Below are positions 1 to 64,000 of a stretch of DNA of 64,000 bases, piece by piece. Position 1 is the stretch's first letter; each line of letters begins with the position of its first letter. A program made the position numbers and the translations under genes. Below the pieces are notes generated by a model. The model saw nothing but the letters and a program-made list of their open reading frames with translations. It made no database searches and was not told the DNA's origin. Origin of the DNA: Streptococcus porcinus. Its GTDB lineage: Bacteria > Bacillota > Bacilli > Lactobacillales > Streptococcaceae. Where the stretch lies: contig NZ_LR594036.1 of assembly GCF_901542335.1 (NCBI RefSeq), forward strand, positions 558,001-622,000, in the 5' to 3' direction.

Positions 1-1
1 G

Positions 2-463
2 CAGGGGGTGATCAACACCTCTGCCACCGTTTCCGGAGATCAAATTGTGGCAATGGTTGATTCCTTAAAAGATAAGGGGATTGGGGAGCTTGTCATGATT
101 CTCTTTGAAACCTCAATCATAAAGGTTGCCATAGAGGCAATTTCCATTGTAATTATGCTTGTGGTTTACGGAAGAATGTTTGAGATATATGTTTACTCAT
201 CGGTATCAGCCATTCCGTTTGCTACGATGGGAAACAAAGAATGGGGACAGATTGGAACAAACTACATCAAAGGGCTGTTTGCCATTGGATTACAAGGACT
301 CTTTTTAATGGTTTGTCTTGGAATATACGCAGTATTAGTTAAGACAATACAGATAACAGATATACACACAAGTACCATGACGATACTTGGATATGCAGTT
401 TTGCTGGGGTTAATGATGTTAAAAAGCGGAACACTGGCCAAAAGCGTATTAAATGCACACTAA
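2..463 (+). CDS. VirB6/TrbL-like conjugation membrane protein (5' end outside window)
   Basis: The frame is open to the left edge of the window, so this is the C-terminal part of a longer protein; the GTG at 8 is unlikely to be the true start. The visible part has about three hydrophobic segments (a long one around TSIIKVAIEAISIVIMLVVY, then a pair near the end) separated by short polar loops. Polytopic proteins of this kind precede PrgI and VirB4 in Tn1549-like conjugation modules and form the inner-membrane part of the type IV secretion channel (VirB6 role). The family call is from hydrophobicity and gene order rather than a diagnostic motif. The next gene starts 17 bases downstream. Confidence 0.7.
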   Translation, partial: QGVINTSATVSGDQIVAMVDSLKDKGIGELVMILFETSIIKVAIEAISIVIMLVVYGRMFEIYVYSSVSAIPFATMGNKEWGQIGTNYIKGLFAIGLQGLFLMVCLGIYAVLVKTIQITDIHTSTMTILGYAVLLGLMMLKSGTLAKSVLNAH

Positions 464-480
464 TAGAAAGGAAGGATAGT

Positions 481-744
481 ATGAAAAAAAGAAAAACATT
501 ATTTATATCAGTAGTAGTTGGAACAGGTATTTTGGCAGTAATGGATAGAATCAAGCTTTACAGCAAGGTGAATGACTTGGAAGAAAGAACACAGGACATC
601 GGTCGCTGCCATAATGATTTTTGCTTAATGCAGGAACGATATAACAGAAGTATGAATGAACAGATAGAAAGCATTCAGGATGAAATCGGATCTGTATATG
701 AACATCTTGAGGAGCTGTCAAAGGGAAAAAAAGATGGGAGGTAG
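481..744 (+). CDS. small membrane-anchored coiled-coil protein of the conjugation operon
   Basis: 87 residues: an N-terminal hydrophobic segment (about residues 7-22) behind a KKRK positive patch, followed by a charged, heptad-like region. This suggests a single-span protein with a coiled-coil tail. A ribosome binding site (aaaggaagg) precedes the ATG. It lies between the VirB6-like gene and prgI, so it is probably transcribed with the secretion genes. I recognise no named family and assign no specific function. Confidence 0.7.
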   Translation: MKKRKTLFISVVVGTGILAVMDRIKLYSKVNDLEERTQDIGRCHNDFCLMQERYNRSMNEQIESIQDEIGSVYEHLEELSKGKKDGR

Positions 745-747
745 GTT

Positions 748-1137
748 ATGGCGTATGTACCAATCCCAAAAGACTTAAAGAATGTAAAGGCAAAAGTAGC
801 CTTTAACTTAACGAAAAGGCAGCTCATAGGATTTACCATTGCAGGACTGGTAGGATTACCGGTCTATTTATTTATGCGAAAAATTGTGCCGAATGATATA
901 GCTGTCATATTTCTCATTGTGTCTACTCTCCCAATATTTTTTATCACTCTTTTTGAAAAGGACGGACTGACCTTTGAGAAATATTTTAAGCACATTTACC
1001 TTCATAAGTTTTATCAACCGCAAAAGAGAGTGAGAAAGGAGGTTTATCTTGAAAGACAAAAGAAAGATACAGCAGTTAAAGTTAGAGCAAAGCAAAAAGG
1101 CATTAAAAAGTCAAAAACAGGACTTAAAGCACAATAA
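748..1137 (+). CDS. prgI: PrgI family (VirB3-like) conjugation protein
   Basis: 129 residues beginning MAYVPIPKDL, the typical PrgI opening, followed by two closely spaced hydrophobic segments (about residues 27-43 and 50-67) and a basic C-terminal tail. PrgI proteins occupy the VirB3 position in Gram-positive type IV secretion and help recruit the VirB4 ATPase. The gene follows its upstream neighbour by 3 bases and overlaps the start of virB4 by 89 bases, which suggests translational coupling. Size, membrane topology and position next to VirB4 agree with the family. Confidence 0.9.
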   Translation: MAYVPIPKDLKNVKAKVAFNLTKRQLIGFTIAGLVGLPVYLFMRKIVPNDIAVIFLIVSTLPIFFITLFEKDGLTFEKYFKHIYLHKFYQPQKRVRKEVYLERQKKDTAVKVRAKQKGIKKSKTGLKAQ

Positions 1138-2575
1138 GGGGACGGTTAAAAAAGACAAAGGTGGACTGTTTGACCTTATTTTTAAGAAGGAGCCGAAAAG
1201 ATACACTGTTGAAGATACCATTCCCTATCTTAGACTCTTAAAAATCGGGATATGCCAGCTTGATGAAAAGCACTTCAGTAAAAGCATAGCCTTTCAGGAT
1301 ATTAACTATCAGCTTGCTTTAGATGAAGATAGAGATTTGATTTTTAATCAGTTTGCAAACTTTCTAAATTCCTTTGATCCAAGTGTCAGCATTGAGTTTT
1401 CCTACATCAATCAGCTTGGAAGAAACGAAGAAATGAAATCTGCCATTCAGATACCGGATAAAAAAGATGGCTTTGATGATATACGACTTGAATTTAGAGA
1501 AATGCTTAAAAGTCAGATTGTAAAGGGAAATAACGGACTAAAAAAATCAAAATATATAACCTTTACAGCAGAAGCGGATAATTTAGAGCAGGCTATTTCA
1601 AAACTGGAAAGACTGGAGATAGATATATTATCTAATCTTAAAAGCATGGGTGTAAGAGCGGAAAGCCTTAACGGAGAAGAAAGGCTAAAGATACTTCACG
1701 ATATGTTAAATCCCAATAAGACCTTTGAGTTTTCATACAAAGACTTAAAGAAAAGGGAAAGCACAAAGACATATATTGCTCCTGATGAATTTAACTTTAC
1801 TCCGTCAAGGTATTTTAAGTTTGGAAAGTTTATCGGAGCTGCAAGTCATTTTCAAATCCTTGCCAGCGAGCTTTCAGACCGTATGCTTGCCGAGTTTTTG
1901 GATATAGATGATAACATCAATATCTCTTTTCATATTAAGGCAATTGATCAGTCAGAAGCCATCAAGATGGTAAAAAGAAAAAATACCGATATTGATAAGA
2001 TGAGAATTGAGGAAAACAAAAAGGCGGTAAGGTCAGGCTATGACATGGACATTCTTCCAAGTGATTTAATTACCTATGGAGAAGATGTAAAAAGCCTTCT
2101 AAAAGACTTGCAGACCAGAGATGAGAGAATGTTTGTTGTAACGATTGTTTTTATGAACTTTGCAAGGACAGTGCAAAAACTCGATAACACCATCGCTCAG
2201 ATAAGCTCCATTGCCAATAAGCACAACTGTAAATTGAAAAGACTTGATCATACGCAGGAACAGGGACTTATCAGCGTGTTACCTCTTGGCGTAAACAAGA
2301 TTGAGATAGATAGAGGACTAACCTCATCATCTACGGCAGTATTTATGCCCTTTACTACAGAGGAGCTTTTCATCAATTCAAGTAACAGCCTTTATTACGG
2401 ATTAAATGCCCTAAGCCATAACCTGATTATGGCAGATAGGAAAAAACTCAAAAATCCAAATGGTCTAATCTTAGGAACACCGGGTAGCGGTAAGTCATTT
2501 TCTGCCAAGCGTGAAATGGCAAATGCGATTCTTGTAACAGATGATGATGTGATTATTTGCGATCCGGAGGGCGAG
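1049..2575 (+). CDS. virB4: VirB4-like conjugation ATPase, 5' exon (residues 1-509)
   Basis: First exon of a VirB4/TraE-type ATPase that powers type IV secretion. I start it at the TTG at 1049 because an excellent ribosome binding site (aaaggagg) lies just upstream, inside prgI. Walker A GTPGSGKS is at residues 476-483. The coding sequence stays in phase to GAG at 2573-2575 (residue 509, within DPEGE), where the group II intron begins. Without splicing, translation runs on to a stop at 2597-2599 and yields a 516-residue product lacking Walker B. Joining to the exon at 4887 gives an 809-residue protein, the usual VirB4 size. Confidence 0.92.
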
Positions 2576-4886
2576 GTGCGACAAGAAGTCGTGTTGTAAA
2601 TTGCTAGTTTAGCTACTCTATCCATTTGGAGTAATCCTACCACAGCCTGCTTGACTGGTAACGGTCATGTTGGGAAGCCTGTGGGACAATATGGAAAGTC
2701 TGATAGCCTAAATCAGATGGACTGTTAGGATAAGAATACTATGGTGAACAGACGTGAATCATCGCAAGAGTCGTTACAGGGACTAAGTGAAATAAGGCTG
2801 ACACACTTACACCAAAAGGTACGGAGGAGGTCATTGGGGCTTTCGTAACCTGATGACAAATGGACATATTCTTCCCGGCTCAAAGATGGCACCTAAGGTA
2901 TTCACAATTATTTATAACACGGAACTTGGTAAGCCCTATGTATTCCTTTTAATCGTTAGAAGGTATTGAACTCGTAAGAGGGATAGACGATACAGAGGGT
3001 AGAGGAAAGGATAAAAAGCGAATGCTCCAGCTGTAACGGTAGGAGATAGGGGTTCAAACTTTGCCCTGACCTGAAAGGGTGCAGACTTATCCTATGGTAT
3101 TTTATGACAAGAAATGGAGGTAAACCTATGAATGATAAATATTCAACGACAGCACAAGCTGAGAAGTTATCACACAAGCAACTGCTTGCGAAACAATGGA
3201 AAAGCATTGATTGGAAGAGAGCAGAACAAGAAGTGAATAGGCTACAAATCAGGATTGTCAAGGCTACTCAAGCCAAACACACTAACACAGTGAAAAGACT
3301 TCAATATTTACTAACCCATTCGTTCTATGCCAAGGCACTTGCCGTTCGTCGAGTAACGACTAACAAAGGCAAGAAAACAGCTGGTATAGATGGTGAACTA
3401 TGGACGACACCTGCTCAAAAGATGGAAGCTCTCCTGTCTCTAACGGATAAAGGCTACAAAGCCAGTCCGTTAAGACGGGTTTACATCGACAAAAAGGGGA
3501 AAAAGAAGAAACGTCCATTAGGGATTCCGACCATGTACGATAGAGCTATGCAGGCACTCTATGCTTTAGCACTAGAACCTATCGCAGAGACAACCGCAGA
3601 TACCAAATCATACGGTTTTCGAAAAGGAAGAAGCTGTCAAGACGCTTGTGAATATATCTTCACAGCACTATCACGAAAAGCTTCTCCTCAGTGGATTTTA
3701 GAGGGGGATATTAAAGGCTGTTTTGACAATATCAGTCATGACTGGCTCTTAGAGAATATTCCGATGGATAAATCTATCTTGAAACAATTCCTTAAAGCAG
3801 GTTTTGTGTTCAAGGGTGAGTTATTCCCAACGGAAGACGGCACACCACAAGGTGGTATCATTTCGCCTATCCTTGCCAATATGGCACTAGATGGGTTACA
3901 ACAGGTCTTATCAGATAGATTCCACACCAATCGTTTAGGGAAAGTCGACCTTCGATTCAAGAATAGCCATAAAGTCAATCTTATCCGTTATGCGGATGAT
4001 TTTATCGTCACAGCTGCGACACAAGAAATTGCTTTAGAGGCTAAAGAATTGATTAGAGAGTTTCTGCTTGGACGAGGTTTAGAGCTGTCAGAGGAAAAGA
4101 CATTGGTAACTCATATCAACGATGGTTTCGACCTACTTGGTTGGAATTTTCGGAAGTACAAGGGGAAATTGATTGTCAAACCTTCTAAGAATTCTATTCA
4201 AACAGTTATTGGTAAATTCTCAGAAACCATTCTCAAGCGAGGAAAAGCATGGGAACAAGAAGTCCTAATCATGAAACTGAATCAACAGATACGAGGATGG
4301 ACAAACTACCACCAATCCGTTTGTGCTAGTGAAGCCTTCTCCTATCTGGACTATCAGATATACGAATTATTGTGGCGATGGGCAAAACGTCGTCATCCAA
4401 AGAAAGGTCAGTGGTGGATTTCGACCAAGTATTGGCATAGAAGAGGCAATCGAAGTTGGGTATTCGCTTCAGGCGATAAAGAACTCATTCGAGTTGACCA
4501 TACTGCTATCGTCAGACACACAAAGGTCAGAGAAAACGCTAATCCTTACTTGGATACAGACTATTTTGCTCAACGAACCTTTAATCATGGTATGAAACGG
4601 TTGACAGGTCGTTTTAAACTTGTTTGGAAGAAACAAAACGGACGCTGTCATCACTGTGGACTCCCGATGGAACTTGGAGAAGATAGAGAAATTTTCTTTA
4701 AAGTTCCAAAATCCAAGGGAGGTGTGGAAGAAATTGATAATATGGCTTATGTGCATCGTTATTGTCAACGACTATTTATTGAGAGCCGCTCGAAAGAGTG
4801 ATGAAATGCTTGAGCCGTATGAGGGGAAACTCTCACGTACGGTTCTTAGAGAGGAAGGTGGTAGTAATACCACTAACCTACTCGAC
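2576..4886 (+). mobile_element. group II intron inserted in virB4
   Basis: A complete 2311-bp intron. The 5' end begins GTGCG (2576), the group II consensus. The 3' end shows a classic 34-nt domain V hairpin at 4812-4845 (GAGCCGTATG...CGTACGGTTC around a GAAA loop), then a domain VI stem, ending in AC at 4886. Both exon boundaries fall between codons, so excision restores an uninterrupted VirB4 (GAG|TAC, reading DPEGEYGN). The ribozyme part (2576-3127) precedes the maturase gene, which lies in the domain IV position. It appears intact and is on the same strand as its host gene. Confidence 0.95.
3128..4801 (+). CDS. ltrA: group II intron reverse transcriptase/maturase with HNH endonuclease
   Basis: 557 residues from the ATG at 3128, chosen because GGAGG lies 7 bases upstream; an in-frame ATG at 3104 lacks such a site. 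Domains in order: reverse transcriptase blocks including GFRKGRSCQDA, the GTPQGGIISP block and the catalytic YADD at 288-291; a maturase (domain X) region; and a C-terminal HNH/zinc endonuclease starting at C507 (CHHC) with a paired downstream Cys. The enzyme promotes splicing of its own intron and retrohoming by target-primed reverse transcription. All key motifs are present, so the intron is probably still mobile. Confidence 0.95.
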   Translation: MNDKYSTTAQAEKLSHKQLLAKQWKSIDWKRAEQEVNRLQIRIVKATQAKHTNTVKRLQYLLTHSFYAKALAVRRVTTNKGKKTAGIDGELWTTPAQKMEALLSLTDKGYKASPLRRVYIDKKGKKKKRPLGIPTMYDRAMQALYALALEPIAETTADTKSYGFRKGRSCQDACEYIFTALSRKASPQWILEGDIKGCFDNISHDWLLENIPMDKSILKQFLKAGFVFKGELFPTEDGTPQGGIISPILANMALDGLQQVLSDRFHTNRLGKVDLRFKNSHKVNLIRYADDFIVTAATQEIALEAKELIREFLLGRGLELSEEKTLVTHINDGFDLLGWNFRKYKGKLIVKPSKNSIQTVIGKFSETILKRGKAWEQEVLIMKLNQQIRGWTNYHQSVCASEAFSYLDYQIYELLWRWAKRRHPKKGQWWISTKYWHRRGNRSWVFASGDKELIRVDHTAIVRHTKVRENANPYLDTDYFAQRTFNHGMKRLTGRFKLVWKKQNGRCHHCGLPMELGEDREIFFKVPKSKGGVEEIDNMAYVHRYCQRLFIESRSKE

Positions 4887-5789
4887 TACGGAAACCTTGT
4901 AAGGCAGTTTAATGGAGAAGTGATTAAGGTTAGCAGTAAGTCAAAAGACTACTTAAATCCCCTTGACATCAATATGAACTATGGCGATGGGGACGCACCA
5001 CTAAAAGACAAGGCAAACTTTATCATGAGTATGCTTGAGCTTGTAGTAGGTGGCAGTGGTCTTACGGCAGAAGAAAAGTCTGTTATTGATAGATGCCTGC
5101 CAAAGATTTATGAAAAGTATTTTGAAAATCCGACTCCTGAGAATATGCCAATACTTCAAGACCTATACGATATGTTAAAAGGACAGGAAGAAAAGGTCGG
5201 TAAGAAGCTGGCAACAGAGATGGAAATCTATGTATCAGGCTCTCTTAATGTCTTTAACCATAGGTCAAATGTGGACTTAAATAAGAAGCTCCTGTGTTTT
5301 GATATTAAAGAGCTTGGAAGTCAGTTAAAGAAAATAGGAATGCTTGTTATTCAGGATCAGGTGTGGAACAAGGTATCGCAAAACAGAGGAAACAAAGCGA
5401 CAAGATACTATATCGACGAGTTTCATTTACTTTTAAAAGATGAGCAGACAGCTTCATACTCGGTTGAGATATGGAAGAGATTTAGAAAATGGGGAGGTAT
5501 CCCGACAGGCATTACGCAAAATGTCAAAGACCTACTTATGAGTAAGGAGATAGAAAATATCTTTGATAATACGGACTTTGTCTTAATGCTCAATCAGGCT
5601 TCGGGAAATAGAGAAATACTTGCAAAAAAACTTAAAATCTCACTTCCGCAGCTCAGATATGTTACCAACTCCAATGAGGGTGAGGGACTACTATTCTTTG
5701 GAAATACCATTGTTCCATTTATCGACAAATTTCCAAAAGATACGATTCTATATCAGAAGATGACTACCAAGCCGGAAGAAGTGAGGTAG
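4887..5789 (+). CDS. virB4: VirB4-like conjugation ATPase, 3' exon (residues 510-809)
   Basis: Second exon of the VirB4 ATPase, continuing in frame as YGNLVRQF directly after the intron. The Walker B motif (YYIDEFHLL, D686/E687 in spliced numbering) is here, so an active ATPase requires splicing. The exon ends 3 bases before the CHAP-protein gene. An open frame starting at 4620 inside the intron runs into this exon, but it is a by-product of the intron sequence and not a real start. Confidence 0.92.
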   Translation, partial: YGNLVRQFNGEVIKVSSKSKDYLNPLDINMNYGDGDAPLKDKANFIMSMLELVVGGSGLTAEEKSVIDRCLPKIYEKYFENPTPENMPILQDLYDMLKGQEEKVGKKLATEMEIYVSGSLNVFNHRSNVDLNKKLLCFDIKELGSQLKKIGMLVIQDQVWNKVSQNRGNKATRYYIDEFHLLLKDEQTASYSVEIWKRFRKWGGIPTGITQNVKDLLMSKEIENIFDNTDFVLMLNQASGNREILAKKLKISLPQLRYVTNSNEGEGLLFFGNTIVPFIDKFPKDTILYQKMTTKPEEVR

Positions 5790-5792
5790 CCT

Positions 5793-7925
5793 ATGGGAAA
5801 GAAGCTGAAAAAGGACTTTAAGGAAAGGCATAAGGCAAGCCTTGAAAAAGAAATGCTCCATAGTGAAACAAACATTATACCTGAAGAAAGCAAGCTAAAG
5901 GATACCGATGATTACAGAGAAAAAATCGTTCATGAAAAAGATAGATTTCAAGATAAAGTGCATGAAAAGATAAGTAAGATAAATGCTGATACTGAAAAGG
6001 CTTATGGAACTCTTAAGAGAAACGCAAAATATAGAGCGACAGATAAGGGGAACATAACTTCTGTAACTGAAACAGAAAGATCGGATTGTATTACAGAGGT
6101 AAAGGATGGAAAAATCTATGATCCTTTAGGAAAAGACCTTGATAATGACGGGATTATAGACAGATACGATAATGACTTCAGGGATAGCGACTATTTTGAA
6201 TCAACCTATGAGGTAGAGGATAATCTTTCGCATAAAGAAAAATCATTAGAAAATTCCTCGAAAAATCATAAGACTCAAAAAAGCAGGTATAAGAGAAAAA
6301 ACTATTCTGAAAGCCTTTATACAAGGAAAAAGGACGATGCACCAAAAGTAAATCAGGCTGAAGATAAAAAGGCGGGAAAAGATGTTGTTAGCGAAAAAGT
6401 TCATAGTAACCTATCAAAAGATCAAAAGAAAAAGCTAAAAAAAGATATGGTAAAAGTATCTGCCCTTTCAGGACTTGCCAAAGGAAGTGAAACCGTAAGA
6501 GATTATTTATCTCATGGAAGTGATGAAAATCAAGGCGTAGAAGCAGGAGAAAAGACGGCTGATGCAAGTTCAAAACTCATTCATGGCATAAAGAATTATT
6601 CGGATAGGAAAAGAGCGAAAAAAGCTTATAACCTTACAAATAAGGACTATAAAATCAGAAAGCGTAAATCCAAGTTAGAGTTTCGTGATGCCAAAGAGGA
6701 GCTTAAAAAGACAGATGAGTATAAAAGAGCAAGTGCCTATAAAAGATTTCAAAAGAAAAATCAGGTAAAGGCTGCAATTCGTCGTGAGAATAAGTCAAGG
6801 CTTAGAGATCGGATTAAAGAGGGACTTATCGGAACGCTGAAAAGCTCAAAACATATGATTATCCGAAGAGCCAAAGGGCTTATGCTTATCTTCGTAGGTA
6901 TCATTATTTTGGGAACTTTCTTTATTAACTTTGCAGGAGCGGGAATGACGGGATTTATGAACTCCACAAGTTCCGTCCTTACAACAACCTACTTATCAAA
7001 GCCTAATGTCCTAAATGAAATCAATGAGAATTTTTCAGGGATGGAAAAGGATCTGAAAAACGAGGTTGACAATGTTAAAGAAAATTACCCCGGATATGAT
7101 GAGTACATTTTAAATAACACAGAGTACATCGGTCATAATGTCCATGAGCTTTTATCCTACATTACATCAAGGTGTGGAGAAGTAAAGAGTGCATCGGAAG
7201 TAGAATCCATATTGAAAGAATTGTTTGAGTCCATGTATGAACTTGAATACAAGGAAAAAGTGGAAATAAGGTATAGAACGGTTACGGAAACCTATACCGA
7301 TGAAGAGGAAAATGAATATACCGAAAGCCACGAAGAACCGTATGAGTATAGAAAGCTTATTGTAACGCTTCATAAAAGGGAAATGGACAGCATTATACGG
7401 GAAGTCTTTGCTGAGTACCCCGATAATTTAAATCACTATGAAGCCTTATTCCTTGCTCAAGGCAATATGGGAGAAGTCTTTGGCAATAGCGACCTGATTG
7501 CTTCAAATGGAGGTATCGGAGGAGGAAAAGAGTATGAGGCTTCTACGGAAGTTCAAAAGAAGATTGTAAATGCTGCATATATTACGCCATCTCCGGGTTC
7601 AGGATGGTGTGCAATGTGGGTATCGCAGGTCTATCAAAATGCGGGACTTGGCTATATAGGTGGAAATGCCTGTGATATGTATAGAAACTATACCTTTACA
7701 TCAGACAGGTCAAAACTCAAGGTTGGAATGCTTGTGGCTGTAGAAAGCAGCAGTAGCGGAAGCAGTGCAGGACTTACTTATGGTCATGTCGGCATTTATA
7801 TCGGAGACGGAAAGGTAATTGATAACATAGGTCATATAAGAGTAACTACCTTAGACGATTGGATTGCGACTTTTTGTAAACACCATCCGGTAGGCTTCGG
7901 TTTTCCGCCAAATGTAAACAGATAA
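5793..7925 (+). CDS. CD1108-type conjugation protein with CHAP peptidase domain (VirB1-like)
   Basis: 710 residues. The first ~360 are basic, charged and probably cytoplasmic; they contain a D-x-D-x-D-G calcium-loop-like segment at about 110-145 (DPLGKDLDNDGIIDRYDND). A single membrane span follows at about 364-386, then an extracellular region ending in a CHAP amidase/endopeptidase domain with likely catalytic C606 and H665 (GWCAMW; YGHVGIYIGDG). Proteins of this layout cut peptidoglycan locally so that the secretion channel can cross the wall. The calcium-like segment recurs in the methylase/helicase protein (residues ~1748-1782). Confidence 0.88.
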   Translation: MGKKLKKDFKERHKASLEKEMLHSETNIIPEESKLKDTDDYREKIVHEKDRFQDKVHEKISKINADTEKAYGTLKRNAKYRATDKGNITSVTETERSDCITEVKDGKIYDPLGKDLDNDGIIDRYDNDFRDSDYFESTYEVEDNLSHKEKSLENSSKNHKTQKSRYKRKNYSESLYTRKKDDAPKVNQAEDKKAGKDVVSEKVHSNLSKDQKKKLKKDMVKVSALSGLAKGSETVRDYLSHGSDENQGVEAGEKTADASSKLIHGIKNYSDRKRAKKAYNLTNKDYKIRKRKSKLEFRDAKEELKKTDEYKRASAYKRFQKKNQVKAAIRRENKSRLRDRIKEGLIGTLKSSKHMIIRRAKGLMLIFVGIIILGTFFINFAGAGMTGFMNSTSSVLTTTYLSKPNVLNEINENFSGMEKDLKNEVDNVKENYPGYDEYILNNTEYIGHNVHELLSYITSRCGEVKSASEVESILKELFESMYELEYKEKVEIRYRTVTETYTDEEENEYTESHEEPYEYRKLIVTLHKREMDSIIREVFAEYPDNLNHYEALFLAQGNMGEVFGNSDLIASNGGIGGGKEYEASTEVQKKIVNAAYITPSPGSGWCAMWVSQVYQNAGLGYIGGNACDMYRNYTFTSDRSKLKVGMLVAVESSSSGSSAGLTYGHVGIYIGDGKVIDNIGHIRVTTLDDWIATFCKHHPVGFGFPPNVNR

Positions 7926-7937
7926 GGAGGGAACAAT

Positions 7938-8177
7938 GTGAAAAAAGAACTAACAGCAATTAAAAACAGAATAAGGAAGTTAAAGGATAAAAAGGCTCTG
8001 ATTGATGAAGAATTGGAGCCTTTATTTATTCGCGAGGAAGAACTTGAAAATGAGGAAATCATAGCGATTTGCAGAAAAAACAACATCACAATCGGTGATT
8101 TGATGGCAAAGATAAACAGAGAAAAAGCAGAAATGAAAAAGGAGAAAACAAATGAAAACCAGTTTGAAAAAGAATAA
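7938..8177 (+). CDS. DUF4315 family protein
   Basis: 79 residues, almost entirely charged helix: a long heptad-like stretch, then the short conserved block ICRKNNITIGDLM. It starts at a GTG preceded by AAGGAGGG. Its end overlaps the start of the following DUF4366 gene by 26 bases. DUF4315 proteins are a regular small component of this conjugation module; their function is unknown. The sequence suggests a soluble helical hairpin. Confidence 0.85.
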   Translation: MKKELTAIKNRIRKLKDKKALIDEELEPLFIREEELENEEIIAICRKNNITIGDLMAKINREKAEMKKEKTNENQFEKE

Positions 8178-9702
8178 GAAGTTTTGGTCAGCAGCACTTG
8201 CAGTAATTGTAAGTATTAGCTGCATTTTAGGACTTTGGACAGTTGTTTATGCTAAAGAGCAAAAAGGGGCGGATACGCCTACAAGTGATAAGGCTGTCCA
8301 AACGGAAGTTGAAGTTAATGTAAAGTACATCTTTGAAGATGAAAAAGTCTTTAAGGAAGAAAAGATTAAGGCTGAAAAAGGACAGCTTCTTGATAGCGGA
8401 GATCTTCCGATGCTTTCTGATGACATGAAATTCATTGATGAGTTTCTATTTTATGAAGTAAAGGGCGATGGAAATGATGAAATTATCCGTAAGGTAGCAA
8501 AGATAGAAGTTAAGGATAAGGAAACGCAGACAGAGGAAGAAAAGCCGAAGCAGGATGAAAGTACGCAAACAGAAACTCCCAAAACCGAAGATAAAGGTAC
8601 ACAGACGGAGCTTTCTAAAGACGATATTTCCAAGATGGAAAAAGAGGCTAAAGAGCTTCAGGAGAAACTTGATAAATTAAATGATGAAATCAAAGATAAA
8701 GACAAGTTAAGCGATAAGCAGAAAGAAAAGATTAAAGACCTTGAAGCTGAGATTGAAAGCCTGAAAGAGAAAGCAAAAAAGGATAAGGGAAATAAGGACT
8801 TATCGGCATATATGAAAAAGGAAATGGATAAGCTGACTGAAAAGGTGAAACAGCTTGAGAAAAAGGCAGCAGAAACAAACAAAGCTCCTGTAACATCACA
8901 ATCAGCTACACCGATTAGTCCGATTTCGGGAATTAAGACAAGCTCTGGTATTCCATCTCAAACACCACAGACTTCTGTAAGCAGCACCGGGAAAGGTTCA
9001 TCTGATACAGTAAGCTCAGGTAATACTACAAAGGATACAAGTAAAACTGAATCAAAGGAGAAAGAAAAGGAAGTCCGTTATCCTAATAAGCTGACACCGA
9101 AGGCTCCTGCTAATAACAGTCAGGACTCATCTATGGATAGTACAAACAAGACTGTAAATAACAATAAGGGAGTGGCTTCCGCTCCGTCAAAAGCAAGAGG
9201 AACTGTTACGGGAAATAAGGATAATGCTAATAATGATTATCCAATTCATCATGGAGATAGCAGCGATAACAAAGAAACGAATATGTATTCAGCCGATGCA
9301 AGACAGTTTATTACCTTTCAAACGAAAAACGGCAAGACCTTTCATTTGATTATCAATCACGATGAGAATAGTGAAAATGTAATGCTCCTTACAGAAGTAT
9401 CTGAAGATGATCTTCTAAATATGGTTGAGAAGAAAGAAACACCGAAACAGGAGATTACCAAAGAGGAGCCGATTAAGGAAGAAGTAAAGCCTGAGAAAAA
9501 AGAAGAAAAGAGTAATTTAGGAACATATATTATTTTGCTTCTTGTTATAGGCGGAGCATTAGGATCAGGTTATTACTTTAAGGTTGTAAAAAAGAAAGAG
9601 GATAAGGAGCTTGAAGCATTAGAGGAAGAAGATGATGATTTCTTTTCTGAAGCAGAAAGTGAGGAAAAAACAGAAGAAACAGAATTCGAAGATGAAGAAT
9701 AA
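8152..9702 (+). CDS. DUF4366 family cell-surface protein
   Basis: 516 residues. A signal peptide (WSAALAVIVSISCILGLWTVVYA) opens the protein. A Glu/Lys/Thr-rich region with repeated TQTE-type motifs (four between about 43 and 155), a coiled coil (about 160-245) and a Ser/Thr-rich linker follow. The compact conserved domain typical of DUF4366 is at about 380-425 (ARQFITFQTKNGKTFHLII). A C-terminal span (about 455-480) ends in an acidic tail. This fits a protein displayed outside and anchored by its C terminus. It ends the secretion gene group and is followed by two hairpins. Confidence 0.85.
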   Translation: MKTSLKKNKKFWSAALAVIVSISCILGLWTVVYAKEQKGADTPTSDKAVQTEVEVNVKYIFEDEKVFKEEKIKAEKGQLLDSGDLPMLSDDMKFIDEFLFYEVKGDGNDEIIRKVAKIEVKDKETQTEEEKPKQDESTQTETPKTEDKGTQTELSKDDISKMEKEAKELQEKLDKLNDEIKDKDKLSDKQKEKIKDLEAEIESLKEKAKKDKGNKDLSAYMKKEMDKLTEKVKQLEKKAAETNKAPVTSQSATPISPISGIKTSSGIPSQTPQTSVSSTGKGSSDTVSSGNTTKDTSKTESKEKEKEVRYPNKLTPKAPANNSQDSSMDSTNKTVNNNKGVASAPSKARGTVTGNKDNANNDYPIHHGDSSDNKETNMYSADARQFITFQTKNGKTFHLIINHDENSENVMLLTEVSEDDLLNMVEKKETPKQEITKEEPIKEEVKPEKKEEKSNLGTYIILLLVIGGALGSGYYFKVVKKKEDKELEALEEEDDDFFSEAESEEKTEETEFEDEE

Positions 9703-9704
9703 AT

Positions 9705-9771
9705 GCACCAAAAATAATACAGTATTTGGTGCAAATTCAGGGCGAGAGAGTAAAATCTTTCGCTCTTTTTT
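9705..9771 (+). terminator. two tandem hairpins, the second with a T tract, before topB
   Basis: The first hairpin is GCACCAAA (9705-9712) with TTTGGTGC (9725-9732). The second is GGGCGAGAG (9740-9748) with CTTTCGCTC (9757-9765), followed by six T. The second has the form of an intrinsic terminator and lies between the DUF4366 and topoisomerase genes. Its loop core AGAGTAAAATCT recurs in the hairpin before the methylase gene (13247-13279). Confidence 0.7.
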
Positions 9772-9797
9772 ATTGAAAACAGGAGGGAAAAATATAT

Positions 9798-11510
9798 ATG
9801 GAACATAAACTTGTGATAGCGGAAAAACCGAGCGTAGCTATATCTATCGCCAAGGTTATCGGAGCGAAAAATAAAAAGGACGGATATTATGAGGGAAACG
9901 GACATAAGGTAAGCTGGTGTGTTGGACACTTAATTCAGATGGCAAATCCTGATGCTTATGATGAAAAATATGCAAAATGGAATATGGCTGATTTACCGAT
10001 TATTCCAAGCGAATATAAGTATGATGTGGCAAAGGCAACCAAGAAACAGTTTGCCATCCTTAAAAAGCTGATGAATGATAAAGAGATTGATACGGTTATC
10101 AATGCGTGCGATGCAGGTCGTGAGGGAGAAAGTATTTTTAGACTTGTATATAACGAAGCTAAATGCAAAAAGAAAATGCAGCGTCTTTGGATTTCATCTA
10201 TGGAAGATAGTGCCATTAAAGAAGGCTTTAATAATCTAAAAGACGGAAAGGATTATGATAATCTCTTTGAATCGGCACAGGCAAGAGCCATTGCAGATTG
10301 GCTTGTGGGAATAAACATCAGTAGGCTCTATTCTTGCCTATACAAGCAAAATTATTCAGTTGGCAGAGTACAAACACCTACTCTTGCCATGATTGTAAAA
10401 AGAGATGATGAAATAGCAAACTTCAAGAAAGAAAAATACTATACATTGGAGCTTTCTATGAATGGCTTTACGCTATCAACCGATAGAATTGACAACATTG
10501 ATATTGCGGAGCAGCTTCAAAATCTTATCGGAGAAACGATTGAAATCACAGATGTCATTCAAAAAGAAAAGATTACAAAACCTGATTTGCCTTTTGACCT
10601 TATAACACTTCAAAGAGAGTGCAATAAGTATTTCGGATATAGTGCCAAGCAGACACTTGATTATGCACAGGGCCTTTACGAAAAGAAGCTGATTACCTAT
10701 CCAAGAACAGATAGCAGATGCCTTATTGAAGATATGATTACAAGTACCATCAATAACATTTTGGGCAAAAATGACTTTGATACAGGGCGTATCAAGACGG
10801 TATTTAACTCTAAAAAGGTTACGGATCATCATGCGATTATCCCGACAATAAGCTCGCTGAGTGAAAATTTATCGGGCATTCCTGAGAGTGAAGCAAAAGT
10901 ATATAGGCTTATTTCTAATAAGCTTCACGCAAGTGTGGGCTATCCTTTAATCGAGAACACAACGAAGATTGTAGCTGAATTTGACGGCTTTGAGTTTACA
11001 AGTACCGGCAAGATTATTAAGGACGAGGGCTTTACAAAGTATTTGAAAGAATATATGACTAAAAAAAGTGGAGATATAGTTTTGCCGGATGTAGGTGTAG
11101 GGGATGTACTTGCTATTGAAAGTAAGGAAGTTAAAGAAAAATATACCCAACCTCCGAAACACTTTACTGAAGATACGCTTTTAAAGTCTATGGAGATTGC
11201 AGGAAATCAAGCCTTGGAAAAAGGTGTAGAGGTGGAAAGAAAAGGACTTGGCACTCCGGCAACAAGGGCAGGGATTATTGAAAACTTAATCTTTAAGGGA
11301 TTTGTCGAAAGAGATAAGAAGAATTTGATTGCCACTCATAAAGGAATCAGCCTTGTAACGATTGTAGCAGATACCTTTAAGTCGGCAGAAACGACAGCAA
11401 AGTGGGAAATGGAATTATCGGATATTGCTCAGGGAAAATCTTCAAAGGAAGAATTTTTGAAAGATATTGAAAATGAGATAAAAGAGGCTGTTTTGACATA
11501 TAGCAAGTGA
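9798..11510 (+). CDS. topB: type IA DNA topoisomerase (topoisomerase III)
   Basis: 570 residues. The TOPRIM domain opens with EKPSVAISIAKVIG and includes DAGREGE at about 105-111; the core has SVGRVQTPTLAM, and the active-site tyrosine is Y301 (LITYPRTDS). It relaxes or decatenates DNA through a transient 5'-phosphotyrosine strand break and probably processes transfer intermediates. It is shorter than chromosomal TopB (about 650-730 residues), as is usual for mobile-element versions. AGGAGGG precedes the ATG, and a terminator-like hairpin separates it from the secretion genes. Confidence 0.93.
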   Translation: MEHKLVIAEKPSVAISIAKVIGAKNKKDGYYEGNGHKVSWCVGHLIQMANPDAYDEKYAKWNMADLPIIPSEYKYDVAKATKKQFAILKKLMNDKEIDTVINACDAGREGESIFRLVYNEAKCKKKMQRLWISSMEDSAIKEGFNNLKDGKDYDNLFESAQARAIADWLVGINISRLYSCLYKQNYSVGRVQTPTLAMIVKRDDEIANFKKEKYYTLELSMNGFTLSTDRIDNIDIAEQLQNLIGETIEITDVIQKEKITKPDLPFDLITLQRECNKYFGYSAKQTLDYAQGLYEKKLITYPRTDSRCLIEDMITSTINNILGKNDFDTGRIKTVFNSKKVTDHHAIIPTISSLSENLSGIPESEAKVYRLISNKLHASVGYPLIENTTKIVAEFDGFEFTSTGKIIKDEGFTKYLKEYMTKKSGDIVLPDVGVGDVLAIESKEVKEKYTQPPKHFTEDTLLKSMEIAGNQALEKGVEVERKGLGTPATRAGIIENLIFKGFVERDKKNLIATHKGISLVTIVADTFKSAETTAKWEMELSDIAQGKSSKEEFLKDIENEIKEAVLTYSK

Positions 11511-11593
11511 GTAAGGACTAATCTCAGAGTAGAAAAAATATCTTAAAAGTGCTATAATCTTTTGTAGGAAAAGTAGGGCGAAAGGAATTAGGT

Positions 11594-11773
11594 ATGAAAG
11601 ATATATTTATGGATACTGCTAAAGTTATGTCAAAAGGACAGGTTACCATTCCAAAGAGGATTAGAGAACTTTTGAATTTAGGAAATGGTGATTATGTTAC
11701 TTTTGTAGTTAATAAAGATAAAGTTGAAATTCAAAATTCCAATGTTTTTATCGAAGAAAACATTAAGAAATAA
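11594..11773 (+). CDS. AbrB/MazE/SpoVT-type DNA-binding protein
   Basis: A short gene of 59 residues. The core VMSKGQVTIPKRIRELLNL is the signature of the swapped-hairpin AbrB/MazE DNA-binding fold, as in antitoxins and transition-state regulators. The remainder is one strand-forming stretch and a short acidic tail. It ends 18 bases before the AlbA_2/ATPase gene, and AAAGGAATTAGGT precedes its ATG. The two are probably co-transcribed, with this protein a likely autoregulator. An antitoxin role is possible but not shown. Confidence 0.85.
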   Translation: MKDIFMDTAKVMSKGQVTIPKRIRELLNLGNGDYVTFVVNKDKVEIQNSNVFIEENIKK

Positions 11774-11791
11774 AGGTGGTGAAATAAGCAG

Positions 11792-13219
11792 ATGACGATA
11801 GATGAAATTAAGAAGTTAATTCAAACCGGAGAAAAGATAGATGTTGAGTTTAAAGAATCTAAGAATGCTTTAACTAAAGATGTCTTTGATACGGTATGTT
11901 CTTTCAATAATAGAAATGGTGGACATATTTTACTTGGTGTAAATGATAAAAGAGAGATTGTTGGAGTTAGTGAAGATAAAGTAGATAAAGTGATTAAGGA
12001 ATTCACTACGGCAATTAATAATCCGCAAAAGATGTATCCACCACTTTATTTGCTGCCGCAAACTTTTGAAATTGAGGGAAAACAAGTTATTTATATAAGA
12101 GTTCCTGAAGGTTATCAGGTATGCAGACATAACGGAAGAATTTGGGATAGGTCTTATGAAGGGGACATTAATATCACAGATCATTCTGAACTTGTATATA
12201 AGTTATATGCAAGAAAACAAGGAAGCAATTTTGTAAATAAAGTATATCCGAATCTTGATATTGACTTTCTTGATGCTTCTGTCATTGAAAAAGCTAAGAA
12301 AATGGCTGTAGCAAGAAATAAAAATCATGTTTGGGAAAATATGAGTAATGAGGAGCTTCTTAGAAGTGCCAATTTGATACTGACAGATCCGGAAACAAAG
12401 CGTGAAGGAATCACATTAGCTGCTATTTTGCTATTTGGAAAAGACAACTCTATTATGTCCGTTCTTCCGCAACACAAAACTGATGCGATATTCAGGGTTG
12501 AAAATAAGGATAGATATGATGATAGAGATGTTGTCATAACAAATCTGATTGACAGCTATGACAGGCTGATAGAATTTGGACAAAAGCATTTGAATGATTT
12601 ATTTGTCTTGGATGGGATTGTCAATGTCAATGCAAGAGACAGGATACTCAGAGAAATAGTTTCCAATACGCTGGCTCATAGAGATTATTCAAGTGGTTTT
12701 CCTGCAAAGATGATTATTGACGATGAGAGGATTACGGTTGAAAACAGCAACTTGGCTCATGGGATGGGAGCTTTGGATTTACAAAAGTTTGAGCCTTTTC
12801 CTAAAAATCCCGCTATATCTAAAGTTTTTAGAGAAATAGGCCTTGCGGATGAACTTGGTTCAGGAATGAGAAATACCTGCAAGTACACACAGCTTTATTC
12901 AGGACAAAACCCGTTATTTGAGGAGGGAGATATATTTAGAACAATTATTCCTCTAAAGAAGATAGCGACGCAAAAGGTTGGGGGCGACAATGTCGCTCAT
13001 GATGTCGCTCAGGGTGTCGTTCACAATGTCGCTCACAATAAGATTGCCCTCGCAGAGTTTATCAAAGAAAAAGTGAGAAGCAATGATAGGATTACAAGAA
13101 AGTCTATTGCAGATGAAGCTGGAGTTAGCGTAAAGACTATCGAAAGAGCTATAAAAGAGATAGATAATCTGAATTATGTAGGTAGTGGTAATAATGGACA
13201 TTGGGAACTTGATGAGTAA
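11792..13219 (+). CDS. AlbA_2 domain / GHKL-like ATP-binding transcriptional regulator
   Basis: 475 residues. The N-terminal AlbA_2 (Schlafen-like) domain shows EFKES and GGHILLGVND (about 18-55). A C-terminal ATP-binding region follows (REIVSNTLAHRDYSSG and ELGSGMRN), then a linker of four VAH/VAQ-type repeats, then a winged-helix DNA-binding domain (SIADEAGVSVKTIERAIKEI). This layout is common in putative regulators. It follows the AbrB-like gene directly and separates topB from the methylase gene, so it may regulate the processing genes. The substrate or signal is unknown. Confidence 0.85.
   Translation: MTIDEIKKLIQTGEKIDVEFKESKNALTKDVFDTVCSFNNRNGGHILLGVNDKREIVGVSEDKVDKVIKEFTTAINNPQKMYPPLYLLPQTFEIEGKQVIYIRVPEGYQVCRHNGRIWDRSYEGDINITDHSELVYKLYARKQGSNFVNKVYPNLDIDFLDASVIEKAKKMAVARNKNHVWENMSNEELLRSANLILTDPETKREGITLAAILLFGKDNSIMSVLPQHKTDAIFRVENKDRYDDRDVVITNLIDSYDRLIEFGQKHLNDLFVLDGIVNVNARDRILREIVSNTLAHRDYSSGFPAKMIIDDERITVENSNLAHGMGALDLQKFEPFPKNPAISKVFREIGLADELGSGMRNTCKYTQLYSGQNPLFEEGDIFRTIIPLKKIATQKVGGDNVAHDVAQGVVHNVAHNKIALAEFIKEKVRSNDRITRKSIADEAGVSVKTIERAIKEIDNLNYVGSGNNGHWELDE
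12989..13036 (+). repeat. four 12-bp in-frame tandem repeats in the AlbA_2 regulator
   Basis: Four consecutive 12-base units with the core TGTCGCTCA (the third unit carries GTCGTTCA). They encode NVAH-DVAQ-GVVH-NVAH between the ATPase region and the winged helix. The unit length is a multiple of three, so copy-number change would lengthen the linker without breaking the frame. Confidence 0.85.
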
Positions 13220-13246
13220 AAGTAAGTTGCAATACACAGAACCAAA

Positions 13247-13279
13247 AGGTGATTAGAGTAAAATCTAACCGCCTTTTTT
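13247..13279 (+). terminator. terminator-like hairpin upstream of the methylase/helicase gene
   Basis: AGGTGATTAGA (13247-13257) pairs with TCTAACCGCCT (13264-13274), with one mismatch and one wobble, followed by a T tract. The loop is GTAAAA, as in the hairpin before topB. It ends about 12 bases before the AAGGAGG ribosome binding site of the next gene, so it may act as an attenuator. Confidence 0.65.
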
Positions 13280-13304
13280 GTTTGTAAAAAAGAAGGAGGT
13301 AAAA

Positions 13305-16300
13305 ATGCGAATAAATGATTTTCATAACATTTTGGAGCTTGTAAAACAGGATATTTTGCAAAGTGAAGCAGAATACTTAAAGCTCTTAAAGGTTGTCGGG
13401 AACAATCAAAGATATGACTTTAGAAGTCAGTTGAGTATCTATGATAGAAATCCTGAAGCGACAGCCTGTGCAAAGTTTGATTATTGGAGGGAACGCTTTA
13501 ATCGAACCGTTATGCGAGGACAGAAAGGTATCCCTATTTTAGAGGACTACGGCACATACAAAAAGGTTGACTATATCTTTGATATAAGTCAAACCGTTTC
13601 AAAAAACAGAGATGTCAATGAAGTAAATCTTTGGAGATTTGATAAAGAAGCTCATAGAGATGTCTTAAAGGAAATGATAACAAGTGAGGGTTATGAGGAA
13701 AGTGAAAGCACCTTAGAAAATATCTTTTCTTTAAGCAGACTCTACGGTGATGAAAAGATAGACGGTCTTATGAATGAGCTTAGAATAGCTGATGAGGATA
13801 GAATATCCTTTGCCAAGTTTGTAAGGGACTCGGTAAGCTATGCGGTAGCTGCAAGATTCAAGTTAGATTATCCGATGGATCATGAGCTTTTAAGAGAAAA
13901 CTTTCAAAGACTTGACAGCATATCTCTAATGAGTCTTGGTGAAACCGTATCGGATATTAGCGGAAAGATTATTGATGCGACCATTCAAAAAAGCAAAGAA
14001 TTGGAGCTTCAAAAAGAAGTTTTAAGAGGAAAAGAAGCAGGATATAATAAAATAAAAGAAGAATTAGAGGAGGTAGAAGAAAATGTACTTCGACGAGATG
14101 ATCAGGAAAGAAATGAAAACGAGCGAGTTCTCCGAAATGGAGAGTACGGACGAGATAATAGAGAAAATCAGGGAGAACACACTAAACAGTTTGGAGGAAC
14201 AGACAGCCTTTATAACGGAATATCCCAATCCGACCTACGCAGTGATGAGGCTGGAGTTTCTTTCAGAGAGCGAGGAGCAGAGCAACTTCGAGATGTTAGT
14301 GAATCTATACAAGGAGAAGAAACTGATAGGACACCTGATGGATATTCAGAAACAAGCGATAGAATTTATGAGAACGGAGAAGCCAAAGCTGATGGCAGCT
14401 TGGAAGATAGAGAACGAGAAGGATACGCAATACAAGGCGATGATTTCAGCCTTAAAAGAGATGACAATCAAGGAAGTAGTGGAAATCTAAAAGAACATAC
14501 TGAGGCAGAGATAAGAGAAGCTGAAAAGGCTTCTTTTTCTTTACCTGAAAATACCTATGAACAGATAAGGCTTACCATTCCTCTCACTAAGAAGGATATT
14601 GATACCGTTCTTATTAACGGAGGAAATCACGATGGCGGAAGACTTCCTGTTATTGCGGAGTTTTCCAAAGGCAAAACAATAGAAGAATTGGGAGAATACC
14701 TCAAAGATACCTTTAAAGGTGGGAACGGATTTTACATTGATGAAAGAGAGGTATCTTCCTGGTATTCGGATAAAGGTATTCATTTAGCTTACGGTACATC
14801 GGCAAGAGAAGATGATACGCAAATTTTAAGCTGGAGTGATGCAGCAAAAAGAATAAATGAGCTTTTGGAAAATGGAGAGTTTGCCACAAATGTGGAGCTT
14901 TCTGAAGCCTTAGATTACGAAAGGGATAGAATTTCAGAGTCATTATGGTATCTATACCATGATTTAAGCGAAGAAGGAAAAGCACAGGGTTATTTTGACT
15001 ATATAGAAAGAGGTGGTGGCTTTCCGAAAGAAACAGGCGTGCTATCTGAAAAATTTAAAAATCCCGACTATCTAAAAAATGTTATTTCTGAATATGCTCG
15101 TTTCTTGAGAGCATATGAAGAAGATAGGGACATACTAAGATTTCATTATCACAAGGTTGATAGCCTTTATAAGAGACTTAAGGAACTTGAATTTCCAAGA
15201 AAAGAATATAGCACGAACTTAACAGAGCTTCCCAAAGTGAAGTCCTTTATCACAGAAGATGAAGTCCTTGCCACTATTTCAAGAGGAAGCGGAGTAGATA
15301 GAGGAAAAGAGCGAATAACAAAGTTTTTCAAAGAAATTCATACCTTGCAGGAAAAAGCTGGCTTTCTAAAAGACGAATATGGAATTGGAGGACACTCACA
15401 TGCTGTTTCAGGTGCAATGGGAAGTGATGAGTGGCATGATGCAAAGGGACTTAAATTACAGAAAAATAATTGTAGTGATGTTTTTCTTACTTGGTCAAAT
15501 GTAGCAAAGCATATTGACGAGCTGCTCTCTAAAAATATGTATGAAGAAAAGAGAATAGAAAGTAAGTCAGAGATGGAAGAATCAAAAGCACCGCAATATT
15601 ACTCTAAAGATAATCCTGAAAAATTAATGACCGATGAAATGCTTGAAAGAGTGCCTGAGCTTTACGCACAGGAAGATGTAGCTTTAGCGGATAAAGAGGT
15701 TCATGCTGCATATATTATTCCTTTCCGTTCAAACTGGACTTGGTATATGACGGAATATGATAGGGAAAGCGGTGATGCCTTTGGACTTGTGTTAGGATTT
15801 GAGCCTGAATGGGGATATTTCAATCTTGAAGAATTGAAAGAATTAAATGCTCAAAGGCTTATTTTAGAAGATTTTCCAAAGACTTTTAGAGAACTTAAAG
15901 ACGGTGAACTAAAAAAGCAGATGGATGAGCAGGAGCTTCAGTCGGTCTTTAACGGAGAACTAAGCTTTGAAGATAAAGAAGAGCTTGAAACACCTGAAGA
16001 AGTCGAAGAAAGAGTGCCTGTAACACCTGTTCAGGGAACTTTATTTGATTACCTCAAAGAAAGAAAAGAAGTAGAGCTTAACGAAGAAAAGGAAAGTTTT
16101 TTAGATGATTTTGTAGTTAAAAAGGGCGATACCGTCTATTTTAATCATGAAGAATACAAAGTCAGAGAAATTTCTAAAAATCAAATCACAGGAAGATATG
16201 ATTTGTGGCTTGATCCTCATAGAGTCGGTAACCATCAAATTCCTATTGTTGCCTTTGAAAATGGTGAGGACTTGCTGAATAAAATAAGCCTTGAAAGACC

Positions 16301-16514
16301 AAGCTTTATTGTTGGTGATGAAGTTAAATACAAGGACAAAGCCTATACCATCATACGCTTTGATGATATGGGAAGTAACCTAAAGACGGTAACCGTTAAA
16401 GATAATACAAAATATCTTGGCGGTATGATAACAGGCTCCGATGTAATTCCTTATCATCTTGAAAGCGATCTTGAGAGGGTATTTGAAAATCTGACATATA
16501 GAAAGCCAGCGTAG
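13305..16514 (+). CDS. N-terminal part of the ArdC-like/methylase/helicase polyprotein
   Basis: 1069 residues from the ATG at 13305 (AAGGAGG just upstream). The N terminus resembles ArdC-type single-strand DNA-binding/antirestriction domains (LSIYDRNPEATACAKFDYW). A disordered Arg/Glu/Gly-rich linker covers about 255-415, where another gene is encoded in the +1 frame. A DUF2958-like block lies near 805-870 (FGLVLGFEPEWGYFNLEEL). It ends at TAG 16512-16514. The frame then stays open and continues directly into the methylase/helicase gene, so the two are probably one protein of about 2,910 residues split by a nonsense codon. Confidence 0.85.
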   Translation: MRINDFHNILELVKQDILQSEAEYLKLLKVVGNNQRYDFRSQLSIYDRNPEATACAKFDYWRERFNRTVMRGQKGIPILEDYGTYKKVDYIFDISQTVSKNRDVNEVNLWRFDKEAHRDVLKEMITSEGYEESESTLENIFSLSRLYGDEKIDGLMNELRIADEDRISFAKFVRDSVSYAVAARFKLDYPMDHELLRENFQRLDSISLMSLGETVSDISGKIIDATIQKSKELELQKEVLRGKEAGYNKIKEELEEVEENVLRRDDQERNENERVLRNGEYGRDNRENQGEHTKQFGGTDSLYNGISQSDLRSDEAGVSFRERGAEQLRDVSESIQGEETDRTPDGYSETSDRIYENGEAKADGSLEDREREGYAIQGDDFSLKRDDNQGSSGNLKEHTEAEIREAEKASFSLPENTYEQIRLTIPLTKKDIDTVLINGGNHDGGRLPVIAEFSKGKTIEELGEYLKDTFKGGNGFYIDEREVSSWYSDKGIHLAYGTSAREDDTQILSWSDAAKRINELLENGEFATNVELSEALDYERDRISESLWYLYHDLSEEGKAQGYFDYIERGGGFPKETGVLSEKFKNPDYLKNVISEYARFLRAYEEDRDILRFHYHKVDSLYKRLKELEFPRKEYSTNLTELPKVKSFITEDEVLATISRGSGVDRGKERITKFFKEIHTLQEKAGFLKDEYGIGGHSHAVSGAMGSDEWHDAKGLKLQKNNCSDVFLTWSNVAKHIDELLSKNMYEEKRIESKSEMEESKAPQYYSKDNPEKLMTDEMLERVPELYAQEDVALADKEVHAAYIIPFRSNWTWYMTEYDRESGDAFGLVLGFEPEWGYFNLEELKELNAQRLILEDFPKTFRELKDGELKKQMDEQELQSVFNGELSFEDKEELETPEEVEERVPVTPVQGTLFDYLKERKEVELNEEKESFLDDFVVKKGDTVYFNHEEYKVREISKNQITGRYDLWLDPHRVGNHQIPIVAFENGEDLLNKISLERPSFIVGDEVKYKDKAYTIIRFDDMGSNLKTVTVKDNTKYLGGMITGSDVIPYHLESDLERVFENLTYRKPA
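14083..14490 (+). CDS. tnpV: TnpV-like protein overprinted in the +1 frame of the methylase-polyprotein gene
   Basis: 135 residues, entirely inside the preceding gene but in another frame. It has its own strong ribosome binding site (GAGGAGG at about 14068) 8 bases before the ATG. The C-terminal half (YAVMRLEFLSESEEQ; LYKEKKLIGHLMDIQKQA; AMISALKEM) matches my recollection of the TnpV pattern: a short strand, then RMRLRYLKEH..., then a helical KLNEHLxEIDxQA segment. The host protein in this stretch is low-complexity, which leaves room for the second frame to be the conserved one. Function is unknown. Confidence 0.7.
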   Translation: MYFDEMIRKEMKTSEFSEMESTDEIIEKIRENTLNSLEEQTAFITEYPNPTYAVMRLEFLSESEEQSNFEMLVNLYKEKKLIGHLMDIQKQAIEFMRTEKPKLMAAWKIENEKDTQYKAMISALKEMTIKEVVEI

Positions 16515-16574
16515 ACTGCTGAAAAAATTGAAATAAAGAAAGCGGTAACTCACAATTTCAAAATCACAGAAGAT

Positions 16575-19500
16575 ATGCTCCCTGAAAAGTTAAGTCCAAG
16601 CGAAAGATTAAATCAAAACCTTGAAGCTATCTCCATGCTTAATCGTGTAGAAAGCGGACAAAGAGAGCTTGACAGTACAGCTCAGGAGGTTTTAGCAAAG
16701 TATGTGGGCTGGGGAGGACTTTCCGAAGTCTTTGATGAAAGCAGAGAAGGTCAGTGGAAAGAGGCAAGGAACTTCTTAAAAGAAAATCTATCGCAGGCTG
16801 AATACGAAGCGGCGAGAGAATCTACTTTAACGAGCTTTTACACACCAAAAACTGTTATAGACGGAATATATAAGACGCTTTCGGATATGGGATTTAAACA
16901 GGGGAATATTTTAGAGCCAAGTATGGGTATCGGAAACTTTATCGGAAATCTTCCTGATGAAATGAATAAGTCCAAGTTTTATGGTGTAGAGATTGACTCG
17001 GTAAGCGGTAGAATTGGAAAGCTGTTATACCCTGAAAGTGATATACAGATTAAAGGACTTGAAGAAACTTCCTTTTCCAATAACTTCTTCGATGCAGTTA
17101 TCGGTAATGTTCCATTTGGAGAATATAAGGTAAATGACAGGGAGTATAACAAAAATAACTTTCTTATCCACGATTATTTCTTTGCCAAGTCCATTGATAA
17201 AGTAAGAAACGGCGGTATTATCGCCTTTATTACATCTTCAGGGACAATGGACAAAAAGGATGAAAGTGTAAGACGCTACCTTGCAGCAAGAGGTGAATTT
17301 TTAGGAGCAATAAGACTTCCAAATGATACCTTTAAGGGAGTTGCCGGAACAGAGGTAACAAGCGATATTATCTTTCTAAAGAAAAGAGATAGCATCAGAG
17401 AAAGAGATGAGGACGGGATACATCTTTCTGAAGATGAAAATGGTCTTACCTATAACAAATACTTTGTAGATCATCCTGAACAGGTACTCGGCACAATGCG
17501 TGAAGTATCAGGAAGATTTGGCAAGACACTTACCTGTGAGCCAATTGCATATTTAGGTACAGAAATAAATATGGCGTCCCTAAAGGATAGACTTGAGATT
17601 GCGGGAGAAAGAATTTCAAAAGATGCAAGGTATGAAGAAATAGAGCTATTTGATGATGAAATAACCTCTATCCCTGCAACGGATGATGTAAAGAACTTCT
17701 CTTATACCTTGATTGATGAGGAAGTCTATTACAGAGAAAACTCACTCTTTATCAAAAAGAAAGTATCAGATAAAAACAAAGAAAAAATCAAGGATTATCT
17801 CGAGCTGAATGTTGCCTTAAAAGATGTGATTTACAAGCAGAAAGAAGATTTTAGCGAGGAAGAAATCAAGGCTTCACAGGAAAAATTGAATGAAGTCTAT
17901 GACATCTTTTCTAAAAAGCATGGTTTTGTAAATAAGCTAAGTAATACCAGAGCCTTAAAAGAGGATAGCAATTTCCCTCTTGTTTCTTCCATTGAAATTC
18001 TTGATGAAGAAGAAAACTTCAAGGCAAAGGGTGATATTTTCTCAAAGAGAACCATTACAAAAGCCAAAGTCATAGATCATGTAGACACTTCCATTGAAGC
18101 TCTTGTTTTATCTATGTCGGAAAAAGGCTATGTTGATTTTGACTATATGGAAAGCCTGACGGGAAAAGACAGACCAACTTTGATAGAAGAACTTAGAGGG
18201 GAAATCTATCTAAACATCAGAGAGGAACAAAACTTTTATAGACCATTATCCTTTAACCTCGAAGATGGAGATTTGCCTTTCGCCTGTGCCAACGGCAGTA
18301 ATTCATATAAGTACGGCTATGTAACAAAGGATGAATATCTTTCAGGAAATATCAGGGATAAGATTGTCATAGTTGACAGCTACCTTGCAAAGCTCAGACA
18401 AACAGAAAGAGAACTACCTCATCTTGGATATGCGGAAGATGGCAAAGAAAAAGAGCAGATAAGCTATGAGATGAGTCGATTAGAATATCAAAAGGCAGAG
18501 CTTACAAAAGTTCTTCCAAAGGAGCTTGAAGCAAGTGAAATCAATGTGCGTCTTGGTGCTACTTGGATACCGATTAAAGACATTGAAAAATTTATCTTTG
18601 AAATACTCAAAACTCCGGGTTATGCAAGATGGGATATAAAGGTTAAATTTTCAAACCTGACAAGCGAATGGAATATTGAAGGAAAAAGCAAAGACAGAGG
18701 AAATGACCTTGCAGAGATGACCTATGGTACAAGTAGAGTAAATGCCTATAAGTTGATTGAAGATGCCCTAAATCTTAAAGAAACAAAGGTGTTTGACCAG
18801 ATTGTAAATCCTGATGGCTCAAAAACTTCTGTGCTAAATAAAAAAGAAACTTTACTTGCAGGACAAAAGCAGGAGCTTTTAAAGGAAGAATTCAAGAACT
18901 GGATATTTAGTGATCAGGAAAGAAGAAACCGTCTTGTAAAACTGTATAACGAGCGTTTTAACTCAATTCGTAACAGAGAATATGATGGTAGTAAACTTTC
19001 ATTTGAGGGAATGAATACGGAAATAGATTTAAGACCTCATCAGAGAAACGCCATTGCAAGAAGTCTGTATGGAGGAAATACGCTTCTTGCCCATGTGGTT
19101 GGTAGTGGAAAGACCTTTGAAATGGTAGCTTCCGCAATGGAATCTAAAAGGCTTGGTATGTGTTCTAAGTCTTTATTCGTAGTACCGAATCATCTAACAG
19201 GACAAATCGGCAGAGAGTTTATGCAGCTTTATCCTTCAGCAAATATTATGGTGGCAGATAAGAAAGATTTTGAGCCGAAGAATAGAAAAAGATTTATTGG
19301 CAAAATTGCCACAGGAGAGTATGATGCGGTAGTAATCGGGCATACGCAATTTGAAAAAATTCCGATGAGTAAGGAATATCAGGAGAAGCATATTCGAGAT
19401 CAGATTGATGAAATCATTAACTATGTGGAGGAATATAAGCATGACAGAAATCAGAACTTTACGGTAAAGCAGCTTGAAAAGACAAAGAAGAAACTGGAAA

Positions 19501-22052
19501 CAAGGCTTGAAAAGTTAAACGATGATTTTAAGAAAGATGATGTCATTACCTTTGAAGAACTTGGAGTAGATAAGCTCTTTATTGACGAGGCACATAGTTT
19601 TAAGAATTTGTACCTTCATACAAAAATGAGAAATGTAGCAGGTATTGGGCAGTCTGAAGCCTTTAAGTCATCCGATATGTTTATGAAGTGCCGTTATATG
19701 GACGAAATGACAAACGGGAAAGGTATTGTCTTTGCTACAGGAACGCCTATATCAAACTCCATGACCGAGCTTTATACCATGCAGCGTTATCTTCAGTACG
19801 ATAGCCTAAAGAAGAATAACTTGGAGCATTTTGATAGCTGGGCATCTACCTTTGGAGAAACGCAGTCCGCTTTTGAATTATCTCCGGAGGGAACAGGATA
19901 CAGAGTAAAAACTCGTTTTTCAAAGTTTTATAACTTGCCTGAACTAATGAGTATGTTTAAGGAAGTTGCGGACATTCAGACAGCGGATATGCTAAATCTC
20001 CCTACTCCTGAAGCACACTATGAGGTTATCAAGACCTTGCCAAGTGAAGAGCAAAAGGAAATCCTAAAGAGTTTATCTGAAAGAGCAGATGATGTGAGAA
20101 ATAGGGTGGTTGAGCCTGATGAAGATAATATGCTGAAGATTACTAATGACGGGAAGAAACTTGCCTTAGACCAGCGTTTGATAAATCCATTACTTCCTGA
20201 TAATCCTGACAGTAAGGTCAATGTCTGCGTTAAAAATGTATTTTCAATATGGGATAAGACAAAAGAAAACAAATCTACACAGCTACTATTTTCCGATATG
20301 TCAACACCGAAAGGAGATGGAGAATTTAATATTTACGATGATATAAGGGATAAACTTGTGGCAATGGGAATACCGAAAGAAGAAATCGTCTTTATCCACG
20401 AGGCTAATTCCGATAAGCAAAAGGATGAACTCTTTGCAAAGGTAAGAAAAGGAGAAATCCGTATTTTAATGGGATCGACTCAGAAAATGGGAGCAGGTAC
20501 GAATGTGCAAAATAAGCTGATTGCACTTCATGATTTGGATGTCCCTTGGCGTCCTGCTGACTTAGAGCAAAGAGCGGGTAGAATTGTAAGACAGGGAAAT
20601 GAAAATAAAGAGGTTAATATCTTTCGTTATGTAACGGAGAACACCTTTGATGCGTATCTGTGGCAGACCATAGAAAATAAGCAGAAGTTCATTTCTCAGA
20701 TTATGACAAGTAAAACACCTGTCAGAGTGGCAGAAGATGTGGACGAAAGCAGCCTTAACTATGCAGAGATTAAGGCACTTGCAACAGGTGGTCCAAAAAT
20801 CAAGGAAAAGATGGACTTGGATAATGAGGTAACGAAACTTAAAATGCTGGAAGCAAACTATAAGTCTAATCGTTACAGATTAGAAGATAAGGTTGCTAAA
20901 AACTATCCAAAAGAAATCGCAAGAACAGAAAAACTCATAGAAGCTGTTAAGAAAGATATATCAGAAGTTGAACCTAAAGCAGAAGGCGAGGAAAAGTTTA
21001 CTTCCATTACTATCGGTGGCGAGAAGATATTCGATAAGAAATTAGCCGGAGAAAAGCTGCTTGAAGCTATTTCTAAAGTAAAAATCAATGAAAGCAAAGT
21101 TATAGGTAAGTACAGAAACATGGATTTAGAGGCAAGTTACAACTTCTTCACCAATGAGCATAACTTCAGCTTAAACGGTGCTGCAAAGCATTCAGGAGAG
21201 CTTGGAACAAGTGCGGAAGGTAATATTACAAGACTGGATAATGCTCTTGAGAAAATGCCTGAGAAATTAAAGAGGCTTGAAGAAAAACTCATCGGCACCA
21301 AAGAGCAACTTGAAAATGCCAAAGAGGAACTTAATAAGCCTTTTGAAAAAGCCGATGAACTAAAGAATAAGGTACTTCGCTTGGCTGAACTGAATAAGCT
21401 CCTTGATATGGGTGATGTGGAAGAAAAGAGGAATGATAATCCCCTTGTAGAAGATGTAAAACGAGCCATCATTGACTTCTGCAACAGAGAGTATGAGGAA
21501 AATCATAGCTATGATGAGTTTGATGCTATATATCCTGATTTAAAGCACATCGGCATCGCCTATACCAATACACCGGATGAAAGGCATGGTATTCAGTATG
21601 AACTTGATTTAGAGGATAAAACTTGGACGCAGTACATTAATGATACTCCTATCAAAACAGAGAGCTTTGATTATGAAAACAAAGGAGAAAATGAAGCTTT
21701 AAGAAATATGAAAAATGAGATTGAGTTATCTTCCTTTAGTGATTTGGTCTATGTCGATTCGGAAGATTTAAGGGTAGCACTTGGACTTGATATTGACGAT
21801 GAAGGAAACTTCTATGATCCACTTTCTAAAGATATGGATAATGACGGTATTTCTGACAGATATGACAATGACTTTAAGGACAGCGATTATTTTGAGTCAA
21901 CCTATGATGTTGAAGATAATCTGCATACCAAAGAGGAAGCTACACAGAAAACAGAGGATAAGCCGTCTATTTTAGGACAAATTAGAGCCTATCAGGAAGA
22001 AAGTAAAACAGAAGAAAAACAAACTGCAAAAGAACAGGAATATGTACGATAA
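16575..22052 (+). CDS. N-6 DNA methylase / SNF2-like helicase, C-terminal part of the polyprotein
   Basis: 1825 residues as an open frame from the ATG at 16575, though no good ribosome binding site is visible and the frame is continuous with the upstream gene across a single TAG. Methylase motifs: [10 protein letters not shown] (about 112) and the GNVPFG catalytic block. Helicase motifs: AHVVGSGKT (about 838-846), [10 protein letters not shown] (DEAH near 1003) and [11 protein letters not shown] coiled-coil region follows, then a D-x-D-x-D-G segment at about 1748-1782 shared with the CHAP protein. It probably protects or remodels transferred DNA. If only this half is made, the ArdC-like region is lost. 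Confidence 0.85.
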
Positions 22053-22072
22053 GGGAGGGAAACCTCCCTTTT
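22051..22072 (+). terminator. perfect hairpin with GAAA tetraloop before the ssDNA-binding gene
   Basis: AAGGGAGG (22051-22058), loop GAAA, CCTCCCTT (22063-22070), then TT. It overlaps the stop codon of the helicase gene. The T tract is short, so it may be a processing or attenuation hairpin rather than an efficient terminator. Confidence 0.55.
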
Positions 22073-22093
22073 GCCATGAAAGGAGATAAAAAC

Positions 22094-22753
22094 ATGGATT
22101 ACAAAACAATGAGAAATCAGATAGAAGATATGGTAAGTGATAATCACAAGGACTTTGTTAAGGCGGTTATCAGCATGGAAAAAGGTATCAACGATGAAAG
22201 TGCTTTGGATAAGCTCTATGAGGCTTATATGGACAATGACACCGTTAATTTGCTGCATGAGGAATTTGACTATATGATTGAGGACTTAAGAGGACAGGGA
22301 CAGATAAAAGACTTACCTTATGTTCAGGAAGAAAAGGATAATCTTATAAATATCATTGGAAATATTGTAGGAGAGGTTAATGTAGTTGAAAGGGAAAATA
22401 AGAACGGAGAAGCCTTTAAGGTGGCGAACTTCTCCGTAGTATCCAAAGATGATGAAGGAAATAAGGTGTATCATAATTGCTCCGCATACGGAGAAAAGGG
22501 TGAAATTCCAAAAGACTTTAAGCAGGGAGATTTTGTTAAGCTCTTTGGACAAATCAGAACTTTCAGCGATGATAACGGCAAGGAACATACTAACATCAGG
22601 ATACTTTCTTCAAAGCTATTAAAGGCAAAGGAACAAATGAAAGGACAAGATGAAAAGAAAGAATCTGTACTTGGAGCAATAAAAAAGTATAAGGCTAAAG
22701 ATAAAGAAAAGCCTAAAGAAAAGAATGAAGCATCAAAAGAAGCTGAGATATAA
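22094..22753 (+). CDS. OB-fold single-stranded DNA-binding-like protein
   Basis: 219 residues from the ATG at 22094 (AAAGGAGA upstream). The N-terminal ~80 residues are acidic and helical. Residues about 90-175 form an OB-fold-like domain (IGNIVGEVNVVE; FKVANFSVVSKDDEGNKVYHNCSAYG; GDFVKLFGQIRTF) resembling SSB-type proteins. A Lys/Glu-rich tail ends the protein. Placement after the methylase/helicase and before a strong terminator suggests it works on transferred single-stranded DNA. Confidence 0.75.
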   Translation: MDYKTMRNQIEDMVSDNHKDFVKAVISMEKGINDESALDKLYEAYMDNDTVNLLHEEFDYMIEDLRGQGQIKDLPYVQEEKDNLINIIGNIVGEVNVVERENKNGEAFKVANFSVVSKDDEGNKVYHNCSAYGEKGEIPKDFKQGDFVKLFGQIRTFSDDNGKEHTNIRILSSKLLKAKEQMKGQDEKKESVLGAIKKYKAKDKEKPKEKNEASKEAEI

Positions 22754-22759
22754 ATTTAT

Positions 22760-22797
22760 GGTCGGTGTGTCTTTTGGACCACACCGGCTCTTTTTTT
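22760..22797 (+). terminator. intrinsic terminator closing the DNA-processing operon
   Basis: GGTCGGTGTG (22760-22769) pairs over ten positions (two wobbles) with CACACCGGCT (22780-22789), followed by C and seven T. It stands just after the ssDNA-binding-like gene, and base composition becomes markedly more AT-rich beyond it. Confidence 0.85.
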
Positions 22798-22988
22798 GTT
22801 TTTAAATGATTGGTAATAGTATTATAATAAAAGAGAAATAGTTTACATTTTATTACTTTTAGGAGGAAATCAAATTAAATATTTATTTTTTCAGAATAAA
22901 GATTTGTGTTTAAATAAAATCACTTAATATTGTAAACAAAGTTAAAATTTATGTTTAACATAATTTTTTAGTAATAGAGGGAGAAAAG

Positions 22989-25900
22989 ATGGATTCAAAA
23001 CTTTTAGAAGAATGTAGAAAAATATTAGAATTTTGGAAACTTGAAGAATATTTCACGCCTGTAGACTCTCCAAAATTATTGCTAGCAATCAACGAAGATG
23101 GAAAAGAAATACCTTTTGATAGATATTATAATGGACAAGGTGAAAATAATCTTCCGTTAGATGCATACAAAGAATATAATGAAAAGCATACTAAAAAGAA
23201 TTCTATGGAGAGTAAACTTTTTAACCGTGCTAATCTGTATTGTGGTTGTTACAAGATAAATTCCTTTTTATATAAGATGGCGCAAGTTTGCGAATTGGAT
23301 TTGGAAAAATACGAAGAGCTAAATGAAATTTCTGGGGAATTCTATATATTTTCAGTTCAGATTGATTTAGATGGGGTTATTACTGAAGAAGGGTTTAGAA
23401 TTAGTCCGTTTTTTTACGCTATTCTTAATATAATAAAACGCAAAGGAATTGATGCTGATATTAGACAAGTGCATATCAAAGAATTAGATGAAAATATAAA
23501 TGATATTTTGAAACAAAAAGATTATAAAATACTTAAGTTTACGGATGTAGATCAAATAAAAAAAATATTATTTGATAATATTGAGATAAACTCAGATGAG
23601 GAAATTGGATTAGAAAGCTATTCAAATATTAAATATGCTTGCAAGGGATTAAGAGTAGAAGATGAATCAGACTATTTCAAAAGTTTTTATTTAAAGGATA
23701 TCGAAACAATACAAAAGCACTTTATAGAAAATGAGAATATTATTAAATATATAAATGCTTTATTGGGTGAAGAAAATAAAATTATGATAGATACTAATGT
23801 TGAAAAGATGAAGGAATGGTTAAGTGCGGAGTGCTTTCCGCTAGCGAAGTACCCATCAACATTTTCTCCAACATTGATGCAACAAATTGCCATTAATATA
23901 GCTACCTCTGAAAAAAATAGAAATAGAGATATTTTTTCTGTAAATGGTCCTCCAGGTACGGGAAAGACTACTCTTCTTAAAGAAATCATCGCATCAAATG
24001 TTGAAAAACTTGCAGAGAGGCTAATTGCTAATGGAATTAGCGGGGAAAATTTCATATCTCATCAAATAGCATCCACTTCAACATCTAATTATAATGAGAA
24101 GTATTATGAAATACCAAAAGATATTTCAAAATATGGGATTTTAGTTGTATCAAACAATAATGGAGCTGTAGAAAATATCACACTCGATTTACCTAAGGCT
24201 AAAGAATTAAAAAGCGAAAAAACACTTAGTGGATATTTTGATAGAGAAAAGTTTGATGAAATTTATTTTTCACGGGTAGCAGACGAACTCATAGGTGAAT
24301 CTAAAGAGGCATGGGGATTAATATCTGCTAGAATGGGAAGAAAATCATATATTAATGATGTATTAAAAAACTGTATATTTGCTAAGAAAAATGATACTGA
24401 AGATAAGATTTCCCTTGATTTAGATAAGGAAAAATCTATTTCGTTTGAGCAAGCAACAGAAAACTATACTAAAGCAAAAGAAAAGGTTTTAACAATACGA
24501 GAAGAAATTAAAAAAGATCAGAAATATCTAGAAGATTTTTACGAAGAAAAAAATAAGCTTTCTGATAAAAAAGCAGCACTTAAATTTTTAAAAGGAAATA
24601 AGGATGTTACTGAATCAGATATATTAAAATTTAAAGAACAAATCAACGAATTAGAAAAAAACATTGAAGAGAAAAAAGAAAATCTATCCTTTTTTAAAAA
24701 AATCTTAATACTATTAGGCATTGGAAAAAAAGGAAAAGACGTTTTAGATTTAAAGAGAGATATTTCAGAAAAACTTTTAAAAATTAAAGAAAAGGAAGAA
24801 GAATTAAAATCCTTAGAAGGTGAAATAGAAAAAGAAACTGAATCTCTTTTAGAAATAGAATCTTCATTTAATGAGAAAAAAGATGCGATTTACCATAATG
24901 AAGATGCAATAAAAAATAAATATGGAAGTTGTTTTGCAGATAATGAATTTTTCGAAAGCATTGAAGGAGCGGAAGAATCACAAAATGCGTGTCCATGGAC
25001 ATTTAGAGAGTATGATAAAGCGAGAGAAGAACTGTTTTACCATGCGTTGCAGGTTCGTAAAGCTTTCATTTTGGAATCTCCATATATTAAACGAAATTTA
25101 TTTTTATATGATGCATATAATAATGGGAAATTTACTATTGAAGAGAAAAAGGAAATGTTCCCTCATTTAATTAATGCTTTATCGATTGTAATACCTGTAT
25201 TATCATCAACATTTGCATCTGTAGGTAGATTTCTAAAGTATGCAGGGAACAAAAGTCTTGGTATGTTAATCATAGATGAAGCAGGTCAAGCTGTTCCGCA
25301 ATCAGCACTTGGTGCATTGTATAGGACAAATAATGCAGTTGTGGTTGGAGATCCACTTCAGATAGATCCTGTTGTTAAAATTCCTAAAGTAGTAATTGAT
25401 TTACTTGCAGATAGTATGGGGGTAGCAGAAGAATATAAGAATATTGATAACTCGGTGCAACTATTTGCAGATCGAGTTAATGAATTTAATGGAAAACTTG
25501 GAGAGAGAATAGTTGGCTGCCCTTTGGTTGTACATAGAAGGTGTATTGATCCAATGTTTTCTATATCTAATATGATTTCATATGATAACAGAATGTTTAA
25601 TAAGACTAGTAATAGGAGTTTTTATCATAATGAAGAATATCCTTTTTTGATAAAAAAATCATGCTGGTTTGATGTAAAAGGAGAGGAGATAGGAGGGAAA
25701 AATCACTTTGTAAAAAATCAAGCTGAAAAAGTATGTGAGTTGATTGAAAAAGCAGCAATTAGTAATAAAGAGTTTTTTAATGAGTATGATAAAGTATTTA
25801 TTATTACACCGTTTAGGAGTGTTTCTAATTCAATGCGAGAGTATTTAATAAATTATTTTATAGAAAAAAATGTTAGTGCAGAAAAATTGAAAGAATGGAG

Positions 25901-26141
25901 CGAAAATTGCATTGGTACAGTTCATACTTTTCAAGGAAAAGATGCAGATGAAGTATTGTTCATGCTAGGATGTTCTAATAAGAGCATTGGAGCAATGAAA
26001 TGGGTGGCATCAAAAGCAAATATTTTAAATGTAGCCTGTACACGAGCTAGATATAGGTTTGCTTTTATTGGTAATAAAAAGGATTGGGAATATAGAAAGT
26101 ATTTTATAGATATAATATCTAAATTTTTCAACGAAGATTAA
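22989..26141 (+). CDS. SF1 (Upf1/DNA2-like) helicase, cargo gene
   Basis: 1050 residues. Walker A is GPPGTGKT at 320-327; Walker B is IIDEAGQAVPQ (D763/E764), followed by VVGDPLQIDPV; the C-terminal motifs are TVHTFQGKDADEV and NVACTRAR. A long coiled coil (about 475-640) sits between the Walker A and B parts, an insertion seen in several stand-alone Upf1-like ATPases. It lies alone after a terminator with a 190-base AT-rich upstream region, so it is an independent cargo gene. Helicases of this kind occur in some phage-defence loci, but no partner such as a phospholipase-D nuclease is adjacent here. RBS GAGGGAG. Confidence 0.85.
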   Translation: MDSKLLEECRKILEFWKLEEYFTPVDSPKLLLAINEDGKEIPFDRYYNGQGENNLPLDAYKEYNEKHTKKNSMESKLFNRANLYCGCYKINSFLYKMAQVCELDLEKYEELNEISGEFYIFSVQIDLDGVITEEGFRISPFFYAILNIIKRKGIDADIRQVHIKELDENINDILKQKDYKILKFTDVDQIKKILFDNIEINSDEEIGLESYSNIKYACKGLRVEDESDYFKSFYLKDIETIQKHFIENENIIKYINALLGEENKIMIDTNVEKMKEWLSAECFPLAKYPSTFSPTLMQQIAINIATSEKNRNRDIFSVNGPPGTGKTTLLKEIIASNVEKLAERLIANGISGENFISHQIASTSTSNYNEKYYEIPKDISKYGILVVSNNNGAVENITLDLPKAKELKSEKTLSGYFDREKFDEIYFSRVADELIGESKEAWGLISARMGRKSYINDVLKNCIFAKKNDTEDKISLDLDKEKSISFEQATENYTKAKEKVLTIREEIKKDQKYLEDFYEEKNKLSDKKAALKFLKGNKDVTESDILKFKEQINELEKNIEEKKENLSFFKKILILLGIGKKGKDVLDLKRDISEKLLKIKEKEEELKSLEGEIEKETESLLEIESSFNEKKDAIYHNEDAIKNKYGSCFADNEFFESIEGAEESQNACPWTFREYDKAREELFYHALQVRKAFILESPYIKRNLFLYDAYNNGKFTIEEKKEMFPHLINALSIVIPVLSSTFASVGRFLKYAGNKSLGMLIIDEAGQAVPQSALGALYRTNNAVVVGDPLQIDPVVKIPKVVIDLLADSMGVAEEYKNIDNSVQLFADRVNEFNGKLGERIVGCPLVVHRRCIDPMFSISNMISYDNRMFNKTSNRSFYHNEEYPFLIKKSCWFDVKGEEIGGKNHFVKNQAEKVCELIEKAAISNKEFFNEYDKVFIITPFRSVSNSMREYLINYFIEKNVSAEKLKEWSENCIGTVHTFQGKDADEVLFMLGCSNKSIGAMKWVASKANILNVACTRARYRFAFIGNKKDWEYRKYFIDIISKFFNED

Positions 26142-26235
26142 GAGTAAAGAAACATTTTAAAAGTAACAATAAATAATATATAAAGATTTTAATAGATTAT
26201 AAATGTACTTAGAAAATATTTTTATAATAGTTTGA

Positions 26236-26244
26236 CATAGTTTA
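26236..26244 (+). repeat. 9-bp target duplication, left copy (CATAGTTTA)
   Basis: CATAGTTTA directly abuts the left inverted repeat of the IS256-family element; the same nine bases abut its right end at 27723-27731. Confidence 0.8.
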
Positions 26245-27722
26245 GACTCTGTGAAAAAATTTCTGTAAATAGAGATTTCCTATGATAATTTAAGTAGGAC
26301 TAGATTACAGTTTCTCTAAATCCTATAATTAACGTATAACAAACATTTTTGTGCATGTAAAATTCCCGGAGGTTAAAATTCAATCTCCGGGATATTTATT
26401 TTTTCTTTTACTCTATTCTTCCTGGGTACATTATACAGAACTCATTATGTACTTTTCCCCAGTCTCTGAGGCTGTTTGTCCACTTTTTAGTAGCTTCAAA
26501 TGTAGCAAGATAAAGTGCTTTAAGAAGCGATGTTTCATTAGGAAAAACACTTCTTTGTCTATTCAACTTTCGGTATGTAGAATTTAATGATTCTATAGCG
26601 TTTGTAGTATATATTACCTTTCTGACAGCAGCAGAAAACTTGAATATCGGTGATACACAGTCCCAATTATCGTACCATCGTTTCATTGCGTTAGGATATT
26701 TATCTTCCCATTTATTATTTACCTTATCCAGAGCCTCTCTTCCAAGCTTTTCATTAGGTGCATGGTATATTGTCTTAAGATCATTGGCAAAAGGCTTCAT
26801 GTCCTTACTTGGAACATATCTAAGTGTGTTTCTTACCATATGCACTATACACCTTTGGTATTCAGTCTTAGGGAATGCAGCTGCTATAGCTTCTTTTATT
26901 CCACTTAATCCATCAGCACAAATTATAAGTACATCATTAATCCCTCTGTTCTTAAGATCATTAAGCACTGACAGCCAGTATTTAGCACTTTCATTTTCTC
27001 CTATGTTTATACTAAGTACTTCTTTTTTTCCTTCAGAGTTTATTCCTAGAATCACATATGCTGCAAGTTTCTTAATTATGCCTTCGACTCTTACAGAGTA
27101 ATGAATGGCATCTATATAGAGAATAGGATATACAGAATCAAGAGGTCTGTTTTGCCAATCTTCAATCTGAGGGAGAAGTTTATCTGTAACATCAGAGATA
27201 AATCCCTCTGATGTTTCAAATCCATATATGTCTTCTATAGTGTCAGAAATCTGTCTTGTAGTGAGTCCCTTAGCATACATAGAAATTATCTTCTGCTCGA
27301 TTGTAGAAATGTCCTTTTGTCTTTTTTTAACTACTTGTGGTTCAAAGGTAGAATTTCTATCCTGAGGAACATCAACGTTCATAGAACCATAACTTGAATT
27401 GAGACGTTTAGATTTGTATCCATTTCTATAGTCATCAGAATCAGAACGTTCTGATTTACCATAACCAAGATGATTATCAAGCTCTGCTTCCATCATCTCT
27501 TTAATTGTGCTACCAAGAAGATCTTTAAGAGCATCTTGAATATCTGCAGCGGTTTCAATTGGATACTCTTGCAGTAACTGTCGCACAATATTTCTTTTTC
27601 CTTCAGTCATAACTACTTTGTGTACTGGTTTCTTTTCTCTTGCCATAATAATAGGCCTCCTATGATATTTAAATTTTATCATAGGAGACCTATTTTAATT
27701 TACAGAAAAAATTTCACACACT
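26245..27722 (-). mobile_element. IS256-family insertion sequence (~1478 bp)
   Basis: The ends form imperfect inverted repeats of about 25 bases, both containing TGTGAAA(A/T)n-TTTCTGTAAAT (left 26245-26270, right complement 27697-27722). The repetition continues inwards as CCTATGATAA on both sides. The element contains one transposase gene on the minus strand and is flanked by a 9-bp direct repeat, in keeping with the 8-9 bp duplications of the family. It therefore transposed to this site recently enough to keep intact ends. Confidence 0.88.
26408..27646 (-). CDS. IS256-family (mutator-type) transposase
   Basis: 412 residues from MAREKKP; GGAGGCC lies upstream on the minus strand. The DDE catalytic frame can be followed: YPILYIDAIHYSV, DVLIICADGLSGIKEA with RCIVHMVRNT after it, and YTTNAIESLNSTYRK near the end. 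It moves the insertion sequence by cut or copy transposition. Full length, no frameshift, so probably active. Confidence 0.95.
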   Translation of the reverse strand: MAREKKPVHKVVMTEGKRNIVRQLLQEYPIETAADIQDALKDLLGSTIKEMMEAELDNHLGYGKSERSDSDDYRNGYKSKRLNSSYGSMNVDVPQDRNSTFEPQVVKKRQKDISTIEQKIISMYAKGLTTRQISDTIEDIYGFETSEGFISDVTDKLLPQIEDWQNRPLDSVYPILYIDAIHYSVRVEGIIKKLAAYVILGINSEGKKEVLSINIGENESAKYWLSVLNDLKNRGINDVLIICADGLSGIKEAIAAAFPKTEYQRCIVHMVRNTLRYVPSKDMKPFANDLKTIYHAPNEKLGREALDKVNNKWEDKYPNAMKRWYDNWDCVSPIFKFSAAVRKVIYTTNAIESLNSTYRKLNRQRSVFPNETSLLKALYLATFEATKKWTNSLRDWGKVHNEFCIMYPGRIE

Positions 27723-27731
27723 CATAGTTTA
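27723..27731 (+). repeat. 9-bp target duplication, right copy (CATAGTTTA)
   Basis: Right partner of the direct repeat at 26236-26244, immediately outside the IS256-family terminal repeat. Confidence 0.8.
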
Positions 27732-27761
27732 TTTTAAATATTTCGTAAAATGCAATAACAA

Positions 27762-28887
27762 GTTGAACACTTGCTAATAAAATTTATCCAATTGAATACA
27801 GTTTATCAAGTTGGGCTTCAAACAATTCTTCTGATGTAAAGTATTGGAGCACTTTTCTTGGCTTAGAGTTTATGATATCTGATACTGATAGAATCTCTTC
27901 CTCTGTATATCCTTCAATAGATTCTCCTTTTGGGATATACTTTCTTAGAATTCTGTTACATCTTTCATTTTGGGCTCTCTCCCAAGAACTATATGGATGA
28001 GTAAAGTATATACTTGTTTCTTCATCATCATACTCATTAAGCTTTGCAAACTCACTTCCGTTATCAGAAGTTATTGTTTTGAACACTTTGCTAAAGTTAT
28101 AGCCATATTCTTCCTTAAGGCTATTTATGGCATTATTAACTGCATCGGATTCTTTTCCTGGTATTTTGATAGTTATGTAGTATCTTGTTACTTTCTCTAT
28201 CAGTGTAAGCATTACGGCCTCATGCTTATTCTTTAAAGGTACTACCGTATCAATTTCCCAATGTCCGAACTCAACTTTTTCATTAACAATATCTGGTCTT
28301 TTTTCAATGCTAGTACCAAGTATTCGCTTATTCTTTATACTCCTATTCGCTTTTGTATTTCGCTTAAGAGCTTCAGGAAGCATAGATGGTGTAATACCTA
28401 CATCGCCTCTCCAGATAGCGTTATATATGGACTTAGTGCACATCATTTTATCCTTAGAGTATAGCTTTTTTCTTTTGGCATAGCCAACGCTACTATCTAC
28501 TGACCACCCCTTATTGATGAAGTAGTCAGTAATAGATTCCATGAATTTGCTAACATAAGAAGCCCGATACTTTCTGTGCGAATTTTTTCTGTTCTCTTCG
28601 TATCGTTTCTGACCTCTAGTTGGGATATATGCTGATGGTCTTCCTTTAGCAGAGGTTTTCTCAATGGTTCCTCTTCTAAGTTCGTACATAACGGTAGAGG
28701 GTGAGCAGTTAAGCTCTTTAGCTATGTAACGAAGAGATTTACCTTCGTTCGTTAGGTGTTTAATTGTACAGCGATCTTCAAAATTAAGATGTTTACCCCT
28801 TTGATGTTTGTGTATTTCAATGTTAGAATATAAGTTGTCCATGATATTTCTCCTTTAAAGATTTTTGTGTTGTGACTTAATTCTAAC
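27762..28887 (-). mobile_element. IS30-family insertion sequence (ends approximate)
   Basis: An IS30-type transposase gene flanked by weakly similar ends: GTTGAA... at 27762 on the left and ...TTCTAAC (complement GTTAGAA) ending near 28887 on the right. The repeats are imperfect, so the boundaries may be off by several bases and I cannot define a target duplication. It lies 31 bases from the IS256-family duplication and abuts the truncated exporter gene. Confidence 0.6.
27784..28842 (-). CDS. IS30-family transposase
   Basis: 352 residues. The N-terminal helix-turn-helix reads HLNFEDRCTIKHLTNEGKSL...IAKELNCSPSTVMYELRRG. The catalytic domain shows FGHWEIDTVV (first Asp), TITSDNGSEF (second Asp) and AQNERCNRILRKYIPKG (Glu). 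Start at MDNLYSN with GGAGAAATATC upstream on the minus strand. Intact and full length for the family. Confidence 0.95.
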   Translation of the reverse strand: MDNLYSNIEIHKHQRGKHLNFEDRCTIKHLTNEGKSLRYIAKELNCSPSTVMYELRRGTIEKTSAKGRPSAYIPTRGQKRYEENRKNSHRKYRASYVSKFMESITDYFINKGWSVDSSVGYAKRKKLYSKDKMMCTKSIYNAIWRGDVGITPSMLPEALKRNTKANRSIKNKRILGTSIEKRPDIVNEKVEFGHWEIDTVVPLKNKHEAVMLTLIEKVTRYYITIKIPGKESDAVNNAINSLKEEYGYNFSKVFKTITSDNGSEFAKLNEYDDEETSIYFTHPYSSWERAQNERCNRILRKYIPKGESIEGYTEEEILSVSDIINSKPRKVLQYFTSEELFEAQLDKLYSIG

Positions 28888-30151
28888 AAAGAAAATGTCA
28901 TGGATATTTTATTTTATTAATTTGTTCAATTTGATTTTACAATCTACCAAATTTAAAATTAAGGTTGAAAATGGAAATATTAAATACAGAGATAGTATTA
29001 TAGAAAAAAATAAAATATCTCAAGAGTTTATATTTAACATATTTAGCATTATATGCGCAAAGCTTGAATATAAAATATATAAATTATTACGTACTAAAGA
29101 ACAAGAAAACATTAAATATAACTGTGATTTAATATCGATAAATTTAAAAAATACATTAGTAATATCTTTCATTAACGCTTTAATGATTGCTACAATACTC
29201 TGCTTTGGCGGAATAAAAGTTGTGTTAGGACAATTATCTATTGGAGCGCTAGTTACATTTAATATTTTTTCTCAAAAATTTATTACTCCAATAACTAGTA
29301 TATATAGGTTTCCGACAGAAATATTGGATTATAAGCTATCATGGAGTAAAATAAAGCAAAAAATTATTGAAACTGAGATACTTGAAGATACAGGAGAAGA
29401 TATTGTCTCTATTGATAAAATAACTTTTAATGAAGTTAGTTTTAAATATAACGATATACTTGTATTGGAAAAATGTGAATTTCAATTGAAGACTGGAAAT
29501 ATGTATGCATTAGTCGGAGCTAGTGGCTCTGGAAAGTCAACCATTATTAAATTGATTCTTAGATTGTGGGATAATTATCAAGGAAATGTTTGTATCAATA
29601 ATAAAGATATTCGAAATATAAAAATTAGTTCGTTGAGAAATAAAATTTCTTATATATCTCAAGATATATTTTTATTAAATGGTACATTAAGAGAAAACTT
29701 GCAATCGAAAAAAAATGAGCCAGATGATTGCTTAATAGACATTTTATATAAAGTTAATCTAGGCATGTGGTTTGAAAAATTGACAAACGGATTAGATACT
29801 AATTTAGGAGAAAATGGTGCTAAGATTTCTGGTGGAGAAAAACAACGTATTGTCATTGCTAGAACAATTTTACAAAAACCACAAGTAATAATTTTTGATG
29901 AGGCAACATCTATGTTAGATGAAAAGACTGAAGAAAATATAATTAGCTTAATAAAAAAAGAATTTCAAAATTGTTTGATAATCTTCATAACACATAGATT
30001 GAGATCTATAAATTCTGTAGATTCAATATTAGTTCTTGATAATGGCAAAATAGTAGAAATTGGAACTTTTAAAGAATTAATAAACAATAGTGAATCTTTG
30101 TTTGGAAAAATGTTTATGAGGGGAGCGAATTTAAGTGGAGATTGTAATTAA
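28865..30151 (+). pseudogene. ABC exporter (bacteriocin-exporter-like), 5' truncated by IS30
   Basis: The open frame of 428 residues has a complete ATPase domain: Walker A GASGSGKST, signature ISGGEKQR, Walker B VIIFDEATSMLDE, H-loop ITHRLRS. Only the last part of the membrane domain remains (about 165 residues before the ATPase, against about 300 in an intact half-exporter). The first ~20 codons lie at the IS30 end and do not look like an exporter N terminus. No missing 5' part is found left of the insertions, so it was deleted. It is followed directly by an ABC transporter and a secreted protein gene that it probably once served. Confidence 0.8.
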
Positions 30152-31001
30152 AAACTTAGAAAAAGAATACGGCAAAATTAAGGTTGTTGATGGTGTTAGT
30201 TGTGCTATGCATAAAGGAATATATGGGGTATTAGGTAGGAATGGAGCTGGTAAAACAACACTGTTTAGAATGATTACAGGGTTGATAAAAAAAACATCTG
30301 GTGAAATATTGTTTATAGAAAATGGGAGTTATATAAAAGAGAAAAAAATTGCTGAATTAATAGGGTACCTTCCTCAGGATTTTGGGATGTATCCAGATTT
30401 TACAGTTTCCGATATTATGGAAGAAATTTCAATATTAAGAAATATAACAAAATCAAATAGAAAAGATGAAATAAATTTACTTTTAGAAAAAGTAAATTTA
30501 TTAGAATACAAAAATAAAAAATACAAAGAATTATCAGGGGGAATGAAACGCAGGCTTGGATTAGCACAAGCAATGTTGGGTAATCCAAAGGTATTAATAG
30601 TGGATGAACCTACAGCTGGTGTTGATCCAAAGGAAAGGATATATATAAGGAAACTTTTGAGTGAATATGCAAAAGAAAATATTGTAATATTGTCTACACA
30701 CCTAGTCGAGGATATTGAACACATTTGTGAAGAGTTATTAATTATTGAACAAGGGAAATTAATATATCAAGGGAAAATAGATGATTTGCTTTTGAAAGCA
30801 TCAAACAATTTAGGAATTAAAGAGTTCTGTACTTTAGATGAATTTCAAGAATACTCATGCAACAATAATGTTTTTACATTTAGAAGGGAATGCAAAAAAA
30901 TTATTGCTACGGTTTCTAAGAGTAACTCTGATATTAAAGAATTTAATGTGAGCCTTGAAGATGCATATATGTGGAAGATAAGTGAAGGGGAAAACCAATG
31001 A
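30135..31001 (+). CDS. ABC transporter ATP-binding protein
   Basis: 288 residues from a GTG at 30135 (GGGGAG upstream), overlapping the truncated exporter gene by 17 bases. It has Walker A GRNGAGKTT, Q-loop YLPQDFGM, signature LSGGMKRR, Walker B VLIVDEPTAGVDP and H-loop STHLVED. This is the CcmA/BcrA-type ATPase that pairs with separate membrane proteins. The two following genes encode such partners, and all overlap by 4 bases, so this is one complex. A role in immunity or export for the secreted protein downstream is plausible. Confidence 0.88.
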   Translation: MEIVIKNLEKEYGKIKVVDGVSCAMHKGIYGVLGRNGAGKTTLFRMITGLIKKTSGEILFIENGSYIKEKKIAELIGYLPQDFGMYPDFTVSDIMEEISILRNITKSNRKDEINLLLEKVNLLEYKNKKYKELSGGMKRRLGLAQAMLGNPKVLIVDEPTAGVDPKERIYIRKLLSEYAKENIVILSTHLVEDIEHICEELLIIEQGKLIYQGKIDDLLLKASNNLGIKEFCTLDEFQEYSCNNNVFTFRRECKKIIATVSKSNSDIKEFNVSLEDAYMWKISEGENQ

Positions 31002-32038
31002 TTAAATTTCTTGCCTTTAATATAAAGAAAAAATGGAAAAGAATACCATTAATTATTTTGTTAGTTTTGCTTATGGTGTTTATTTTCACGCAAATAGGAG
31101 AAATTTTCCATTATCCTGTTAAAAGTGACGTGGATTTACATAAATTAGAAGGATATGGTGAAAATAATTATTTATATATAAATAAGACAGATTCTGAGAT
31201 AAAAAAAGAATTAAAAAACAATATAGTAAAAACCATTATGGATAATACGGATGGTTCTGACAATTTAAGTAGTCTTAAAGAACTTTTAAAAGATTTAGAT
31301 TATTACGATCTGGATGAAATTATCGAAAAAAGTAAAAAAGATAATGTTTCATATGCATATTTAAAAAATACTATACAAGAAATTAAGATGGAGTATAAAT
31401 CATATAATGCGATTAACAAAGATTTATTAGAAAGTACTAAAAACAAAGGTTATCAGATTGAATTTCAAAAAAATTATATTACTTATATTCAAGCTATAAT
31501 TGCATTTTTGTTGATTCCTTTTATTATAATTATTTTTGAAGAAGATGATAGGTATAATATAAGAGAATCCATGAAGATTACTTCAAATAAGTACCTGAAA
31601 TTTTTTATTGCAGAATTATGTACGGTGTTGATTCCTATAATTATATTCACATACACATTGGGAGTATGTTTGAATTTATATAGTTATTTTAAGTTTTATT
31701 TTGCAGGTTACGATATAGAATATTTACCAATGACTACAAAATACTGTTTGTATTTTATTCCGTCAGTAATTTGCTTTACATCAGTTTTAATACTGATTAT
31801 TTCTAAAGCGAAAAATTATATGTCCATAATGTCGCTATATTTGGTATGGATTATATTTAACATAACACCTAGAGCTACCAAATTACCTATGATTTTTGAA
31901 AGCTTAATAGTATTGCATCGCTTAGATACAAACATTTTAAATGAAAATACTATCATAATTAGGCAAGTATTAATTGTTATAATAAGTATAATTATACTTA
32001 TGCTATCATACAATAAACGAAAGGAGAAAATATTATGA
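30998..32038 (+). CDS. ABC transporter permease-like membrane protein
   Basis: 346 residues. One N-terminal span (about 14-33) is followed by an extracellular, charged loop of ~130 residues and then five or six spans in the second half (from about 160). This is the topology of ABC-2-type permeases with a large first loop. It overlaps the ATPase gene and the next membrane gene by 4 bases each. No enzymatic motif is seen. Very AT-rich coding. Confidence 0.75.
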   Translation: MIKFLAFNIKKKWKRIPLIILLVLLMVFIFTQIGEIFHYPVKSDVDLHKLEGYGENNYLYINKTDSEIKKELKNNIVKTIMDNTDGSDNLSSLKELLKDLDYYDLDEIIEKSKKDNVSYAYLKNTIQEIKMEYKSYNAINKDLLESTKNKGYQIEFQKNYITYIQAIIAFLLIPFIIIIFEEDDRYNIRESMKITSNKYLKFFIAELCTVLIPIIIFTYTLGVCLNLYSYFKFYFAGYDIEYLPMTTKYCLYFIPSVICFTSVLILIISKAKNYMSIMSLYLVWIIFNITPRATKLPMIFESLIVLHRLDTNILNENTIIIRQVLIVIISIIILMLSYNKRKEKIL

Positions 32039-32670
32039 TAAAAAAAAGATTGAATTTACAATACTTTGTTTACCCAATGGTATATTCCTTATTGATATTG
32101 TTTGCATTTAATATAAAAAGTGTTTTAGATTTTGTTAATGTTTCTATTATGTACCTACCATTGTATTTTATAATAACAGCTTCTAATTATAATACTAAGA
32201 TAAATGACATTGGTATGATAGAAATTGAATATATGCAAAATAGAAATAAGCTCTTAAATTATTTTAAGAGTGTTATTATCGAGCTTCTCAGCATTATTGT
32301 AATTATTACTGTTCACTTAGGTTTGTATATTATCTTTTATAGAATGGATTTTAATTCATCAGTGTCGATTTATGATTATATACTGAATACGTACACTTCA
32401 ATTTTATTGTTTGTAGGCTTCGCATACTTTGTGAGTTCTTTAACATTCAGTAAATCCATAGCGATTTTTGTTTGCAGTATTTTTTGGATTTATTTTATGA
32501 TTAATATAGATAGTACTTCAATTTTAAATCCATTTTTTTATGTTGGCAATCCTAATAGTTCTGTGGTTTACGTGTATGTACAAAGTATTATAGGTATTGG
32601 ATTTATTTTTTTAACAGGTTATCTTAAAACTAAAAGTCCATATTTTTTACAATCAATTAGAAGAATTTGA
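32035..32670 (+). CDS. second ABC transporter membrane protein
   Basis: 211 residues with about six hydrophobic segments and almost no soluble parts. It starts 4 bases inside the upstream permease gene (AAAGGAGAAAAT before the ATG). It is probably the second membrane subunit of the same ABC complex. I recognise no specific family. Confidence 0.7.
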   Translation: MIKKRLNLQYFVYPMVYSLLILFAFNIKSVLDFVNVSIMYLPLYFIITASNYNTKINDIGMIEIEYMQNRNKLLNYFKSVIIELLSIIVIITVHLGLYIIFYRMDFNSSVSIYDYILNTYTSILLFVGFAYFVSSLTFSKSIAIFVCSIFWIYFMINIDSTSILNPFFYVGNPNSSVVYVYVQSIIGIGFIFLTGYLKTKSPYFLQSIRRI

Positions 32671-32786
32671 CACTTAAAGATAGGGGATATTTTTATATGC
32701 ATTTATTATTTCTAAAATTTATTTTTGAAAATAATAAGAGTGTGTATATATTATTGTTATTGTTGTTGTTTAGAGAGGAGTTGTTT

Positions 32787-33356
32787 ATGATTATTAATGC
32801 AAGAAAGCTAAAATTTGTTTTATTATGTTGTTTTACTCTACTTTTAATTAATTGTTCTAGTGTGTTTGCTATGGGGGCTGAACATGATAATGTAACATTT
32901 GATAAGGTGGAAAAAATAGGAAATAAAGTAGAACAGTATCTAGTAGTAAAAGGAACATACGTTTATTTTAATTATGAATTAGCTGAAAAAAACAAAGAAT
33001 CATTTGAAGTGATTGAACAAGGCTTATTGATAGAATCGATAAGTAACGAATTTAATGGAACTAATGGTCTCCAATTAAGAAGTGTTTCTATAAGTTTACC
33101 TATATGGGGGAATTATTGTGGTCCAGGATATAGTGGAGAAGATTTTACAAAACCTGCACAAGATATTTTGGATGAGGGGTGTAGGAGACATGATAAATGC
33201 TATAAATGGGGGTTATCATTAACTCAAAACTGCGAATGCAATCGAGCTTTGGTTCAATATATCGACGAAAACAAAAGTAAAATGACTGGGAAAATGGCAA
33301 AAGTTGCTTGGGCAATAAGAACATATTTTAATACAATAGGAATGATAGGGTGTTAA
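32787..33356 (+). CDS. secreted phospholipase-A2-like protein
   Basis: 189 residues from the ATG at 32787, chosen for GAGAGGAG 6 bases upstream. A signal peptide covers about 1-28 (likely cleavage after SVFA). The C-terminal half carries YCGPGYSG (110-117) and CRRHDKCY (132-139), then C149 and C151. The pair YxGPG (calcium loop) and CxxHDxCY (catalytic His135-Asp136) is the phospholipase A2 signature, closest in form to the bee-venom and parvovirus-type enzymes. The second catalytic Asp cannot be placed with certainty. It follows the ABC genes and probably forms one cargo unit with them. Confidence 0.75.
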   Translation: MIINARKLKFVLLCCFTLLLINCSSVFAMGAEHDNVTFDKVEKIGNKVEQYLVVKGTYVYFNYELAEKNKESFEVIEQGLLIESISNEFNGTNGLQLRSVSISLPIWGNYCGPGYSGEDFTKPAQDILDEGCRRHDKCYKWGLSLTQNCECNRALVQYIDENKSKMTGKMAKVAWAIRTYFNTIGMIGC

Positions 33357-33680
33357 TTAATCAGTGAAGAGTATAGGTTATTATACTATGGAATAAATGA
33401 TATTTGACCATTACATGAGCCTTAAATTAATTCATAGTCTATTTATATATAAATCGAGAGATACATAGTTGTATTATATGTATTTTCTATCCACATCCCA
33501 ATATTATTTTGAATTTAAATAATGTATATTGGGAGACATGAGTATGTACAGAAAATTTTTATTAGCAATAGGATTAAATACAAAGAGTGAACTAATACAT
33601 AAGATTACCTTGATTTTTACTTGTTATCCTTTTTTATGAAATAAAAACTGAATATAAATTTTTTATTTGTTTGTTTTTAC
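33357..33680 (+). other. non-coding AT-rich gap after the phospholipase-like gene
   Basis: No gene of normal size. There is a short hairpin without T tract (AGTATA...TATACT, about 33369-33386) and a possible 31-codon frame at 33544-33639 preceded by GGGAGA, which I do not consider a supported gene. It may contain the boundary between the cargo block and the sigma-like/recombinase module. Confidence 0.5.
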
Positions 33681-33720
33681 GAGGACTTCGCATGTCAAAA
33701 TGCAGAGGTCCTCCTTTTTT
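33681..33720 (+). terminator. terminator-like leader hairpin of the first sigma-like gene
   Basis: Outer stem GAGGAC (33681-33686) with GTCCTC (33708-33713), inner stem GCAT (33690-33693) with ATGC (33700-33703), then CTTTTTT. The same design occurs before the second sigma-like gene, with a different but still paired inner stem (CTAC/GTAG). It ends 45 bases before the start codon, so it may control entry into the gene. Confidence 0.75.
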
Positions 33721-33764
33721 ATGCTCAAAAATCAAAAAAATGAGTAAAAAAGGAGGACAAAAGT

Positions 33765-34166
33765 ATGTCAAACAAAGAAAAATACATTTATGTTAAAGGT
33801 AATAAGATCTATGTCTCTGATGAAGTGTATAGAGCATATAAAAAAGAACTTAATCATGAAGCTCACTTGAAAAGATTGGATAGAAAACATAAGGTATTTA
33901 ATTTTGGAGACTTTAACACAAGTATTGTAGATGTTGCCGATGACACAGTAGATGTTGAAAAAATCATTGAAACTAAAATGCTGATAGAAGATCTGTATCG
34001 TGCATTGGACAGTCTAAATGATGAAGAGAGAAAGTTAATCGAAGCACTATATTTTGATGATAAAACTCTCACAGAAGTTGCAAAGCAAGGTGATACGAAT
34101 CCGATGAAAATCAGTAGACTAAGAAATAGGATTTTAGAGAAACTGAGAAAACTTTTGGATAAGTAA
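33765..34166 (+). CDS. sigma-region-4-like protein (copy 1)
   Basis: 133 residues. The C-terminal half resembles sigma factor region 4 (LYRALDSLNDEERKLIEALYFDDKTLTEVAKQ...ISRLRNRILEKLRKLL), a helix-turn-helix that normally contacts -35 DNA. There is no region 2, so it cannot melt promoters alone. The N-terminal part (YVKGNKIYVSDEVYRAYKKELNHE) is shared with the paralogue at 54498. RBS AAAGGAGGA. The gene lies between two terminator-like hairpins and is followed by the structured RNA. Confidence 0.8.
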   Translation: MSNKEKYIYVKGNKIYVSDEVYRAYKKELNHEAHLKRLDRKHKVFNFGDFNTSIVDVADDTVDVEKIIETKMLIEDLYRALDSLNDEERKLIEALYFDDKTLTEVAKQGDTNPMKISRLRNRILEKLRKLLDK

Positions 34167-34178
34167 ATTAAGTTTAAG

Positions 34179-34212
34179 TAGAGGGCAGGGAAAATCTTTG
34201 TCCTCTATTTTT
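34179..34212 (+). terminator. terminator after sigma-like copy 1
   Basis: TAGAGGGCA (34179-34187) pairs with TGTCCTCTA (34199-34207), followed by TTTTT. It separates the sigma-like gene from the structured RNA, which therefore probably has its own promoter. Confidence 0.75.
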
Positions 34213-34240
34213 AAAAAATTTTCAAAAAAAGTGTTAAAAG

Positions 34241-34269
34241 TTGTTCTGAAAGTAAGGTTTATATATAGA
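34241..34269 (+). promoter_or_regulatory. candidate promoter of structured RNA copy 1
   Basis: TTGTTC (34241-34246), a 17-base spacer and TATAGA (34264-34269). Transcription would begin near 34277, about 30 bases before the conserved part of the RNA. No equally clear promoter is seen at copy 2. Confidence 0.5.
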
Positions 34270-34305
34270 GGGACTTTTATACCTCGTTATATGTAGATTT
34301 TGTTT

Positions 34306-34598
34306 TTTGACAACTGAATAGACCAAGACAAGACGTTAACCGATAGTGGAGCAATTTACGAACTTACGCCAAGATAAACCTGCTAAGATAATTGGTTTAA
34401 ATGAATACCTACATTGTGTAGAGGATATAAGGTTTGTAGCGATAAATAGATTTGTATGAAAAGAGGATGGCAACTCTTGTGCGATGATACTAATGGGGAT
34501 AATGATACTTCTACAGTTGAAGCCGGCTCATCTTGAAAAGGGGCGGAGGTGAAATTCCTATGTAGCAGCCAATGCACTTGTCAATGTCAAAAAACTTA
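34306..34598 (+). ncRNA. conserved structured RNA, copy 1 (293 nt)
   Basis: Matches copy 2 (55050-55342) end to end at equal length. Near-identical blocks include TTTGACAACTGAATAGACCA, ACGCCAAGA, AAATGAATACC, ATGGCAACT, GATAATGATACTTC, AGCCGGCTC and the stretch 34545-34577. Variable parts still pair: GACAAG (34327-34332) with CTTGTC (34577-34582) corresponds to GGTAGG/CCTACC in copy 2; hairpin AAGAG/CTCTT (34461-34478) corresponds to ATAAG/CTTAT around the same loop core ATGGCAA. The 5' block resembles an rRNA boxA; GGAGGTGA (34545-34552) and ATG-TAG (34560-34565) are conserved. It lies upstream of the DUF6870-like and recombinase genes. No known RNA family recognised. Confidence 0.8.
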
Positions 34599-34631
34599 AT
34601 TAGAGAAAACAACGAAGAAAGGAGTTTTCTA

Positions 34632-34862
34632 ATGAATATAGAAGAATTAACAAGATATAAAAATATGTCAGTGGAAGATATAGATAAAAAGATAGTCCCT
34701 GACATTAAAGATATAAGAGATAAAAGCAGCGTAGATCCGATTTCTATGTATTTTATGAAAGTCGGTAATGTGCTTGTAAAATGCAGTTACGCAAAAATTG
34801 GGCGAAGTTTAGAGGATTGTTTTCTATCATATTTGCAGAAGAAAGCAATGCTGATTGATTAA
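34632..34862 (+). CDS. DUF6870-like small protein preceding the recombinases
   Basis: 76 residues from the ATG at 34632 (AAAGGAG upstream). The end (DPISMYFMKVGNVLVKCSYAK then SLEDCFLSYL) has the pattern of a small conserved protein found next to serine recombinases in Firmicute mobile elements: a short strand with Cys, then V-KVSFS, then LEDxLxxYL. The N-terminal part (IEELTRYKNMSVEDID) resembles a helical lead. Function unknown; possibly an accessory or directionality factor. Confidence 0.65.
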   Translation: MNIEELTRYKNMSVEDIDKKIVPDIKDIRDKSSVDPISMYFMKVGNVLVKCSYAKIGRSLEDCFLSYLQKKAMLID

Positions 34863-34894
34863 AAAATATGATAAATGGGAGCTGACTTTTTTGT

Positions 34895-34900
34895 TTAAAT
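34895..34900 (+). promoter_or_regulatory. extended -10 element before recombinase 1
   Basis: TGCTATACT (TATACT at 34895-34900) lies 107 bases before the first recombinase. The same AGTGCTATA(A/C)TATA-type element occurs before the single recombinase near 55568. The -35 region is weak here. Confidence 0.45.
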
Positions 34901-35006
34901 GTGCTATACTATATAAATATATAGGGATGCAATTTAATATGTGCTGAGAACTCCAAGTTATCATATTTTTCTCTGGAAAAATAATGAATGATTTGGAGGT
35001 TTTGTT

Positions 35007-36677
35007 ATGTCTAAAAATACTTTAAATGTAAATAGTTTTAAGGTGGCGATGTATCTTAGATTATCTCAGGACGATGAAAAATATGACAAAAATTTCAAGG
35101 TAGAGAGCAATAGTATTTCTAATAAAAGGTTACAAATAAAAGATTATATTGCTAATCAGCAAGATATGGAACTTGCAAAAGAATATATAGATGATGGATA
35201 TTCAGGAATAAACTTTGAAAGACCGGCTTTTAAGGCAATGATGGAAGATGTCATTACTGGAAATATTAACTGTATTATTGTAAAAGACTTATCGAGATTT
35301 GGAAGAGATTATATTGATAGCGGAAGATACTTACAAAGAGTATTTCCTTCTCTTGATGTGAGGTTTATTGCTTTAAATGACAACTATGACAGCTTTACAG
35401 CAAGTGAAACGGAAAAGAACTTAGTTATTCCTTTTAAGAACTTTATCAATGATAACTATTGTAGAGATACATCTGCAAAGGTAAGAAGTGTTTGCAAGGT
35501 CAAGAGAAAACAAGGACAGTTTATATCAAACTACACCCCTTATGGCTATGAAAAAGATAAAGAAGATAAGCACAAAATTGTAATAGATAAAGAAGTAGAG
35601 TATGTAGTGCAAAAAATCTTTACTATGAAGCTTGAGGGTTATAGTTCATTTTCTATTGCAAAACACTTAAATGATAATGGAATATTATCTCCTATGGAAT
35701 ACAAGAAATCAAAGGGGATTAGGTATAAGACAGGCTTTAGTACAAAAGCTGTTGCTAAGTGGGATACACCTGCTATTAATCGCATTCTAACCAATGAAAT
35801 CTATATTGGAACGCTTCAACAAGGGAAAAGAGAGAAGGTAAACTATAAGCTTGATAAAGTTGTTTCTAAAGATAGAAGTGATTGGATTGAAATTGAAGAT
35901 AACCACGAGGCAATTATTGATACCAATGATTTCGAGATTGTGCAGAAACTTTTAAAATGCGACATAAAGGCAAGAAATATAGGTGAAAAGGCAGATATAT
36001 TTTCCGGACTTTTATTTTGTAAGGATTGTAATTCACAAATGACAAAGAAAGTAGATAGAAGAGGAAAGAATCCTACAATCTACTATATTTGCTCTATGTA
36101 TAATAAGGGGAAGTCATGCAGCAGGCACTCTATTAAGCAGGAAGAACTGAAAAAGACGGTTCTTGAAACCATTCGTCACTATATAAACTCGCTTGGGAAA
36201 TACGAAGTTATTTCTGAAAAAGTAAGAGAAATGGAAATCTCTTATGAATTATTCAAAAAAATAGATAAAAGACAAGAACATACGAAAAAAAGTAAAGCGA
36301 AGTTTGAGCTTTTAAAATCATCCTTGTTTCAGGATTTAAAAGAAGGTCTTATTTCTGAAGAAGAATTTTACGATATGAGAGAGTTTTATACCAATCGTAT
36401 TGTAGAAAGCGAGCTGATTTTAGAAAGACAGGATAAAGAAATTGCAAGGCTGTATAAAAAGAGTATAGGTAATCAGAACTTCTTTTCTGAAATTAAGAAG
36501 TATAAAAATATCAATACTTTAGAAAGAGGACTTCTTGTAAGGTTAATAGATAAAATATATGTCTTGGAAAATCAAAGGATAGAAATTCATTTTAACTACG
36601 ATGAAACTTTAGATATATTTGATAAATTAAATAGCTACCCACTTCAAACACAAGAAAGAATCAGGGAGGTGGTGTAG
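35007..36677 (+). CDS. large serine recombinase 1 of 3
   Basis: 556 residues. The N-terminal resolvase domain has likely catalytic S20 (MYLRLSQDD) and VKDLSRFGRDYI. The recombinase domain spans about 165-290, a zinc-ribbon-like region is at about 333-375 (CKDCNSQMTKK...CSMYNKGKSCSRH), and a coiled coil ends the protein. Enzymes of this class integrate and excise elements through a Ser-linked double-strand break. RBS TTTGGAGG. The stop directly precedes the next recombinase start, so the three genes form one operon. Confidence 0.93.
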   Translation: MSKNTLNVNSFKVAMYLRLSQDDEKYDKNFKVESNSISNKRLQIKDYIANQQDMELAKEYIDDGYSGINFERPAFKAMMEDVITGNINCIIVKDLSRFGRDYIDSGRYLQRVFPSLDVRFIALNDNYDSFTASETEKNLVIPFKNFINDNYCRDTSAKVRSVCKVKRKQGQFISNYTPYGYEKDKEDKHKIVIDKEVEYVVQKIFTMKLEGYSSFSIAKHLNDNGILSPMEYKKSKGIRYKTGFSTKAVAKWDTPAINRILTNEIYIGTLQQGKREKVNYKLDKVVSKDRSDWIEIEDNHEAIIDTNDFEIVQKLLKCDIKARNIGEKADIFSGLLFCKDCNSQMTKKVDRRGKNPTIYYICSMYNKGKSCSRHSIKQEELKKTVLETIRHYINSLGKYEVISEKVREMEISYELFKKIDKRQEHTKKSKAKFELLKSSLFQDLKEGLISEEEFYDMREFYTNRIVESELILERQDKEIARLYKKSIGNQNFFSEIKKYKNINTLERGLLVRLIDKIYVLENQRIEIHFNYDETLDIFDKLNSYPLQTQERIREVV

Positions 36678-38360
36678 ATGGCAAGAACCGCAAACAGGAG
36701 AATGTCAGCAGAAGAAAATAAAGTAAGGATTGAACCTTTAAACAGTTTTCAAACAGCTATTTATGCCAGAATTTCAAGAGATAAGAAAGAGAAGCCAAGT
36801 GATTCCATTGAAAATCAGATTGCTCTTTGCGAGGGGTATATCCAAAAGAATGATGATCTTAGCTTGGCTGCTGTCTATAAGGATATTTCAAAGACCGGAA
36901 CGAATTTTGAAAGACCGGACTTTGATAAATTGATGGATGAAATCAGACAGGGAAAAATTGAGTGTATTGTCGTAAAGGACTTATCTCGTTTTGGAAGAAA
37001 CTATATTGAGCTTGGGAATTTTATTGAGAAGATATTTCCATTTCTCAATGTAAGATTTATTGCTGTTAATGATAATTTTGATACTTTTCATATGGAAGAC
37101 CCAAATAAATCGCTTGAAGTGATTTTGAAGAATCTTGTTAATGAGGGCTATGCGAAAGATATTTCAAAGAAAGTATCTACATCTCATCAGATACGAATCA
37201 AGCAAGGTGGATTTATCTGTGGGTCAGCGCCTTATGGGTATACGGCACGAAAAGACGAGAATGGAATAAGAAGATTGTATATAGATGAAAGTACGGCACC
37301 CATTGTTAAGGACATCTTTGAATCGTACTTAAAAGGACTTAGTACACTTGAAATTTCAAAGCTGCTACATGAAAGAAAAGTCTATGTTGCTACGGATTAT
37401 CGAAAATACAAAAAAGCCATAGCCGATAATGATGAGCCTGTTAGAATTTGGAATCCAACTACGGTTTTACAAGTGCTTAAAAATCGTGTTTATACAGGGA
37501 CTTTAATTCAAGGAAGAAATCAAAAGCATTTATATGAGGGAAAAAAGAGAGAAAGACTTTGTGAAGAACACTGGACAGTAACAGAAAATGCCCATGAAGT
37601 CATTATCTCAATAGATACTTTTGAAAAGGTGCAGGCGGTAATTTCCACAAAATCGAGTCAGATTAGAAATAGCAGACAGAAAAATGCTCATTCTAAAGAT
37701 GATACGGTCTTTAGAGGAAAAGTTTATTGTGGGATTTGCAAAAAGAGAATGAGCGTTCACAGGCAACAAAGTGGTAAAAAATCCGTGTTTTATTTTAGTT
37801 GCAATAGGTTTCAAGAATTTACAACAGAAAAATGTGGAGTGGCTATTACGGAAACCACTCTTGAAAAAACTGTTAAGGCAGCTTTTGATGCAATCCTTTT
37901 AAATAACGGTAAAAGCTACAAAGAATACTTAAAGGGTTATGAGAAAGTAATAGGAGAACTTGATAGAAAGAGTGATAGGGAACTCACTGAGATCAACCGG
38001 AAATATACAAAACTTAGCAGGCTTCAAAGTGAATATTATGAAAAGTATGTTTTGGGAGAATGGACAAAAGAAACTTTTGAAAAAGAGAAAGATAACCTCA
38101 ATCAAAGTAAGAAAGAATTGGAGATTTTCAAGGAAAAGCAAATATCAACTTATGATGAAGAAAAATTCAAACTTCAGGAACAGCATAAGTATCTTGAAGC
38201 TCTTATCAAGGGAAAAAACAAGAAATGGGATAAGGATTTTGTAACTGCCATTATAGATAAGATATTTATCGGAAAAGATAATAGCATAGAAATCAAGTTT
38301 AATTTTGAAGAGAAGTCTGTGGTTAGAGAAAAACTTGGTGGAAAGGTAAAAAGGTGCTGA
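36678..38360 (+). CDS. large serine recombinase 2 of 3
   Basis: 560 residues, starting immediately after the first recombinase stop (GGGAGG overlaps the end of that gene). Likely catalytic S33 (IYARISRDK), VKDLSRFGRNYI, a recombinase domain with GSAPYGYTARK, a zinc ribbon (CGICKKRMSVH...CNRFQ..TEKCG) and a coiled coil. It differs clearly from its neighbours, so the three are not a recent tandem duplication and probably have separate roles in one reaction. Confidence 0.93.
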   Translation: MARTANRRMSAEENKVRIEPLNSFQTAIYARISRDKKEKPSDSIENQIALCEGYIQKNDDLSLAAVYKDISKTGTNFERPDFDKLMDEIRQGKIECIVVKDLSRFGRNYIELGNFIEKIFPFLNVRFIAVNDNFDTFHMEDPNKSLEVILKNLVNEGYAKDISKKVSTSHQIRIKQGGFICGSAPYGYTARKDENGIRRLYIDESTAPIVKDIFESYLKGLSTLEISKLLHERKVYVATDYRKYKKAIADNDEPVRIWNPTTVLQVLKNRVYTGTLIQGRNQKHLYEGKKRERLCEEHWTVTENAHEVIISIDTFEKVQAVISTKSSQIRNSRQKNAHSKDDTVFRGKVYCGICKKRMSVHRQQSGKKSVFYFSCNRFQEFTTEKCGVAITETTLEKTVKAAFDAILLNNGKSYKEYLKGYEKVIGELDRKSDRELTEINRKYTKLSRLQSEYYEKYVLGEWTKETFEKEKDNLNQSKKELEIFKEKQISTYDEEKFKLQEQHKYLEALIKGKNKKWDKDFVTAIIDKIFIGKDNSIEIKFNFEEKSVVREKLGGKVKRC

Positions 38361-38361
38361 T

Positions 38362-39909
38362 ATGAATACAGTAGATTTTTACTTAAGATTATCTTTGGAG
38401 GATGGAGATTACAAGGATGAGAGTAACAGCATTATCTCACAAAGGGCGATTCTAAAAGATTACATCAACTCAAGAGATGAATTTACAGGCGTTAAGGTAA
38501 GAGAACATATAGATGATGGTTATACCGGAACAAATTTTAATCGTCCAGCTTTTCAAAAAATGATTGAGCTTGTTAAGGAAAATGAAGTAAATACAATTCT
38601 TGTAAAAGATTTATCTCGTTTTGCAAGAGATTATATTGAAGCGGGGGCATATATTGAGCAGATATTTCCCTTTATGCAAGTTCGATTTATTTCCGTTAAT
38701 GATAATTATGATAGTAACAACAATGAAGATGGAGTTGTCGGTTTAGATGTTCCGTTTAGAAATCTTACCCATGATTACTATTCAAAAGACATTTCACAGA
38801 AAATGCGTTCATCTGTAAAAGTGAGACAAGATAAAGGTTATTACTTCGGTTCAAAAGCTCCTTACGGATATGTAAAAGATGAAAGAGATCATCACCATTT
38901 GATTGTCGATAAAGAAGTAAGACATATTGTTGAAGAAATATTTGAAAGATATTTAGCTGGAGATAGTATGCTTTCTATCGCCAAAGATTTCAATGAAAGA
39001 GAAATTTTAACTCCCGCAAAGCATATTGGATTAAAAAGAGGAAGTGGAATCTGGACGGGGCAAATCGTTAGATATATTTTAAAGCAAAGAGTTTATACGG
39101 GTGCAATTGTTGGTGGAAAGACAAGGGTACAGGAAGTTGGCTCTGATAGTAAGAAATGGATAGATGAAAGGGAATGGATTATACGAGAAGATATGCACGA
39201 AGCTATCGTTCCTAAAGAGAATTTTAGTAAAGTTCAAGAGCTGTTAAATCGCAATGAAAAAAATATTAGCAGAGAGCGGAAAAACTTCCATATCCTTCAA
39301 GATATAGTCTATTGTGGTAAATGTCATCATAAAATGGCTTATACCGTTCATTATGGCAAAACAGATGGATATTGCTGTCCATATAGGTATAAAGCAAAAG
39401 ATTGTGGTTGCATGAAAGGAAAGATACAGGCATCAATACTTGAAAAGATTGTAGCTGAAGAAATAAGGCTTTATACAGAGCATTTCCTTGAACAAGAGCA
39501 AATGAGAGCTATTGAGTATAGGATTCAGGAAAGTATTTGTGAGAACTTGCTGGATAGAAAAAGAAAATTAGAAGATGAGAAACAAAAATTGCAGGTATCT
39601 AAAATGCAGCTTTATGAAAAGCATAAGCAGGGAGTTACGGATAAGGAAACATATCTCTTTCAAAAAGCAGTTTTTACCAAGAAAATCCAAAGTATAGAAC
39701 AGGAAATATCTATCGTAGAAGATAAGATAAAGAAAAATACTGCTTCAGGGCATAACTTAAATGTTGATAAAATAAGAGAAGCGGCATCAAAAGGAGAGCT
39801 TGTTTTAGACTGGATCAATGAAGTCATAGAAAAGATATATATTTATGACAAAGATAAGATTGAGATAGTTTGGAAATTTAAAGAAAGTGAGTATGCAGAT
39901 GGACAATAA
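38362..39909 (+). CDS. large serine recombinase 3 of 3
   Basis: 515 residues. Likely catalytic S11 (FYLRLSLED), VKDLSRFARDYI, SKAPYGYVKD, a zinc ribbon (CGKCHHKMAY...CCPYRYKAKDCGC) and a coiled-coil tail. The start lies one base after the stop of recombinase 2. Triple serine recombinases are known from some large Firmicute elements where all three are needed for movement, but whether that holds here is inference. Confidence 0.93.
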   Translation: MNTVDFYLRLSLEDGDYKDESNSIISQRAILKDYINSRDEFTGVKVREHIDDGYTGTNFNRPAFQKMIELVKENEVNTILVKDLSRFARDYIEAGAYIEQIFPFMQVRFISVNDNYDSNNNEDGVVGLDVPFRNLTHDYYSKDISQKMRSSVKVRQDKGYYFGSKAPYGYVKDERDHHHLIVDKEVRHIVEEIFERYLAGDSMLSIAKDFNEREILTPAKHIGLKRGSGIWTGQIVRYILKQRVYTGAIVGGKTRVQEVGSDSKKWIDEREWIIREDMHEAIVPKENFSKVQELLNRNEKNISRERKNFHILQDIVYCGKCHHKMAYTVHYGKTDGYCCPYRYKAKDCGCMKGKIQASILEKIVAEEIRLYTEHFLEQEQMRAIEYRIQESICENLLDRKRKLEDEKQKLQVSKMQLYEKHKQGVTDKETYLFQKAVFTKKIQSIEQEISIVEDKIKKNTASGHNLNVDKIREAASKGELVLDWINEVIEKIYIYDKDKIEIVWKFKESEYADGQ

Positions 39910-39916
39910 AGGTGAA

Positions 39917-40366
39917 ATGATGATTGTAAATCAAGAACTTCTTGCAAGTAGAATTTATATAATCAGAGGGCAAAAAGTTATGCTTGATTATGAACTTGCA
40001 GAAATTTATGGGTATGAAACAAAGACCTTTAATCAGCAAGTTAAGAATAATATTGAGAAATTTGATGATGATTTTAGATTTCAACTTACAAAAGATGAAT
40101 GGGAAATTTTGAGGTCAAAAAAATTGACCTCAAAATCTGAAGCCGGTTCAGGAGGTAGAAGATATTTACCTTTTGCCTTTACAGAACAAGGGATTTATAT
40201 GTTAATGACAGTTCTAAAAGGAGAACTTGCAGTAAAACAGAGTAAAGCTCTCATTCGTACTTTCAAGCAAATGAAAGACTATATTTTAGAAAATCAGGGC
40301 TTGATAGGTAAAAGAGAATTTTTACAACTTTCCATGCAGATTACAAGCAATGTTGTAGAAATGTAG
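39917..40366 (+). CDS. ORF6N-domain protein, N-terminal part (split by TAG)
   Basis: About 149 residues; the start is uncertain (ATG at 39887, 39917 or 39920; AAAGGTG lies just before the last two). The domain is the phage-type ORF6N/Rha-like DNA-binding domain (IYIIRGQKVMLDYELAEIYGYETKTFNQQVKNN taken in parts; FAFTEQGIYMLMTVLKG). A TAG at 40364-40366 ends it, but the same frame continues without a further stop into the next entry, which looks like the normal second half. Such proteins are found in phages and ICEs, with unclear function. Confidence 0.75.
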   Translation: MMIVNQELLASRIYIIRGQKVMLDYELAEIYGYETKTFNQQVKNNIEKFDDDFRFQLTKDEWEILRSKKLTSKSEAGSGGRRYLPFAFTEQGIYMLMTVLKGELAVKQSKALIRTFKQMKDYILENQGLIGKREFLQLSMQITSNVVEM

Positions 40367-40381
40367 GATTTAAGACGAGAT

Positions 40382-40936
40382 TTGAGAGATGTGGAAGAAC
40401 AGGTGGCGGATGTAGTGAATACTTTAAGTAATGTCGTTCATAAATCAGAGCTATCTGAGTTGATTCTTGACCTCAGTAATCCTTCTTTAAAATATGGATT
40501 TTTACTGTTAAATGGACAGCCTATTGAGGCAAATCTCGCTTACAAGGACATTTATAGCGTAGCGAAAAAGAGTATTTATATTGTAGATAACTATATCGGA
40601 GTGAAAACGCTGGTGTTATTAAAAGATATAGATTCTTCAGTAGAAATAATTATTTTCAGCGATAATATAGGTAAAGGGCTTCATACTCTTGAATATCAAG
40701 ATTTTTGCAGGGAGTATCCTCATGTCAATATCAAGTTTCAGAAGTCCGGCAGAGCATTTCACGATAGATACATTATCATTGACTGGAATACAGATAATCA
40801 AAGTATATATCATTGTGGAGCATCCTCTAAAGATGTGGGTCAAAAAATCACAAGCATATTGGAAGTTGCAGATCAAATGATTTATACAGATTTAATAAAT
40901 AAGCTTTTGAAAAACCCTATATTAAAGTTAAAATAG
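40382..40936 (+). CDS. C-terminal half of the split ORF6N protein
   Basis: In the same frame as the upstream ORF6N gene, 15 bases after its TAG; the only start available is a TTG at 40382 without a clear ribosome binding site. The 184 residues read as one folded domain (LILDLSNPSLKYGFLLLNG; IYIVDNYIGVKTLVLL; RAFHDRYIIIDW). The HDRYIIID segment recalls the HKD-like patterns of phospholipase-D folds, with a single copy. It is probably translated only by readthrough, or it is a remnant. Confidence 0.65.
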   Translation: MRDVEEQVADVVNTLSNVVHKSELSELILDLSNPSLKYGFLLLNGQPIEANLAYKDIYSVAKKSIYIVDNYIGVKTLVLLKDIDSSVEIIIFSDNIGKGLHTLEYQDFCREYPHVNIKFQKSGRAFHDRYIIIDWNTDNQSIYHCGASSKDVGQKITSILEVADQMIYTDLINKLLKNPILKLK

Positions 40937-40987
40937 GGTATAGATTTATTTGATTAGAAATAGAAAAAAGATGTATCCAATACTTGA

Positions 40988-41104
40988 CACAAGGGTGGAA
41001 TTGAATGGAGTATACCAACAAAGCTATTAGGCGAAAAAACAGTATTTATATTTACTGATATATATGGAAATGATGTAACGGTGACATTATCGAAGGAGAA
41101 GTAG
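40988..41104 (+). pseudogene. mod: 3' remnant of a type III methyltransferase (mod) gene
   Basis: The 38 codons in frame before the TAG at 41102 read ...IEWSIPTKLLGEKTVF then IFTDIYGNDVTVTLSK. In my recollection this is how type III Mod (adenine methyltransferase) proteins end. A TGA at 40985 precedes it, so the rest of the gene is gone. Its stop lies 2 bases before the ATG of the restriction subunit, the usual mod-res spacing, and its end carries the res ribosome binding site (AAGGAGA). Confidence 0.6.
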
Positions 41105-41106
41105 TT

Positions 41107-43674
41107 ATGGAAAATAAGGTTGTATTTAATCAAAAAGATTTAATCCTTAAGGTAAATAAGAATTACGATAAGTCTAAGTTAGATTTAGATAAGTGGGAAA
41201 ATTATTTAGATGTTTTATGTGGGAATAGAGATTACCAAAAGGATGCTATCAGAAGCTCTTTAATCTATTTAGCTTCTGGGATGTATTCCACTATAGCAGA
41301 TGTTGTTAAAGAAAATTATAATAGCAATTCCGAATTATGTAAGAAGTATTTGACTATAGAAGATTATATTTCAAATTTACAAATACCAAATAAACTATTT
41401 GCCAATATTGATTTGGCAACAGGAACAGGAAAATCGTATGTAATATTTGCTATTGCTCAAATCCTATTAGCGGAAAAAATAGTAAAGAGAGTTTTGGTTT
41501 TATGCCCTTCATTAACTATTGAAAAAGGGCTAAAAAAGAAATTTGAAGAATTATCATCAAATGCTGACCTAAGAAATGCAATACCAGAAGAATTAACTGG
41601 AACAACAGCGAGAATTATAAGTGCCGATTCTACTATCTGTGAAGGAGATATTTGTGTTGAAAACATTCATGCTGTTTATGAAACAACTGGCTCATCGATT
41701 AAAGATAGTTTCAAAAATGGTGGAGAAGATACGCTGGTATTGAATGATGAATCTCATCATATATTCAATAGTACAAGTGAAAATGATATAAAAAAATGGA
41801 AGGAGTTTCTATTAAGGGAAGATTATAAATTTAAGTATATTTTAGGATTTACGGGAACTGCATATTTAGAAGATGAGTATTTTAATGATGTTATTTATAG
41901 GTATTCTTTAAGAAGTGCAATAGATGATAGAATTGTAAAGACTATTGACTATGTACAAAAAGATGATGTTTCTGGAGATAGAGAATATAAATTTCAAAAA
42001 ATAAGAGAGAACCACCAATCAAATAAAAGAAAATACCCAAATATTAAGCCTATATCTATACTTATTACAAAAGATATATCAAGTGCAAAAAATTTATATG
42101 AAGATTTTTTGGATTTTCTATGCGATTTTGAAAAAATAACAAGAGAAGTTGCCGAAAGGAAAGTTTTAATCGTAACTTCAGATCAAAAACACAGGGCTAA
42201 CGTAGGCATGTTAGATTTCATTGATAATAAAGAAAATTCTTTTGAGTGGATTGTATCTGTGAGTATGCTTACAGAAGGCTGGGATGTTAAAAATGTTTTT
42301 CAAATTGTGCCTTGGGAAGATAGAGCATTTAATTCCAAGCTTTTAATAGCACAGGTTTTGGGCAGGGGACTTAGAATTCCAATGGAATATTCTAATCCTC
42401 AACCATCAGTAACAGTGTTTAATCATGATAGTTGGAGCAAAAATATAAAGTCATTAGTTAATGAAGTTTTAGAAATTGAAACAAGAATTATAAGTACAGT
42501 AAAATACAATGGAGATAGAAATAAATATCATTTTGTTGTAAAAAATTTATCATATGACAAAGAGGAGAAGGAAATTAATACAGATTCGACTCGTTTAAAT
42601 TATGCTAAATCATGGGAGGAAGGTATAAAACTAAAAAGTCAAATTTTGCAATCTAAAAAAGAAACTGAATATGAAAATCTTTTGACTGGCAAAAGTAGAA
42701 ATATTGAATATAATATCAAACTTAGAACTAAAACGATTAATCAAGTTATAGATAAAATATACCACGAATTTAGATTGAGGGATTGGGAGACAAAAATTCT
42801 GGGATTGGGTGATGATGTAGTTTACTCTAAAGAAAATTTACCTCCACGTGATAAAATTGAATCTATTATTAGAAAATCTATGAAAAGTGCTGGTATTACG
42901 AGAGATATTCTCATAGAGGAGAATGCAAATAAGATTTTTACAGCTTTTTCGACTTTGTTTAGAACAAGAAGCAAGACTGTAATAAATTCAGTGAAATCAA
43001 CAGAATTTATTGATATTAATACTGAAGACATGAGAAATGAAACACGAGGGATTTCATCATTTAGATCAGCAGATTCTATGTTTTTCTATACTGATAAATA
43101 CAAAGATGAAATGCCAAGTGAAGAACAGAAAGTGATAGTTGAGAAATTTGTAGAAGATGAAAATTTCCCTAAAAAAGCTTATACTGAAATAAATTATTAT
43201 GATTTTAAGACTCCATTGAATACTGTGATTGCTAGTGCCGATCCAGAATACAAATTTTTGAAAAAATATTTATTTAAAAATGAAAACGCTCAAAAAATTA
43301 AATCTTGGGTAAAATCAAGGGATATGGGATTCTACAGTATAGAATATTCTTATAAATTGAATTCTCACACTAAAGTTGGGACATTTAATCCAGATTTTAT
43401 CATCAAATTAGATAAAAGTGAAAATATCTATTTGTTTATAGAAATTAAAGATGATGGGGACAATTCGCCAGAGAATAAGGGTAAATATAAGGCTGCTAAA
43501 GAGCATTTTTCTTTATTGAATCAAAAGCTAATAGATAGTGGCATTAATGAAAAATATATATTTCATTTTTTAAGTCCTAATGATTATGAAATCTTTTTTC
43601 AATATCTAAGAGATGATAAATTGGATACATTTGTTAGTGGTTTAGATAATTTGCTTGAGGAGGCGGATAAGTAG
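41107..43674 (+). CDS. res: type III restriction enzyme, Res subunit (orphan)
   Basis: 855 residues. Superfamily 2 helicase/translocase motifs: ATGTGKS (104-110), DESH (214-217), TEGWDVKNVFQIVPW and QVLGRGLRIP. The C-terminal PD-(D/E)xK nuclease has P762-D763 and E779-I-K781 (FNPDF...FIEIKDD). Type III enzymes cut after ATP-driven communication between two sites and depend on the Mod subunit for recognition. Here only a tail of mod is left, so the subunit is probably inactive unless a Mod is supplied from elsewhere. All catalytic motifs look intact. Confidence 0.88.
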   Translation: MENKVVFNQKDLILKVNKNYDKSKLDLDKWENYLDVLCGNRDYQKDAIRSSLIYLASGMYSTIADVVKENYNSNSELCKKYLTIEDYISNLQIPNKLFANIDLATGTGKSYVIFAIAQILLAEKIVKRVLVLCPSLTIEKGLKKKFEELSSNADLRNAIPEELTGTTARIISADSTICEGDICVENIHAVYETTGSSIKDSFKNGGEDTLVLNDESHHIFNSTSENDIKKWKEFLLREDYKFKYILGFTGTAYLEDEYFNDVIYRYSLRSAIDDRIVKTIDYVQKDDVSGDREYKFQKIRENHQSNKRKYPNIKPISILITKDISSAKNLYEDFLDFLCDFEKITREVAERKVLIVTSDQKHRANVGMLDFIDNKENSFEWIVSVSMLTEGWDVKNVFQIVPWEDRAFNSKLLIAQVLGRGLRIPMEYSNPQPSVTVFNHDSWSKNIKSLVNEVLEIETRIISTVKYNGDRNKYHFVVKNLSYDKEEKEINTDSTRLNYAKSWEEGIKLKSQILQSKKETEYENLLTGKSRNIEYNIKLRTKTINQVIDKIYHEFRLRDWETKILGLGDDVVYSKENLPPRDKIESIIRKSMKSAGITRDILIEENANKIFTAFSTLFRTRSKTVINSVKSTEFIDINTEDMRNETRGISSFRSADSMFFYTDKYKDEMPSEEQKVIVEKFVEDENFPKKAYTEINYYDFKTPLNTVIASADPEYKFLKKYLFKNENAQKIKSWVKSRDMGFYSIEYSYKLNSHTKVGTFNPDFIIKLDKSENIYLFIEIKDDGDNSPENKGKYKAAKEHFSLLNQKLIDSGINEKYIFHFLSPNDYEIFFQYLRDDKLDTFVSGLDNLLEEADK

Positions 43675-43676
43675 AG

Positions 43677-43912
43677 TTACCTCTCTATCTCCTTACCCAT
43701 ATATTTCTCATAATTTTTTCTGATCTGATACAGTTCTTTCATATCGGATTTTGCAGAAGAATACTCTTGCATTAGAGTATTCTTTTTTTATGAAATGAAT
43801 CAAGCTCTTTTAGAATATCCTTAGATTTTGGAAGTTTTGAGTAAGATTTTTTTATATTTGAAATGGCATTTTCATATAGTGTTATTTCTGATTTATGTTC
43901 TTCAAAAAAGCC
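43677..43912 (-). pseudogene. frameshifted C-terminal tail of the relaxase
   Basis: After the relaxase stop, the continuation is readable in other frames: EEHKSEITLYENAISNIKK and SKLPKSKDILKELDSFH in one frame, then TLMQEYSSAKSDMKELYQI and NYEKYMGKEIER-stop (43677-43679) in another. Adding one base to the A6 tract at about 43904-43909 (plus strand) and one to the T7 tract at 43783-43789 would restore a continuous C terminus. This would extend the relaxase to about 440 residues. Confidence 0.7.
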
Positions 43913-45006
43913 TTATCAGATGGATCTTTCTTATATTCCAGATAGATTTGGCGATACTCCTTTACGGCATGAATTTGTTCCATAGTATTTGATAGAACTG
44001 AAATCTTGTTATCAATAACTTTGATTTGATCCTGTAAATCTTGTCTTTTTAATGCACTCTCTTTAATGTATTCATCAAGATGGGATATAGACTTAAATCC
44101 TTTTTCACGCATCAAAAGAACAGTATCGGCTGCAGTTTTTAAATTATGTTTTGTAGCCCAATACTCATAACCTTTGTTTGATTTTATCTTTTCATTATTT
44201 GCAATATCAATAATATTTCCTACACGCTTTTTAACAGTATAGGTTCTTTGATTCGCATTATCTAGGATACGCTCTTTTAATTTATCCTCAGTATAATCTT
44301 CTCCAATAGTCTTAGCTCTTGTAAATCTTTCTTTGTCATTGTGCTTAAACGCAATGTGCTTTCCATACTTGATTTCATAATCAAGGGTAGTCATTTTCTT
44401 TAGAAAATCATCCCAATCATTGGATTGTTTAATAGCTCTATCAATATCAAATTGAAGCCTGCTTTTCCAAGAGGTACCTTTCTTGAATTGGTCATTTTCA
44501 TACCATGACTTACCATTAGTCTTATATTTCTTTCTATAAGTTTCATAGAACTCATCAATAACAGATAGATTATTTTCTTTACACAATTTATCGCTTTGAT
44601 ACCTAATTTGATGATAACTTTTTTTATTTGACTGGTAGCACTTGCCTGTAACCATATTTACATTATTGAAGATGATATGGTTATGGATATGCCCTTTATC
44701 TATATGGGTAGTAAGTACGAACTCGTACTGATCTTTAAGTATTCTTTTACAAAGTTCCATTCCGATTTGATGTGCCATTTCTGGCGTAGTTTCACCTGGC
44801 GTAAATGACTGAATGAGGTGTCTTGCAAGTACAGCTCCATTAACTTTATTATCTTCTCTAGTCTTCATAAAAGCAGTATGGGCAGTAGAAGCAAAGCACT
44901 TATTTGTGCTTACCAATATTTTTTCGTCAGTCTTTTCTTCGTTTGTTATATAGGCGATAGCGAGGTTAAGAGTGGATTTTATAGGATGTATTTTTGTGAT
45001 TGCCAT
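43882..45006 (-). CDS. MOBP-type relaxase, C-terminally truncated
   Basis: 374 residues. Motif I carries likely nicking tyrosine Y19 (LAIAYITNEEKT). The metal-binding histidines appear as H101 and HxHxH at 106-110 (HIDKGHIHNH), followed by the conserved N-rich strand (IIFNNVNM). The relaxase nicks oriT and pilots the strand into the recipient. The catalytic domain is complete, but a frameshift near 43905 replaces the C-terminal ~65 residues with a short tail (LKNINQK). Adjacent to mobC on the same strand and downstream of the candidate oriT. Confidence 0.88.
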   Translation of the reverse strand: MAITKIHPIKSTLNLAIAYITNEEKTDEKILVSTNKCFASTAHTAFMKTREDNKVNGAVLARHLIQSFTPGETTPEMAHQIGMELCKRILKDQYEFVLTTHIDKGHIHNHIIFNNVNMVTGKCYQSNKKSYHQIRYQSDKLCKENNLSVIDEFYETYRKKYKTNGKSWYENDQFKKGTSWKSRLQFDIDRAIKQSNDWDDFLKKMTTLDYEIKYGKHIAFKHNDKERFTRAKTIGEDYTEDKLKERILDNANQRTYTVKKRVGNIIDIANNEKIKSNKGYEYWATKHNLKTAADTVLLMREKGFKSISHLDEYIKESALKRQDLQDQIKVIDNKISVLSNTMEQIHAVKEYRQIYLEYKKDPSDKAFLKNINQK

Positions 45007-45366
45007 TTATATGTCATCTCCTTTGTCGGTAGTTTTACTGAGTAGTAGAGAATGTATCTGCCATATTTCTTTTGATATATGGTCAATTTGCGATTGCATG
45101 TCTTTGATGTCATCGCTATAGATAACACCAGTAGAATTAACTCGTTTTGCAATTTGGTTGATACTACTTGCATACCTAAAAAGCAGTCCTTGTATTCCCC
45201 TAAAGGGCTGTAAATCGACAACATAAATATCTGATTCGGATACCACTTTTCTTAGAAAATAATTCATTGTTTTACACTTTGCCATCTTCATTTTCTTTTC
45301 AAAAAGTGCTTTTTCTTCTTCTGTTAAGTTTATCTTCAGCTGAACATTTCTAATTCTATTTGCCAT
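45007..45366 (-). CDS. mobC: MobC-like relaxosome accessory protein
   Basis: 119 residues. The N-terminal ribbon-helix-helix-like part (VQLKINLTEEEKALFEKKMKMAKCKTMNYFL in parts) is followed by the typical MobC block (INQIAKRVNSTGVIYSDDIKDMQ). MobC helps the relaxase to open and nick oriT. It is directly followed by the relaxase gene, its stop abutting the relaxase start. It begins with GGAAGTAAC upstream, and the candidate oriT is immediately 5' of it. Confidence 0.88.
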   Translation of the reverse strand: MANRIRNVQLKINLTEEEKALFEKKMKMAKCKTMNYFLRKVVSESDIYVVDLQPFRGIQGLLFRYASSINQIAKRVNSTGVIYSDDIKDMQSQIDHISKEIWQIHSLLLSKTTDKGDDI

Positions 45367-45435
45367 GTTTGTTACTTCCTTTCATAAAATCTGGGGTCTT
45401 AGGGTACGCTCTAACAAGTTAAAAATTGAAAAAAA

Positions 45436-45505
45436 GAAGCAACTCCACGAGGGGCTGCTTCATCGATTTTTCGTAAGTGGGTATACACTTACTGTGCTTG
45501 CTACA
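45436..45505 (+). other. candidate origin of transfer (oriT)
   Basis: Two inverted repeats stand just upstream of mobC: GAAGCA-a-CTCC / GGGG-c-TGCTTC (45436-45461), and GTAAGTG (45473-45479) with CACTTAC (45486-45492). The second is followed by TGTGCTTGCT, a typical nick-region layout for MOBP relaxases (inverted repeat next to a TG-rich nick site). The position, divergent from mobC-relaxase, supports the call. The exact nick base cannot be given. Confidence 0.6.
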
Positions 45506-45554
45506 AAAGCAAAATAGAGAAATAAAGTCAGCGTGATTTATAAACTATTTATAA

Positions 45555-45600
45555 AAACTTTTAATTCTTATTAAGATGAGAAATAAGATATTAAAAGTTT
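45555..45600 (+). other. 46-nt imperfect palindrome
   Basis: AAACTTTTAA (45555-45564) pairs with TTAAAAGTTT (45591-45600), and TCTTATT (45566-45572) with AATAAGA (45582-45588), around a 9-base loop; 17 pairs with a small bulge. No T tract follows on the plus strand. It could be a replication or transfer-termination signal, or a protein site; its function is unknown. Confidence 0.6.
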
Positions 45601-45689
45601 AGAGAATAATTAAAATTAAGCTAAAGATAAGCGTTGGAGGCAAAGTAGAATTTTTCTGCCTTATTTTATGATAATAATTATCAAAAGAC

Positions 45690-45718
45690 TTGTTAGACGA
45701 GGCTAACTGGTATATAAT
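45690..45718 (+). promoter_or_regulatory. tetR promoter
   Basis: TTGTTA (45690-45695), a 17-base spacer and TATAAT (45713-45718). The spacer contains GTTAG-N6-CTAAC (45692-45707), and a 22-bp palindrome lies just downstream. RBS AAGGAGG follows at about 45744. Confidence 0.8.
45692..45707 (+). promoter_or_regulatory. GTTAG-N6-CTAAC operator-like repeat in the tetR promoter
   Basis: An inverted repeat GTTAG/CTAAC with 6-base spacing between the -35 and -10 elements. The identical half-sites and spacing recur at 46448-46463 before the ABC genes, so both promoters may be bound by the same regulator. Confidence 0.55.
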
Positions 45719-45723
45719 ATAAA

Positions 45724-45745
45724 TTACCGACGAATACGTCGGTAA
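45724..45745 (+). promoter_or_regulatory. TetR operator-like palindrome
   Basis: TTACCGACG (45724-45732), AATA, CGTCGGTAA (45737-45745): a perfect 9+9 inverted repeat directly after the -10 box, in the position of a TetR-family autoregulatory operator. Confidence 0.7.
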
Positions 45746-45758
45746 GGAGGTAGGAAAA

Positions 45759-46364
45759 ATGTGTGCCGCTAAAAGATTGAGCGAAATGGAAAGAAAAAAA
45801 GAAATTATGAATTCAGCGACTAAGGTTATCCTAGAAAAAGGCTTTGAAAAGACAACTATGGAAGACATTATTGCTGGTACAAGTTTATCTAAAGGGGGAG
45901 TTTACCACTATTATGGAAGTGTCATTGAAATTTTTAAAGATATTATGATCTTTGGTAATGAGTATAGAAGTGAAATTATCAAAGAACATATTGGAATAAA
46001 AAAACAAATTGCTAGTGTAGAGTTTATAGCAAAAGAATTGGTGGATAAAGTGATTGATGAAAATCCTTATATGCCGCTTTACATTGAGTTTTTAATTGCA
46101 AAAAAAAGAAAGCCTGAACTTAATGAAATTTTTGTTGAGTTGCAAGAGCAAGCAAAAGAAAGTTTAAAGAAAATTTTTGGAGATACTCCAAATTGGTTAA
46201 CTAATTGCGATACATTTCAATTTATAACAGATTTTGTTAATGCAATGATTCTTGGCTCTGATGTTCTTGAAGCTAGAGAAAATTTTAAAAAAAATAGAAA
46301 AATTTTAGAAAAAATGTTTATTTGCATATTAGAAAATGGAGAGGGATATAATAAGGTTTTATAA
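45759..46364 (+). CDS. TetR/AcrR family regulator
   Basis: 201 residues. The N-terminal helix-turn-helix domain is typical of TetR (ILEKGFEKTTMEDIIAGTSLSKGGVYHYYGS in parts); the remaining part is a helical ligand-binding domain. It heads the transporter cluster on the same strand, and its promoter carries two inverted repeats, so it probably represses itself and the transporters until a ligand binds. AAGGAGGTAGG precedes the ATG. Confidence 0.9.
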   Translation: MCAAKRLSEMERKKEIMNSATKVILEKGFEKTTMEDIIAGTSLSKGGVYHYYGSVIEIFKDIMIFGNEYRSEIIKEHIGIKKQIASVEFIAKELVDKVIDENPYMPLYIEFLIAKKRKPELNEIFVELQEQAKESLKKIFGDTPNWLTNCDTFQFITDFVNAMILGSDVLEARENFKKNRKILEKMFICILENGEGYNKVL

Positions 46365-46447
46365 AATAATTGATATTTCTATGTAAGTCCAGTTAAGATG
46401 CTCATTATTAGCTATGATATGACCAATAGAATTTTTTATAGTCAATG

Positions 46448-46463
46448 GTTAGTGATTGCTAAC
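46448..46463 (+). promoter_or_regulatory. GTTAG-N6-CTAAC operator-like repeat before the ABC genes
   Basis: Same half-sites and spacing as in the tetR promoter, ending 18 bases before the ATG of the first ABC gene and just before its AAAGGAG ribosome binding site. Suggests shared regulation by the TetR protein. Confidence 0.55.
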
Positions 46464-46480
46464 TGAAAGGAGATAGGTTA

Positions 46481-48394
46481 ATGAAGAAAAAACATAATAA
46501 TGAATTGCTTGATTCTACTCCGGGAATCAAGCAGTCTAAGGGAAATGAAAATTTAGTAAAAGAAATAGAAAGTCTAAATCTTGATGTTCCTAGTGAGATT
46601 ATGCAACGAATTGAAAGTGATGTTGAACAAAGTGAAAAACAACCCAAAATAAGTATAGGTGAATTAAATAAAGCGCTTATGAGTGTAGCTCCGGAGTATA
46701 AGAATAAGATGCGACTTTCTGTTATTTTTGCTTGTATTGGAGAGCTTTTTAGTTTTTCTACTTATTTCTTCAGTGCGTATGCGGCAGGGTGGTTAATAAA
46801 AAATTCAGGAGATAATCCTGTAGATTTTGATGTACTTCTTAAATATGCTCTTTTGGCAATAGGTTCATTGCTGCTTTATTTTATATTTACAGGATTTAGT
46901 ACAACCATTTCACATAAAATATCATTTTCTATACTTGCAAAACTTAGACAGACTTTATTTGAAAAATTGAAGGTAATTCCAATGGGTTACTTGGTCGACA
47001 ATCCTGTTGGCAAAATTAAGGTGATTATCATGGATAGAGTAGCGGATATGGAAGATTGGGTAGCGCATATTATGCCAGAGTTACCTAGCAAACTTTTACA
47101 TCCGATACTTTGTATAATAATTTTATTTTTATTAGATTGGCGTATAGGATTATCAATATTTGTGCCATTGCCAATTGCTTTTATCGGAATGGCTACTATG
47201 ATGTACAAGTATCGTAGCAGGATGGTTGTGTGGTTATCAAGTTATGCTAATGTTGCGGACAGAAGTGCTGAATATGTTCGTGGGATTCCTGTAATCAAAG
47301 CTTTTGCACAAGATAAAGTTTCTTATGGAAAATTTGCAGACGCAGTAAAATTCTATCATTTCTCTACTATGAAGTGGTGGAAACAAAGTTGGTTTGGCAA
47401 AGCACTGATGACTGCGGCAATGATGACACCGCAGATAGTTAGTATGCCTTTAGCTTTTTATTTATATGGGAACGGACAAATAGGTATAGAAACTCTGATT
47501 TTATCACTTATATTGCCTATTAGTATTCTTCCACAGACTTTTGCAATCATGATGAGCTTTGAACTCTTCCAAATGGCTTCCAATACTTGGATATCCATAC
47601 AAGAACTCATTGATATGCCTGTTCAAAAACGCCCTGATTCAAAAAATAAAGTTGATATAGACAAGAATAAGGGAATTACGTTTGATAATGTAAGTTTTTC
47701 TTATCATGATGGAACTGAGGTATTGCATAACATTTCTTTTGAAACAAAACCTGGAGAAGTAACTGCACTTGTAGGACCTTCAGGAGGAGGAAAATCCACC
47801 ATTGCAAAGCTTTTAGCAGGTTTTTGGGATCAGTCATCGGGGACAATTTCTATTGGCGGTGTGGATACAAATAAAATCTCATTTAAACAGCTTGCAGAAG
47901 AAATTTCTTTTGTATCACAAGATAATTTTTTATTCGACGTGAGTATTAGGGATAATATAAGGCTTGGCAAACCTCAAGCGAGTGAGGATGAAATTATTGC
48001 GGCGGCAAGAGCTGCGCATTGTCATAATTTTATTATGGAACTTCCCGAAGGGTATGACACTAAAGGAGGGGAAGCAGGTGGAGCGATGTCAGGTGGTGAG
48101 AGGCAACGAATAACTCTTGCCAGAGCAATTTTGAAGCCTGCATCAACAATCGTCTTAGATGAGGCAACAGCATATGCCGATCCAGAAAATGAAGCGCTAA
48201 TTCAAGAAGCGTTATCTCATCTTGTAAAGGGAAAAAATCTTGTTATGGTTGCTCATAGATTAAATACAATTAAGCAGGCGCATCAAATAATCTTAATTGA
48301 CAAAGGTAAAATTATAGCTAAGGGTAAACACGATGAACTTATGAAAGAACCACACTATGCAAGCCTTTGGAAACAATATTTAGGAAAGGAGTAG
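46481..48394 (+). CDS. ABC transporter half-molecule 1 (YbtP/IrtA-like fusion)
   Basis: 637 residues: an N-terminal ~65-residue charged extension, six spans (about 80-350), then the ATPase with Walker A GPSGGGKST, signature MSGGERQR, Walker B IVLDEATAYADPENE and the H-loop VAHRLNTI. The DEATAYADPENE form is, in my recollection, typical of siderophore-type ABC pairs such as YbtPQ/IrtAB, which use an exporter fold for import. It pairs with the next gene, whose ribosome binding site overlaps this stop. Drug export is an alternative. Confidence 0.85.
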   Translation: MKKKHNNELLDSTPGIKQSKGNENLVKEIESLNLDVPSEIMQRIESDVEQSEKQPKISIGELNKALMSVAPEYKNKMRLSVIFACIGELFSFSTYFFSAYAAGWLIKNSGDNPVDFDVLLKYALLAIGSLLLYFIFTGFSTTISHKISFSILAKLRQTLFEKLKVIPMGYLVDNPVGKIKVIIMDRVADMEDWVAHIMPELPSKLLHPILCIIILFLLDWRIGLSIFVPLPIAFIGMATMMYKYRSRMVVWLSSYANVADRSAEYVRGIPVIKAFAQDKVSYGKFADAVKFYHFSTMKWWKQSWFGKALMTAAMMTPQIVSMPLAFYLYGNGQIGIETLILSLILPISILPQTFAIMMSFELFQMASNTWISIQELIDMPVQKRPDSKNKVDIDKNKGITFDNVSFSYHDGTEVLHNISFETKPGEVTALVGPSGGGKSTIAKLLAGFWDQSSGTISIGGVDTNKISFKQLAEEISFVSQDNFLFDVSIRDNIRLGKPQASEDEIIAAARAAHCHNFIMELPEGYDTKGGEAGGAMSGGERQRITLARAILKPASTIVLDEATAYADPENEALIQEALSHLVKGKNLVMVAHRLNTIKQAHQIILIDKGKIIAKGKHDELMKEPHYASLWKQYLGKE

Positions 48395-48397
48395 AAT

Positions 48398-50134
48398 ATG
48401 AAGTTTATAAAATTATCATTTAAATTAGCGGGACAGTATAAAAATCGACTTAAAGCGGGAATGTTACTTATTTTTCTTCAAAACGCTTCTGTGTTGTTTG
48501 GATTTTTTGCTTTATTCCTTGCATTTGGCTGGATGAATGAAATTACTGTAGGATATATTTGGACGATTTTTGGAGTATTATTTGCATCTTTTCTTTTCAA
48601 TTTTCTCACAGGTTGGGCAAAGAGTGGCCTTAGTGACGGTGTTTTCTTCGGAATTTTCAAAGATTACAGACTTGCTGTCGGAGAAAAACTTAAAAAAGCA
48701 CCTATGGGATATTTTGCAGAACAAAGTTTATCAAGAATTATGGCAGCCTTTACAAATGTTATGAAGAGTCTTGAAAACTACTCTGCAATGAGCATAGACT
48801 TTGCTGTTTCCGGAATTTCAATATCATTTTTCCTATTGATTGGAATGTTCGGTGTAAATATTAAAATCGGAATTTTAACTTTGATTTGCTTAATTTTTAT
48901 TTGGCTTTGCGTATTACTTATGACTAATCAAGCAAAAAAAGAAATTGCACGTGAACATACTGCCATTACCAAGTTGGGAGATGCTTTAGTCGACAGTATC
49001 AGCGGTATTCCTGTGCTTCGCAGTTTTCCTCTTGTGAATGAGAGTGTGGAGGAGAAAATACACACTAAATTGAAGAATGCTTCTGAGGAGCTTAGACTTA
49101 CTCAAGTACATTTTGAGATGGTCTTTGTTATTTATGCCAGAATTTTTTCTACTATTATCAATCTTTCGAGCCTCCTTGTTACACTATTTTCTTGTTATCT
49201 CTATACTAAAGGAGAGGTTTTATTACCACAAGCACTCACTGTTTCGGCTGCCGGTTTTATGATTTTTGGTGGCTTAAAACAACTTGAGAACGCAGCTATT
49301 CTGATGGTTAAAAATCCTGCCAATATGCAGTATTTGGAGGAAGTTTTAGATATTCCTGAAATAAGTGACGGGACTTTAGAAGTTATGAAAAACAATGATA
49401 TTGTATTTGACAAGGTGAATTTTGCTTATGATAAGAGAAATCCTGTCTTAAAAGACCTTTCATTTACGATTTCGCAAGGTTCGAGGACAGCTATTGTAGG
49501 CCCTTCCGGTTCAGGAAAAACTACAATTATCAATTTAATATCTCGTTTTTATGATGTTGACAGCGGGGAAATAAGATTGGGAAATAAGGATATACGAGAT
49601 TATAAAGTAGAAAGTTTACTGAAAAATCTTTCCCTTGTTTTTCAAGATGTGTATCTTTTCCGAGATACCATAGAAAACAATATTCGATTTGCAAATCCTG
49701 ATGCAAGTCATGAAGAAGTAGTGGAAGCTGCTAAAAAGGCTCGTTGTCATAATTTTATTATGGAACTTCCTGATGGTTATAACACTATGGTAGGCGAAGG
49801 GGGAAGCTCTCTTTCCGGGGGAGAAAAACAGAGAATTTCTATTGCGAGAGCTCTTTTGAAAAATGCACCGATTATTCTTTTAGATGAGGCGACCAGTTCT
49901 GTTGATCCTGAAAATGAATATGAGATTTTAGCAGCTATTGAAGAGTTATCCAAGGGTCATACTGTTATTTCTATAGCACACAGGCTTTCTACAGTGAAAA
50001 AAGCGGATCAAATATTAGTAATTGATGGAGGTACATTGGTGCAAGCAGGAAATCACAGTGACTTGATTTGCAAGGAAGGAATTTACTCATCGTTTATACA
50101 GGCACGAGAACGTGCAGCCAATTGGACATTATAG
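48398..50134 (+). CDS. ABC transporter half-molecule 2 (YbtQ/IrtB-like fusion)
   Basis: 578 residues: six spans (about 20-300) and a C-terminal ATPase with Walker A GPSGSGKTT, signature LSGGEKQR, Walker B IILLDEATSSVDPENE and H-loop IAHRLST. The sequence CHNFIMELPDGYNT is also present in half 1 (CHNFIMELPEGYDT), showing shared ancestry. Starts 3 bases after half 1, so the two form a heterodimer. Followed by an ECF-type set, which suggests uptake of one ligand by two routes. Confidence 0.88.
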   Translation: MKFIKLSFKLAGQYKNRLKAGMLLIFLQNASVLFGFFALFLAFGWMNEITVGYIWTIFGVLFASFLFNFLTGWAKSGLSDGVFFGIFKDYRLAVGEKLKKAPMGYFAEQSLSRIMAAFTNVMKSLENYSAMSIDFAVSGISISFFLLIGMFGVNIKIGILTLICLIFIWLCVLLMTNQAKKEIAREHTAITKLGDALVDSISGIPVLRSFPLVNESVEEKIHTKLKNASEELRLTQVHFEMVFVIYARIFSTIINLSSLLVTLFSCYLYTKGEVLLPQALTVSAAGFMIFGGLKQLENAAILMVKNPANMQYLEEVLDIPEISDGTLEVMKNNDIVFDKVNFAYDKRNPVLKDLSFTISQGSRTAIVGPSGSGKTTIINLISRFYDVDSGEIRLGNKDIRDYKVESLLKNLSLVFQDVYLFRDTIENNIRFANPDASHEEVVEAAKKARCHNFIMELPDGYNTMVGEGGSSLSGGEKQRISIARALLKNAPIILLDEATSSVDPENEYEILAAIEELSKGHTVISIAHRLSTVKKADQILVIDGGTLVQAGNHSDLICKEGIYSSFIQARERAANWTL

Positions 50135-50164
50135 AAATTAGAAAAATTTATTAGGAGGAAGAAA

Positions 50165-50746
50165 ATGAGAGAAAATAAACTAAAGATCAAAGATTTAGTA
50201 ACCATTGGTGTATTTGCAGTTATCTATTTTGTAGTAATGTTCGGTGTGGGAATGATAGGAATGGTACCTATTTTATTCTTAATCTATCCTAGCATCCTTG
50301 GAATTGTTACAGGTACGATTCTTATGTTATTTATGTCGAAGGTACAAAAACCTTGGGCGTTATTTATACTTGGTATGCTTTCACCATTATTAATGTTTGC
50401 GATGGGGCACACCTATATAATAGCTGTACATGCTCTTGTTGTCATGATTATTGCTGAAATGATTAGAAGGGCAGGTGGATACAATTCTTTTAAATATAAT
50501 ATGTTTGCTTTTGCAATTTTTAATACATGGATTTGTGGCTCACTTATGCAAATGCTATGGGCAAAAGAAAAATATATTGAATTATCAATGATGATGGGAA
50601 AAGAATATGTGGATGCTTTAGAAAAGCTAATCACCTATCCACATATGGCAATAGTTTATATTGGTGCTCTTGTTAGTGGAATAATTGGAGCATATATTGG
50701 AAAGGCACTTCTTAAGAAACACTTTAACAAAGCGGGTATCGTTTAA
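50165..50746 (+). CDS. MptD family ECF transporter S component (putative)
   Basis: 193 residues with about five or six spans. The opening LKIKDLVTIGVFAVIYFVV and the short polar loops resemble the MptD/Trep_Strep family, regarded as substrate-binding S components of energy-coupling factor transporters. RBS AGGAGGAAG. Its stop overlaps the start of the T component by 1 base (TAATG), and the duplicated ATPase follows, so all three ECF parts are present in order S-T-A. Substrate unknown. Confidence 0.8.
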   Translation: MRENKLKIKDLVTIGVFAVIYFVVMFGVGMIGMVPILFLIYPSILGIVTGTILMLFMSKVQKPWALFILGMLSPLLMFAMGHTYIIAVHALVVMIIAEMIRRAGGYNSFKYNMFAFAIFNTWICGSLMQMLWAKEKYIELSMMMGKEYVDALEKLITYPHMAIVYIGALVSGIIGAYIGKALLKKHFNKAGIV

Positions 50747-51438
50747 TGTGGTCTGTGAAGAAAAATAGCCTAAACCCAAATTCCATAACGAAGTTTTTCG
50801 TTGTGGGATTGTTGGGATTGACTGTTGTACATTCAATTCATCCTGTTTTGGAGTGGATGGTTATATTTGTAATTTCTATCATGTATTTGATGAATGGATT
50901 AAAAAAAGAAGCGTTAAAAAATGTCATTATATTCGGAGTTTTATTTCTTGCTCCTAATTTTAAAATATTAGCTCAATTACCATTTTTTATAAAAATGTTT
51001 TTTTCTTTAATTTTTGTGCTTCGTATGTTTTATATTCCATATGCAGCAGGTAAATTTTTGATTAAAACATCAGATGTGGGAAGTATTATTTCATCTATGG
51101 ATGTTTTAAAAATACCGAGTGCTATATCCATACCTGTTGCAGTTATGTTTCGCTTTTTTCCATCTTTTGTTGAAGAAAAGAATAATATAAAAATGGCAAT
51201 GAAAATAAGAGGGATAGAGACAAAAAACCCTTTGAAATACTTAGAGTATGTAGCTGTACCTCTTTTAATTATTTCGTCAAATATTGCAGATGATATATCA
51301 AAGGCGGCAGAAACAAAATGTATTGCCAACCCTATAAAAAAGACAAGATATATTAGAGTAGGAGTTGGTGTAATTGATTTTATTTATGCTATGACGATGA
51401 CAATAATAGTTATAGGAGGGTGGTTATGCTTGAAATAA
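50746..51438 (+). CDS. ECF transporter T component (CbiQ-like)
   Basis: 230 residues: four or five spans, with the coupling segments near 130-180. The motif IKMAMKIRGIET (A-R-G type) is the usual contact with the ATPases. It lies between the S component (1-base overlap) and the ATPase gene (overlap of 13 bases with its start). Links S and A subunits in the membrane. Confidence 0.85.
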   Translation: MWSVKKNSLNPNSITKFFVVGLLGLTVVHSIHPVLEWMVIFVISIMYLMNGLKKEALKNVIIFGVLFLAPNFKILAQLPFFIKMFFSLIFVLRMFYIPYAAGKFLIKTSDVGSIISSMDVLKIPSAISIPVAVMFRFFPSFVEEKNNIKMAMKIRGIETKNPLKYLEYVAVPLLIISSNIADDISKAAETKCIANPIKKTRYIRVGVGVIDFIYAMTMTIIVIGGWLCLK

Positions 51439-52835
51439 AAAATCTTTCGTTATCCTATGAGGAAAACAAAAAGGTGTTAGATGACATTTCTCTAATCGCC
51501 AATGAAGGAGAATGTATTTTAATTACTGGTGAAAGTGGTAGTGGTAAATCTTCTATTATAAATTCAATCAATGGATTAGCTTTTGCCTTTGAAAATGCTA
51601 GTATTGAAGGAAACATTAAGATAAATAATAAAGAAATAAAAGATTTAGAACTATATGAAATATCTTTAATTATAGCGAGTGTTTTTCAGAATCCAAAAAC
51701 TCATTTTTTCAATGTAAATACAACACTTGAGCTACTATTTTATTTAGAAAATATTGGAGTATCACCAGAAGAGATGGATGTTCGTATGAAAGAAATGTTA
51801 AAAATTTTTCCTATAGAATATTTACTTGGAAGAAATATTTTTGAATTATCTGGAGGTGAAAAGCAAATTTTATGTGTTGCTTCTTGCTATATTTCAGGGT
51901 GTAAAATTATAGTTCTTGATGAACCATCCTCAAATTTAGATGATAAGCATATTGATGTTCTTACAAAAATGTTGGAGATATTAAAAGAAAAAAAGGCAAC
52001 ACTTATTCTATCAGAGCATAGAATTTATTACTTAATGAATTTGATAGATCGTGTTTATTTGATTAAGCAAGGGAAAATAAAAGAGACCTTTAACAAAGAA
52101 GATTTTTTATCTTTGCCAAAAGAATATTTGACTCGCTCTGGACTTCGTTCTAGAGACAAAACTCCTTTAGCTAAAAGTCAAAGACCAAGCGGCAAGGATT
52201 TTATAATTCAAACAATGAATATTGATTTTGAAGATAAATGCGAACTAAGACTAGACAATGTATCGTTTGATTTAGGTAAAATTTACGGTATTGTTGGAAG
52301 AAACGGGTGTGGCAAATCAACTTTTTTGCGTTCAATAACAGGGTTAAATAAAAAAGATAAAAGTGAAATTACTTTTGAATGTCAAAAATTAATTGAAAAA
52401 GAAAGAATAAAAAACTCCAGTTTAGTTATGCAAGATGTTAATCATCAGCTTTTTACAGAATCTGTAGAGGAAGAATTACAACTAGGGGTTAAGGATTTAA
52501 GTAAAGAAAAAATAAACAGAATTCTTTTAGGTTTAGGACTCAATGAGTTAAAGTCTAGACATCCTATGAGTTTATCAGGTGGACAAAAACAAAGAGTGGC
52601 AATTGCTTCTGTTATTTGTAAAAATTCTACCTTCGTGTACTTTGATGAGCCAACGAGTGGAATGGATTATAACAATATGATAAAAATTGCAAATCTGATT
52701 AAAGAAATGAGCAATGAAAAAAACATTATATTCATTGTATCTCATGACACTGAATTTTTAAATGAGGTGGCGGATGCAATCCTTAATTTAGAAGAATTTG
52801 AAGTAATAGATAATGCTAATAAGCATGATAATTAA
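51426..52835 (+). CDS. ECF-type duplicated ABC ATPase
   Basis: 469 residues from the ATG at 51426 (TAGGAGGG upstream). Two ATPase domains in tandem. First: GESGSGKSS, ELSGGEKQ, IIVLDEPSSNLDD. Second: GRNGCGKST, LSGGQKQR, VYFDEPTSGMD. It therefore does the job of EcfA1 plus EcfA2 in one chain. In operon with the S and T components. Confidence 0.9.
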   Translation: MLEIKNLSLSYEENKKVLDDISLIANEGECILITGESGSGKSSIINSINGLAFAFENASIEGNIKINNKEIKDLELYEISLIIASVFQNPKTHFFNVNTTLELLFYLENIGVSPEEMDVRMKEMLKIFPIEYLLGRNIFELSGGEKQILCVASCYISGCKIIVLDEPSSNLDDKHIDVLTKMLEILKEKKATLILSEHRIYYLMNLIDRVYLIKQGKIKETFNKEDFLSLPKEYLTRSGLRSRDKTPLAKSQRPSGKDFIIQTMNIDFEDKCELRLDNVSFDLGKIYGIVGRNGCGKSTFLRSITGLNKKDKSEITFECQKLIEKERIKNSSLVMQDVNHQLFTESVEEELQLGVKDLSKEKINRILLGLGLNELKSRHPMSLSGGQKQRVAIASVICKNSTFVYFDEPTSGMDYNNMIKIANLIKEMSNEKNIIFIVSHDTEFLNEVADAILNLEEFEVIDNANKHDN

Positions 52836-52871
52836 TAAAGAAGTAATAATCATTAGAGAGGGAGGTTACTT

Positions 52872-54224
52872 ATGAAACAAGATATGAAAGAACAATTATT
52901 AACCAAAAAACCAATAGATTTACTCTTTCAGCTATCAATTCCTGCTGTTATAGGAATGATAGTAATAGGTCTATATCCTTTGATGGACGGAATATTTGCA
53001 GGGAAAATTATAGGGCAGACAGCAATGACTGCTTGCGGTGTTGCTATGCCACTTACATTCTTTAACAGTGGAGTTTCAACTTTGCTTGGGGTAGGCTCTG
53101 CATCTGTTCTATCACGAGCAATTGGAAAAGGTGACCAAAAAACAATAGATAAAATTATGAGTAATTTAGTGTTTTGGGTGATTTTATTTTCAATAATTAT
53201 TACAGTCGGAGGGATATTACTTGCACCACATTTTTTATCTATGGTAGGTGCGACAGGAGAAATTAAAGCTTATGGTATTAGATACCTTAGAGTGATTTTC
53301 ATTGGCTCATTATTTGTAAACTTCACACAATCAGCCAATATGGTTATGCGTGGTGAAGGATTGATGAAAAAAGCTATGATGATTATGGGACTTGGGTCTT
53401 TACTAAATATTATTCTTGATCCAATTTTAATGATAATTATGGGTGAATATGCCATTGAAGGCGCTGCCCTTGCAACTGTTATAGCACAGTTTGTTCAAGC
53501 TGTTATAACACTTCATTACTTTTTGAAAAAGAGTAAAGTAGTTAAAATCCATAAGATAAAATCTGATTCGGAAATAAAAAAAGAAATGTTCGGAGTAGGT
53601 TCATCAGCTATGATGATGCAGATTTTATTTATGATTCAACAAACGATGCTATATAAGATGGCGTTCAAATATGGTGGGGATTCAAATGGAATTTTGATGG
53701 CAGCCTCACTAAGAATGTATGCTTTCTCGTTTATCCCTCTTTGGGGAATGAGTCAGGGGTTACAGCCTGTTGTCGGAACAAACTTTGGAGCGAAACAATA
53801 TCATAGAGTAAGAGAAGCAATGAAAGTTTTTTCTATTGGAGGACTTATTCTTGCGGCCATATTTTGGATTCCGTCTTTATTATTTTCAAGTCAAATACTA
53901 TCCTTGTTTGGTGTAGAATCAAATATTATTTCTCAAGGTGTTGGGAATTTTAGATTATTTTATTCCGTATTTATTTTGTATGGTGTAATGGTTATGAGTA
54001 TAACATTCTTCCAATCCATCGGAAATGGAAAGAAAGCTGGGATTATTGTCATGCTTAGGCAACTGATATTATTTGTTCCTGCAATGATTATTTTACCAAT
54101 GATATTTGGAGTAAAAGCAGTCTGGTTCACTCAGCCTTTAGTAGATTTTATAATGATTGTTGTTGGTTTATGTATGATGCTTGGGGAACTTAAGAAGATG
54201 AGCAACATAGTAATAAAGGCTTAG
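52872..54224 (+). CDS. MATE family efflux transporter
   Basis: 450 residues, about 12 spans, ordered as two similar halves: the first opens LLFQLSIPAVIGMIVIGLYPLMDG with FAGKIIG, the second has a comparable FSFIPLWGMSQGLQPVVG block. MATE pumps export organic cations or drugs against a Na+ or H+ gradient. RBS GGGAGG, 36 bases after the ECF ATPase, so it is likely part of the TetR-controlled operon. Import systems plus a pump in one operon suggest handling of a small metal-binding or toxic compound, an inference only. Confidence 0.9.
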   Translation: MKQDMKEQLLTKKPIDLLFQLSIPAVIGMIVIGLYPLMDGIFAGKIIGQTAMTACGVAMPLTFFNSGVSTLLGVGSASVLSRAIGKGDQKTIDKIMSNLVFWVILFSIIITVGGILLAPHFLSMVGATGEIKAYGIRYLRVIFIGSLFVNFTQSANMVMRGEGLMKKAMMIMGLGSLLNIILDPILMIIMGEYAIEGAALATVIAQFVQAVITLHYFLKKSKVVKIHKIKSDSEIKKEMFGVGSSAMMMQILFMIQQTMLYKMAFKYGGDSNGILMAASLRMYAFSFIPLWGMSQGLQPVVGTNFGAKQYHRVREAMKVFSIGGLILAAIFWIPSLLFSSQILSLFGVESNIISQGVGNFRLFYSVFILYGVMVMSITFFQSIGNGKKAGIIVMLRQLILFVPAMIILPMIFGVKAVWFTQPLVDFIMIVVGLCMMLGELKKMSNIVIKA

Positions 54225-54415
54225 AAAAATGGAATTTATTTTATTTAACCATTAAATATGAGGGAAATGTGTATGGAAAGATATTTATTATTAAGTATGT
54301 ATTTTAATAATATAAATTTACATTTACCTCATACTATGGGTTTGTTCGGATGCGCATGTATGCCCTAAGGAACAATTAAATAAGAATAAAGAAAAAATCG
54401 GGTTTCTTCAATTCA

Positions 54416-54455
54416 GAGGACGGACTACGTTTAGATGTAGGAGTCCTCCTTTTTT
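54416..54455 (+). terminator. terminator-like leader hairpin of the second sigma-like gene
   Basis: Outer stem GAGGAC (54416-54421) with GTCCTC (54443-54448), inner stem CTAC (54425-54428) with GTAG (54437-54440), then CTTTTTT. Outer stem identical to copy 1, inner stem different but paired. It may terminate the transport operon and also control the sigma-like gene. Confidence 0.75.
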
Positions 54456-54497
54456 GTCTGGAAAACAAACAGACAAAAAAGAAATGGAGGAAACTTT

Positions 54498-54908
54498 ATG
54501 TCAAAAGAATATTACCTTTATGTCAATGGGCAAAAGGTTAAAGTCAGCGAGCAGATATATAAAGTCTACTGGCGAGAAAAAGAACACGAAAAGTATTTAG
54601 AGCAAGTGGACAAGAAAAACCACTTGCTCTTTTTTTCTTCAATGGATCATGATGGACACTTCACAGACAACATTGTTGATGAAAGCATTGATGTAGCAAA
54701 GATTGTTGAAACACAGATGATGATTGAAGCGTTAAAAAAAGCTATATCAAGGCTCAATGCAGAAGAAAGAGATATTATTGAACGCTTGTATTTCAATGAT
54801 GAGACGGTTCGTTCAGTGGCAAAGCTCAAAAGTATTACACATCCGGCTTTAATCAAAAGAAGAAACAAAATTCTTGAAAAGCTGAAAAATTTCATCGGAG
54901 AACTTTAA
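54498..54908 (+). CDS. sigma-region-4-like protein (copy 2)
   Basis: 136 residues, a paralogue of the protein at 33765: the same opening (YLYVNGQKVKVSEQIYKVYWREKEHE against YIYVKGNKIYVSDEVYRAYKKELNHE, compared in parts) and a region-4-like C terminus (AISRLNAEERDIIERLYFND...HPALIKRRNKILEKLKNF). No region 2. RBS ATGGAGGAAAC. Placed between two terminator-like hairpins and followed by RNA copy 2, exactly as copy 1. Confidence 0.8.
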   Translation: MSKEYYLYVNGQKVKVSEQIYKVYWREKEHEKYLEQVDKKNHLLFFSSMDHDGHFTDNIVDESIDVAKIVETQMMIEALKKAISRLNAEERDIIERLYFNDETVRSVAKLKSITHPALIKRRNKILEKLKNFIGEL

Positions 54909-54921
54909 AACTTCGGTAACC

Positions 54922-54979
54922 AAAGGGGTCAAATTTTCCTTATGTAAAGTGAAGGGGAGTTTGACCTCCTTTACTTTTT
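54922..54979 (+). terminator. terminator after sigma-like copy 2
   Basis: AAAGGGGTCAAA (54922-54933) pairs with TTTGACCTCCTTT (54960-54972) over about 12 positions with a small bulge, followed by ACTTTTT. A second hairpin in the long loop is possible. Confidence 0.65.
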
Positions 54980-55049
54980 GAGTAAGAGATACATCTGTTT
55001 ATGGCAGATAGGAAAATGTAAAGAAAACAATCCCTTTCAAATATTGCTC

Positions 55050-55342
55050 TTTGACAACTGAATAGACCAAGGTAGGACTTTATCCACTTGCTGAGAATTA
55101 TGACCTACGCCAAGACTTTTCTGCTGATGAAAATCGGTTCAAATGAATACCGGAGCTAAGTCGAGGATAGAAGAAAACGAGCGACAGATAGGAATACATA
55201 AAAGATAAGTATGGCAACTTATTTCGATGATGCAAGTGGTGATAATGATACTTCAATAGTTTAAGCCGGCTCGTCTGAAACAAGGGGTGGAGGTGAGATT
55301 CCTATGTAGCAGCCAATGCACCTACCAATGTCATAAAACTTA
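55050..55342 (+). ncRNA. conserved structured RNA, copy 2 (293 nt)
   Basis: Same length and same conserved blocks as copy 1. Long-range helix GGTAGG (55071-55076) with CCTACC (55321-55326); hairpin ATAAG (55205-55209), loop TATGGCAA, CTTAT (55218-55222). Immediately upstream is TTGCTC, giving TGCTCTTTGACAACTGAAT, very similar to Firmicute rRNA boxA/spacer sequences. GGAGGTGA is at 55289-55296, then ATG-TAG at 55304-55309. It precedes a small gene and the terminal recombinase. No known RNA family recognised. Confidence 0.8.
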
Positions 55343-55396
55343 GTAAGAAAAATAATACTTGATTATAAAGAATTTAAAGCGGGAGGAGGTGTATTA

Positions 55397-55558
55397 GTGG
55401 ATAATGACTGGAATGGACTGGCTGATTTGATAGCAAATCTGATTACAAAGTATGCTGGAGTTTTAGATTTAGATAATCTTCCAAATCCAACTCCAGTAAA
55501 AAATATTGAAGATAAAAATAAATTTGACATGGCAAAAACTCAGATTGAGAACAAGTGA
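55397..55558 (+). CDS. small protein before the terminal recombinase
   Basis: 53 residues from a GTG at 55397 with GGGAGGAGG 7 bases upstream. It reads DNDWNGLADLIANLITKYAG, then VLDLDNLPNPTP, then a polar tail. It stands where the DUF6870-like gene stands in copy 1 but does not resemble it. The strong ribosome binding site supports translation; function unknown. The recombinase promoter overlaps its end. Confidence 0.6.
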   Translation: MDNDWNGLADLIANLITKYAGVLDLDNLPNPTPVKNIEDKNKFDMAKTQIENK

Positions 55559-55573
55559 TAAAAGTGCTATAAT
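55545..55573 (+). promoter_or_regulatory. promoter of the terminal recombinase
   Basis: TTGAGA (55545-55550), a 17-base spacer and TATAAT (55568-55573) with an extended TGC before it. Transcription would start near 55581, about 68 bases before the recombinase ATG. Confidence 0.7.
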
Positions 55574-55648
55574 ATACTTGATATATTAGTCCAAACCATA
55601 AGTGGTAAAAATTTTAAGATATAGAAAAAGAATATTGAGGTTAATGCT

Positions 55649-57328
55649 ATGTCAAAAGAAAAAATAAAAGTATACCTCTATACAAGAGTATCTACATCAA
55701 TACAGATAGATGGCTATTCTTTAGAGGCACAAAAATCAAGAATGAAGGCGTTCGCCCTTTATAATGATTATGAAATTGTAGGAGAATATGAAGATGCGGG
55801 CAAGTCTGGAAAATCTATTGAGGGAAGAATACAGTTTACTCGCATGATGGAAGATATAAAATCCGGAAAGGATGGAGTATCTTTTGTTCTTGTGTTTAAG
55901 CTGTCAAGATTTGCAAGAAATGCTGCTGATGTTTTATCAACTCTACAAACAATGCAAGATTTTGGAGTCAATTTGATTTGTGTTGAGGATGGGATTGATT
56001 CATCCAAAGATGCAGGTAAATTGATGATTTCTGTTTTATCAGCAGTGGCTGAAATAGAAAGAGAAAACATTCGTGTCCAAACAATGGAAGGTCGTATTCA
56101 AAAGGCAAGAGAGGGTAAATGGAATGGTGGATTTGCTCCGTATGGCTATCAACTGATTGATGGAAAGTTGTTAATAAATGAAGAAGAAGCAATTGCAATA
56201 AGAACTATATTTGATCAGTATGTAAACACAAGTATTGGAGCTAATGGTCTTTCTAAGTATTTAGAAAATCATGGTATAAGAAAAATACCAAGACAAAATG
56301 GAAAAAATCCATTGTTTGACGCAGGTCTTATAAGAAAGATATTAAAGAATCCTGTATATAATGGGAAAATAGCGTTTGGAAGAAGAACATTAGAAAAAGT
56401 TCATGGTACAAGGAATGAATATAGACAAGTAGATCAGGACGATTATATAGTAGCAGAAGGAATTCATGAAGCAATAATTCCAGATAAATTATGGCAGGCT
56501 GCACAAGTAAAACTGAAAGCACAAGCTAAAAAGTATGAACATGTAAATAAGGGCAAAAACATGCGGACGCATTTATTATCGGGAATAGTAAAGTGTCCAA
56601 TATGTGGGGCTGGAATGTTTGGAAACAAATCCATCAAATATAAAAAAGATGGGACGAAATATAAAGACTTCTATTACTATGGTTGTAAACATAGACTTAT
56701 GAATAGAGGGCATAAATGCACCTACAACAAACAAATTAGAGAAGAATTGTTAGACGATGCTGTCGCTGAGGTAATAATCAAGTTAGTAAGCAACCCTAAA
56801 TTTGCATCTATGATACAAGAAAAAATCAACATGAAGGTTGATACATCAGCTATTGAAAATGAGATAGATAATTACCAAAAAGAGCTGAGAAAAAGTCATT
56901 CCACAAAATTTAAGCTCATTGAAGAAATAGATAACTTAGATGTTGATGATAAACATTATAAGAGAAGAAAAACTGATTTGGATGATAGACTTTATCGTAT
57001 GTACGATAAAATTGAGAAATTAGAAGGTCAGTTAATAGAAGCTAAAGCAAAGAAAGAAACAATAGAAGCTGAGAAACTTACTGGCGATAATATATATAAA
57101 GTTTTGATTTATTTTGACAAGCTTTATAAAGTCATGAACGATGTTGAACGCAGACAGTTAATAGAAGCACTCATTTCAGAAATTCAAATTTATGAAGAGA
57201 AGCAGCCAAATGGGCAATGGCTAAAATCCATTATTTTTAAGCTACCTATCATTGATGAGGATCTAAACATAAGTTTGGACAATGATGTGCATGTTGAATG
57301 CGTGAGCCTGCTAGAAAAACGCAACTAA
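55649..57328 (+). CDS. int: large serine recombinase at the element end (integrase)
   Basis: 559 residues. Resolvase domain with likely catalytic S15 (YTRVSTSIQIDGYSLEAQ), FKLSRFARNAADVL and ERENIRVQTMEGR; recombinase domain with GFAPYGYQLIDGK; zinc ribbon with CPICGAGMFGNK and a second Cys pair (YGCKHRLMNRGHKC); then a coiled coil and C-terminal cap. It is only distantly related to the three recombinases at 35-40 kb. As the last mobile gene before chromosomal-type genes, it is the probable integrase/excisionase of the whole element. Confidence 0.92.
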   Translation: MSKEKIKVYLYTRVSTSIQIDGYSLEAQKSRMKAFALYNDYEIVGEYEDAGKSGKSIEGRIQFTRMMEDIKSGKDGVSFVLVFKLSRFARNAADVLSTLQTMQDFGVNLICVEDGIDSSKDAGKLMISVLSAVAEIERENIRVQTMEGRIQKAREGKWNGGFAPYGYQLIDGKLLINEEEAIAIRTIFDQYVNTSIGANGLSKYLENHGIRKIPRQNGKNPLFDAGLIRKILKNPVYNGKIAFGRRTLEKVHGTRNEYRQVDQDDYIVAEGIHEAIIPDKLWQAAQVKLKAQAKKYEHVNKGKNMRTHLLSGIVKCPICGAGMFGNKSIKYKKDGTKYKDFYYYGCKHRLMNRGHKCTYNKQIREELLDDAVAEVIIKLVSNPKFASMIQEKINMKVDTSAIENEIDNYQKELRKSHSTKFKLIEEIDNLDVDDKHYKRRKTDLDDRLYRMYDKIEKLEGQLIEAKAKKETIEAEKLTGDNIYKVLIYFDKLYKVMNDVERRQLIEALISEIQIYEEKQPNGQWLKSIIFKLPIIDEDLNISLDNDVHVECVSLLEKRN

Positions 57329-57462
57329 TCTTATTAGGACAGAAGAAACTGACAATGAAACATTTTGTCAATAAAGATGATGTTTTTTAGAGAACTATAA
57401 CCAGAATAGAAATGATTTTTTTCGTATTATTACAAAAAATCATTTGATGATTGGAGAAAACG
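57329..57462 (+). other. probable element-chromosome junction (attachment site region)
   Basis: 134 bases between the integrase gene and the methyltransferase gene. Serine integrases act at att sites close to their gene, so one end of the element should lie here. The dyad AATCAT-TTG-ATGATT (57438-57452) is the most symmetric sequence present, but the crossover point cannot be fixed without the other end or an empty site. No tRNA gene is seen. Confidence 0.5.
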
Positions 57463-58206
57463 GTGTCTAAACAAAACGTTTATGATAATGAAATATTTTT
57501 TAATGAATATAAACAGTTACGAAAAAAAGAATCTACTGCTAATAATTTAATAGAAATTCCAGCTTTATTATCTCTGCTACCAGATTTGAAAGATAGAGTG
57601 ATTTTAGACCTGGGTTGTGGGTTTGGAGAACATTGCAAGTTATTTGTCGAAATGGGAGCAAGAAAAGTCGTTGGAATTGACATTTCTCAAAAGATGATTG
57701 AAACAGCAAAATTGAAAAATAATAGTTCTCAAATAGACTATCTCCAACTTGCAATGGAAGACATAACTACCCTAACGCAAAAGTTTGATCTAGTTGTCAG
57801 TTCATTAGCACTGCACTATGTTGAGGATTTTAAGGGATTGGTCGAAAGTATAAATAAACTTTTAGGAGAAAATGGAATATTAGTTTTTTCTCAGGAGCAT
57901 CCTTTTGTGACTTGCCATTCCAAAGGAGATAGATGGACAAGAGATCTTTCAGGACAGAAACTATTTGCCAATATTTCAAATTATGGAGTTGAAGGACAAA
58001 GAAAAACGGATTGGTTCATCGAGAACGTTGAAAAATACCATCGCACTTTTTCAACTATAATTAATACTCTGACCACTTCAGGATTTAAGATAGAAAAGAT
58101 ATTAGAACCAATACCAGAAAACACCATTTTAACTTCTTTCCCTGAATATAAGGATACTGTTCATAGACCAGATTTCTTAATTTTACGAGTAAAGAAGGTT
58201 GAATGA
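57463..58206 (+). CDS. class I SAM-dependent methyltransferase
   Basis: 247 residues from a GTG at 57463 (GGAGA upstream); an in-frame TTG at 57451 is an alternative. Motif I is ILDLGCGFGEH, followed by VVGIDISQKMIE (acidic residue binding the ribose) and the motif-IV-like LVVSSLALHYVED. These match UbiE/type 11 methyltransferases acting on small molecules. It lies just past the integrase and may have lost its original promoter or start if the element inserted here. Confidence 0.88.
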   Translation: MSKQNVYDNEIFFNEYKQLRKKESTANNLIEIPALLSLLPDLKDRVILDLGCGFGEHCKLFVEMGARKVVGIDISQKMIETAKLKNNSSQIDYLQLAMEDITTLTQKFDLVVSSLALHYVEDFKGLVESINKLLGENGILVFSQEHPFVTCHSKGDRWTRDLSGQKLFANISNYGVEGQRKTDWFIENVEKYHRTFSTIINTLTTSGFKIEKILEPIPENTILTSFPEYKDTVHRPDFLILRVKKVE

Positions 58207-58255
58207 AAAGCCATTCTTTAAATTAAAAAAAACCAGCAACATTGAAAAAATACTA

Positions 58256-58298
58256 AAAAAGTTCCCTCAAGTCTGTGAAAGATTTAAGGGAACTTTTT
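58256..58298 (+). terminator. bidirectional terminator
   Basis: AAAAAGTTCCCT (58256-58267) and AGGGAACTTTTT (58287-58298) form a perfect 12-bp stem, with A and T tracts on both sides. It serves the methyltransferase gene (plus) and the DUF1761 gene (minus), which converge here. Confidence 0.9.
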
Positions 58299-58304
58299 AA
58301 CTGA

Positions 58305-58682
58305 TTAAACTAACAATAATGCCAAGCCAATAATAATAAAGGCCACCAGTTTATAGCTTTCATTAATGAGAATTAACTTAACTGGCCGTTGTTCAAAGAA
58401 ATAGTTTTTGAGACCAGAAAGAATTGTAATGAGACCAATAATCAGGGCATTGATTGGTGTGGCAGCATTTATGGCTGATAAAAATAGTATGGTTATGATA
58501 CTAATGATAACTTCGACAATAAGGGTCATTATCATTTCTTTTTTGCCATCTCCGTTTTTGCCAATGTCTTCTGGATTAATACCTTGTGCTTGTATCCAAG
58601 GTTTTTGGAAGAGGAGACCATACCAGAGGCCGCCAATCATAAAGTTGATAATTCCGGCAACGATTGCGATAATAAGTGTCAT
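58305..58682 (-). CDS. DUF1761 family membrane protein
   Basis: 125 residues with four hydrophobic segments (about 3-25, 50-70, 75-93, 106-124). The opening IAGIINFMIGGLWYGLLFQKPW is typical of DUF1761 (W-Y-[GS]-x-L-F...W). Function unknown. Start ATG at 58682 with AGGAGAAAA upstream on the minus strand. Probably in one unit with the reductase-like gene 39 bases upstream. Confidence 0.8.
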   Translation of the reverse strand: MTLIIAIVAGIINFMIGGLWYGLLFQKPWIQAQGINPEDIGKNGDGKKEMIMTLIVEVIISIITILFLSAINAATPINALIIGLITILSGLKNYFFEQRPVKLILINESYKLVAFIIIGLALLLV

Positions 58683-58721
58683 TGTTTTTTCTCCTAAATG
58701 TGTGAATTCTTATAGTGTGAG

Positions 58722-59291
58722 TTAGTGTTTTACCTTGTATTCTAAACCCAGGGCGCCTGATGTAAAAGTTTTTGAGCTGATTAGCTCTAAGTCGGAACTG
58801 ATGTTTTCAAAGAGGCGCAAGCCATTCCCAACAATAGTGGGAGAGACAGTCAATGTAATTTTATCAATGAGATTTTCAGATAATAAAGAACGGCTTAGTC
58901 GAGGGCTTCCTAAAACCAAAATATCTTGACCAGCTGTATGTTTCAATTCTTTGAGATATTGGTTTAAGTTTTCTGACACAATGGTAGAATTGTTCCAGTC
59001 AGCAGTCTTAAGACTTCTAGAAGCAATCACTTTTCTAACGTCACTAATCCACTTGGCATGTCTGCGTTCATAATTGGTAGCTTCTGGGTGATTAAGCATG
59101 TCTGGCCAGTAGGCATACATCATTTCATAAGTTGCTCGTCCCCATAAAATAGTGTCGACACTTGATAAGGTTTTTTCTGCAAAAGCTTCTAATTCTTGGT
59201 TGTAAGCTATAAAGTCAATATCCATAGCTCCTTTTGGTCCTTCAACAACGCCGTCTAGTGACATGTGTAAAAAAATGGTAAGTTCTCTCAT
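58722..59291 (-). CDS. dihydrofolate reductase/RibD C-terminal-like protein
   Basis: 189 residues: LTIFLHMSLDGVVEGPKG at the start, VDTILWGRATYEMM, then IVSENLNQYLKELK and ILVLGSPRLSRSLLSENLID, ending in a beta strand. This is the RibD C-terminal (DHFR-like) fold, which binds NADPH. The substrate is not predictable; such proteins are common in streptococci as yyaP-type genes. Confidence 0.85.
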   Translation of the reverse strand: MRELTIFLHMSLDGVVEGPKGAMDIDFIAYNQELEAFAEKTLSSVDTILWGRATYEMMYAYWPDMLNHPEATNYERRHAKWISDVRKVIASRSLKTADWNNSTIVSENLNQYLKELKHTAGQDILVLGSPRLSRSLLSENLIDKITLTVSPTIVGNGLRLFENISSDLELISSKTFTSGALGLEYKVKH

Positions 59292-59499
59292 TTGCTGACT
59301 TTCTAATCTATTGGTAACTGAGGTTAGTATACTGTTTTGAAGCTAGAAAGTAAATTTAAATGTCTTGAAAGAAATCAATTAATTTCTGGATTGTTGCTAA
59401 ATGGGCTGATAGGCTTGACAAATCAAGGGAAAAGTCAGATACTTAACTAGTAAGTATTGAGTCAGTATCATAAATTTTTAGAACTAAGGAGTAACTGGA

Positions 59500-59955
59500 A
59501 TGTCCCGAGAAATTGCTACTATTCTGACAAATATGTGTATGATTTATGATGATCAGGGACGGGTTTTGGTACAGGATAAGGTCAGCAACTCTTGGTGGGG
59601 TATAACTTTTCCTGGTGGTCACGTTCATCCAGGGGAATCAATTGTGGATTCTACTATTAGAGAAATTAAAGAAGAAACAGGTTTAGATATAAGTGACTTA
59701 GAAATCTGTGGCATTAAGGACTGGACTAATTCTGATGGCTCTCGTTACGTTGTGTTTCTATACAAGAGCAACAAATTTTCTGGTCAGATACAGTCCTCTG
59801 ATGAAGGTGAAGTATATTGGGTAGATTTGGAAGAACTTAAGCACCTAAAACTTGCCCGTTCGATGGATATTATGTTAGAAGTCTTTTTACGAGATGATGT
59901 TAGTGAACATTTCTTCTATCAAGAAAATGGGATATGGAAAGACAGTTTGAAATAA
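59500..59955 (+). CDS. NUDIX hydrolase (8-oxo-dGTP diphosphatase type)
   Basis: 151 residues. Nudix box GGHVHPGESIVDSTIREIKEE followed by TGLDI (about 46-70) with all Glu/Gly residues of the G-x5-E-x7-R-E-x2-E-E-x-G pattern. N-terminal strands MCMIYDDQGRVLVQDK. It cleaves nucleoside diphosphates linked to a further group; a sanitising role is likely. RBS AAGGAG. Followed by a terminator. Confidence 0.9.
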   Translation: MSREIATILTNMCMIYDDQGRVLVQDKVSNSWWGITFPGGHVHPGESIVDSTIREIKEETGLDISDLEICGIKDWTNSDGSRYVVFLYKSNKFSGQIQSSDEGEVYWVDLEELKHLKLARSMDIMLEVFLRDDVSEHFFYQENGIWKDSLK

Positions 59956-59964
59956 AGAGTGCAG

Positions 59965-59992
59965 AAGTCATCAGGTGAGTGATGACTTTTTA
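59965..59992 (+). terminator. terminator after the NUDIX gene
   Basis: AAGTCATCA (59965-59973), loop GGTGAG, TGATGACTT (59980-59988), then TTT; a 9-bp perfect stem. Confidence 0.85.
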
Positions 59993-60094
59993 GATTTTTC
60001 TTTTCTAGATAAGAGCCTTGTTTAGTTTTTTTAAACCAAAATTTTTAGTGTGGCATGTTATAATGAGGGTATTATCATAATAGAGGAGTACTTC

Positions 60095-60565
60095 ATGAAA
60101 ATTTATTTTGCCAGTCCCTTATTTACTGAGATGGAATTGACCTTTAATCAAGCTCTTGTTGAAAAAATTAGACAGACTTATCCAGAGGTTGAAGTCTTTT
60201 TACCCCAAGAGCAGGGAGAAATTAATGATAAGCATGCCTATGCTGATTCTAAGATGATTGCGAAGCTAGATACGCAAGCGGTATTAGAAAGTGATCTACT
60301 AATTGCAATTTTAGATGGTCAAGTTATTGATCCAGGCGTTGCTTCAGAAATTGGAGTGGCTTATCAAGCAGGAATTCCCATCTTGGGGCTCTATAGCGAT
60401 TCGCGTCAATTAGGAGCAGATAATCAACAAAAAATAGAGGCCCTAAAAGAGGTTGGGGAATCACAATTTGCTTATGTAAACCTTTATACTATTGGTCTCA
60501 TCAAGTTAAATGGAAAAGTAGTTAGCTCTAGTCAAGAAGTGCTTGAGGCAATTGGTAATATGTAA
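60095..60565 (+). CDS. nucleoside 2-deoxyribosyltransferase
   Basis: 156 residues from the ATG at 60095 (AGAGGAG upstream; an earlier in-frame ATG has no such site). Motifs: KIYFASPLFTEME, SDLLIAILDG, and DPGVASEIGVAYQAGIP with the catalytic Glu of the family. It swaps bases between deoxynucleosides or hydrolyses damaged ones. An extended -10 element (TGTTATAAT, 60056-60064) precedes it. Confidence 0.9.
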   Translation: MKIYFASPLFTEMELTFNQALVEKIRQTYPEVEVFLPQEQGEINDKHAYADSKMIAKLDTQAVLESDLLIAILDGQVIDPGVASEIGVAYQAGIPILGLYSDSRQLGADNQQKIEALKEVGESQFAYVNLYTIGLIKLNGKVVSSSQEVLEAIGNM

Positions 60566-60604
60566 AAAGGAAGTATGCCCACTACTATAGGGGAGGACGA
60601 CTGG

Positions 60605-61039
60605 ATGATTCGACATACCAAACTAGAAGATGCAAAAGCTTTACAAATTATTTGTAGAGAAGATTTGGGATATGAGAGTTCCTTAAACTCTATTGAGCGA
60701 CAGATTGATAAATTAGATCAGAACGAGCATCATCATGCTTTTGTTTTTGAAGATAATCGTACTAAAGAAGTTTTAGGATTTGTTGAAGTACAGATTTATG
60801 AGTCTATCTATAGTGAACGTGGTCTTAATGTCTTGGGACTAGCAGTTGCTCATTCACACCAAGGACAAGGTATTGGTAAGCAGTTGATGACTTATATTGA
60901 GGCATGGGCTTGTCAGAATAACTGTACTTTTATTCGCTTAAATTCAGGCTCTCACCGTAGAGAAGCGCATGCTTTTTATAGAAGCCTTGGTTATGATGGT
61001 ACTAAGCAGCAAGTTCGCTTTATTAAGTTTCTACAATAA
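60605..61039 (+). CDS. GNAT family acetyltransferase
   Basis: 144 residues from the ATG at 60605, chosen because GGGGAGGA precedes it. IRHTKLEDAKALQIICRED opens the fold; LGLAVAHSHQGQGIGKQLM is the acetyl-CoA binding motif (Q/R-x-x-G-x-G/A); RLNSGSHRREAHAFYRSLGY closes it. Substrate unknown. Follows the deoxyribosyltransferase gene on the same strand. Confidence 0.88.
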   Translation: MIRHTKLEDAKALQIICREDLGYESSLNSIERQIDKLDQNEHHHAFVFEDNRTKEVLGFVEVQIYESIYSERGLNVLGLAVAHSHQGQGIGKQLMTYIEAWACQNNCTFIRLNSGSHRREAHAFYRSLGYDGTKQQVRFIKFLQ

Positions 61040-61122
61040 GGTGCTATGAGAATGCAAGTAATTATCGAAATGCTGCAACCTCTAACACTGAAATAAAAAT
61101 GACGCGATTAGGAAAATACGAT

Positions 61123-61509
61123 ATGAAAGAATTTAAAACAAAAGAACTAAAAATATTTGAAAATTATGAAACACTACTGGTTGATTATGGTCATGTCATT
61201 GTGTCCACGAAAGTTGTTGAATCATCACTAAATTATCACCAGACAGCTCATGGTGGATACCTGTTTGCTTTAAGTGACCAGATTTCTGGGGCTGTAAGTG
61301 TTTCTACTGGCTATGATACTGTTACTCAACAGTCGAGTATAAATTATTTTAAACCTGGAAAGTTAGGAGATATTTTAACAATTGAAGGAACTTGTATCCA
61401 TGATGGAAAAAAGACTAAAGTTAATGAAGTGGTTATTAAAAATCAAAAAAATAACATATTAACACGTGCTAGTTTTACAATGTATGTGACAGGAAAACGT
61501 GAAGAGTGA
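61123..61509 (+). CDS. PaaI-type hotdog thioesterase
   Basis: About 128 residues from ATG 61123 (AGGAAAA upstream); an in-frame ATG at 61099 is possible. The hotdog motif is NYHQTAHGGYLFALSDQISG, where HGG and the following acidic residue (D) match the PaaI catalytic site; QSSINYFKPGKLGDIL is the second half. It probably hydrolyses acyl-CoA thioesters. Confidence 0.85.
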   Translation: MKEFKTKELKIFENYETLLVDYGHVIVSTKVVESSLNYHQTAHGGYLFALSDQISGAVSVSTGYDTVTQQSSINYFKPGKLGDILTIEGTCIHDGKKTKVNEVVIKNQKNNILTRASFTMYVTGKREE

Positions 61510-61740
61510 TAAATTTGGCCATTTAATTTGAATAATAGATATATTGAATATTTTCAACATATGAAAATAAAGGTTTTTGCAAGTTCATTTTTAACTTTCA
61601 AAGGCTTTTTTTATGCACAATTTTAGATAGTAGATAGATGTTATTATCACTTTAAAGATCATTTTTCTGACTTTTTTAGTTAAAAGTGCTATAGTATTAA
61701 TAAGAATGATTATAATTAAGAAGAAAGAGAGGAGAAAAAA

Positions 61741-62397
61741 TTGCCAATACTTGAATTTAAAGACGTCTCATTTTCGTCTGATGGGAAGGCTATTTTAAAA
61801 AACCTTAGTTTTACTATTGATGAGGGGGATTATGTATCAATTATAGGTCCCTCTGGTAGTGGAAAAAGCACTCTTTTGAAGCTAGCTAGTTATTTACAAA
61901 GTCCAACTAGCGGAGATATTATGTTTGAGGGTAAATCATTGGAGGACTACAATCCAATAAAATTACGTCAGACCCTTTCTTATTGTTTTCAAACTCCACA
62001 CCTATTTGGTGAAAAAGTGAAAGATAATATCCAATTTCCCTATGAAATTAGACATTTATCTTTGGATCAGGCCCGTGTCAATAAACTTTTTGCACTATTT
62101 CAAATGGATCTTTCGTATTTAGAACAAGATGTTAAAAAGTTATCCGGAGGAGAAAAACAGCGAATAGCGCTGATCCGACAATTGTTATTTGAACCAAAGG
62201 TTCTTTTGTTGGATGAAGTGACTTCAGCTTTGGATTCTGTTAACAAAGAAATAGTCGAAGAAGTTATTGAAAGGCTAAATAACAAGGGTGTTACTATTCT
62301 CTGGATTACCCATGATACTAGTCAAAGTAAAAAATATGCTAATAAAATGATGACTATTGTAGATGGGAAACTAGAATCTATGGAGGTGATTAAATGA
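61741..62397 (+). CDS. fetA: ABC transporter ATP-binding protein, FetA/YbbL-like
   Basis: 218 residues from a TTG at 61741 (GAGAGGAG upstream). Walker A GPSGSGKST, Q-loop YCFQTPHLF, signature LSGGEKQR, Walker B VLLLDEVTSALD, H-loop ITHDTSQ. The next gene overlaps by 4 bases and encodes the UPF0014/FetB permease, which identifies the pair as a FetAB-type exporter, linked to iron efflux and oxidative stress in E. coli. Confidence 0.85.
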   Translation: MPILEFKDVSFSSDGKAILKNLSFTIDEGDYVSIIGPSGSGKSTLLKLASYLQSPTSGDIMFEGKSLEDYNPIKLRQTLSYCFQTPHLFGEKVKDNIQFPYEIRHLSLDQARVNKLFALFQMDLSYLEQDVKKLSGGEKQRIALIRQLLFEPKVLLLDEVTSALDSVNKEIVEEVIERLNNKGVTILWITHDTSQSKKYANKMMTIVDGKLESMEVIK

Positions 62398-63167
62398 GTG
62401 GAGCAGATAATATTTCCGTAACGTCTTTATTACTAGCATTGTCTTTGGTTTTGATAACGTTATTTTTTTCTTATTGGCAAAAATTGAAGTTAGAAAAAGA
62501 GATTATTGTAGGAGCAGTTCGAGCAGTTATCCAGTTACTTATAGTTGGCTTTGTTCTTGATTATATCTTTGGCTACAAGAATCCTATTTTTACAGCTCTT
62601 TTATTATTATTTATGATTGTGAATGCTTCTTATAATGCAGCTAAGCGTGGAAAAGGAGTTGGTAATGCTTTTAAAATATCTTTTGTTGCTATTGCTTTAG
62701 GTTCTAGTATTACGCTATCAGTTTTAATTTTTTCAGGAATTTTAGAGTTTTTGCCTAATCAAATGATCCCTGTTGGAGGAATGATTATCAGTAACTCAAT
62801 GGTTGCTATTGGGCTATGTTATAAACAACTTTTGGATTCTTTTCGAGATAAACAAGAAGAAGTAGAAACCAAATTAGCACTTGGTGCTGATATCCTACCT
62901 GCTTCCATTGATATTATCCGTGATGTTATTCGGACCGGCATGGTTCCAACAATTGATTCGGCTAAGACGCTAGGGATCGTTTCTTTACCGGGAATGATGA
63001 CGGGGTTAATTCTAGCAGGAACTTCTCCTATACAAGCTGTGAAATATCAAATGATGGTTACTTTTATGCTACTAGCTACAACATCTATTGCTTCTTTTAT
63101 TGCTTCTTATCTGGCTTATAAAGGCTTCTTTAACGATAAAAAACAATTAGTGGTTAAACGGCCATAG
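62394..63167 (+). CDS. fetB: FetB/UPF0014 family ABC permease
   Basis: 257 residues, six or seven spans. The family blocks VGAVRAVIQLLIVGFVLDYIF, MIVNASYNAAKRGKG, MIVGGMI-type loop (QMIPVGGMIISNSMVAIGL) and TLGIVSLPGMMTGLILAGTSP are present. Overlaps fetA by 4 bases. Iron export is known for the E. coli homologue and is inferred here. Confidence 0.88.
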   Translation: MSGADNISVTSLLLALSLVLITLFFSYWQKLKLEKEIIVGAVRAVIQLLIVGFVLDYIFGYKNPIFTALLLLFMIVNASYNAAKRGKGVGNAFKISFVAIALGSSITLSVLIFSGILEFLPNQMIPVGGMIISNSMVAIGLCYKQLLDSFRDKQEEVETKLALGADILPASIDIIRDVIRTGMVPTIDSAKTLGIVSLPGMMTGLILAGTSPIQAVKYQMMVTFMLLATTSIASFIASYLAYKGFFNDKKQLVVKRP

Positions 63168-63233
63168 ATATAAAAAACTAACAATAATGAGATTTTAAGG
63201 TGTTTTTGATGCTAAATTCCATATAAAATGTGC

Positions 63234-63262
63234 TTGACAATTCTTCTTATCTTAGCTATACT
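63234..63262 (+). promoter_or_regulatory. strong promoter of the MFS gene
   Basis: TTGACA (63234-63239), a 17-base spacer and TATACT (63257-63262). It would give a leader of about 183 bases before the MFS start codon. Confidence 0.85.
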
Positions 63263-63268
63263 GTTAAC

Positions 63269-63400
63269 AATTAAATACTGCTTTAACTATGTACCGTGAG
63301 ACATAAAAGCGCAAAGAAGAGATGGCGAATGCTACCCTCTTATTTTCTAGAGATTTTTTGACTCACGACTACTGGCGGGGGTCTTTTTTGGCTTTTATCA
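63269..63400 (+). promoter_or_regulatory. structured leader / possible attenuator before the MFS gene
   Basis: The transcribed leader has a long-range pairing CGTGAG (63295-63300) with CTCACG (63362-63367) around a hairpin AAGAG/CTCTT (63317-63341), then GGCGGGGGTC and TTTTTT (63384-63389). The T tract suggests a terminator in competition with the closed structure, as in riboswitches. I do not recognise a known class. Confidence 0.45.
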
Positions 63401-63451
63401 GTATTCAATTAATTAAAGTAGTCAGTGAGCTACTATTAAAGGGAGAAAGAA

Positions 63452-64000
63452 ATGTCACAGATGTCACTAGACAGAAATAACAAAAGAGCCCTTGCGGCAG
63501 CTATTATAGCTTCAGGAACAGATGATTTAAACGTTATGTTTCTTGCGTTTTCAATGTCTTCAATTATTACCGAACTTGGCATAACAGGAGCACAAGGTGG
63601 GTGGATTGCGACCGTAACAAATTTAGGAATGCTACTTGGGGGCCTTATTTTTGGCCTATTAGCTGATAAGTACCATAAGTTTAAAGTCTTTAAGTGGACG
63701 GTGTTGGTCTTCTCGATTGCGACAGGTCTTGTTTACTTTACCAAGAGTATTAACTATCTCTATCTGATGCGTTTTCTTGCTGGGATTGGTGTAGGTGGAG
63801 AATATGGTGTCGCTATAGCTATTATGGCAGGTATTGTCCCAGCAGAAAAAATGGGACGAATATCTTCTCTTAATGGAATTGCTGGGCAACTAGGCTCAAT
63901 TTCCTCCGCACTATTAGCGGGCTGGTTAGCACCAAGCTTAGGATGGAGAGGACTCTTCTTATTTGGCTTAGCACCAATCTTGCTAGTTCTATGGATGGTG
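63452..64000 (+). CDS. MFS transporter (3' end outside window)
   Basis: 183 residues visible, open at the right edge. The opening lies in a loop, then spans with GLIFGLLADKYHKFK (the G-x-L-a-D-r-x-g-r/k-k loop 2-3 motif) and LYLMRFLAGIGVGGEYG (loop 4-5 motif), which place it in the sugar/aromatic-acid-porter type of the major facilitator superfamily. RBS AAAGGGAGAAAG. Controlled by the leader described above. Confidence 0.88.
   Translation, partial: MSQMSLDRNNKRALAAAIIASGTDDLNVMFLAFSMSSIITELGITGAQGGWIATVTNLGMLLGGLIFGLLADKYHKFKVFKWTVLVFSIATGLVYFTKSINYLYLMRFLAGIGVGGEYGVAIAIMAGIVPAEKMGRISSLNGIAGQLGSISSALLAGWLAPSLGWRGLFLFGLAPILLVLWMV

Follow-up and report, generated by a model that had tools for sequence, protein, structure and literature searches.

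Two RNAs of the canT/pemK type on mobile elements of Streptococcus porcinus are probable processive antiterminators with a boxA-like 5' end

The closest described system is canT, which was mapped by Wirachman and Grossman (2024; PMC11658703) to the orf8-xis intergenic region of Tn916. canT acts in cis, in one orientation and processively, on terminators of the element as well as foreign ones, and does so without other Tn916 genes. Mutants of canT excise normally and lose expression beyond terminator T1, canT supplied in trans does not complement them, and activity is seen with lacZ and foreign terminators in a reporter whose fragment extends into the start of xis (PMC11658703). The same authors report canT-like sequences in some Tn916-like elements, suspect a direct contact with RNA polymerase, and leave the structure open, calling it complicated to read activity from structure predictions. 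The conjugation operon of pLS20 is likewise subject to RNA-based processive antitermination, by conAn2, but unlike canT this RNA also works together with a protein, ConAn1 (PMC8955417). A further RNA, pemK, is named in PMC11507696 and listed in PMC7657543 among the RNAs whose database structure omits covarying pairs; its Rfam entry (RF02913) bears the type 'Cis-reg' as its sole annotation. pemK, of unknown function, and canT, of unknown structure, appear until now to have been two unconnected entries.

We analysed a 64,000-nucleotide window of the S. porcinus genome in which an initial annotation had described two copies of a structured RNA, at 34306-34598 and 55050-55342. Both copies are present at these places, with the conserved unit shifted slightly (Table 1), and the genome holds four copies in total. 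When 34302-34600 is aligned with 55046-55344, 223 of 295 aligned positions are identical (75.6%). The paired substitutions that had been pointed out are confirmed for the end helix, P1, and for the internal hairpin, P4, which reads AAGAG/CTCTT in copy 1 and ATAAG/CTTAT in copy 2 (55205-55222). A further helix that had been overlooked, P2, is also kept through change, as CCGATAGTG/TACTAATGG in copy 1 and CCACTTGC/GCAAGTGG in copy 2. Unconstrained minimum-energy folds of both copies contain every pair of P1 (6/6), P4 (5/5) and P9 (3/3); for P2 they contain 8/8 pairs in copy 2 and just 4/9 in copy 1. The inner part of P3 can be read as AAACCT/AGGTTT in copy 1 and TTTTCT/AGAAAA in copy 2, and in this register 0/6 pairs appear in the unconstrained minimum-energy fold of either copy.

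Table 1. Positions of the two RNAs, their parts and neighbouring features within the 64,000-nucleotide window.
Feature	Position	Strand	Basis or remark
Copy 1, canT/pemK-type (probable) antiterminator RNA, whole conserved unit	34302..34595	+	alignment to copy 2 and relatives; Rfam core match
boxA-like 5' element, copy 1, GTTTTTTGACAACTGAATA	34302..34320	+	
P1 5' strand, copy 1, GACAAG	34327..34332	+	
P2 5' strand, copy 1	34340..34348	+	then GA (putative kink-turn 1) at 34349-34350
5' side of putative kink-turn 2 in P3, copy 1, CGCCAAGA	34367..34374	+	
Inner P3 arm (proposed), copy 1, TAAACCT ... AGGTTTG	34375..34436	+	
3' side of putative kink-turn 2, copy 1, TAGCGA	34437..34442	+	GAGCGA in many relatives
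P4 hairpin, copy 1, AAGAG-GATGGCAA-CTCTT	34461..34478	+	
P2 3' strand, copy 1	34488..34496	+	
Rfam pemK core (RF02913), copy 1, opening with AUAAUGAUACU	34499..34563	+	
P9 hairpin, copy 1	34565..34575	+	
P1 3' strand, copy 1, CTTGTC	34577..34582	+	
Copy 2 of the RNA	55046..55339	+	
boxA, copy 2, GCTCTTTGACAACTGAATA	55046..55064	+	
P1 5' strand, copy 2, GGTAGG	55071..55076	+	partner CCTACC 55321-55326
P2 5' strand, copy 2, CCACTTGC	55084..55091	+	partner GCAAGTGG 55232-55239
Rfam pemK core, copy 2	55242..55307	+	Rfam match
Small sigma-70 region-4 protein, upstream of copy 1, in the place of Tn916 orf7	33765..34166	+	
ORF comparable in size, at the corresponding place before copy 2	54498..54908	+	no Pfam match
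Three large serine recombinase genes, downstream of copy 1	35007..39909	+	
Large serine recombinase, downstream of copy 2	55649..57328	+	
Strong intrinsic-terminator-like hairpin between transfer-module ORFs	7991..8023	+	predicted
Strong intrinsic-terminator-like hairpin between transfer-module ORFs	9739..9766	+	predicted
Strong intrinsic-terminator-like hairpin between transfer-module ORFs	13247..13274	+	predicted
Strong intrinsic-terminator-like hairpin between transfer-module ORFs	22760..22789	+	predicted

Relatives were assembled in two sets. The first came from 124 loci, which gave 118 copies (none from 6 loci), 94 of them distinct; 77 carried the 5' box with at most 4 mismatches, 60 of 72 passed the anchor parse, and 38 and 37 nonredundant copies entered the tests. 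The held-out set came from 129 loci (126 usable), of which 92 were unlike the first set and 61 nonredundant, 49 of these with the box. In the first set (n=38) the strands of P1 pair with their own partners at a mean of -14.0 kcal/mol and with partners permuted among copies at -7.7; the corresponding means are -11.2 and -7.6 for P2, and -8.4 and -4.6 for the outer part of P3 (0/20000 permutations in each case). Control windows displaced from P1 and P2 gave no pairing signal in these 38 copies, and both the P1 and P2 results and the null controls were repeated in the 49 held-out copies. In the 85 nonredundant copies of both sets together, at least 7 uninterrupted pairs are found for P1 in 75 copies, with 72 distinct stems, and for P2 in 76 copies, with 69 distinct stems, compared with 31% and 29% when partners are swapped. 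P1 and P2 have been kept while their sequences changed almost completely, and the partner permutations, the held-out set and the diversity of the stems give strong support, in many relatives, to the original proposal of selection on RNA structure.

Of the 37 nonredundant first-set copies, 24 have the exact 3' core and 30 read A[U/C]AAUGAUACU there; the figure for both sets, 72/85, is inflated because the held-out copies were chosen by the exact core. The base that follows the core pairs with the R of RUG in 37/37 first-set copies (U-A in 28, C-G in 9), and in both sets together there are 69 U-A and 16 C-G among 85 without exception, the held-out search pattern having required Y and R without prescribing how they are combined. 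Alignment-based covariation was noisy. In a plain MAFFT alignment of 59 copies, pairs of P3, P2 and the core ranked near the top together with columns 301-308, which are not base pairs, and in a less diverse streptococcal subset of 34 copies the top pair was non-Watson-Crick and the signal looked largely like clade structure. We therefore rely on the partner-permutation tests with displaced controls. Shuffling single hairpins gave a weak signal, with inner P3, P4 and P9 in the best 5% for 9, 9 and 7 of 38 copies, and P2, judged in each sequence separately, outscores shuffled versions of itself in just 8/38.

A kink-turn consists of a C-stem, a 3-nt bulge, tandem GA/GA and an NC-stem. P3 often opens with CGC-CAU-GA and closes with GA-GCG, and the paired pattern occurs in 41 of 49 held-out copies compared with 4% of shuffles; in short forms of P3 just GA-NNN-GA is kept. 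The border of P2 has a similar layout, GA-GC on one side and GC-NNN-GA on the other, strictly so in 17/37 copies compared with 13% with swapped partners. These patterns lead us to propose kink-turn-like motifs in both P2 and P3.

The RNA had been presented as new and as belonging to no recognised family. This does not hold, since RF02913, the Rfam model of pemK RNA, matches copy 1 at 60.9 bits and copy 2 at 46.4 bits, both above the gathering cut-off of 34.8, and a wholly new RNA family is thereby rejected. The match takes in the entire model (positions 1-61), but only 65-66 of about 293 bases in each copy. Rfam thus already holds the 3' core, whereas the remaining four fifths, with boxA, P1, P2, P3, P4 and P9, fall outside its model. 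RF02913 matches were found in 55 of 147 related genomes and in 26 of 398 genomes across the phylum, our own genome being counted in both. The exact core pattern occurs in at least 118 stretches of named genomes, and among the matches listed there are 80 titles, all Bacillota by name. It also occurs in 11 stretches of viral contigs, perhaps integrated elements binned as viral; a search of a phage collection with copy 1 gave no match. The dinG RNA (RF03082) has AAUGAUACUUC in common with the window RNA, which scores 18.3 bits against that family's cut-off of 46.9 and is not a member.

In Tn916 the homologue, 292 nt long, occupies +125 to +416 relative to the orf8 stop, between orf8 and xis, and many relatives of the window RNAs directly precede the Tn916 excisionase gene. 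Tn916-type copies were found with RF02913, and the box, P1, P2 and P3 are common to them and the window RNAs. In the Tn916 copy, the ATA altered by the inactivating 3-bp change canT(S3), at +283 counted from the orf8 stop, makes up the opening three nucleotides of the core AUAAUGAUACU, and the 162-bp canT deletion (+229 to +390) takes out the pemK core. By these comparisons the window RNA is homologous to canT, an antiterminator of tested function (PMC11658703), over its whole length, and pemK and canT are, on the same grounds, one RNA family. This identity is new here, as is the extent of the conserved unit, about 290 nt in the window compared with 61 in the Rfam model. The main text of PMC11658703, the sole paper that our literature search for canT returned, makes no mention of pemK, boxA, NusB or rRNA; a pemK-canT link may have been published earlier. 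canT and the window RNAs are alike in length, in the order of sigma-like gene, RNA and recombination genes, and in the core struck by the inactivating mutation, and differ in that the window elements carry serine recombinases and that most helix sequences are different. The whole pLS20 record, within which conAn2 was not located, contained no pemK match and nowhere the box, core and P8 together (there was one weak box-core pair without P8), so that no relation to conAn2 was found in that record.

The genes around the RNA conform to this picture. A recombinase homologue lies downstream in 72 of 94 distinct loci (44 of serine type, 28 of tyrosine type or Xis) and a sigma-like ORF upstream in 51 of 94, both being lower bounds; many loci hold only 1.5 kb downstream. 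Among the 22 loci without a phmmer recombinase match, Pfam showed a tyrosine integrase in all three that were examined (L122, L120 and L109), in one case passing the cut-off for the SAM-like domain only. In the window, copy 1 is preceded by a sigma-70 region-4 ORF and followed by a small DUF6870 ORF and the recombinase genes, and thus has the canT arrangement of a sigma-like gene upstream and recombination genes downstream; copy 2, which follows an ORF of similar size and precedes a small ORF and a recombinase gene, shares only the recombinase. Judged by their genes, the element of copy 1 would be conjugative and that of copy 2 mobilizable. Upstream of copy 1 lie transfer genes of the first element: PrgI, CD1107-like and topoisomerase genes score above Pfam cut-offs and TrbL-, TraC- and CHAP-like ORFs just under them, in a scan that excluded the 16575-22052 ORF. 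As in Tn916, the RNA would therefore come before these genes only after excision into a circle. A separate RNA, Rfam SQ2397 (RF03532, 'cis-regulator of HTH transcription factor'), was seen further upstream in one Tn916-type locus (L013, 52-281).

We consider it likely that the window RNAs, as members of the canT/pemK family, are cis-acting processive antiterminators of mobile elements, their most likely use being to let polymerase read through stop signals in long DNA-transfer operons. The RNA would be made at the element's right end, where it follows the sigma-like gene and immediately precedes the recombinase genes; once the element has been excised and the circle closed, its transcript would continue into the transfer genes. 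As the nascent RNA folds, P1 would close around P2, P3 with its kink-turn-like motif, P4, the pemK core and P9, and the folded RNA would modify the passing RNA polymerase such that intrinsic terminators are ignored. Both window copies would act in the same way as Tn916 canT. Two observations in PMC11658703 count against the antiterminator reading: a 291-nt canT fragment that holds the mutated regions is inactive, and S3 has little effect in a 400-bp fragment. If the fragment series has a common 5' end, the inactive fragment would hold nearly the whole conserved unit. The weak signal of P2, inner P3, P4 and P9 in single sequences and the strict form of kink-turn 1 in only 17/37 copies likewise weigh against this reading.

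The mechanism that we favour, by a modest preference, relies on host NusB-S10. Its proposed point of entry is the 5' boxA, the element by which rRNA transcripts load NusB-S10; the mobile element would thus borrow the antitermination factors of host rRNA, and the structured core would do the job performed elsewhere by phage N/boxB or by the extra rRNA factors. The RNA opens with GTTCTTTGAMAACTGAATA or a close variant. No more than 4 mismatches to the 19-mer are found in 73 of 92 distinct copies of the first set, from which the pattern was itself derived, compared with 0/92 for the reversed pattern, 2/91 in a region further upstream and 1/1840 for shuffled patterns. In the held-out set the box is present in 49 of 61 copies (reversed, 0/61; shuffled, 0/610). 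Against the proposal stand 19 of the 92 first-set copies and 12 of the 61 held-out ones, in which the searched region has no match with 4 or fewer mismatches. The host has a similar element in its own rRNA leaders, with CCTTTGAGAACTGAATAAGACAAG shortly before 16S in 5/5. In 30 further genomes the 16S search located rRNA in 16; with our own included, 14 of 17 genomes (one of which has only 7 bases of leader present) carry a boxA-like element in the leader with at most 3 mismatches to a 14-mer, and 5 of 17 carry it exactly in the 16S-23S spacer, both being raw counts.

The E. coli-derived boxA consensus, bound by NusB/E, is GYTCTTTAANA (PMC5725501; for further background see PMC12691694 and PMC10931766). 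From its likeness to this consensus and from its position, we infer that the Firmicute boxA-like sequence is a NusB-S10 site; our literature search found no paper on this sequence in that role, nor one joining boxA, integrative conjugative elements and antitermination. The window RNA has its box at the 5' end, as Nus-factor antitermination would have it, and the resemblance of the box in most copies to the rRNA leader or spacer element of the same genomes suggests recruitment of NusB-S10. The settings differ in that boxA is followed by pre-rRNA in the one case and by an element-borne structured RNA, with putative Nus dependence, in the other. An initial reading of TTGACA in the box as a promoter was set aside after the like element turned up in rRNA leaders. 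In copy 1 the box segment UUUUUUGACA (34303-34312) is fully complementary to the 3' flank UGUCAAAAAA (34585-34594) and is paired with it in the minimum-energy fold; most of this complementarity is absent from copy 2. Such pairing counts against a strict need for boxA; it could hide the box in copy 1, possibly as an off-state or as a sign of decay.

The RNA of phage HK022, put, brings about antitermination by touching RNA polymerase directly, and the family described here may do the same, with boxA as a minor helper or in another role such as protection of the transcript. We regard this as a serious possibility, though not the one on which we would settle. It is what the canT authors suspect, and no other Tn916 gene is needed for canT (PMC11658703). 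The active 452-bp canT fragment spans +126 to +577 (PMC11658703), and the Tn916 box GTTCTTTGAAAAC begins at +121; the fragment lacks the first five bases of boxA, and a complete boxA may therefore not be needed in that reporter. Against direct contact as the whole explanation, most copies of the two sets retain the box, which resembles the element of host rRNA, and the text of PMC11658703 drawn on here has no report of a reporter host missing Nus factors.

Should NusB-S10 recruitment hold for the family at large, pemK and canT together would constitute an antitermination cassette transferable among conjugative elements across Bacillota, in which the host rRNA boxA and a compact kink-turned core give the polymerase on the transfer operon an rRNA-type resistance to terminators, without any protein encoded by the element. 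Our opinion on this wider proposal is evenly balanced. The union of pemK and canT already provides pemK, a widespread orphan RNA family, with a likely function and the antiterminator canT with an architecture supported by covariation, and the boxA step predicts a host factor, NusB-S10, on which the horizontal transfer of Tn916-like elements would depend.

Other roles fit these data much less well. If the RNA controlled translation of the next gene in cis or served it as a riboswitch, this would agree with the Rfam type 'Cis-reg' and with the placement of the RNA 5' of genes, but these genes vary (DUF6870, xis, small ORFs, recombinases), canT mutants of Tn916 show normal excision while losing expression past T1, and canT is active with lacZ and foreign terminators, even though that fragment reaches the start of xis (PMC11658703); we consider such a role improbable. 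That recombinases are such frequent neighbours could hint at an RNA acting in trans or as a guide or scaffold for the recombinase, yet the RNA accompanies serine and tyrosine enzymes alike, and the failure of canT to complement in trans and the unchanged excision of its mutants (PMC11658703) make this very improbable. The least credible reading takes this non-coding region close to the element end for a site that works as DNA (an attachment site, a transfer origin or a binding array) and in which the pairing is incidental, against which stand the many different P1 and P2 stems and the orientation-specific action of canT between promoter and terminator (PMC11658703).

The transfer module contains predicted stop signals of the kind that such an RNA would have to overcome. 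A strict scan of 1-26200 identified the four sense-strand hairpins of Table 1 between co-directional ORFs, where 20 shuffles gave 0 or 1 each, and two strong antisense hairpins, one of them the same hairpin as one on the sense strand; a looser scan of 1-16500 found 12 compared with 9.9 in shuffles, no excess. Terminator-like hairpins with T tails also lie in the interval between the sigma-like ORF and the RNA of both copies (34178-34215 and 54950-54980). Across the family a terminator directly upstream of boxA was scored in 27 of 76 copies, compared with 20/76 further upstream and 4/76 downstream, and is therefore not supported as a family feature.

Other genes of the window were noted in passing. 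The transfer module contains a group II intron (2614-4886; RF02012, RF00029) with its reverse transcriptase (3104-4801), which adjoins the TraC-like ORF at 1049-2599 and probably interrupts that gene. Two insertion-sequence transposases, one of the Mutator family and one of the HTH_38/rve type, occupy 26408-28842 beside ABC transporter ATPase genes (28865-31001). A MobA/VirD2-type relaxase gene (43882-45006) is oriented opposite to the RNA transcript, and at 46481-54224 the second element encodes a MATE efflux protein, a double ABC ATPase and two ABC exporters in which the membrane and ATPase parts are fused.
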